From contig CAITND010000242.1 in the NCBI GenBank assembly GCA_903893625.1, positions 1-32,261 of the forward strand: 32,261 nucleotides of DNA, read 5' to 3'. Below, one piece after another: positions 1 to 32,261 of this stretch. This DNA is from an uncultured Oscillatoriales cyanobacterium (lineage in GTDB: Bacteria > Cyanobacteriota > Cyanobacteriia > Cyanobacteriales > Microcoleaceae). Under the pieces are notes generated by a model, which saw only the letters and a list, made by a program, of their open reading frames with translations, ran no database searches and was not told where the DNA came from. Numbering within the stretch: the stretch's first letter is position 1; each line of letters begins with the position of its first letter. Both the position numbers and the translations under genes were made by a program.

Positions 1-2
1 AG

Positions 3-127
3 TCAGGCTCGTCAATTGGTGACTTTTCACGATTGAAAGGTTTGAGTATTGCTCGAAAGAGATCCGGTGCTTAAAGGTCAGTCGCTGAATTAAGAATCTC
101 CGCGCGTTTACGCGCCTAGAGTGTCAA
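3..127 (+). mobile_element. IS200/IS605-like right-end remnant, left-truncated
   Basis: An open frame enters from the left edge and stops at 72-74 with a basic tail (ending IARKRSGA). Twenty bases later comes a 34-base motif starting GAATCTCC and ending TGTCAA, with a GCGCG/CGCGC stem around a TTTA loop (102-115). A related motif (GAATCCCC, GTTCAC loop, TGTCAA end) sits in reverse orientation at 3352-3386. Hairpins of this form, just after tnpB, mark right ends of cyanobacterial IS200/IS605 elements and the 3' end of the TnpB guide RNA. Whether the entering frame is really tnpB cannot be judged from about 23 residues. Confidence 0.42.
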
Positions 128-520
128 GAACATAATGCGCTTCCGTAGACCGATAACTTTTCTGGGTAAACTTTGCCCTGTTTATTATAAGCTGGTTAGG
201 CAGTGCGATCGCCTAAGTTGAGTTGGGACTGAGACAGACCTCAAATCCCAGGAAAGTTATTCAAAACCCCTCTTTGAGCCAACTCAACCCAGATTTAGGC
301 TGTATACTAAAAATGTCCTCATACTGAAGGCATAAGTACAGACTAATAAATTAGTCTAAATTTATCCTAAAGGTTAAAATAGAGGATAATGGTTTAGTCA
401 AAATGGATTACCTTGGAATCGGGTAAAATTCAAGATGCTCTAGCATCCTGCTCAACCTTAAATACTCGGTTAACAAGGGACACTTACAAGAGCCAGCGAA
501 CTTCTCAGGAAAAGTAAAAA
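128..520. other. Gene-free leader region upstream of the first gene
   Basis: I see no convincing coding frame here. A HIP1 octamer lies near 204. A 9-base perfect inverted repeat (TTGAGTTGG at 218-226, CCAACTCAA at 279-287) could fold a leader transcript. The AT-rich stretch at about 335-400 is where a promoter for the next gene would be expected, but no box is clear enough to call. Confidence 0.4.
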
Positions 521-832
521 ATGCTACATCGCAAGATTTATCAACTTTGTTGTGACAGTCGGGAAGTCTCTATCTTCTTACGGGATCAGCAACGTTGGAT
601 TGAGAAAGCTCGAATTACAGACATTGAAGGAGATCTAGTCACGCTGCGCTATGAGACAGATGAAGAAGATGAGTTATGTTCTTGGGAAGAAATGATCCGC
701 ATAGAAAGTATTGGTGCTATTACTCAGAAGTTAGCCTCCGTTCCCAAGTGTGATTTTGATCTTCCAATTTCTGAAGATTGCCCCGAAGCTGAACAAATTC
801 GTAAACCCAGTTCCGAATCCAGTCCCGAATAA
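521..832 (+). CDS. Small conserved cyanobacterial protein (DUF6679-like)
   Basis: This encodes a 103-residue acidic soluble protein with no signal peptide or membrane segment. The first 75 residues look like a compact beta-rich fold with a conserved-looking SWEEM segment, and the last 25 are a polar, probably disordered tail rich in Ser, Pro and Glu. From memory it resembles the cyanobacterial family DUF6679, whose function is unknown; that assignment is not certain. The ATG is preceded by AGGA about 10 bases upstream. It converges with the metallo-hydrolase gene, whose stop lies under 40 bases downstream, so the two are separately transcribed. Confidence 0.8.
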   Translation: MLHRKIYQLCCDSREVSIFLRDQQRWIEKARITDIEGDLVTLRYETDEEDELCSWEEMIRIESIGAITQKLASVPKCDFDLPISEDCPEAEQIRKPSSESSPE

Positions 833-837
833 GTGGG

Positions 838-862
838 ACAATCACCCTTAACGGGGGGTTGT
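838..862. terminator. Possible hairpin between convergent genes
   Basis: An imperfect stem (ACAATCACCC against GGGGGGTTGT, one mismatch and one G-T pair, loop TTAAC) fills the gap between two convergent stop codons. It has no strong T run on either side, so termination is plausible but weakly supported. Confidence 0.35.
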
Positions 863-869
863 TAACGCT

Positions 870-2495
870 TTATTCCAGATGCTCAATGGATTCAAACATC
901 GGGCAATAGCCATCTGGGGTAACTTTGAAGCCGTAGAGGGCAGAGGAGTGATTCCAACAGCGTTGTCCCCGATAATATTGACAGTTGCCACAACAGTCGA
1001 TATCTGGGGAAATAGGGCGATCGCTCCCAACGCTCAGAAACTCCCGTTGAGAAATGCCGCGCAGCACTAATTCTTCTCCCTGCCATCGGGCTTCTACTAA
1101 CCCGGTATCAGCAAAAGCTGGCCACCGAGGATCAGTGGTTAAAGCTGGGGGTAGAGTAATGTGGATTTGAGTTTCAAACTCGGTGATCTCCCCTTCATAC
1201 TGAATTTCAGTTAAGGGGGGCTGTAGGAATGTTTCCCCAATGGGCAACTCCACTAAGGTTCCGGCATTGGGAGTATGGAGTTGATAGCGGTTTCGGAGTT
1301 CTTCTAAATTGGTCAGATCCGCCAAATAGGTCGGAGAACCGTGAACCCAGATAATATGTTGGGGTCGAAGGTTGTGAATGAGTTGGGTTGTACCGGGGCC
1401 ATCACAATGTTCTGAGATGAAATAGGTTTCAATCTTCGGTACAAAGGGGCCACGCTCCGTTTCTACAGATTCAGAAATCGGGAGAATATCTAGGGTTCTA
1501 CCGGGTTTTTGGGGCAAAAATAACATCCAAGGCCTGGTGGAATTGATCCAATAGGAATTCCAATCTGCATATTCATCCGTGAGAACAATACAGGGAGACT
1601 GACCCAGTTGAGGGCGTTGTTCCGGCGTTAGCCGTCGGACTCTAGGACGAATGCGTTCATCCCAAAAAAGAGGCTGATGTTGGGCAAAATTTTGGACACT
1701 GGTGGGAAAATGGGCCAGGAGTTGCAAGTAAATATCGCATCCCGTGGCAACGGTGCCATCAACCCAAATATCGAGATCTCGACCTGTAAAATAATGGTGA
1801 CTGCGAAGCAACATCAGCAGTTCTTGTCCCAACCCCAAGGTGGGTGTCGGTAACAGCAGGCAATATTGAGCTTCTATAGCTCGATACAAGCGTTCTGCCA
1901 GTTGGTTTTCCAGTTGACGGCGATGGGGATGACGAGCCGTGCCATAACTGCCTTCTAAGATTAAAACATCGGGTTTGAGTCCTCGCAATTCCCCTAAAGG
2001 TAAGCCTTCGACCAGGCGAGAATTGGAGAGAAAAAAATCTCCGGTATAAATCAGTTTATAATTGCGTTCCGGTGTTACATAATTAATCAAAATCACGGAG
2101 GCTCCGGGTAAATGACCCGCCGGAAATAACGTGACAATTAAGCCCGGTTTCAGTTGGATGGGAGAATCCCAAGGTAACGCATGACAGAGAGGAAGATTGG
2201 AATCAGGTTTCCAGTCCGGCCAGTTTAGGGGTAACAGTTGGGTTGTTACTTCACTGGCATAGATGGGAATTTGAGGAAAAGCCTGATGAAAGGCGAGTAA
2301 ACCTTGAGCATGATCCGCATGAGCATGAGAGCAGAGAATTAAGTCGGCGGGAGGTTGATCTACGGACGCTAATAGGGGTGAAATGTCCTGAACACCACAA
2401 TCGAGTAAAATGCGGTGAGATCCCATCCGCACCAGCAGACACAAACCATCCTCTGCATGGCCAACGCTATAGGGCAAACATTCCAGGTCAATCAC
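870..2495 (-). CDS. Beta-CASP metallo-beta-lactamase-fold hydrolase
   Basis: The 541-residue protein belongs to the metallo-beta-lactamase superfamily, in the branch of RNase J, CPSF73 and YSH1 nucleases. The zinc motif SHAHADH is at residues 56-62. A GHLPGA histidine and the TGDF aspartate follow, then LILEGSYG at the start of a beta-CASP insert and IIWVHGSP near residue 375. Family members cut RNA or DNA, so a nucleic-acid processing role is likely but the substrate is unknown. The C-terminal 50 residues carry a Cys cluster (CCGNCQYY, RCWN, GYCPMF) that could bind a metal; it is extra to the core fold. The start is GTG with no clear Shine-Dalgarno; the nearby ATG is out of frame and stops at once. 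Confidence 0.85.
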   Translation of the reverse strand: MIDLECLPYSVGHAEDGLCLLVRMGSHRILLDCGVQDISPLLASVDQPPADLILCSHAHADHAQGLLAFHQAFPQIPIYASEVTTQLLPLNWPDWKPDSNLPLCHALPWDSPIQLKPGLIVTLFPAGHLPGASVILINYVTPERNYKLIYTGDFFLSNSRLVEGLPLGELRGLKPDVLILEGSYGTARHPHRRQLENQLAERLYRAIEAQYCLLLPTPTLGLGQELLMLLRSHHYFTGRDLDIWVDGTVATGCDIYLQLLAHFPTSVQNFAQHQPLFWDERIRPRVRRLTPEQRPQLGQSPCIVLTDEYADWNSYWINSTRPWMLFLPQKPGRTLDILPISESVETERGPFVPKIETYFISEHCDGPGTTQLIHNLRPQHIIWVHGSPTYLADLTNLEELRNRYQLHTPNAGTLVELPIGETFLQPPLTEIQYEGEITEFETQIHITLPPALTTDPRWPAFADTGLVEARWQGEELVLRGISQREFLSVGSDRPISPDIDCCGNCQYYRGQRCWNHSSALYGFKVTPDGYCPMFESIEHLE

Positions 2496-2606
2496 AGGAG
2501 TTCATCAACAGGATAATTTAGTATAGATTTTAGAAGTACAAGGGATTTTTGCTAAAAAATTGTTAAAAACTGTTGCAAAAATGAGTTAAGAGGAGTTATA
2601 TTCGCC

Positions 2607-3161
2607 ATGTCAATTGCACAATTCCAAGAATTTTTTGATCATTGTGTGGGTCAATGGACAACGGAACGCACCTACCATTACCTTACCCATCGGGAGGTTG
2701 AGCGATCGCACACCGAATTTGTGATTCATCCCCTAGACAATGAAGCCAAAGCTAAAGTCTTAGAAGATAATCACCGTTTGTCAACAAACTTAGAATTAGA
2801 GATTCTCCCTGGATATCGACTGGCGTTTCAAACGGTTTCGGAAAAAGGGGATGAGGTTTCACAAGAATTGAATATTCTCTTTGTACCACAAAAATTGGAT
2901 TTCCCGATCATTGAAGGGGACTATCTCCGGGATAAAGCTTATGAGGAAGCTAAACCGATGGTGGCACACTTTCGCTATGATACCGAAACCCGTGAATTGT
3001 TAATGACAACGACCTACACCCGCGTTGTGTCGGTGGATTCTATTACTTTGATTAATCCAGAGTTAAGAATTCGTCGGATTATTAATTATCAGCGACCCAT
3101 AGACAATAAACCTTTGGAAACCGTATTATTAGTTGGGTTTGGGGTTGAACAAAAACAATAA
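2607..3161 (+). CDS. cpcS: Phycobiliprotein lyase, CpcS/CpeS family
   Basis: The 184-residue protein has the length and pattern of CpcS/CpeS chromophore lyases. These lipocalin-like beta-barrels attach bilins to phycobiliprotein cysteines, acting in the cytoplasm during phycobilisome assembly. The opening FFDHCVGQWTTERTYHYL matches the family's FF...G.W..RT pattern, followed by alternating strands rich in Arg, Tyr and Glu and the closing LVGFGVEQ. I cannot separate the CpcS, CpeS and CpcU subgroups by eye, so the symbol is for the family. An AGGAG lies 10 bases before the ATG. It is transcribed away from the metallo-hydrolase, alone, with repeats and hairpins downstream. Confidence 0.88.
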   Translation: MSIAQFQEFFDHCVGQWTTERTYHYLTHREVERSHTEFVIHPLDNEAKAKVLEDNHRLSTNLELEILPGYRLAFQTVSEKGDEVSQELNILFVPQKLDFPIIEGDYLRDKAYEEAKPMVAHFRYDTETRELLMTTTYTRVVSVDSITLINPELRIRRIINYQRPIDNKPLETVLLVGFGVEQKQ

Positions 3162-3183
3162 TTTTAGGGAATTGGGGATAGGG

Positions 3184-3215
3184 AATTACGAATTACGAAT
3201 TACGAATTACGAATT
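3184..3215. repeat. AATTACG heptamer tandem repeat, 4 copies
   Basis: Four perfect copies of AATTACG run from 3184 to 3211, followed by AATT and flanked by GGGGATAGGG on both sides. The same heptamer forms the long array at the end of the window. Short tandem heptamers of this kind are common in filamentous cyanobacteria. Confidence 0.95.
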
Positions 3216-3256
3216 GGGGATAGGGAATAGCCAAAAAAGATGTTTAGGAAACCTTG

Positions 3257-3292
3257 CTAGATGGGATGGAGGGAGTGTTCCAACCCATCTAG
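3257..3292. terminator. Strong hairpin downstream of the bilin lyase
   Basis: CTAGATGGGATGGA (3257-3270) pairs with TCCAACCCATCTAG (3279-3292) at 13 of 14 positions around an 8-base loop. No T run follows, so it could be a transcript 3' end, an mRNA-stabilising stem or a small repeat element. A second, weaker stem (AGAGCAG at 3314-3320 with CTGCTCT at 3340-3346) follows. Confidence 0.5.
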
Positions 3293-3350
3293 GATCAAAG
3301 GTAGGGTAACAGGAGAGCAGAGGAGAATCTAACCTCTTGCTGCTCTTAAT

Positions 3351-3500
3351 ATTGACATCCGCCCCGCCGTGAACGGACGGGGATTCTATCTATTTAAGCA
3401 GATCAAAAATTGACAACTGCTTAAATTCTGAATGGGTTGACGCTTCATTGAGATGTGCTTTCTTTGCAGAAAGTCTGACCTTCTCTCAACGAGTTAAATC
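3351..3500 (-). mobile_element. Solo IS200/IS605 right end, guide-RNA-like, without tnpB
   Basis: On the minus strand the motif at 3386-3352 reads GAATCCCCGTCC, GTTCAC loop, GGCGGGG, then GGATGTCAA. This is the form found at right ends of TnpB-encoding IS200/IS605 elements. The roughly 110 bases upstream (3387-3500) hold short inverted repeats (for example AGCAGATC and GACAACTGCT around 3396-3422) as expected for the structured TnpB guide RNA. No transposase gene follows; a deacetylase gene runs directly into it. The left extent is set by the TGTCAA end; the right extent is a guess. Confidence 0.5.
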
Positions 3501-4448
3501 ATCACTTCCCCCGACTCCACAACTTTGATTAGAAATTAGGATAGGTTGATGATACTCATACCAATGTTTGGCGATATCAATCCGACGACAGATCCAAACC
3601 CGGTCATGATTTTGAATATAATCTAAAAAGCGAGCTAATGCCGCCGCCCGTCCGGGTCTACCGACTAAACGACAATGTAATCCAATACTGATCATTTTAG
3701 GTGCAGTTTCTCCTTCAGCATATAACAAATCAAAGGCATCTTTTAAATAGGTAAAAAATTGATCACCACAGTTAAACCCTTGATTGGTTGCAAATCGCAT
3801 ATCATTATTATCAAGAGTATAGGGAATGACTAAATGGGGTTTTCCATAATCATAAACCCAATAGGGTAAATCATCGGCATAACTATCAGCATCATACAAA
3901 AATCCTCCTGCTTCTACGACTAATTTGCGGGTGTGGGGACTGGTGCGTCCAGTATACCAACCGAGGGGGCGAGTTCCCGTAACTTCGGTATGAATAGCGA
4001 TCGCTTTTTGTAAATGTTCCCGCTCCGTTTCTTCATTAAAATATTTATAATCAATCCAGCGATAACCATGACTAGCAATTTCCCAGTCCGCTTCTAACAT
4101 CGCTGCAACAGCCTCTCGGTTGCGTTCTAAAGCCATTGCTACCCCATAAACGGTCAGGGGAATATGACGTTGAGTAAACAGCCGATACAGTCGCCAAAAA
4201 CCCGCTCTGCTGCCATATTCATAAATCGATTCCATGTTTAAATGACGCAATCCCGGCAGGGGTTCAGCCCCAATAATTTCTGATAAAAAGGCTTCTGAGG
4301 TTTGATCGCCGTGTAGAATACAATTCTCGCCACCTTCTTCATAATTAATCACAAATTGTACGGCAATTCGGGCTTGATTCGGCCATTTTGGATCGGGGGT
4401 ATAACGACCATAACCCACCATATCTCTTGGATAAGGTTCAGAGATCAT
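3486..4448 (-). CDS. Polysaccharide deacetylase family protein, PuuE allantoinase-like
   Basis: The 320-residue protein matches the PuuE-type branch of the NodB/polysaccharide-deacetylase fold, some members of which are cofactor-independent allantoinases in purine breakdown. Supporting segments are PRDMVGYGRY, NYEEGGENC, MESIYEYGSRAGFWR, ASHGYRWIDY, GWYTGRTSPHTR, GGFLYDADSYADDLPYW and HCRLVGRPGR. The classical TFDD and HSxxH metal motifs are replaced, as is usual in this branch. GGAG lies 9 bases before the ATG. The family usually ends near the IAKHWYEYHQP segment; the last 18 residues here overlap the transposon-end remnant and may be acquired read-through. No other purine-catabolism gene is nearby, so allantoin as substrate is only an inference. 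Confidence 0.85.
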   Translation of the reverse strand: MISEPYPRDMVGYGRYTPDPKWPNQARIAVQFVINYEEGGENCILHGDQTSEAFLSEIIGAEPLPGLRHLNMESIYEYGSRAGFWRLYRLFTQRHIPLTVYGVAMALERNREAVAAMLEADWEIASHGYRWIDYKYFNEETEREHLQKAIAIHTEVTGTRPLGWYTGRTSPHTRKLVVEAGGFLYDADSYADDLPYWVYDYGKPHLVIPYTLDNNDMRFATNQGFNCGDQFFTYLKDAFDLLYAEGETAPKMISIGLHCRLVGRPGRAAALARFLDYIQNHDRVWICRRIDIAKHWYEYHQPILISNQSCGVGGSDDLTR

Positions 4449-4494
4449 ATTGATTCACTCCAAGCTATTATATTAATAGGAGAATGCGGTTTAA

Positions 4495-5244
4495 TTAAAC
4501 TTCCGGTTCAATACCCGCCGCCCGTAATTGTGCAGCTAATCTTTCCGCCCGTTGACGTTCTATTTCTGCCCGTTGAAGTTGCTTTTCCGCCCGTTGACGT
4601 TCAATTTCTGCTAATTGAAATCCCCATAATAATAGGTTTCCGCTTTCATCCCACCACCGCAACCAATATCCGGTTCTGTTTTCTCTAGTTCCTTGCCAAA
4701 CCCCTAAATATAAGTTCATTTCTGGGATAAAATAACGGTTATCAGCATGGGCTGTTTGTAACTGATATTCTCCGTTTTCATTTAAAATGTAGACTTCTAA
4801 AATGCCTTGCTGGGGTTCAAAAATAACATAATGCTTGACTCTTAAAATCGTTTGATAGAAAAACCATTTCCCCGGCGGATAGGTTGATTTAATTGAATAT
4901 TCTCCGCCTTCGGTATCAGACAGAAATTCTATGACTAAAAGTGGAATATCCCCCTGTAATTGCGGGGTATAGCTGCGTTGAATATCGGTTCTGGGAACTC
5001 GAATTTCTGGAATAAATGCCCAATCTGGTGCTTTAATTACTATTTTGTCATTAACCGTTGCACAAATTCCATAATTTGTTGGGGTTAAACTATTGGGGGG
5101 GAGTTTTCCAGCATTTTGTAAACTATCTGTTAAAGCGGAAGCTAAAGCAGGTTGATTAATATTATCCACAGGATCATCGGGTAAAATAAAATCATCGGGA
5201 AGGGGTTCCCAGGTTATTTTGAAACTGGCGATTGAGGTTGCCAT
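4495..5244 (-). CDS. Uma2 family protein (DUF820) with C-terminal coiled coil
   Basis: The 249-residue protein is a Uma2 (DUF820) member, a PD-(D/E)XK nuclease-like fold greatly expanded in cyanobacteria with mostly unknown roles. The core shows APDWAFIPEI (residues about 85-94), then LLVIEFLSDTEGGEYS with the expected Glu, and Lys-containing KWFFYQ and VKHYVIF. The C-terminal 35 residues are a charged coiled coil built from repeated RQRAE units, a common Uma2 tail. Its stop lies 46 bases upstream of the deacetylase ATG on the same strand, so co-transcription is possible though no functional link is evident. Members of this family are thought to move between genomes; nuclease activity is unproven for this one. 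Confidence 0.85.
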   Translation of the reverse strand: MATSIASFKITWEPLPDDFILPDDPVDNINQPALASALTDSLQNAGKLPPNSLTPTNYGICATVNDKIVIKAPDWAFIPEIRVPRTDIQRSYTPQLQGDIPLLVIEFLSDTEGGEYSIKSTYPPGKWFFYQTILRVKHYVIFEPQQGILEVYILNENGEYQLQTAHADNRYFIPEMNLYLGVWQGTRENRTGYWLRWWDESGNLLLWGFQLAEIERQRAEKQLQRAEIERQRAERLAAQLRAAGIEPEV

Positions 5245-5328
5245 TGTTCTTAAAAAATAAGCTATATATTAAGATTTTAATTGATATTTTGATAATTGTC
5301 AAGTTTTTAATCAAATTTTATAATTAAC

Positions 5329-5365
5329 CGGGTTTCTAAATTTATCAAGAATAGTTAGAAACCCG
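5329..5365 (-). terminator. Rho-independent terminator of the zinc-ribbon gene
   Basis: CGGGTTTCTAA (5329-5339) and TTAGAAACCCG (5355-5365) form an 11-base perfect stem, 10 bases beyond the minus-strand stop at 5376. The minus-strand continuation is AT-rich (TTAATTATAAAATTT), consistent with termination. Confidence 0.7.
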
Positions 5366-5375
5366 ATTTGATGGG

Positions 5376-5624
5376 TTAGGGGTTAATATCGTAGGTTTCA
5401 ATTATAGGGGATTCGGGGAGAGTTTGAACGGAAGATTGAGAGAATTGAGAATTTAAAATTAAGACAAAGATGAGGGCGATCGCACTAAAAACAATAATCG
5501 TTAAAATCGGGTCATTAGTCCGAATATGACGCTCTGTTCCACATTTTAAACACACCCAATTATCGGCGTCGTGGCGGTTTTGAATCCACTTACACCCAAA
5601 GCCATTACAGCCATTATCTTGCAT
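5376..5624 (-). CDS. Small zinc-ribbon membrane protein
   Basis: This encodes 82 residues with two cysteine pairs (C6/C11 and C25/C28) that make a zinc-ribbon-like knuckle, then one hydrophobic segment at about residues 39-59 (PILTIIVFSAIALIFVLIL) and a short polar tail. There is no signal peptide, so the ribbon probably faces the cytoplasm. AAAGGAGA sits 6 bases before the ATG, giving good support for translation. I do not recognise a family or function. It is flanked by a terminator on one side and repeats on the other, so it is probably monocistronic. Confidence 0.75.
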   Translation of the reverse strand: MQDNGCNGFGCKWIQNRHDADNWVCLKCGTERHIRTNDPILTIIVFSAIALIFVLILNSQFSQSSVQTLPESPIIETYDINP

Positions 5625-5663
5625 AATATCTCCTTTTATTTTAACCTAAATTGATTCAAAAAA

Positions 5664-5747
5664 CCTGTAGGGGCGGGTTCGCGTTAACCTTTCTAAATCA
5701 CCAAAAATATTGCTAAACCCGCCCAATTTTTTAACTTGATTTACAGG
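5664..5747. repeat. Palindromic intergenic repeat (GGGCGGGTT/AACCCGCCC)
   Basis: GGGCGGGTT at 5671-5679 pairs perfectly with AACCCGCCC at 5716-5724, framed by CCTGTA (5664-5669) and TACAGG (5742-5747). The nested arms would fold into an extended hairpin. CCTGTAGGGGCGGGTT repeats of this type are dispersed between genes in many cyanobacteria. Confidence 0.75.
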
Positions 5748-5760
5748 GAAGAACCCCCCT

Positions 5761-5822
5761 TAATCCCCCCTTGGTAAAGGGGGAAATGTAGGTAATAACC
5801 CCTTTGGTAAGGGGGGAAATAT
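5761..5822. repeat. Paired GC-stem repeats, possible terminator of the GNAT gene
   Basis: Two diverged direct copies of a 27-28 base unit (TAAT-CCCC-CCTTGGTAA-GGGGG-AAAT form, about 5761-5787 and 5793-5820) each fold into a C-run/G-run hairpin. They end 3 bases beyond the minus-strand stop of the acetyltransferase and may terminate it. Such units are common dispersed repeats in cyanobacteria. Confidence 0.65.
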
Positions 5823-5824
5823 TG

Positions 5825-6382
5825 TTAGATTTGATAGTCTGAACGATTGATCATATACTGGGCATATTGGCGACCATCGTAGATGAATTTATCAGTGATG
5901 GAAGTCATGCCAATTTTTTCAAGGATATGACGACTGGGAATATTATTGATATGGGCAAAGGCATCAATACGTTGTTGATTTAAGCCGTAAAAACCCAGTT
6001 TTAAAGCCATTTTTGCGGCCTCAGTTGCGTAGCCTTTGCCCCAATATTGAACGTCCAAAAAATAGCCAATTTGCAGATAGGGACTGCGATCGCTTAAATA
6101 GAGTTTGAGGACTCCCATAACATCTTTTGTCTGTTTATTTAACAGAAAATACGGCCCCCATCCCTGTTCCCAATCTTTTTGAAACGCTAAGGCTTCAAGT
6201 TTCGCTTGTGCATTTGAACGCGCCCCAGTCGTGACATATTGCATGATTTCCTGAGCTTTTAACATCCGTTTAATCTCTGGAAAATAATCGACATGGGGTT
6301 TAATTAATTGCATCCGTTCGGTTTCAATGAATGTGGGTAATTGCAGAGAAACGGTTGCGGGTTTGTTCATTTGGTACGTCAT
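5825..6382 (-). CDS. GNAT family N-acetyltransferase (RimJ/RimL-like)
   Basis: This is a GNAT acetyltransferase of the Acetyltransf_3 type, which moves acetyl from acetyl-CoA to an amine on a small molecule or protein N-terminus. The acetyl-CoA loop is the YWGKGYATEAAK segment, preceded by a beta strand LQIGYFLD and followed by AFAHINNIPSRHILEKIGM, the usual N-x-x-S-R-x-x-L-E-K-x-G-M pattern. I place the start at the ATG at 6380-6382 (185 residues) because AAGGA lies 8 bases before it. A TTG seven codons further out has no such site. The substrate cannot be predicted. It is divergent from the NLR-like gene. Confidence 0.85.
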   Translation of the reverse strand: MTYQMNKPATVSLQLPTFIETERMQLIKPHVDYFPEIKRMLKAQEIMQYVTTGARSNAQAKLEALAFQKDWEQGWGPYFLLNKQTKDVMGVLKLYLSDRSPYLQIGYFLDVQYWGKGYATEAAKMALKLGFYGLNQQRIDAFAHINNIPSRHILEKIGMTSITDKFIYDGRQYAQYMINRSDYQI

Positions 6383-6441
6383 TTTTTTGTTCCTTAACTT
6401 CAACGCACCAAGACTAGAATGGGGCTATTTAAAGAACAAAT

Positions 6442-6509
6442 CCCCACACTAATGCTGAACCTGGTGTAGAATAGCAATTAGCGGTTTGGGGGAACTATTT
6501 AGTGTGGGG
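6442..6509. promoter_or_regulatory. 11-bp inverted repeat in the divergent promoter region
   Basis: CCCCACACTAA (6442-6452) and TTAGTGTGGGG (6499-6509) are perfect inverted copies, 46 bases apart, between divergent genes. The right arm overlaps a small palindrome, TGGGGCATCCCCA (6505-6517), about 40 bases before the NLR start. It may be a two-site operator or a leader stem. Confidence 0.5.
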
Positions 6510-6553
6510 CATCCCCAAAGGTTTTTTCCGCGACACCTAACTTAAGCAGACCT

Positions 6554-9319
6554 ATGACTAAACCCAGCAAACGAACATTTAGCGACAGCGCACAGAGACG
6601 AGTTAAAACTGTGTTTGCTGTGTTGTTGGGATACATCACCGATAAGAAGACTGAGGATCAGGTTGATTGGCCGGATGAATATACTGTTAAAATCGAGACG
6701 CTGACACTACAGGATCTCTGGTATCGAGTTGATAAATATATCAACTCTCAGAGCGATATAGAATTACGAATAAAGCTACAAGAAGAATTTCCTAGCGAAG
6801 AACAAGGTCAAAAAAGTAAACGTATTATCGGTGGGATCATTAACGAATATATTAAGAAAAAAAATCTGTTACCCTGTTTTATTGATGAACGAAATGATAC
6901 TGACAAAGCAACAGGCAATTGGAAATTCACCTTTAAACTTTGGCATGGAAACAGAGAAAATGACTATATTAATATGAATTTAAAAGCCTTTGAACAGGCA
7001 TGGCAAAACCATCCTGAAGCTCAACCTAAACGTTCCAAACCCTCCCAAACTCCAACCCCCGAACCTGCAACGCCCCAACCCAAAGCCGAACACCCCAACA
7101 ACTTAAATAAACACCGCAAAGCTCAATATTTTGTCGGACGAGATATCGCTGCAAAACAACTCGATGAACTCATAACCCAACATCAACAGGTTGCAATTGT
7201 TGCGGTTTCGGGGATGGGGGGAGTGGGAAAAACTGAACTCGCCCTACAATGGGCAACGACACACCTCAACAACTATCCGGGGGGAGTGTGTTGGCTAAAC
7301 GTGCAAGGGGAAAACGTCGGAATACAACTGCTGCGGTTTGCCCAAACGTTCTTCAAAGTTGAACCTCCCCCAGACTGGGAACTTGAGGAACAGTTAACCT
7401 ATTGCTGGCAATACTGGCCAGAGGGCAACGTCCTCCTCATCTTTGATGATGTCACCGACTATCGCCAACAAGTCCAACCCTACACCCCACCGGACAACCA
7501 ACGGTTTCACAGCCTGTTAACAACGCGACTCCAGTTTAGTCGGACATTGCCCCAACTATCCTTAGATATCCTCAAACCCCTGGCGGCTTGGCGGTTATTA
7601 AAGTTCTATGTCACAGAAGAACGCCTGCGCCAAAACCCTTGGGCTGCCTGTCGCCTCTGTCGGGAGTTGGGTTATTTACCCCTAGCGATAGAATTAGTGG
7701 GACGCTATCTGAACTTACATGACACCTCCTGGGAGGATATTCTGAAGCGTTTAGCCCGAAAACGCCTAGAACACCCGGCCATGAAAGATGCCGACCCCCT
7801 GATGCGTTATAGCCGAGGTGTGTATGAAGCATTTCTTCTCAGTTGGGAGGAGTTGGACGAGAACACTCAACAGTTGGGGTGTTGGTTAGGGTTATTTGCC
7901 TTAGCCCCCATTTCCCTATCTTTGGAAAATATAGAAGATGACGAACAAAAGGAGTGGTTTGAAACGGGGCTGTCTTGCTTGCGTCAATGTCATTTAATTC
8001 AGCAAATTAACCCTAATACCTATCAACTACATCCCTTAATTCGCCAATTCTTGCAAATGCAGTTAGACCAACGACCGGATAAAACCGATATTAAACGCTC
8101 TTTTATTCAAACATTAATTGCTTTTGCTCAAACCATTGAATACGAACTCACCCGTCAACAAGTTGCCGAACTTTTACCTGATATTCCCCATTTACAAGAA
8201 GTTGCAGAACTCTTAATTACCCATTTTAATAAGAATGAATTGGGAGATTTAATTGCAGATAATGAATTGGGAGATTTAATTGCAGATGAAGATTTAATTA
8301 GGCCCTTTATTTGTTTAGGTTCGTTTTATGAAAGCCAAGGGTTCTATTCCCAAGCGGAACCTTGGTTAAAACTGGGGGTGGAGGTCGCAAAAACCCTGGG
8401 TTCTCAACATCCCGATTTTGTTACCAGTTGCAATAACTTAGCAAACCTCTACGAAAGTCAAGGACGCTACAGTGAAGCCGAACCCTTATATTTAGAAGCC
8501 GTAGCCATCCACCGCCAAGCTTTATCCCCCAACCATCCTTCCTTAGCCATCAACCTCAATAACTTAGCAAACCTCTACAGAAGTCAAGGACGCTACAGTG
8601 AAGCCGAACCCTTGTATTTAGAAGCCGTAGCCATCCACCGCCAAGCTTTATCCCCCAACCATCCTTCCTTAGCCATCAACCTCAATAACTTAGCAAACCT
8701 CTACAGAAGTCAAGGACGCTACAGTGAAGCCGAACCCTTATATTTAGAAGCCGTAGACATCGACCGCCAAGCCTTATCCCCCAACCATCCTTCCCTAGCC
8801 ACCGACCTCAATAACTTAGCAAACCTCTACAGAAATCAAGGACGCTACAGTGAAGCCGAACCCTTATATTTAGAAGCCGTAGCCATCGACCGCCAAGCTT
8901 TATCCCCCAACCATCCTTCTTTAGCCACCCACCTCAATAACTTAGCAAACCTCTACTATAGTCAAGGACGCTACACCGAAGCCGAACCTTTGGATTTAGA
9001 AGCGGTAGCCATCATCCGCCAAGCCTTACCCCCCAACCATCCTTCTTTAGCCACCCACCTCAATAACTTAGCAGGACTCTACGAAAGTCAAGGACGCTAC
9101 AGTGAAGCCGAACCCTTATATTTAGAAGCGATCGCAATTCTACAAAATAGTTTAGGATCAGACCATCCTAATACTATTACTGGGCGAAATAACTTAAAAA
9201 TATTTTGGGAAGAAGGAATTAAGGCAGGGATTTTTGATATGGCGGTGTTGCAGGAAAATCCTTTATTTCGAGAATTGTTAGCTGAAGCCTTAGAATCAGA
9301 TAAATCAATTCAACCATAA
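6554..9319 (+). CDS. NLR-like STAND NTPase: novel N-domain, NB-ARC, TPR
   Basis: The 921-residue protein has the three-part build of a STAND signalling NTPase. Residues 1-150 form a charged module I do not recognise, joined by a Pro-rich linker (155-180). The NB-ARC-like core follows: FVGR at 193-196, Walker A GMGGVGKT at 220-227, Walker B VLLIFDD at 293-299, LLTTR at 321-325 and the YLPLA motif near 374. Residues about 590-890 are 42-residue TPRs of the kinesin-light-chain type. By analogy with NLRs and bacterial Avs/bNACHT proteins, the repeats would sense a ligand and the N-domain act after ATP-driven assembly; this is inference. A Uma2 gene starts 4 bases after its stop. The start ATG has only a weak upstream purine stretch. 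Confidence 0.88.
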   Translation: MTKPSKRTFSDSAQRRVKTVFAVLLGYITDKKTEDQVDWPDEYTVKIETLTLQDLWYRVDKYINSQSDIELRIKLQEEFPSEEQGQKSKRIIGGIINEYIKKKNLLPCFIDERNDTDKATGNWKFTFKLWHGNRENDYINMNLKAFEQAWQNHPEAQPKRSKPSQTPTPEPATPQPKAEHPNNLNKHRKAQYFVGRDIAAKQLDELITQHQQVAIVAVSGMGGVGKTELALQWATTHLNNYPGGVCWLNVQGENVGIQLLRFAQTFFKVEPPPDWELEEQLTYCWQYWPEGNVLLIFDDVTDYRQQVQPYTPPDNQRFHSLLTTRLQFSRTLPQLSLDILKPLAAWRLLKFYVTEERLRQNPWAACRLCRELGYLPLAIELVGRYLNLHDTSWEDILKRLARKRLEHPAMKDADPLMRYSRGVYEAFLLSWEELDENTQQLGCWLGLFALAPISLSLENIEDDEQKEWFETGLSCLRQCHLIQQINPNTYQLHPLIRQFLQMQLDQRPDKTDIKRSFIQTLIAFAQTIEYELTRQQVAELLPDIPHLQEVAELLITHFNKNELGDLIADNELGDLIADEDLIRPFICLGSFYESQGFYSQAEPWLKLGVEVAKTLGSQHPDFVTSCNNLANLYESQGRYSEAEPLYLEAVAIHRQALSPNHPSLAINLNNLANLYRSQGRYSEAEPLYLEAVAIHRQALSPNHPSLAINLNNLANLYRSQGRYSEAEPLYLEAVDIDRQALSPNHPSLATDLNNLANLYRNQGRYSEAEPLYLEAVAIDRQALSPNHPSLATHLNNLANLYYSQGRYTEAEPLDLEAVAIIRQALPPNHPSLATHLNNLAGLYESQGRYSEAEPLYLEAIAILQNSLGSDHPNTITGRNNLKIFWEEGIKAGIFDMAVLQENPLFRELLAEALESDKSIQP
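8234..8287 (+). repeat. 27-bp perfect tandem duplication inside the NLR-like gene
   Basis: A 27-base unit (8234-8260) is repeated exactly at 8261-8287, adding nine residues (NELGDLIAD) in frame just before the TPR array. Perfect identity suggests a recent slippage or unequal exchange. Confidence 0.95.
8432..9129 (+). repeat. 126-bp TPR-encoding tandem array, about 5.5 copies
   Basis: Units begin at 8432, 8558, 8684, 8810, 8936 and 9062, exactly 126 bases apart, each opening AATAACTTAGCA and coding one 42-residue TPR. The copies starting at 8432-8684 differ by only a few bases; later ones diverge slightly more. Identity includes third codon positions, so the array is recently amplified or homogenised. 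Confidence 0.93.
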
Positions 9320-9323
9320 AATT

Positions 9324-9899
9324 ATGATACAAACTGAAGATAAACCCCAAATTCAATCTCTCTCCCTAGAGGAGTTTTTAACCCAACCGGAAACCAAACC
9401 CGCCCAAGAATATATTAACGGAGTTGTTCATCAAAAACCGATGCCAAAAGGAAAACATAGTCTTATCCAAGGTCGTCTGAGTGAAACTATTAATCAAATT
9501 GGTGTATCGGCTAAAATTGCTTACAGTTTTCCTGAATTACGCTGTACTTTTGGCGGACGTTCAATTGTTCCTGATATTGTTGTTTTTGAATGGCAGAATA
9601 TCCCTTTAGATGAACAAGGAGAAATTGCCAATGATGTTACTATTGCCCCAGATTGGACAATTGAAATATTATCTCCCGACCAAAATACAACCCGTGTGAT
9701 TAATAATATTTTATTTTGTTTAAAACATCAAACCCAACTCGGTTGGTTAATAGACCCTCAAGAACGATTAGTATTAGTTTTTAAACCCAAACAAGAACCA
9801 GAAATATTTGAAGGAGAACAAATTTTACCCGTTTTAACTATATTAACAGATTATCAATTATCCGTCAATCAATTATTCAGTTGGTTAACCTTAAATTGA
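9324..9899 (+). CDS. Uma2 family protein (DUF820), partner of the NLR-like gene
   Basis: This 191-residue protein is a full-length Uma2 member with a PD-(D/E)XK nuclease-like fold. It shows the opening EEFLTQPETKPAQEYINGVV, then KGKHSLIQGRL, SFPELRCTFGGRSIVPDIVV with the conserved PD, and APDWTIEILSPDQNTTRV with the Glu, followed by LGWLIDP and LVVFKP-type strands. The catalytic pattern looks intact. The ATG comes 4 bases after the NLR-like stop with no separate promoter, so the two are almost certainly co-transcribed and may be translationally coupled. Its last 9 bases overlap the end of the convergent SbcC-like gene. A role as effector of the NLR-like protein is speculative. Confidence 0.87.
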   Translation: MIQTEDKPQIQSLSLEEFLTQPETKPAQEYINGVVHQKPMPKGKHSLIQGRLSETINQIGVSAKIAYSFPELRCTFGGRSIVPDIVVFEWQNIPLDEQGEIANDVTIAPDWTIEILSPDQNTTRVINNILFCLKHQTQLGWLIDPQERLVLVFKPKQEPEIFEGEQILPVLTILTDYQLSVNQLFSWLTLN

Positions 9900-12800
9900 T
9901 AGGTAAATTTGAGAACCTTGGCTAGTTTTATGAACCTCAATTCTAGCTTGAAAAGCTTCTTTTAAACTGGGAATATGGGTAACAGTCAAAATACAAGCAA
10001 AATCAGAAGCGATCGCATTAATAGCCGCAATTAATCGATCGCAACCTTCCGCATCTTGAGTTCCAAAACCTTCATCAATAATTAACATTTGTAGAGAAGT
10101 TCCCGCCCGTTGTGCTAATAGTTTAGCTAGGGCTAACCGAATGGCAAAATTAATTCTAAAGGCTTCCCCCCCGGAATAGGTTTCATAGGAACGAGTTCCC
10201 CGCGCATCTGCTATTAAAATTTCTAAGGTTTCAATCATTTTAGGGGTATTTTTTGAGGATTTACTTCCCCGTCCGCTAGTACGTTGGGTGACAAATTGAA
10301 CATGGAGTTGATTAGCAGATAATCGAGATAAAATTTGATTGGTTTCTGCTTCTAATTGGGGTAAAACATTCTCAATCATTAGGGCTTGAATCCCATTTTT
10401 ACCAAAGGCTTTTCCTAATTCATCATAAACTCGATATTGACGGCGGGCGGTGTCTAATTGGGTTTTAAGTTCGATTTGTTGAGCGTTTAAATTGTCTAAT
10501 TGAGTTTGTTGTTGTTGTAAACTTCCGAATTGACCTAAATGACTATCTAATTTTAGCTGTTGTTGTTGAATTAACTGCTCTAATTGTTTTAATGATTCTG
10601 TCGGGTCGGGAGTTTCTTTTAATTGTTGTTGTAATAGTTCAATTTGTCCTTGAATTGCTTGTAAGTTTTTTACCCGTTCTTGGGTGATGGTTTCTAATTC
10701 TTGAAGGCGTTTTTGTAGGATGGGATATTGTTGTTTGGCTTGGTTTAATTGTTCGGTACGAGTTAACCAAATTTGAGCTTGACGCAATTCTGTACGGATG
10801 CGATTATGCTCCTCAACATTATAACCCATTTGGTTAATTTTTTGCTCTAAAATTATAATTTTTTGTTGAATTTCAGAATTATTTTTTTGTTCGGTTAAGG
10901 TTTTAGTTAAGGATTGAATTTGGGTTTCTAATTCTGGTTTTTGAGTATTAATTTTCGTTAATTTATCTTGAGCATCTCGAATTTGACTATATTTAATTTC
11001 CGCCCAACGCCACCGTTTTTCCTCATTTCTGGCTAACGCATGGCTTTGTTCATTATAATTTAGTTGACTTAATTTCTGCTCTAAATCCTGTAATTCTGCA
11101 TATAAATCCGTTGCATAATTACCCGTATCTAAAATATTTTGAACCGCTTTTTCTTCTAAAATTAGTTGTTGTAATTGTTGTTCATCCTGATCTAATCCTT
11201 CTAACTGAGCTTGAATTTTTCCTCGGTGTTCTCGCAATTCTTCATAAGGTAATAAATCCTCTTGAATTTGTCGATATTCTTCCTGTAAAATCTTAATTTC
11301 TCGATCCGCAACCACTAACTGTTCATGGACAACCCAAATTTGATTTCTGAATTCCTGTTGTTGGTTTTGATGTTTAGAAATAACCAAATTCCAGTGATGT
11401 TCGTCTAGGGGGCGATCGCAAAGTGGACAAGGGGGAAACTGCGATCGCAATAACGGTAATTCGGCGGTTTCTGTTTCCTCGGATTCCGATTTTGATAATA
11501 GTTGAATCTTCTGATCTAGTTCAACTAATTTTTCTTCATAATCCCGTTTAACAGTATTCAAGCGGTCGATAAAATTATGGCGCTCTTGTCCCTTTTCTCG
11601 AACTCGTATTTGATAAACTTTTTTCTTATCCAGTTCGATAATTTTATTGACAATAGTTTGTGATTGTTGTTCTAATTGGGGGCGATGTTGTTTGATGGTA
11701 CGTTGCAATTTTCCGACGGAGGTTTTTAATTCCTCTAACCGTGCTTGTTGACGAGATTGGGCGCGGTCTAACTCCGTTTGTAGGCGTTGACGCTGTTGTA
11801 AAATGGGAGTAACTTCTAATTGTAATTGATCAAACTGAGTCAAACGATTTCTAGCGGTTTGTAACTGTTCTAATCCGGCTTCAATATCAGTTTTTTGGCT
11901 TAAAATTTGTAAGTAATCTTGTTCCTGTTGAGTTAACGCTTCTAAACGAGCTTGTAGACTTTGAATTTGCTGCTGTAGGGTGTTGAGATGTTGGCGTTGT
12001 TGTTCTTGTAATTGTTGGCGTTGTTGTTGGGAATCTTGATAGATTTTAAATTGAGCCGATAGGGTTTCTTCGGTGGTTTGTAGGGTGATAAAATTATTAT
12101 ATCCGGTTTGAATTTCTGTTTCTTGTTGTAATACTGCTTCTAATTCTTGACGTTGCTGTTGAGTTGTGGCTAATTCCTGTTGTAGTCGGCGATAATCTTG
12201 AGCAAAAGTTTGATGCTGTTGTTGTTGTCCGGTTAGTAATTTTTCCCAAGATTGACGATGATGTTGTTGGGATTGTAACTGTTGATATTGATCTCGGTCT
12301 TGGGTTTGTTTTTCTTGAAGATGATCAATAGTGTTTTGTAGTTGAATAATATCCTGTTCTAATTGACCTTTTTGGTCAATTTGAGCTTGATTGTTAGTTA
12401 AAGTTTGTTCTAAAATTTCTGCTTGGGATTTATAACTTTTGGCTGAGTCTTTGGCTTTTTCTGATAAGCCATCATATTGATTTAATTTTAACAAACTCGC
12501 CAGAATTTCTTTGCGTTCTGCTGGACGTTTGATCATGAATTCATCCGCTTTTCCTTGACGCAAATAAGCGGAATTAGTAAAAGTATCGTAATCTAATTTT
12601 AAGTAGTCTATAATTTTCTGTTGGGTGGCTAATATTCCCTTTTCTGTGAGGGTGCGAAACTTGATTTTATCTAAATCTTCAATTTCTTGTAAAACGGTGG
12701 TTGCTACTTGAAATTCTAAGGCTCCTGATTGACCTCGGCGGCGGTTACGAATCACCCGATATAAGTTTCCCTGACTAATAAATATAAAATCAACCTGGGT

Positions 12801-13001
12801 TTCTAATTCTCCCATATAGATAATATCATCCTTCGATTCTGCCCGACTCTCCCCCCAAATTGCCCAAGCCATTGCTTCTAATAAAGATGACTTTCCCGAC
12901 CCGTTGGAACCGCAAATACAAGCGGTATGTAATCCACTAAAATCTAGGGTCGCTTCTCGGTAGCTGAGGAAATTTTTTAGGGTCAGTTTTTGTGGAATCA
13001 T
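9891..13001 (-). CDS. sbcC: SbcC/Rad50-like SMC-type ATPase
   Basis: The 1036-residue protein is an SbcC/Rad50-type ATPase, the partner of the SbcD/Mre11 nuclease in processing DNA ends and hairpins. The N-terminal half-site carries Walker A GSNGSGKSS (about 31-39). Long Gln-rich coiled coils run from about 170 to 870, interrupted by the zinc hook CPLC near residue 524. The C-terminal half-site has the ABC signature TYSGGEAFR (about 941-949), Walker B LIIDEGFGTQD (973-983) and the switch histidine in TVTHIPS. All key motifs are present, so it should be functional. No sbcD is adjacent. It converges on the Uma2 gene with a 9-base overlap. No good Shine-Dalgarno precedes the ATG. Confidence 0.92.
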   Translation of the reverse strand: MIPQKLTLKNFLSYREATLDFSGLHTACICGSNGSGKSSLLEAMAWAIWGESRAESKDDIIYMGELETQVDFIFISQGNLYRVIRNRRRGQSGALEFQVATTVLQEIEDLDKIKFRTLTEKGILATQQKIIDYLKLDYDTFTNSAYLRQGKADEFMIKRPAERKEILASLLKLNQYDGLSEKAKDSAKSYKSQAEILEQTLTNNQAQIDQKGQLEQDIIQLQNTIDHLQEKQTQDRDQYQQLQSQQHHRQSWEKLLTGQQQQHQTFAQDYRRLQQELATTQQQRQELEAVLQQETEIQTGYNNFITLQTTEETLSAQFKIYQDSQQQRQQLQEQQRQHLNTLQQQIQSLQARLEALTQQEQDYLQILSQKTDIEAGLEQLQTARNRLTQFDQLQLEVTPILQQRQRLQTELDRAQSRQQARLEELKTSVGKLQRTIKQHRPQLEQQSQTIVNKIIELDKKKVYQIRVREKGQERHNFIDRLNTVKRDYEEKLVELDQKIQLLSKSESEETETAELPLLRSQFPPCPLCDRPLDEHHWNLVISKHQNQQQEFRNQIWVVHEQLVVADREIKILQEEYRQIQEDLLPYEELREHRGKIQAQLEGLDQDEQQLQQLILEEKAVQNILDTGNYATDLYAELQDLEQKLSQLNYNEQSHALARNEEKRWRWAEIKYSQIRDAQDKLTKINTQKPELETQIQSLTKTLTEQKNNSEIQQKIIILEQKINQMGYNVEEHNRIRTELRQAQIWLTRTEQLNQAKQQYPILQKRLQELETITQERVKNLQAIQGQIELLQQQLKETPDPTESLKQLEQLIQQQQLKLDSHLGQFGSLQQQQTQLDNLNAQQIELKTQLDTARRQYRVYDELGKAFGKNGIQALMIENVLPQLEAETNQILSRLSANQLHVQFVTQRTSGRGSKSSKNTPKMIETLEILIADARGTRSYETYSGGEAFRINFAIRLALAKLLAQRAGTSLQMLIIDEGFGTQDAEGCDRLIAAINAIASDFACILTVTHIPSLKEAFQARIEVHKTSQGSQIYLSI

Positions 13002-13101
13002 AGGTCATAACTTGCTCTTGACGGAGATAAGTTTAGGAGTTGGCTGCATTCATCAATCTTATATTAACGCAATTTGTGTTAGTTGGACTACAACAAAAAT
13101 A

Positions 13102-13202
13102 AGTAGGTAGCCCTAAATAAACGTTAAACCTGAAAAAGTGAATTTCTTACACGGAGAGACTTACAGCGTTTGTCATTTGACGCTTAATTACACCTACCTA
13201 CT
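13102..13202. mobile_element. 101-bp MITE-like element with terminal inverted repeats
   Basis: AGTAGGTAG (13102-13110) and CTACCTACT (13194-13202) are perfect inverted ends, and the match extends to about 21 of 27 positions inward. The element is short, non-coding and sits between genes, the usual form of a non-autonomous MITE. Its right end lies exactly where homology of the adjacent kinase fragment begins. I see no clear target duplication. Confidence 0.65.
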
Positions 13203-13408
13203 ACGATACCGCACCGGTTTTAGGGTTAGCCGATGCTAATTTATTAGCTCCTCATACCGATGGGTTAATGATGGTTGTGGGTTTAGGAAAAACCGACCGA
13301 TAAGCCTTTAGTTTAGCTTTAACAGGACTTAACACCGCCGGGGTTCCCGTGTTAGGAATGGTTGCCAATGGGGATAAACAAGAAACCCATTATTATCGGG
13401 ATTATTAA
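13199..13408 (+). pseudogene. Fragment of a BY-kinase (Wzc-like) C-terminus
   Basis: Read from about 13202, the frame gives YDTAPVLGLADANLLA, then DGLMMVVGLGKTDR, a TAA stop, and after it AFSLALTGLNTAGVPVLGMV and a final YYRDY before TAA. This is the C-terminal end of the ATPase domain of bacterial tyrosine autokinases for exopolysaccharide export (the Wzc/CpsD type), including the DTAP Walker B-like segment. Only about 70 residues remain of a protein normally near 700. It lacks its 5' part, which stops at the MITE, and has one in-frame stop. It is a dead relic; no capsule genes are nearby. Confidence 0.82.
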
Positions 13409-13506
13409 AAGAGCAGGGGAAGCCGGGGGAGAAATTTGGTAGGGAGGCTCACCACTATAAGTTTTTATCAATATTATCCGCAGTTCAAGGTGCGATCTCT
13501 CTACAC

Positions 13507-13543
13507 AAAAATACTCCACTATAAAGTTTAGTGGAGTATTTTT
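13507..13543 (-). terminator. Strong terminator after the AAA ATPase gene
   Basis: A perfect 15-base stem (13507-13521 with 13529-13543; core ATACTCCACTA) encloses a 7-base loop. A runs and T runs on both flanks allow termination in either direction. It lies 18 bases past the minus-strand stop at 13561. Between it and the kinase fragment (13409-13506) I see no gene. Confidence 0.85.
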
Positions 13544-13560
13544 AATCAATTCATGAACAA

Positions 13561-14727
13561 TTAAAATGTACCAGACTTATTATGCCCATTTTGATTGTTG
13601 TTTTTCCCTTCAGGTTGAGACAAAGCTAATGTAACTTTCTGACGGACTTCTTCTTCCTCCTCTGGGTTAAGTTTTTCTTTTTCAGTAGCTAACCGTTCTG
13701 CTTTTTTACGCTCGGTTGCTTCTTGTAAATCTTTCAGAGTAATAATCCCTTTTCTGGGATCTTTCCCCTCTCTTTTAGCTTTTAGGGCAGCACGGTTCGC
13801 GGCATCAATTACCGCTTCTCGAATTTCGCGTCCACAAACATCCTCAATTTTTGCTAATTTATCAACTGAGACATCATCAGCCAGAGGTAATTTAGCGGGT
13901 AAATGACGTTGCCAAATTTCACGGCGACATTTTTCATCGGGCATTGGGAAGTGGATATGACGTACCCGTGTATTAAAAGCTTTATCGTAATTTTCAACCA
14001 AATTTGTAGCAAAAATTACGATACCTTGAAACTCTTCTAAACAGATTAACAATTGACTTCTCATTGAGTTAATTGCTTGTTCAGAACCTGTGTTAACGTC
14101 AGTTAATCTTTTGGATAATAATGAATCAGCTTCATCAATGAATAATAAAGCTTGATCCCGCTGTGCAGCGTAAAAGATTGCCTTCAGTCTTTTTGGCCCT
14201 TCTCCGTGAAATTTACTTTCGATATCAGCGTAACTTGCCTTTAAAATTGGCTTGCCTAAACGTTGTGCAATTGCGTGTGCTGTTAAGGTTTTTCCCGTTC
14301 CTGATGGGCCATGATAATTGAGAATGGTATGTGGATAAGGCTGAATTTCCTTTAATCTCCAATCTTCATAAACAATAGATTCTACCTCAATTGCGTCAAC
14401 AGCATACAACAAGTTATCAGCTAATTCTTCTGACAAGACTAATTGTTTAAAAGAATAAATAGGCTGTTGGGAATGGTATTGTTGAGCCAGTTTTTGGGTT
14501 GATTCTTCATCATCTTTGCCTCCTTCCTGGCTACTATTCTTTGAGGTTGCAGAAAAGTGATTTTGTGAATTGGGGGTTTCACTAAAAACCAGTTCTGCTT
14601 GATACCCAGTATTTTTTAACCCATCAATAGCACGAGTCAGGCGGGTACGAAAAACAGCCATTTCTGGTTCTGGCATATTATCTAATCGACCAGAAATATG
14701 AATCTTTATGGGATTGTCATTTTTCAT
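13561..14727 (-). CDS. AAA family ATPase
   Basis: The 388-residue protein is a single-ring classical AAA ATPase, in sequence closest to the Vps4/katanin/FtsH-like type rather than MoxR. Walker A GPSGTGKT is at 140-147, the pore-loop-like KASYADIESKFHGEG at about 163-177, Walker B LLFIDEAD at 194-201, sensor 1 FATN at 239-242 and the arginine fingers in NTRVRHI at 252-258. A small helical lid and a charged Lys/Glu tail follow. Residues 1-130 are a separate N-domain that would choose the substrate; I do not recognise it. It is the last gene of a three-gene operon with a membrane protein and an unknown soluble protein, so it may remodel or extract one of them. Confidence 0.87.
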   Translation of the reverse strand: MKNDNPIKIHISGRLDNMPEPEMAVFRTRLTRAIDGLKNTGYQAELVFSETPNSQNHFSATSKNSSQEGGKDDEESTQKLAQQYHSQQPIYSFKQLVLSEELADNLLYAVDAIEVESIVYEDWRLKEIQPYPHTILNYHGPSGTGKTLTAHAIAQRLGKPILKASYADIESKFHGEGPKRLKAIFYAAQRDQALLFIDEADSLLSKRLTDVNTGSEQAINSMRSQLLICLEEFQGIVIFATNLVENYDKAFNTRVRHIHFPMPDEKCRREIWQRHLPAKLPLADDVSVDKLAKIEDVCGREIREAVIDAANRAALKAKREGKDPRKGIITLKDLQEATERKKAERLATEKEKLNPEEEEEVRQKVTLALSQPEGKNNNQNGHNKSGTF

Positions 14728-14765
14728 CTCGAAAATATCTCCTATTTGTCAAGGATTTAAAAGAT

Positions 14766-14789
14766 AGGGGATGAAGGTAAGCATCCCCT
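14766..14789 (-). terminator. Intra-operon hairpin, terminator or attenuator
   Basis: AGGGGATG (14766-14773) and CATCCCCT (14782-14789) form an 8-base perfect stem with an 8-base loop, followed on the minus strand by ATCTTTT. It lies between the membrane protein stop (14807) and the AAA start (14727), and could reduce AAA expression relative to the upstream genes. Confidence 0.65.
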
Positions 14790-14806
14790 CTTACTAGCAG
14801 ATTAGG

Positions 14807-15118
14807 TTAGCTAATCAACAGCACATCACATTGATTGAGTTTTGAACTTGTAGTAGAATCGACCTTTTCAGCTTTGATTTTCCAAGCTCCACGCACTTTT
14901 TGAGTTCGCTTATTCCAAACTCCTTCAACGTGAGTACAGTTTCCAGAAGCAATGGCTTTAGTAACAAACCCTACATCTTGCTCATCTACATAATTATTTG
15001 TTTCCCATTCCTCAAGCAACTCAACTAAAGCAACAATAGTCAGTAGGTAGATGAAGACGATGTATGCACCAAGGAGCAAACTACCAATTGCTAATAAAAT
15101 CATAGAGACAGGTTCCAT
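14807..15118 (-). CDS. Small membrane protein of the AAA cassette
   Basis: This encodes 103 residues, starting at the ATG at 15116-15118, which has AAGGAGG 6 bases upstream; a TTG seven codons earlier lacks one. Residues about 5-38 form one long or two tightly packed hydrophobic segments (MILLAIGSLLLGAYIVFIYL...). The remaining 60 are soluble and beta-rich, with WNKRTQKVRGAWKIKAEKVD and two cysteines. The family is not recognised. The ribosome site overlaps the stop codon of the upstream gene, which points to translational coupling. It probably anchors the cassette at the membrane, with the AAA ATPase as cytoplasmic partner; that is inferred from gene order only. Confidence 0.75.
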   Translation of the reverse strand: MEPVSMILLAIGSLLLGAYIVFIYLLTIVALVELLEEWETNNYVDEQDVGFVTKAIASGNCTHVEGVWNKRTQKVRGAWKIKAEKVDSTTSSKLNQCDVLLIS

Positions 15119-15128
15119 TTTTTCCTCC

Positions 15129-15512
15129 TTATTCAACAATAATTACATTGCTATTTCCAAAGGTTTCGCGGAGTTCATCATCCAAATTTTTAACGACAAA
15201 CTTACGACCGAGAACTCGATTATTTGCATCGCGTACCACCTGATCATTTTCGTCCAGAAAAACTTGAATAATCAGTTCTCCTTGACTATCGGGTTTTCTG
15301 CAAATCACTCCCTTTTTAATATCGGGATTTGGGGAATTTTTGGAAAACCATTTAATGACTTCCTCAAAGGTTGCTTGTTCATCAATTTCCTTTTTTGTAG
15401 GCAAAAAAGTTAACAATTCCTCCACGAAGGATTTAGTTTGATGAACAGCTTTAGCATTAATCACCAAATTGGGGTTATTACCCAATAACCAATCCACAAA
15501 GGGGCTAAACAT
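15129..15512 (-). CDS. Unknown soluble protein, first gene of the AAA cassette
   Basis: This is an acidic soluble protein of 127 residues from the ATG at 15510-15512; a TTG three codons earlier (to 15521) is an alternative and neither has a strong ribosome site. The N-terminal half is helical (FVEELLTFLPTKKEIDEQAT). The C-terminal half looks beta-rich, with LIIQVFLDENDQVV, NRVLGRKFVVKNL and a closing VIIVE. There is no signal peptide or membrane segment, and I recognise no family. It heads the operon with the membrane protein and AAA ATPase and is transcribed away from the STAND gene across a repeat-rich gap. Confidence 0.7.
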   Translation of the reverse strand: MFSPFVDWLLGNNPNLVINAKAVHQTKSFVEELLTFLPTKKEIDEQATFEEVIKWFSKNSPNPDIKKGVICRKPDSQGELIIQVFLDENDQVVRDANNRVLGRKFVVKNLDDELRETFGNSNVIIVE

Positions 15513-15632
15513 ATTAGACAAGGTTCAATGAGAGTACAAAGTTGCTCCTACTATTGATTAATCGGGGTGAGATTCGGCATTTATGCAATCTCCCCTGAGA
15601 AAAAGTAGGAGTTATTTGTGAAAAGTTCAACT

Positions 15633-15753
15633 GACTGAACTTAATTTTGATTATGACTGAACTCAATTCCTTTGAAGTTCACGCTTGAGTTCATCTTTGA
15701 GTTCATCTTTGATTTAAAGTTCACGTTTGGGATCTCTTTGAGTTCATCTTTGA
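15633..15753. repeat. Nested direct repeats in a divergent intergenic region
   Basis: Three copies of TTGAGTTCATCTTTGA lie at 15685-15700, 15697-15712 and 15738-15753. AAGTTCACG(C/T)TTG occurs just before the first pair and again near 15717, so a larger unit of about 41-43 bases is duplicated. Further left, TGACTGAACTYAATT occurs at 15633 and 15655. The region separates two divergent transcription units. Confidence 0.85.
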
Positions 15754-15835
15754 GATGTTGTTTCTTAATAAAAAATTACGCTACTTATTTTTTGGAGTTA
15801 TGACATAATTGAAGCAAACTCATAGAGAGGTCATT

Positions 15836-16882
15836 ATGCCCCCATCTGATACCGTTATAGCATCCCAGAATGCTCTCGATCATATAGTTGAACCAGCTAG
15901 ACAAAGGAAACGTTGGGATAAGTATGCTCCAGCATGGTTGGACGAAGCTATTGTCTCAAGGGGAGTTTTACATAAGTTTTGGACTCAAAAGCGAATTCGA
16001 CAAGAAAATTTTGAGAATATCTGTAAGGCTGTTGGGATTGACTGGAAACAAGTCGTAGAAATCGATCCAATACAATTAGCGTCCAGTTCGAGTAATAATT
16101 CCTGGGTGGGTCGCAAGGAACTGATTGATGAGTTAGGAACTAAGCTTCGGGGAGACTGTCGAGTATTAATACTCACGGGCATTACAGGTATTGGCAAATC
16201 CGCTTTAGCTGCACGCTTAACAACGGAATTTCAGGAAACCTGGACTAAGGTAAGCCTGGAATTTGACTCCAAGACCATAATTGATTTTGCTAGTGTAGCA
16301 GCTGATTTACTCTGGAGATGGAATGAATCTATTACATCTGATGACCGTAGAGATCCTTTGCTGTTGCTGAATCGGTTGCTCAGAAAACTACAAGAAGAAT
16401 GTTATATACTCATCCTAAATTCTGTTGAAAACCTGCTCCAAGGAGATGCAGAAAAAGGCTGGAGTGAATTTCAGGATAAGTGGTGGGAAAATTTCTTTAA
16501 CAGGCTATTAGAAGATTCTTGCCAAAGTAAGATAATTATCACATCGCAAGATTTGCCCAGGTATTTTGACGAAATCTGCTTCAATAACCCAGAACTTTGT
16601 CATTACCGCTCACTCAATGGATTTACTAAAGAGGAACAACTGGAGTTTTTTGATATTTTAGGATTAGATGTTGATGATGAATCAGGCAGCAAATCAGCAT
16701 TAGAAAAAATTGGAGAACTATTTGAGGGTCATCCTTTAGGCTTAAGGGTGATTGCGGGTGAAATTATAGACGATCCGATTTTTAATGGGGATGCTGCTAA
16801 ATACTGGCAAAAATACGGTGAAAAGATGTTAAAAATTAAGGAGGGGTACAATATAGAAGCCATGCGAATTAGTTATTGCTAA
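15836..16882 (+). CDS. Truncated STAND NTPase with HTH-like N-terminus
   Basis: The start is the ATG at 15836, with AGAGG 5 bases upstream; a TTG nine codons earlier is less likely. The product is 348 residues. Residues about 10-75 match the helical, HTH-like module found before NACHT/NB-ARC domains in cyanobacteria (ARQRKRWDKYAPAWL, FENICKAVGIDWKQVVE). The NTPase follows: WVGRKEL at 90-96, Walker A GITGIGKS at 115-122, a Walker B-like ILILNSVEN at 191-199 and GHPLGLRVIAGEI near 298. The Walker B Asp is Asn here. The frame stops after the helical linker (YWQKYGEK), so the winged-helix part and sensor repeats are missing. The TPR gene begins 19 bases on in another frame. The pair is probably one gene broken by rearrangement. 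Confidence 0.75.
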   Translation: MPPSDTVIASQNALDHIVEPARQRKRWDKYAPAWLDEAIVSRGVLHKFWTQKRIRQENFENICKAVGIDWKQVVEIDPIQLASSSSNNSWVGRKELIDELGTKLRGDCRVLILTGITGIGKSALAARLTTEFQETWTKVSLEFDSKTIIDFASVAADLLWRWNESITSDDRRDPLLLLNRLLRKLQEECYILILNSVENLLQGDAEKGWSEFQDKWWENFFNRLLEDSCQSKIIITSQDLPRYFDEICFNNPELCHYRSLNGFTKEEQLEFFDILGLDVDDESGSKSALEKIGELFEGHPLGLRVIAGEIIDDPIFNGDAAKYWQKYGEKMLKIKEGYNIEAMRISYC

Positions 16883-17140
16883 GGTAGAGAATAAGTTAGC
16901 CGTGAAAACTTCTACTGAAATCAACCATTGGGAACTAGCTCAATGGATTGCTATTAAAACTTGGCTGACTAAATACAAACCGAAGCCAAATGCTAGTAAT
17001 TTAAGTCAAGTGAAAGGCTATTTACAAGCTTTTCAACATCTGTGTGAATTGGAAGAGTGGGAAACTGCTTATAAAATTCTTTTGATCAAGATTAATTCCC
17101 CTACAAAAGAAGAATTATACAGCCAACTCGATACTTGGGG
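16864..17140 (+). repeat. Direct duplication, copy 1 (junction of STAND and TPR frames)
   Basis: From GCGAATTAG at 16864 the sequence matches 18469 onward with only a handful of differences for over 200 bases, then diverges. The spacing is 1605 bases, exactly 535 codons. The match stops abruptly at 16864, where the upstream sequence belongs to the STAND gene, which marks this as a recombination breakpoint. Confidence 0.9.
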
Positions 17141-20100
17141 CTACCCTCAAGAATTAATTGATTTATATGACAGAATTTTAGGAAAATTAAGTCCTGAATT
17201 AGATGTATTTTTTTTACGAGGTCTTGGAAGATGTTACTATCTCCTATCTAAATACCATCAAGCTATTGAATATTACCAAAAAAGTCTGGATCTAGCTAGA
17301 GAATTGGAAAACCGAGCTAATGAGGCAAAAGCCCTAAGAGGGTTGGGAGCTACTTACAATAGCTTAGGAAATTACAATGAAGCTATTTTATATTTAGAAG
17401 ATAGTTTTAAGATTGCACAGGAGATAGATAATCGCCATCTTGAAGGAAGTTGTTTAGGAGTTTTTGGGCTTGTTTACCAAAATTTGGGGAACTATGCTAA
17501 AGCTATTGAATATCAACAGCAATGTTTGAGAATTGCACGAGAAGTAGACGACCATTTCATGGAAAGTTGTACGCTAAATCGTCTGGGAAACATCTTTTAT
17601 TTAAGAGGAAACCATCGTGAAGGATTGTCCTATTTTCAGCAATCTTTGACTATTGTACAGAAAATAGGCGATCGCTCTTTGGAAGGTTATGTGCTATTTA
17701 GTTTTGGTGCTACCTATTCGTCTTTAGGAGATTATCATCAAGCCATTTCATATTTTAACCAAGTTTTAGTGATTGCAGCAGAAATAGGTGATCTCGATCT
17801 CAAAGGTAGAGGAATGGGGGGTCTGGGTCATGCTTATCGTTTTCTAGGAAACTATAAACAAGCTATTGATTACCATCAAAAAAATTTAGATATAGTCCGT
17901 TTAACTGGTAATCGTTTTGGAGAAATAACCGCTCTTCTCAGTTTAGGTATTGTTTTTAATGAATTAAAAGATGATCACCAAGCTATTAATCTGCTGGGGG
18001 AAGGCTTGGCAATTGCACAGAAATTAGGCACTCGTGTTAACGAAGGTAACGCACTCCAAAATTTAGGTAGTGTTTACTTGTCTCTCAAAGATTATCACCA
18101 AGCAATTTCATATTTTAATCAAAGTTTAGGAATTGCTAAAGAGGTTGGTGATCAAGAACTTGAAGCTATCAATCTGATTTGTTTAGGTAATGCCTATTTT
18201 GAGTGTGAGAACTATTCACAAGCAACAGAGTATTACCAGAAGTGTTTAAATATTGCTAAAACTATCGGAGATATAAAAACAGAAGAACTGGCATTAAAAA
18301 ATTTAGAAAAACTAGCTTTAGTTCAAAAAAACTCTACCAACTTTACTCTATCTTTAGACAATAATTCAGACCAAACAAGGTTTAACAATATGACTGATTC
18401 CCCAGATTTCGACGTAAAAATAGAACTTCAACTAGAAGGAGTTGACCTGACTGCTCCTGGCGAATTAGTGATTGCTAAGGTAGAGAATAAGTTAGCCGTG
18501 AAAACTTCTACTGAAATCAACCATTGGGAACTAGCTCAATGGATTGCTGTTAAAACTTGGCTGACTAAATACAAACCGAAGCCAAATGCTAGTAATTTAG
18601 ACCAAGTGAAGGGTTATTTACAAGCTTTTCAACATCTATGTGAATTGGAAGAGTGGGAAGCTGCTTATAAAATTCTTTTTATTAAAATTAATTCTCCAAC
18701 CAAAGAAGAGTTATATGAACAGCTAACGACTTGGGCTTTATATCAGGAATCCTTTGAACTGTACAACCGAATTTTAGACAGGTTAAGTCCCAAAGAAAAT
18801 GCCATTATTTTAAAGCTTTTAGGCAATTCGCACTTTTATTTAGGTAATTACGACCAAGCAAAGGATTACTTCGAGAAGAGTTTAGCAATTGTACAAACAC
18901 CTGCAAACCAAGACCGCCATCAAGAGGCACGACTTCTAGCTAATCTGGGAACTATTTATATAAAGCAAAGAGTTTATGACAAGGCTCTAGAGTACCAGCA
19001 CCAAAGTTTAGCAGTAGCGCGAGAAATCAAGGATTCTCACTGGGAGGCATACGCTCTATCCTTTCTAGGTATAATTGAGACGGATTTTGGTAACTACAAT
19101 CAAGCAATTAATTACTATCAGCAGAGCCTAGATATTTTTCAACAATTAGAAGATTCAATAGGAGAAGTAGGAGAATTATGTCATGTGGGCTTGGCTTATC
19201 TTGAACTAGGAGACTATAACAATGCAATTAACTATTTGCAGCAAGCTTTGGACATGGGCAACAAAATGCAATACCGTGTAGTTCAAGGTGTCGCTTTAAT
19301 GAAATTAGGAAGGGCTTATTTTAGACTAAGAGAACAGGAAAAAGCTATTGAATACTTAGAGGAAAGTTTAGTAATCCTAGAAGAAATAGGAGACTGTGCA
19401 AATCTTATAGAAGGTGTTAGAGAACTAGGTGAAATCTACTTTAGTTTAGGTAAATATGCTGAGGCAAAAGACTTCTATCAGAAAGGTTTAACAATTGCAA
19501 TTACCATTAAATCGCTTTTAGATCAGGCGTGGCTTTGTGTATGTTTAGGAGCTACCTATAATGCTTTGGGTGATTATAAAAAAGGGTTTGAATACTTACA
19601 GCCAGTTCTTAACATTGTACCAGAATTAAATACAACACAATTAAATAAATGTTGGTTAGAATGTAGGACAAAAAGTAATTTAGCAACTTCTTACTATGGT
19701 TTAGGTGACTTTACTAAAGCAATTGATTATTATCAAGAAACTTTAGTGATCGCCAAAGAAATTAAAGACTTCCCCTCGCTGTATTCATGTTTAACTAATA
19801 TAGGCAGCATTTACACTATAAATCTTGGCGAACCTAATAAATCTTTTGAATATTACGAACAAGGAATAATAATAGCGAAAGAAGTTAAAGATCACCATCA
19901 AGAATTTACATTTTTAGGATATTTAGGTAATGCCTACTATGCTTTCAAAGACTTTAAAAAATCCGTTTTTTACTATCAAGAAAGCCTGAAATTAGCCAAA
20001 GAAATACCTGATTCTCGCTTGGAAGAGATGGCTTTAGCTAGTCTAGGCAATTTTTACTATTCTTTAAATAATTTCACTGAAGCGATTGATTATTATCAGC

Positions 20101-22853
20101 AGTATTTGTTAATTGTTCAAAGCCTTGAAGACTATGTAAATGAAGCAATAACTCTAGCAAATTTAGGAAAAGCTTATAGTTCCTTGAAAGACTATACCAA
20201 AGCCATAGATTACCATTGCCAAAGTCTTGCTATTGCTAAAAGAATTAATAATCGTACATTAATAGCTGATTTTACAAGCAATTTGGGCAATGCTTACCTG
20301 GATATAAAAGACTATGATTTATCGATTCAATATTATGAAGAGTTTCTTGCAATTCAATCAGAACTTGCTAATTTAAGAGGTCAGACTAATGCTTTGTTAT
20401 TCTTGGTATATGTCTACACTATTTTAGAACAATTTCAAAAAGTAACTTATTATCTCGAACTATTACAAGAGATTCTTAAAACGACAAGCGACCAACAAGC
20501 AAAAGCTTTTGCAATACAAGCTATAAATAAAATTTTGCCAACCATAGGTGAGATTTACTTAGATAACCATAAATATCAACAAGCAATTACAATTCATAGA
20601 AAAATGTTAGCAATTTCTCAAGATGTTAGCGATACTGCTATGGAAAGTTTAGCTGTTGCTTGGCTAGGATGCGATTTTCGTGAAATGGGTCAACTGCAAA
20701 CAGCCATAGAGTGGTTGAAAAAGCGACTGACCTTAGCTGAAACTCTCAATGACTGTAACGCTCAATGTGAAACTTTAAATTGGCTTGGTAATACTTATAG
20801 GAATCTAGCTGAACAGGAACAAGCTATCCAATACTACGAAGAGGCGATTACAAATTATGACAAAGCTATTGCACTGAATCCTGATAACCCTGATTACTGG
20901 AGTAACCGAGGGCTTATATTACAAGATTTAGGCTATTACCAAGAGGCAATCGAGTCTTATCAGCAAAGTGCTCATGCTCACAGTGCGGAGAAGGCTTATT
21001 ATCAAGTGGTTAAATGTCATGAACGAAGTTTAGCGATCGCACGAGAGATTAATGATGAATTATGGATCGGAAAGATTCTTTATAATTTAGCCGATACGTT
21101 GTTACAACCAACATATTATGCTAAAAAACGGGAGTATTCATTAAAAGCTTTAGAGCATTTGCAGGAAGCTGTAGAAATTTTTAGAAAGCTTTTTGATCAC
21201 CTAAATGAAGCTAAGGCTCTTAAGAATTTAGCAGACCTTTCTTATAAATTAGGCTTTCGTGATCTTGCTGAACAGTTTTGTGATCAGGCTTTATCAATAG
21301 CTACCCAATTAAATATTATCTCAATACAAGAGGATTGCCGGAAACTCAAAAAACAATGGCTACTACAACAAATTTATGCAGAAGTTAAAAAAGCTAAGAA
21401 ACTAGCAAATAAATCAGAAGCCAATCAAACTTTACAAAAAGCTTATCGACTTTGTTGGGAAGCAGAACTATACAGTGAGTTAATAGTAGTTCGTATTCAA
21501 ATAAAAAATATATCAGAACAATATTTTAATGAAGAAAAATACTTAGCAGCATTCCAGTTGTCTGAAAGCCATCTTTGTTTACTTAATGAATTAGCAGCCA
21601 ATACCAACTGTGAGCAAAAAATAATTAATCTACAAGAAGATTTTTATTGGGGTTGGTACAGTAAAGGAAATGCTTTACGTCAATTAGAACGTTATGAGGA
21701 AGCACTGGTTAGCTTTGACAAAGCAATTAAAATAAAATCTGACGATGCAGATTGCTGGAAGGATAGAGGATTTACTCTGTTGAATTTAGCCCTTTACGAA
21801 GAGGCGCTTGCCAGCTATGACAAATCGTTAGAAATAGCACCAGAATATTTTCTAGTCTGGGCGTTAAAAGGTTCGTTACTGGATAGGTTAGGTCGCCATG
21901 AAGAAGCAATTATCAGTTATGATAAAGCTTTAGAATTTAACCCTGATTTTGATTTAACTTGGCATTATCGAGGCAATGTGTTGCTGAAGTTAAATCGTTA
22001 TGAAGAGGCAGTTACAAGCTATGATCAAGCATTAAAATTGAGTCCCGATCTTCCTGATGCTTGGAATGATCGAGGTAATGCTCTCGATAATTTAGATCGT
22101 CTTGAAGAAGCGATCGCCAGCTATGATAAAGCGATTGAACTAAAACCAGATCAACCTGATTATTGGAATAATAAAGGTAATACCTTGAATAACTTACGTC
22201 GTTATAAAGAAGCTATCGTTTGTTACGACAAAGTAATTGAACTTAAGCCAGATGCTTATTGGGGATGGTACAATCGGGGTAATTCACTGCGAAATTTAAG
22301 CCGTTACGAAGAGGCTATCCCTTACTTGAACAGAGCTATTGAACTCAAATCGGATCTACCTTCTTATTTGAATGTACGGGGATTATCTTTACAGGGATTA
22401 GGACGTTATCAAGAAGCAATTGCTGACTACGATCAAGCTATTACTTTAGATTCTACATACCGTTGGGCTTGGTGTAACCGAGGGAATTCTTTACGGTTCC
22501 TAAATCGATATGAAGAATCAATTATCAGTTACAATAAAGCGATTGAACTCAAACCCGATGAACCTGATTATTGGAGTAAAAGAGGCATTTCCCTAAGCTG
22601 TTTAGGACACTATCAAGATGCAATTGATAGTTGTACTAAAGCTATTGAAATTAAAATAGATTATGCTATTGCTTGGTATAATAGAGCTTGCTATTGTGCC
22701 TTACAAGAAAATATTGAACAAGTAATTGAAGATTTAAAACAGGCGATTGATTTCAATCCTAAGTATCGAGAAATGGCAAAAACTGACTCTGATTTTGATA
22801 AAATTAGAGAGCATACTTCTTTTCACAGCTTAATTTATCAATCTAACGAATAA
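16902..22853 (+). CDS. Giant tetratricopeptide-repeat protein, 1983 aa
   Basis: The protein is almost wholly TPR. Residues 1-60 form a helical module (KTSTEINHWELAQWI...), followed by about 40-residue repeats of the TPR_12 type (LGNAYxxLxDYxQAIxYYxQSLxIA). Near 488-530 a linker and a second copy of the N-terminal module appear, then more 40-residue repeats to about 1310. From about 1580 to 1950 the repeats become classical 34-residue TPRs (NRGNxLxNLxRYEEAIxSYDKAIELKPD). There is no signal peptide or catalytic domain; the role is a protein-binding scaffold or sensor. The first codon is GTG without a good ribosome site, and the frame opens only 45 bases earlier, so the true N-terminus is uncertain. 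The ATG at 18390, with AAGG upstream, may be the original start of a shorter gene. Confidence 0.78.
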   Translation: MKTSTEINHWELAQWIAIKTWLTKYKPKPNASNLSQVKGYLQAFQHLCELEEWETAYKILLIKINSPTKEELYSQLDTWGYPQELIDLYDRILGKLSPELDVFFLRGLGRCYYLLSKYHQAIEYYQKSLDLARELENRANEAKALRGLGATYNSLGNYNEAILYLEDSFKIAQEIDNRHLEGSCLGVFGLVYQNLGNYAKAIEYQQQCLRIAREVDDHFMESCTLNRLGNIFYLRGNHREGLSYFQQSLTIVQKIGDRSLEGYVLFSFGATYSSLGDYHQAISYFNQVLVIAAEIGDLDLKGRGMGGLGHAYRFLGNYKQAIDYHQKNLDIVRLTGNRFGEITALLSLGIVFNELKDDHQAINLLGEGLAIAQKLGTRVNEGNALQNLGSVYLSLKDYHQAISYFNQSLGIAKEVGDQELEAINLICLGNAYFECENYSQATEYYQKCLNIAKTIGDIKTEELALKNLEKLALVQKNSTNFTLSLDNNSDQTRFNNMTDSPDFDVKIELQLEGVDLTAPGELVIAKVENKLAVKTSTEINHWELAQWIAVKTWLTKYKPKPNASNLDQVKGYLQAFQHLCELEEWEAAYKILFIKINSPTKEELYEQLTTWALYQESFELYNRILDRLSPKENAIILKLLGNSHFYLGNYDQAKDYFEKSLAIVQTPANQDRHQEARLLANLGTIYIKQRVYDKALEYQHQSLAVAREIKDSHWEAYALSFLGIIETDFGNYNQAINYYQQSLDIFQQLEDSIGEVGELCHVGLAYLELGDYNNAINYLQQALDMGNKMQYRVVQGVALMKLGRAYFRLREQEKAIEYLEESLVILEEIGDCANLIEGVRELGEIYFSLGKYAEAKDFYQKGLTIAITIKSLLDQAWLCVCLGATYNALGDYKKGFEYLQPVLNIVPELNTTQLNKCWLECRTKSNLATSYYGLGDFTKAIDYYQETLVIAKEIKDFPSLYSCLTNIGSIYTINLGEPNKSFEYYEQGIIIAKEVKDHHQEFTFLGYLGNAYYAFKDFKKSVFYYQESLKLAKEIPDSRLEEMALASLGNFYYSLNNFTEAIDYYQQYLLIVQSLEDYVNEAITLANLGKAYSSLKDYTKAIDYHCQSLAIAKRINNRTLIADFTSNLGNAYLDIKDYDLSIQYYEEFLAIQSELANLRGQTNALLFLVYVYTILEQFQKVTYYLELLQEILKTTSDQQAKAFAIQAINKILPTIGEIYLDNHKYQQAITIHRKMLAISQDVSDTAMESLAVAWLGCDFREMGQLQTAIEWLKKRLTLAETLNDCNAQCETLNWLGNTYRNLAEQEQAIQYYEEAITNYDKAIALNPDNPDYWSNRGLILQDLGYYQEAIESYQQSAHAHSAEKAYYQVVKCHERSLAIAREINDELWIGKILYNLADTLLQPTYYAKKREYSLKALEHLQEAVEIFRKLFDHLNEAKALKNLADLSYKLGFRDLAEQFCDQALSIATQLNIISIQEDCRKLKKQWLLQQIYAEVKKAKKLANKSEANQTLQKAYRLCWEAELYSELIVVRIQIKNISEQYFNEEKYLAAFQLSESHLCLLNELAANTNCEQKIINLQEDFYWGWYSKGNALRQLERYEEALVSFDKAIKIKSDDADCWKDRGFTLLNLALYEEALASYDKSLEIAPEYFLVWALKGSLLDRLGRHEEAIISYDKALEFNPDFDLTWHYRGNVLLKLNRYEEAVTSYDQALKLSPDLPDAWNDRGNALDNLDRLEEAIASYDKAIELKPDQPDYWNNKGNTLNNLRRYKEAIVCYDKVIELKPDAYWGWYNRGNSLRNLSRYEEAIPYLNRAIELKSDLPSYLNVRGLSLQGLGRYQEAIADYDQAITLDSTYRWAWCNRGNSLRFLNRYEESIISYNKAIELKPDEPDYWSKRGISLSCLGHYQDAIDSCTKAIEIKIDYAIAWYNRACYCALQENIEQVIEDLKQAIDFNPKYREMAKTDSDFDKIREHTSFHSLIYQSNE
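18469..18745 (+). repeat. Direct duplication, copy 2 (inside the giant TPR gene)
   Basis: This is the partner of the copy at 16864-17140. Here it follows coding sequence for a segment beginning MTDSPDFDVKIEL (18390), so this copy probably keeps the ancestral upstream context. Both copies encode the KTSTEINHWELAQWI module in the same frame. Confidence 0.9.
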
Positions 22854-22874
22854 CTTAATACCCTCTATCGCTTG

Positions 22875-24008
22875 TCAGCTTGATTGATTCCGAATATTTT
22901 GAGCCATTAAATACATTGTTGCCCATTCCTGTTGAATTTGGGTGATTTTGAGGTTTAAAGCTTGAGCAATGGTTTCTAGGGTTTCTCCAGCTTTTAAACG
23001 TTCAATAATTTGCTGTTGGGTCGGGGTTAAACTTTGCCAAAATTTTTGCCATTGGTCAGAGGTTAATCCTAAACGATGTTCCGATAGAGAAGTTCCTAAC
23101 CAACTGGTGACTAATTCTGGGTTCTGTTTCAAGGTAAAATTTTTAATCGCATGATAACCGACTTTTTCTCGCAGTCGATAGATTTGTTTAATCGGTAAAT
23201 TTAACGTTTGAGCGATCGCTTCTTGGGATAATCCTTGTAAATACAATCGTAACCATTCCGCCGCAATCGGGTCAACATTTTTAATTAAATAGGCTTCAAA
23301 TTCCGCTTGAACAGTTAACCGTTGATTTTGTTGAGTTTGAAAATATTGTTCATCTTCATAGCGAGAAACCGCTTGATGATCTAATAAACTAATGGTTTCA
23401 TCTGTCTGATCAGATAGGATTTCATCGGATAACTGTTTAATCCATTCTCCGGTGGGAACTTGGGTTAATCCTCCCCGTTGAGTGCGGCGTAAATAGTTAA
23501 CAAATCGATAGACTAATAGGGGTTGATTACGGATGGGGCGCAAACAATATTCTTCTACGGTTGTTAATAATAACGAATTTCTTAATTGTTGATTAGAGGT
23601 ACATTGAGAAATCCATTGCATTTGTTGTTGTAAATAGCGATCGCTATTCAACATTTCTTGTACGACTTCTTGTAAAACATCTACCACTTGACGTTGACGA
23701 TCTCGACTGGTAGCGACCCACAGCCGAACTTTTTGGCGCAAAATCACTAAACTCCCTAATCGTTGCATTAAATTGCGATAGGCTGTTTCGGGAGTAACAT
23801 CTAAATAGCGCTGTTGTAGAATGCGATAGCGAAAGTTTAACCCTTGTTTGATCCGTTCCTGTTGGTCAAGGGGGAGATCATCTAAAGATTCAGAATGTTC
23901 TCCCAGTAACCAACGAATTAGGCTTTCTCGTGTGTTTGGGTTATGGTTGGGGTAGTCGTTTTCCAGTTGAAAACGCCACTGATTTGTCCAAGATTCTGAT
24001 AACGTCAT
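22875..24008 (-). CDS. HetZ-related protein 2 (HTH regulator-like)
   Basis: The 377-residue protein matches what I recall as the cyanobacterial family named HetZ-related protein 2. The characteristic blocks are TRESLIRWLLGEH, LNFRYRILQQRYL, TAYRNLMQRLGSLVILRQ, EEYCLRPIRNQPLLVYRFV and LRRTQRGGLTQVP. Two helix-turn-helix-like segments are visible: LQGLSQEAIAQTLNLPIKQI at about residues 258-277, similar to sigma-factor region 4, and LTPTQQQIIERLKAGETLET near 328, LuxR-like. HetZ controls heterocyst differentiation in Anabaena, but this relative is also found in non-heterocystous strains and its role is not established. It converges with the TPR gene and lies 51 bases after the adenylate cyclase on the same strand. 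Confidence 0.75.
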   Translation of the reverse strand: MTLSESWTNQWRFQLENDYPNHNPNTRESLIRWLLGEHSESLDDLPLDQQERIKQGLNFRYRILQQRYLDVTPETAYRNLMQRLGSLVILRQKVRLWVATSRDRQRQVVDVLQEVVQEMLNSDRYLQQQMQWISQCTSNQQLRNSLLLTTVEEYCLRPIRNQPLLVYRFVNYLRRTQRGGLTQVPTGEWIKQLSDEILSDQTDETISLLDHQAVSRYEDEQYFQTQQNQRLTVQAEFEAYLIKNVDPIAAEWLRLYLQGLSQEAIAQTLNLPIKQIYRLREKVGYHAIKNFTLKQNPELVTSWLGTSLSEHRLGLTSDQWQKFWQSLTPTQQQIIERLKAGETLETIAQALNLKITQIQQEWATMYLMAQNIRNQSS

Positions 24009-24059
24009 TTAAAATTTCAAAGGTGCCAACAACCATCAATTTTAAGCGGTTTTTCTATT

Positions 24060-26246
24060 TTATCCTAAATCGGGTAAGCTCCCTTCTATTTTATTAACTT
24101 CAACTGGAGAGTTGTCGTTCAGTTTATTATGGATAATTTCAACTAAATGCTGAGTTCCACCGTTTATTTGTTGCTCATTCAGGGAAATCATTTGGTTAAC
24201 CACGGAAAAATAATCGTCCACTTTTCGACCCAATAAAAAATAAGTATTCATGCCGCCTTTTCCTTTAATTAAAATTTTCCCTCGTTTAGCGACAATATAT
24301 TGATCGGGTAAAAGATAATAAGTATCTTCACTCATTTGAATCCGTCCTGCTAACCCATGAGATTCCATTCGACTCGCAATATTGACCGTATCTCCCCACA
24401 AATCATAGAGGAATTTTTTAATCCCAATCACTCCAGCCACAACGGGCCCACTGTGAATTCCAATTCGCAGACTAAGGGCTTTATGATGAATTTGATTAAA
24501 CTCAATAATGGCATTTTGCATATCTAATGCCATTTCTGCGATCGCAATGGCATGATCAGAACGATGATAAGGTAATCCCCCCACCACCATATAAGCATCC
24601 CCAATGGTTTTAATTTTTTCTAACTCATATTTTTCAGTTAACCGATCAAAAGCTGAGAATAATTCATTGAGTAAATTGACTAAATCAATCGGACTTAAGG
24701 AAGATGAAATTTGCGTAAATCCAACAATATCAGCAAATAAAACGGTGACTTCAGCAAAATGTTCTGCTATCGTTTTAGTTTCTTTTTTGAGACGATTGGC
24801 AATGGGTTCGGGTAGAATATTTAACAGTAACCGTTCTGTTTGTTGCTGTTGATGGTGGAGAGCAATTTCAGTCAGTTGTCGTTTAATAAACTGACCTAAC
24901 TGACTACCAATTGCTGTCATGGTTTGCATGAGTTCAAGATCAGGAGAACAGATTTCTTGACTTAAAAAACTCATCACTCCTAACACTTCTTTTCCATCTT
25001 TAATCGGAAACCCAAAAGCGGCGTGTAATCCTAATTTTTGGGCAACATATTTTTGAATACAGTGTTCATTCACCATGACATCATCAATCCAATGAGCAAA
25101 ACCACTACTCCAGACTTGACCAAGTAAACCAACATTAAAACCCAGCTTGATTTGTTGATAAAAATCTTGAATTTCAGGGAGATTCAACGCCGGGTTTACC
25201 CACAGTTCAATACACCGAAGTTTTGGATCAATAGAATTGATTTCACCCGCAGAATTTTGAGAGGGTTCACCCCCTAAAAGCAAGGGTTCTTCTAAAAAAT
25301 TTTCTAGCATCCAAGCTTCTCCCAAAACCCATCCCAAACTTTCACAAGTTGAGCGTAAAATTTGCAGGAGACCTTCATGAATATTCGGGGCTTCAGACAG
25401 AATTCGAGAAATTTGATATTGAGTTAACATCCGTTGTTGAGCGCGTTTTCGTGCCGTAACATCCCGACCTACATAAATGAAATCTAGGGCATCATCCGTA
25501 TCTGTTGTTAGCGTTGAAATCGAAAATTCTAGGATCACTTTATTCCCCTGTTTCTTTTTACAACTTAATTCCAGATTTTTAAATAAAAAGTCCTCTTTTT
25601 TGAGGTAAGATTCTGTTAAATATTCTTGCAAAAAACTATCATCTTCCACAAAATAGGAGATAGGTTTATTGATTAAATCATCTTGGCTATATCCTAACAA
25701 AGATAAGGTGGCAAGATTAACTTTTTTAATGATTCCCTGTTGATTAGTAACAATTAAAATATCCTCCATTGAGGTAATAATTCGATCAATATACTGTTGA
25801 GAATGAGAATAAGCATTTAAGAGTAAACGGGACTCATTTGTTTCTTGAACTAAAGCTTGTTCTAATTCCATCCGTTGCGTCACATCTTCAAAAAGCAAGA
25901 TTAATTCGGGAACAGGCTCTGCTTGCCTCGAAATTCCCAGGAAGTAAATATTAAAATAAGTCAAGGTAGCTTCATCGATTTGCCGACTCATGGAATTTAA
26001 CTCAAAATAATCGTGATCTCCCTGAATGATGGCATCAATAATTTCTTCTGTCCCAATCAATTCAGGAAAATAATCTTGGATATCTTCTCCAACTTTTAAG
26101 CCTTCTGAACCTTCGCTAAAGCGAATAACACCTTCAGAGAATTCTTGAATTCTCAAGTGAGGATTAATAACGATATAATCCATGTTACGAACTCTTAAAA
26201 AATGCTTAAACAAATTATTCATAATCCCCGAATAAATAATAGACAT
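24060..26246 (-). CDS. PAS-GAF class III adenylate cyclase
   Basis: The 728-residue protein contains an N-terminal PAS-like domain (about 18-135), a second PAS (about 160-270), a GAF (about 285-455) and a class III cyclase domain (about 490-690), with no membrane segment. Metal-binding aspartates are in FADIVGFT and IGDAYM. The purine-selecting Lys and Asp sit in EKIKTIGD and YDLWGDTVN, with Arg in NIASRME, so ATP rather than GTP is the expected substrate and cAMP the product. It lies 67 bases after the diguanylate cyclase and shares its N-terminal architecture. A second ATG at 26220-26222 aligns better with the start of that paralog and is a real alternative. Confidence 0.9.
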   Translation of the reverse strand: MSIIYSGIMNNLFKHFLRVRNMDYIVINPHLRIQEFSEGVIRFSEGSEGLKVGEDIQDYFPELIGTEEIIDAIIQGDHDYFELNSMSRQIDEATLTYFNIYFLGISRQAEPVPELILLFEDVTQRMELEQALVQETNESRLLLNAYSHSQQYIDRIITSMEDILIVTNQQGIIKKVNLATLSLLGYSQDDLINKPISYFVEDDSFLQEYLTESYLKKEDFLFKNLELSCKKKQGNKVILEFSISTLTTDTDDALDFIYVGRDVTARKRAQQRMLTQYQISRILSEAPNIHEGLLQILRSTCESLGWVLGEAWMLENFLEEPLLLGGEPSQNSAGEINSIDPKLRCIELWVNPALNLPEIQDFYQQIKLGFNVGLLGQVWSSGFAHWIDDVMVNEHCIQKYVAQKLGLHAAFGFPIKDGKEVLGVMSFLSQEICSPDLELMQTMTAIGSQLGQFIKRQLTEIALHHQQQQTERLLLNILPEPIANRLKKETKTIAEHFAEVTVLFADIVGFTQISSSLSPIDLVNLLNELFSAFDRLTEKYELEKIKTIGDAYMVVGGLPYHRSDHAIAIAEMALDMQNAIIEFNQIHHKALSLRIGIHSGPVVAGVIGIKKFLYDLWGDTVNIASRMESHGLAGRIQMSEDTYYLLPDQYIVAKRGKILIKGKGGMNTYFLLGRKVDDYFSVVNQMISLNEQQINGGTQHLVEIIHNKLNDNSPVEVNKIEGSLPDLG

Positions 26247-26313
26247 CCAGATTTTTTATTTTATGGCTAGAAAAACTTTGTTGATGGGTAGATGTAATCA
26301 AAATAAGAAACTA

Positions 26314-28185
26314 TTAGGGAGATGCAATCACAAGGCAATTTCGCCCGTTTTTCTTAGCTTGGTACAAAGCTTGATCTGCACTATGAACGAGGGTTTGAGG
26401 AGTGAGATGTTCACAGGGAATCAGACTCGCTACTCCAATACTAATTGTTACATATTGATTCACCTCTGAGTTGAGATGGGGAATCTGCAAAGCTTCAACT
26501 TGTTGACAAATTTTTTCCGCCAGGTGAACACTGCTACTGATATTGGTATTGGGTAAAATTATGGCAAATTCCTCTCCTCCATAACGAGCGACTAAATTCG
26601 TAGTCCGTTGAATGACATTCTGTAAAACTTGAGCCACTTGCTGTAAGCAAAAATCCCCTGCTAAATGCCCATAGGTATCATTGTATTGTTTAAAATAATC
26701 AATATCTAGTAAAAACAGTGATAGTGCTGTTCCTTCCCGTCTGGAACGATTCCATTCTTGATAAAGTACCCGATCAAAATGACGACGGTTTGATAGACCT
26801 GTCAACCCATCCTCAATCGCTAACTGCTTTAATTCTTGATTGACTATTTGCAACTGCTCATAAAGTTCAGCCTGTTGCAGAGCAATACCAATCTGTATCG
26901 CTAATTCTTCTAATAAGTTCACTTCCCAGATTTCCCATTGTCGGGGTTGTTCACATTGATGTGCCATTAATAATCCCCAAAGTTGATTGTCGGAATTTAG
27001 CTCTTGAGAAGAATCATAAATCAGAATCGGTACGACTAAACTCGCTTTAACTTTTAATTGCAGTAAAGGACGAAGATAGTAGAGGTCTATTGGCATTAAA
27101 TAAAGATCATTGATCGCATCAATTTTTCCAGATTGAAAATGCGATAATAATAGGGCATTAAAATTCTGGGTGAAGATTAGTTGATTCAGTGTAGCAATGG
27201 CATCATGGGTGACAGATTCAGCAATTACTTGTCCTTCTTCTGAGGAGTAAAATCGATAAATTAAAACCCGATCTACTTTTAAAAAATTCCGCACTTCAAT
27301 TACAATTGTCTGGAGGGTTTCTTGTAAACTTAAAGACTGGTGAATCCGTTGTGTAATTGTTTTTAAGACGCGATCGCGTTCCGCTTGTTGACGAAACTGA
27401 AGTTCTGCCCGTTTCTGTTCACTCATATCCCGACCAATCCAAACAAATTCCTGGGCATCATTCGGATCAAAATTCAGAGATGCACAGGAAAAAGAGACGG
27501 GAAAACAGGTTTCAGTTTTAGTCTTACAGATCATTTCTACGGGTATAACCAGATCAGAAGAAGATAAGAATTCAGAAATTTGCATCCCATTTTTAAATTT
27601 ATTATCTTCAAAAATAATTAAAATAGATTGTTGTAGTAATTCTTCCTTTGAATAATTTAATAAAACCGTTGTGGATTGATTTACAATTTTTATAATGCCT
27701 GTATTATCCGTGACAATTAACATATCTGTCATGGAATTAATAATTTTATCTAAATAAATTTTTGTTTTTTCTAAAGCACTTAAAGCTAATCCATATTCTT
27801 TAGCAACTTGAGTGATTTTTTGTTCCTTTACCAGTAATTCTGTGGTATCTTCAAATAAAATTAATAATTCTTGATTATGGGGAAAATCTTCAGGATTTCT
27901 TAAAACATAAATATCAAAATAAATACTTTTTTCACTGCTAATCGTTCTGGAAATTCCTTTCAGTTCAAATTGATTAACTTGATTATATATAATTTTCCTA
28001 AAGGTTTCTTCTAATCCAATCAACTCAGGAAAAACGATAAATACATCTGATCCTGATTGCACTTGCTCTGGGGAATCTGAAAATCTAGCCACTCCCCAAG
28101 AAATCTCTACAATGACAAACTCAGAATTAATTGTCAAATATTCAATTTGTTTTGGTGCCAAGATTTTTTTTAAAAGCGTATTCAT
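26314..28185 (-). CDS. PAS-PAS-GAF-GGDEF diguanylate cyclase
   Basis: The 623-residue soluble protein has a PAS-like domain (about 1-120), a second PAS (about 135-260), a GAF of the phytochrome/cyanobacteriochrome type (about 285-455) and a GGDEF domain (about 465-620). The active site RYGGEEFAIILP near residue 535 is intact, so c-di-GMP synthesis from two GTP is expected. The inhibitory RxxD site is RTTN, so product inhibition is probably weak. The GAF keeps the FQSGKIDAINDLY and SLVVPILI strands but has no Cys where bilin-binding GAFs carry CH, so it probably binds no bilin. Its N-terminus resembles that of the adjacent adenylate cyclase. It follows the GTPase gene by 39 bases. Confidence 0.9.
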   Translation of the reverse strand: MNTLLKKILAPKQIEYLTINSEFVIVEISWGVARFSDSPEQVQSGSDVFIVFPELIGLEETFRKIIYNQVNQFELKGISRTISSEKSIYFDIYVLRNPEDFPHNQELLILFEDTTELLVKEQKITQVAKEYGLALSALEKTKIYLDKIINSMTDMLIVTDNTGIIKIVNQSTTVLLNYSKEELLQQSILIIFEDNKFKNGMQISEFLSSSDLVIPVEMICKTKTETCFPVSFSCASLNFDPNDAQEFVWIGRDMSEQKRAELQFRQQAERDRVLKTITQRIHQSLSLQETLQTIVIEVRNFLKVDRVLIYRFYSSEEGQVIAESVTHDAIATLNQLIFTQNFNALLLSHFQSGKIDAINDLYLMPIDLYYLRPLLQLKVKASLVVPILIYDSSQELNSDNQLWGLLMAHQCEQPRQWEIWEVNLLEELAIQIGIALQQAELYEQLQIVNQELKQLAIEDGLTGLSNRRHFDRVLYQEWNRSRREGTALSLFLLDIDYFKQYNDTYGHLAGDFCLQQVAQVLQNVIQRTTNLVARYGGEEFAIILPNTNISSSVHLAEKICQQVEALQIPHLNSEVNQYVTISIGVASLIPCEHLTPQTLVHSADQALYQAKKNGRNCLVIASP

Positions 28186-28224
28186 AGCCTATTCCAGAAC
28201 AAATGCACAACCTAATCTGATACT

Positions 28225-28752
28225 TCAAGATGAGATAAACTGCTGAGATAATTCATAGAAAATCGTATCTACATGATCCCCTGTTTTCGCCGAAGTTTGA
28301 TAACTGGATAAAATTTGCTGACGCTGCTTAAAATTAGGAGCGAGTTTGATCATACGTTCAAGTTCAGTTGAGTCAACTAAATCAATTTTATTAAACGCGA
28401 TTACGATGAATCCTTTGGGATTGACGGAGAAAAATAAATCAATGTGTTCAGGAAGTCGTTCTACCGTTTCCTGACGGGTCACATCTGCAACAATCACCAC
28501 ACCACTCGCTCCTTGTAAATAACTAGGCGTGATCGCTTTAAATTTAGTATGGCCTTCAATATCCCAAATTAACAATTGTACAGATCCCGTTTTTTCTGAA
28601 GCAAATTCCGCTAGGTCAACGATTTTACGAGAAATTTTTACCCCAACAGTAGATAAATATTGATCGCTAAACTGACGATCCACAAACCTGCGAATCAAAC
28701 TGGTTTTTCCAACTCCAAAATCACCAACTAAGCAAATTTTTTTAGAAATCAT
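28225..28752 (-). CDS. Ras/Rab-like small GTPase
   Basis: The 175-residue protein is a single-domain small GTPase. G1 is GDFGVGKTS (10-18), the switch I threonine is probably in YLSTVGVK (32-39), G3 is WDIEGH (63-68), G4 NKID (121-124) and G5 TSAKTG (153-158). It has no lipidation cysteine. Position 68, where Ras and Rab proteins carry the catalytic Gln, is His, so intrinsic hydrolysis is likely slow and dependent on a partner. The ATG overlaps the upstream stop codon as ATGA, implying tight coupling to the Roadblock-OmpA protein. In bacteria Roadblock proteins such as MglB regulate the GTPase MglA; the same pairing is inferred here. Cytoplasmic. Confidence 0.9.
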   Translation of the reverse strand: MISKKICLVGDFGVGKTSLIRRFVDRQFSDQYLSTVGVKISRKIVDLAEFASEKTGSVQLLIWDIEGHTKFKAITPSYLQGASGVVIVADVTRQETVERLPEHIDLFFSVNPKGFIVIAFNKIDLVDSTELERMIKLAPNFKQRQQILSSYQTSAKTGDHVDTIFYELSQQFISS

Positions 28753-31175
28753 GGTTTTAACGGTTTATTCTCTTTAGATTGTAAAGGTATTATCTCAAAC
28801 AAAACGGTTTGACTCAACCAAGGTTCTTGATTCTCATCAACTCCCCCAGGACGTTCTGTTTTTCCTACCGTTTCTATCCGTCGCCGATCAATTCCCAAAT
28901 CCTCTAAAATATTTTGAATCGTTTGAGCGCGTTCTAAGGCTAACTGAGGATGTTTTCGGGTTTTTTCCTGTTGATGACTATAACCAATAATGCGTAATTT
29001 TAGATCAGGATATTGCTTCAAATATTGAGCCAGAGGCTGAAGTTTACCGCGTAAATCTTTTAATACTAATTCAGCCGAATTTACATTAAAATAAATCCGA
29101 GTCGCAATCGGAAGCGGTTGTACCGTTAAATTAGCAACGACAGAATCTACCCCTTCTATTTTTTTAAAAGCTTGGGTAATTTTCCCAATATCTTCAGATT
29201 TTATCACTTTTCCTTTTAAAGTAACTTGAGGCGATTGATACTGCGCCGAAATTAAAATCCCACTAATTTGATTCAGTAGGGTCGCCATTCGTTGCACTTC
29301 TTCGGCTGTTTGCATCGGATCAGGAGGAATTTTAACCGCAATAATTTGATTATCAATTTGAAAATCAGGAGCCGTTGTTTGAGCGATCGCTTTCGCTTTT
29401 TCTTTTAATCTAGTGCTAGGAACTTTCCCTTCTAATTCTAATATTTTTCCTTGGGCTTTAACCTGTAATGGATAAATTGCTAACTCTGGTTCTGACGCTA
29501 ATATTTTGCTTAATTTCACTTCTAATTGACGCAAATTCATCTGTCGGTATTGATAAATTACCCAAGGAATTAGAATCAAACTTAATACCACCGAACCCAC
29601 AATTAAAAGACTCGTTGGCTTTTGACCAATTTTTCTATCACTTCCAACGCGCATCAAGGCTTCAAGTTGACTAGGAATTCCTTGGGGAACTGAATCTGGA
29701 TCACCATTAAACTCCTCAATGGGACGACTATATTTTAAAATCAAAGTTACCATCGTTTGGCGAATTTTTTTAATAAATGCCTTCCGAGGTTCTCCTTTGA
29801 CCACAATCGCCAAATAACAATATCCCGCAACTTCTATGATAATTTTACAATCTCCATATTCAATTTCATTCAGTTCAGAAACTTCTCCCGTTTGGACAAT
29901 ACAATCATTGACAAAACTGCGAATTGCTGTTAGCATTCCGGCTACCATTTCGGCTTCCATTTGCGCTTGATCCGGTTGTTTCATTTCTGCAATAATTAAA
30001 CCCGAACCTTTATGAATTAAAAACACCGCTTGCACCACAAAATCACTCACTTCTTGTAAAATGAGTTCTGCTTCCGACACCCCTTGAACTTTCGATTTAA
30101 TTTTGCGTTGAATTCCTTGAACACTCAAAGCACTATTGACTTTTTGATTAATTTCTTGAATCGCTTCTGCTAAATAGCGACTAATCGTACTCCCAATCAC
30201 TGGATATAAGGCATCTACCATCGAATCTCGTTCTAAACTGACTTGTTCTTTAATCGTGCGTCCAATGGTAGGAGCTAAAGCGTCAGCAATTTCATTACGA
30301 TCAACTTTAATTTGTTCTCGAATAGCAGCCCCGATTTCTGGCCCAATTGCTTGCGCGATCTCTTTAGGAGAATTTTGAATTTGTTGTTTAATTGCTTCGG
30401 GAATTAAATCAGCAATTGCAGCACTCATCGCTTGTCGATCTGTTTGACTTTTCCGTAGAATTATCTCATCAATAATTGGAATAAATGCCTGAATTAACTC
30501 CTCTTTGGACTCATTTACTTTCAGGTTTAAAAGTTGACCAATAGTAGGAAGTAACAGTTCAATTAATTGTTGAGGTTCATAAATTTGGAATTCAATCTGA
30601 TTCAGTTGTTGATTAATTTGAGCTACCAGATCTCGAACTTCTGGCAATTCAGAATCTAAGAGATGGGTTTTGAAGTTTTCTAAATCATCACTTAGGTTGG
30701 CTCCAAACATTAACTCTTGTAATTTTTCTAACGGATCATTATGATTTGAAGCCGACTTTAAAGAACTTTTTACTGACGATTTAGTTGATAAATTGGAAGA
30801 TTTTAATATAGGTTTTGGTACAGGATTTTGAGGGGGCGATTTTTCTAAATTAACAGGATTTAATCTTGAGTTAATATCCGTTTGATCAAGGGTTTGACTG
30901 GTATTAATTTCTTCAAGAGTATGGGGAGAAACAGAAACATCCTCAGAAGGTTCAAAACTCGATTCGGATTCAATAGGATTAGGTGTAACAGGATGGAGGG
31001 GTTGTTCCTGTTCTAAGCAAGGATCGGGATCAGGCTGATTAAAGGCGTTTAAATCCATTAATAAATTAACCAACAATTCTAGGGGATCACTCTCAACATC
31101 ATCTGATGAATTTTGTTGAGATGTTATCCCCTGTTGTTGATCGCTGTGACTTAAATCATCCTGAGAAAAGGTCAT
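28749..31175 (-). CDS. Roadblock/LC7-like, BON and OmpA-domain membrane protein
   Basis: The 808-residue protein has no signal peptide. Residues 1-150 are acidic and disordered. Residues about 190-365 hold repeats of an ALAPTIGRTIKEQVSLERD type. Residues about 365-480 resemble a Roadblock/LC7 domain (VVQAVFLIHKGSGLIIAEM, GDCKIIIEVAGYCYLAIVVK). One membrane helix lies at about 520-541, then two BON-like modules (545-690) and an OmpA-like C-terminus (690-808; FNVNSAELVLKDL, LALERAQTIQNIL). The Roadblock part should be cytoplasmic and the OmpA part periplasmic, touching peptidoglycan. The OmpA loop reads GYSH instead of GHTD, so wall binding may be altered. It is 12 bases after the coiled-coil gene and overlaps the GTPase. 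Confidence 0.85.
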   Translation of the reverse strand: MTFSQDDLSHSDQQQGITSQQNSSDDVESDPLELLVNLLMDLNAFNQPDPDPCLEQEQPLHPVTPNPIESESSFEPSEDVSVSPHTLEEINTSQTLDQTDINSRLNPVNLEKSPPQNPVPKPILKSSNLSTKSSVKSSLKSASNHNDPLEKLQELMFGANLSDDLENFKTHLLDSELPEVRDLVAQINQQLNQIEFQIYEPQQLIELLLPTIGQLLNLKVNESKEELIQAFIPIIDEIILRKSQTDRQAMSAAIADLIPEAIKQQIQNSPKEIAQAIGPEIGAAIREQIKVDRNEIADALAPTIGRTIKEQVSLERDSMVDALYPVIGSTISRYLAEAIQEINQKVNSALSVQGIQRKIKSKVQGVSEAELILQEVSDFVVQAVFLIHKGSGLIIAEMKQPDQAQMEAEMVAGMLTAIRSFVNDCIVQTGEVSELNEIEYGDCKIIIEVAGYCYLAIVVKGEPRKAFIKKIRQTMVTLILKYSRPIEEFNGDPDSVPQGIPSQLEALMRVGSDRKIGQKPTSLLIVGSVVLSLILIPWVIYQYRQMNLRQLEVKLSKILASEPELAIYPLQVKAQGKILELEGKVPSTRLKEKAKAIAQTTAPDFQIDNQIIAVKIPPDPMQTAEEVQRMATLLNQISGILISAQYQSPQVTLKGKVIKSEDIGKITQAFKKIEGVDSVVANLTVQPLPIATRIYFNVNSAELVLKDLRGKLQPLAQYLKQYPDLKLRIIGYSHQQEKTRKHPQLALERAQTIQNILEDLGIDRRRIETVGKTERPGGVDENQEPWLSQTVLFEIIPLQSKENKPLKP

Positions 31176-31187
31176 ATTTTGACCGAA

Positions 31188-31787
31188 TTATAGATGGTGT
31201 TCAGGGAGAACAAAACCTCCGTTTTTTTCTTCGACTGCTTGCTTAATTACAGGTACGAATTCAGTCCCTTTTAATCTCATCCCGACTTCAAATAGAACTT
31301 CAGCCATATCATCCCGTGAGACTTTGACTTCTGTTAATAAAGAAAAGCGACGATCAAGTTCTTCTAAAACTTGATTTTTGAGATTGCGAACTTCTTCTTG
31401 TAATTGATCACGAGTTTGTCCTAATTCTTCTCGCAGGGAAGTTGTTTGCTGATCCAAAGCTTCATCTAAGGCTTCAATACTACTGGAAAATTTGCGATTC
31501 AGTCGATCCCCTTGTTGCCGTAAATCCGTTAATTCTTCCTGGGAATTTAAAGTCAGAGTTTTAATTCTCTTGTCTAAATTTTCAACAGAAGATTTAATTT
31601 CTGCGGTTAAAATTGTTTTTAGTTGTTCAACTCGATCTTGAATATCTTGCTGGAGCAATGCGAGATCGGACTCAATCTTTTCAAACCGACCATTATAGTC
31701 TCGGAGTTGTGACCCAAAGATAATATCACGAATTTGGTCGATATTACCTAAGCGCTCTCGCATTTCTTCTTTAGTGATTTCAGCCAT
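31188..31787 (-). CDS. Coiled-coil protein heading the GTPase operon
   Basis: The 199-residue acidic protein is mostly one long coiled coil (about 30-160; repeated heptads such as EALDEALDQQTTSLREELGQ). It is capped by a conserved-looking N-terminus (MRERLGNIDQIRDIIFGSQL) and a short C-terminal domain (VSRDDMAEVLFEVGMRLKG). It has no membrane segment. AAGGA lies 7 bases before the ATG. It is the first gene of the minus-strand signalling cluster and ends 12 bases before the Roadblock-OmpA start, so it is probably an assembly or scaffold partner. I recognise it only as a conserved cyanobacterial coiled-coil protein; its function is unknown. Confidence 0.8.
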   Translation of the reverse strand: MAEITKEEMRERLGNIDQIRDIIFGSQLRDYNGRFEKIESDLALLQQDIQDRVEQLKTILTAEIKSSVENLDKRIKTLTLNSQEELTDLRQQGDRLNRKFSSSIEALDEALDQQTTSLREELGQTRDQLQEEVRNLKNQVLEELDRRFSLLTEVKVSRDDMAEVLFEVGMRLKGTEFVPVIKQAVEEKNGGFVLPEHHL

Positions 31788-32122
31788 GTTTACATCCTTA
31801 TTAATACTTGTGGTAGGGTAAATTCTCCAATCAGAGATTATAGTCCAGTTTTTCTCCTGAGTTTAGGGTTTTACTTTAGAACTGTATCAAAAATTTAGCC
31901 AGAAGAATACTCCAGGGGGAAATTTGAGCGATCCCGTTGGGGAAGTGACAGGAAAACCTGCCCAACCAAATAGGATACACAAGACTCTAAAGGTATACAT
32001 CCGTTTTTCTTTCAATAGATTTCAATAGAAAAGAATTAATGTCCTACTTCCGAGTGAAATTAGGCTACAATTTTGGCTACAATTTATCATTCCCAGGCTT
32101 ATCGGGGTCAAACCCCTGAATT
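31788..32122. other. Gene-free region holding the signalling operon promoter
   Basis: No coding frame is convincing here. The stretch just right of 31788 should carry the operon promoter on the minus strand. GGCTACAATTT occurs twice in tandem (about 32063-32085), TTTCAATAGA occurs twice near 32010-32030, and GGGGTCAAACCCC (about 32104-32117) forms a small hairpin. None can be assigned a role by sequence alone. Confidence 0.4.
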
Positions 32123-32261
32123 AATTACAAATTACGAATTACGAATTACGAATTACGAATTACGAATTACGAATTACGAATTACGAATTACGAATTACGA
32201 ATTACGAATTACGAATTACGAATTACGAATTACGAATTACGAATTACGAATTACGAATTAC
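32123..32261. repeat. AATTACG heptamer array, over 18 copies, runs off the window
   Basis: After one variant unit (AATTACA, 32123-32129), 18 perfect copies of AATTACG and a 6-base partial copy fill 32130-32261 without one mismatch. The array continues beyond the window. Every frame is short and repetitive; it is not coding. Confidence 0.97.

Follow-up and report, generated by a model that had tools for sequence, protein, structure and literature searches.

A Rup Group 1-type GTPase cluster with two EFN-headed cyclases in an uncultured Oscillatoriales cyanobacterium

Gene content and organisation of the cluster

The window, by which we mean the whole stretch of 32,261 nucleotides that was analysed, carries on its minus strand a cluster of five genes for a coiled-coil protein, an envelope protein with a predicted Roadblock-type fold, a Ras-like GTPase and two putative signalling enzymes, a diguanylate cyclase (DGC) and an adenylate cyclase (AC), both of which are headed by the same N-terminal domain, EFN. 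The genes and the domains located within them are as follows.

31188..31787, minus strand: coiled-coil protein, 199 aa (ORF; relatives in 46/386 cyanobacterial genomes)
28749..31175, minus strand: Roadblock-TM-BON-OmpA envelope protein, 808 aa (ORF, Pfam, hydropathy, predicted structure)
30141..30560, minus strand: 23-residue repeat region, residues 206-345 of the OmpA protein (self-similarity peak at period 23)
29724..30074, minus strand: Roadblock/longin-fold domain, about residues 368-484 (predicted structure)
29556..29612, minus strand: predicted transmembrane segment, residues 522-540 (mean hydropathy 2.55 over 19 residues)
29118..29531, minus strand: BON region, about residues 549-686 (Pfam BON in two stretches, the best being 549-612; far limit approximate)
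28851..29093, minus strand: OmpA domain, residues 695-775 (Pfam OmpA; His at the family's Asp and Asn positions)
28225..28752, minus strand: Ras-like GTPase (Rup Group 1 type), 175 aa (Pfam Ras, 98 bits; alignment)
26314..28185, minus strand: EFN-PAS-GAF-GGDEF diguanylate cyclase, 623 aa (ORF, Pfam; GGEEF present)
27751..28185, minus strand: EFN domain of the DGC, PAS fold and exit helix (sequence and structure analysis)
24060..26246, minus strand: EFN-PAS-GAF-class III adenylate cyclase, 728 aa (ORF, Pfam, alignment)
25785..26246, minus strand: EFN domain of the AC (sequence profile match)
22875..24008, minus strand: HetZ-related protein 2, probably the sixth gene (match to NF037965 at 582.8 bits, cut-off 400)

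An earlier note on this DNA had described five minus-strand genes separated by 12, -4, 39 and 67 bases, and all five ORFs were recovered in place with this spacing. Its small-GTPase, GGDEF, adenylate cyclase, BON and OmpA calls are also borne out by Pfam, which reports Ras (98 bits), BON, OmpA, GGDEF, Guanylate_cyc, PAS and GAF across the cluster. A further 51 bases separate the AC gene from that of HetZ-related protein 2, to which the transcription unit probably extends. Among the loci compared this gene is found directly downstream of the AC only in the window, L031, L068 and L069, which are all four of the Planktothrix-type loci, and the cyclases may be linked to a HetZ-type regulator. Between 22700 and 32261 promoter-like sites are no more common than in shuffled sequence (32 versus 30.0), nor are terminator-like sites (6 versus 6.4), therefore it is from the spacing and the conserved gene order that we infer co-transcription of the cluster.

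Upstream of the cluster a 7-base tandem repeat (AATTACG, approximately 20 copies) occupies 32123-32261 and runs off the end of the window. Elsewhere, on the plus strand, 6554-9319 encodes an EAD4-NB-ARC-TPR (STAND-type) protein with a 126-base tandem repeat, 93% matching, in its TPR part (8431-9129), and is followed at 9324-9899 by a Uma2-type putative endonuclease. A NB-ARC ORF and, 19 bases on, a 1983-aa GTG-start repeat ORF that appears TPR-like by eye lie at 15809-22853 (plus strand), and are perhaps one split STAND-type gene.

The Ras-like GTPase

The G motifs of the GTPase are GDFGVGKTS, WDIEGH (G3), NKID and TSAK, the pattern of a Ras-like GTPase without the Gln in G3. This Gln is absent in 74/81 loci and kept in 7/81, the locus set consisting of the nearest 80 of 543 GTPase relatives together with the window and thus not being a random sample. 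The best relatives in this set are from Planktothrix and are 88-89% identical, and a genome of the same genus carries a relative that is 96% identical, from which we take the host to be probably Planktothrix or a close relative. Of 688 relatives with solved structures, the best 60 have Rab-, Ypt- or Sec4-type names, apart from a few with generic ones. The earlier note had set the GTPase beside those of MglA/MglB-type pairs; kinship to MglA is rejected because G3 reads DIEGH and not TVPGQ (MglA Group 1) or GTPGQ (Groups 2-5), as these motifs are given in the main text of PMC4316618.

No natural fusion of the GTPase to a Roadblock domain or to EFN was seen in 386 genomes, where the longest matching open frame was 228 aa; such a fusion would have been a hint of contact. 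An 821-aa ORF at L136 has a weak match to the GTPase model. In viral contigs there were 62 pattern matches, with no relative among them. A second, divergent GTPase subfamily with the G3 motif WD[LI]YGE occurs at five loci (L059, L063-L066), accompanied by a coiled coil and by a Roadblock-domain protein that is shorter and gave no match in BON and OmpA searches; there is no EFN nearby at these loci.

The coiled-coil and envelope proteins

The coiled-coil protein matches 18 Pfam families, all under the cut-offs and mostly coiled-coil or helical models. Its two ends are conserved, with a RLGNIDQIRDIIFG-type motif at the N-terminus and a SRDDMAE..LF..GMRLKG-type motif at the C-terminus.

In the envelope protein half of residues 1-140 are Pro, Ser, Thr, Asn or Gln, and there is one strong hydrophobic segment, at residues 522-540. 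The Robl_LC7 (PF03259) Pfam model has no match in this protein, in the whole genome or in 47 aligned relatives; a PDB profile search with the Roadblock region gave no match, and hhalign of the profile of this region against true Roadblock sequences returned an E of 0.3, which is not significant. The predicted model of the domain (pLDDT 74.8, a moderate value) nevertheless has the helix-strand-strand-helix-strand-strand-strand-helix fold of the Roadblock/LC7 superfamily, and its structural matches include MglB, EGO/Ragulator proteins (EGO, LAMTOR) and TRAPP/longin proteins, with the longin scores being similar. Thus the predicted fold, alone among these lines of evidence, supports a Roadblock/longin assignment of residues 368-484, and in this agrees with the Roadblock call made in the earlier note. 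The MglB, EGO/Ragulator and TRAPP/longin families all work with small GTPases.

Asp, Asn and Arg are the conserved residues of the peptidoglycan-binding site of OmpA-like domains. In the window's protein the Arg is kept and His stands in for both the Asp and the Asn, with 100 relatives having Asp in 72, Asn in 70 and Arg in 100; wall binding by this particular protein is therefore doubtful. Of the earlier proposal that the protein spans the inner membrane and contacts the wall, the membrane part stands, with a single predicted segment, and it is the wall contact that is in doubt.

The EFN domain and the two cyclases

EFN has the fold of a PAS domain, and it is found only twice in this genome, in the DGC and the AC of the cluster. 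Two Gln residues of EFN are near-invariant (62/66 and 63/66), both lying on the helix that follows the PAS core (residues 115-144), the usual place of signal-transmission coils. The GGDEF domain of the DGC aligns to WspR over 168 residues, GGEEF included, and an allosteric RxxD site appears, judged by eye, to read RTTN. The catalytic domain of the AC aligns to both halves of AC8 and AC9 and contains the class III adenylate cyclase motifs FADIVGF, EKIKTIGDAY and YDLWGDTVNIASR, which point to adenine specificity, the activity being a predicted one.

The EFN head is constant while the outputs vary between AC, histidine kinase (HK), DGC and PP2C. In 39 genomes that combine the GTPase with a complete EFN ORF (a tally that omits G135, where EFN is partial) the outputs are AC in 27, HK in 24, DGC in 10 and a SpoIIE-type phosphatase in 1; at least two kinds of output are present in 18 of these genomes, and AC, DGC and HK occur together in 5. 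No output was recognised in 13/103 EFN ORFs from the 81 loci. In a tree of EFN domains with 142 rows the AC, DGC and HK labels require 12 changes, compared to a shuffled mean of 54.6, and 28/139 branches are starred; the tree leaves out ORFs without a recognised output, matches of fewer than 100 positions and identical copies, with approximately 160 distinct EFN ORFs in the loci. With so few changes the effectors look like old output-specific lineages between which there may have been some swapping.

Conservation and co-occurrence

The earlier note had suggested a search for conserved neighbourhoods across cyanobacteria and had named their absence as a refutation; the neighbourhood is indeed kept, and its hypothesis is not refuted on this count. 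Where at least 4.5 kb of upstream DNA is available the Roadblock-OmpA gene adjoins the GTPase in 55/66 loci and is somewhere in the locus in 60/66, and in 49/66 the coiled-coil gene is also next to it. Downstream, a same-strand EFN effector lies within 6 kb in 65 of the 75 loci with at least 3 kb of sequence and is absent close by in the other 10. Of the 55 loci with flanks of 4.5 kb or more upstream and 6 kb or more downstream, 36 have all four parts in place, and these 36 fall in 22/37 genus or title groups. The exact pairing of a DGC with an AC is rarer, being found in 4/75 loci with downstream DNA, three of Planktothrix type (the window included) and one from the filamentous cyanobacterium ESFC-1. 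A second locus set has it in 2/37 (L031 and L033), and the 81-locus and 37-locus counts are kept separate because some loci come from the same genomes.

A relative of the GTPase at an E of 1e-10 is present in 33/291 cyanobacterial genomes. In a sample of 386 genomes the GTPase, the Roadblock domain and EFN were each found in 44 and the coiled coil in 46; the GTPase and Roadblock domain share 43 genomes (Fisher p 8e-55, shared ancestry not removed), the GTPase and EFN share 40 (Fisher p 4e-45, shared ancestry likewise not removed) and, by list comparison, the GTPase and coiled coil share 42. The association of the components exceeds chance and, together with the conserved order, upholds the earlier placing of the GTPase and cyclases in one module. 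EFN was not detected in 4/44 GTPase genomes, and four genomes have EFN without the GTPase. In three genomes (G002, G066, G207) EFN is not close to the GTPase but is present elsewhere, and at least 29 EFN places are outside the cluster. Part of these belong to genomes that lack the GTPase, and others sit on separate contigs of fragmented assemblies, where the true distance is hidden. One genome of the same genus (G255) has none of the GTPase, Roadblock domain, EFN or coiled coil, so the system is dispensable or has been lost there. Four genomes from the window's family (G195, G039, G334 and G099; loci L173, L176, L179 and L186) have an EFN DGC away from the cluster and also carry a Roadblock-domain protein of approximately 1200 aa, G195 having both without a detected GTPase. 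Of the loci with an assigned order, 63/68 fall in orders that are mainly filamentous in habit and 5/68 in the Pleurocapsales or Chroococcales.

Relationship to known systems

Functional analogies, and no more than these, can be drawn with the Ragulator/EGO scaffolds, as EGO and LAMTOR are among the matches to the Roadblock fold, and with yeast, where Ras controls adenylyl cyclase and a Ras-type switch thus stands upstream of such an enzyme; the window's system differs from all of these in being bacterial and envelope-anchored. A small GTPase with a Roadblock-fold partner also recalls the MglA/MglB polarity module, from which the window differs in the G3 motif and in having its Roadblock part inside a TM-OmpA protein, where it is missed by the Robl_LC7 model. 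The actinobacterial conservons (CvnA-D) similarly encode a membrane signalling protein, a Roadblock protein and a small GTPase together, an analogy drawn by the authors of PMC4316618, in whose main text the conservon GTPase is assigned to MglA Group 2 and its membrane partner is a histidine kinase.

The earlier note knew of no described system with this exact set of genes; the core of it is covered by Rup Group 1, which Wuichet and Sogaard-Andersen described from sequence in 2014. According to the main text of that paper (PMC4316618) a Ras-like GTPase whose G3 has no Gln is encoded alongside a coiled-coil protein and a protein that joins an unknown domain to an inner-membrane helix and OmpA. 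The set is completed by an output module that bears an invariant Gln in its N-terminal region and is typically either a histidine kinase or a fusion of diguanylate cyclase and phosphodiesterase. The group is presented there as taxonomically diverse, with Cyanobacteria among the hosts, and no Rup member had been experimentally characterised by 2014 (PMC4316618). Neither a later paper on Rup Group 1 GTPases nor any other paper treating the system was among the matches listed in the open-licence literature.

The window has Ras-like G1-G5 motifs without the G3 Gln, coiled-coil and TM/OmpA neighbours, and outputs with a Gln-bearing N-terminal region, and by these motifs and this gene set the cluster is assigned as a variant of the Rup Group 1 system. 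We infer that one of the two EFN Gln residues is the invariant Gln of the 2014 logo. The window differs in that it has two outputs, one of which is an AC (the terms "adenyl", "cAMP", "PAS" and "longin" are absent from the main text of PMC4316618), and in the BON domain of its envelope protein, and here Roadblock and PAS folds are given to the two formerly unknown regions. There are several effectors per genome, some away from the cluster, and the G3 Gln is kept in a minority of GTPases (7/81). What is chiefly added to the 2014 description is this multi-output and partly unlinked set of effectors.

A proposed mechanism and its alternatives

We propose, with a probability of roughly 0.6, that an envelope-anchored Roadblock platform controls the Rup GTPase, which in turn acts on EFN-headed enzymes. 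The inner-membrane protein, with BON and OmpA in the periplasm, would carry its Roadblock/longin fold on the cytoplasmic side and would form with the coiled-coil protein a platform that controls the GTPase's nucleotide state, the Roadblock part serving as GAP, GEF or scaffold. The GTPase would then act on effectors that share the dedicated EFN head, here the DGC and the AC, and one envelope-linked switch would consequently tune c-di-GMP and cAMP together. The gene set, order, co-occurrence and folds, and the alignment of the cyclase domains to solved enzymes through their catalytic motifs, come from sequence and prediction, all links between components being genomic; every protein-protein contact, the topology, the signalling direction and the stimulus are parts of the model.

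The reverse arrangement was speculated upon in the main text of Wuichet and Sogaard-Andersen (PMC4316618), where a Gln would be supplied in trans; EFN would then be a GAP whose near-invariant Gln completes the active site of the GTPase, and the cyclases would switch the GTPase off and not be driven by it. Two such Gln residues in EFN and a GTPase that lacks its own in 74/81 loci are what would be expected from this. However, there are 10 distinct loci where a G3 Gln in the GTPase is combined with EFN, and 14/14 of their distinct EFN ORFs keep both Gln (four more loci with the G3 Gln have no EFN, and L041 and L107 are one contig). Both Gln are also situated where coils for signal transmission usually are. 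The retention of the EFN Gln alongside a G3 Gln weakens the proposal without refuting it, and we consider it improbable.

EFN is a PAS fold, and it could serve as a sensor of a small ligand and never meet the GTPase; the cyclases would then be PAS/GAF sensors of the ordinary kind, placed in one operon with the GTPase module for co-expression only. This is unlikely, as EFN is present in 40/44 GTPase genomes and several of these have it only away from the cluster, which co-expression from a single operon does not explain. The reading originally favoured for this DNA, an MglA/MglB-type switch for polarity and gliding of filaments, would fit with MglB being among the fold matches and with the predominance of filamentous orders, but the DIEGH motif, the Rab/Ypt/Sec4-type names of the closest solved relatives and the 5/68 loci in the Pleurocapsales or Chroococcales all speak against it, and it would seem very improbable.

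Returning to the platform model, the comparison of genomes suggests that a single switch reaches several signal-making enzymes by way of a docking domain that they have in common. We tentatively extend this by analogy to a possible hub, in which one Roadblock-Rup switch would serve EFN-headed enzymes genome-wide and the GTPase would set cAMP, c-di-GMP and phosphorelay in parallel; if true this would parallel, in a bacterium, the driving of adenylyl cyclase by Ras, and the PAS-fold domain would dock effectors encoded in any part of the genome. Naming the Roadblock platform and the EFN head makes the pathway directly testable, as it consists of two domains, one GTPase and two measurable messengers. 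If this is right, cAMP and c-di-GMP synthesis would both lie directly downstream of a Ras-like GTPase, an unusual wiring for a bacterium.
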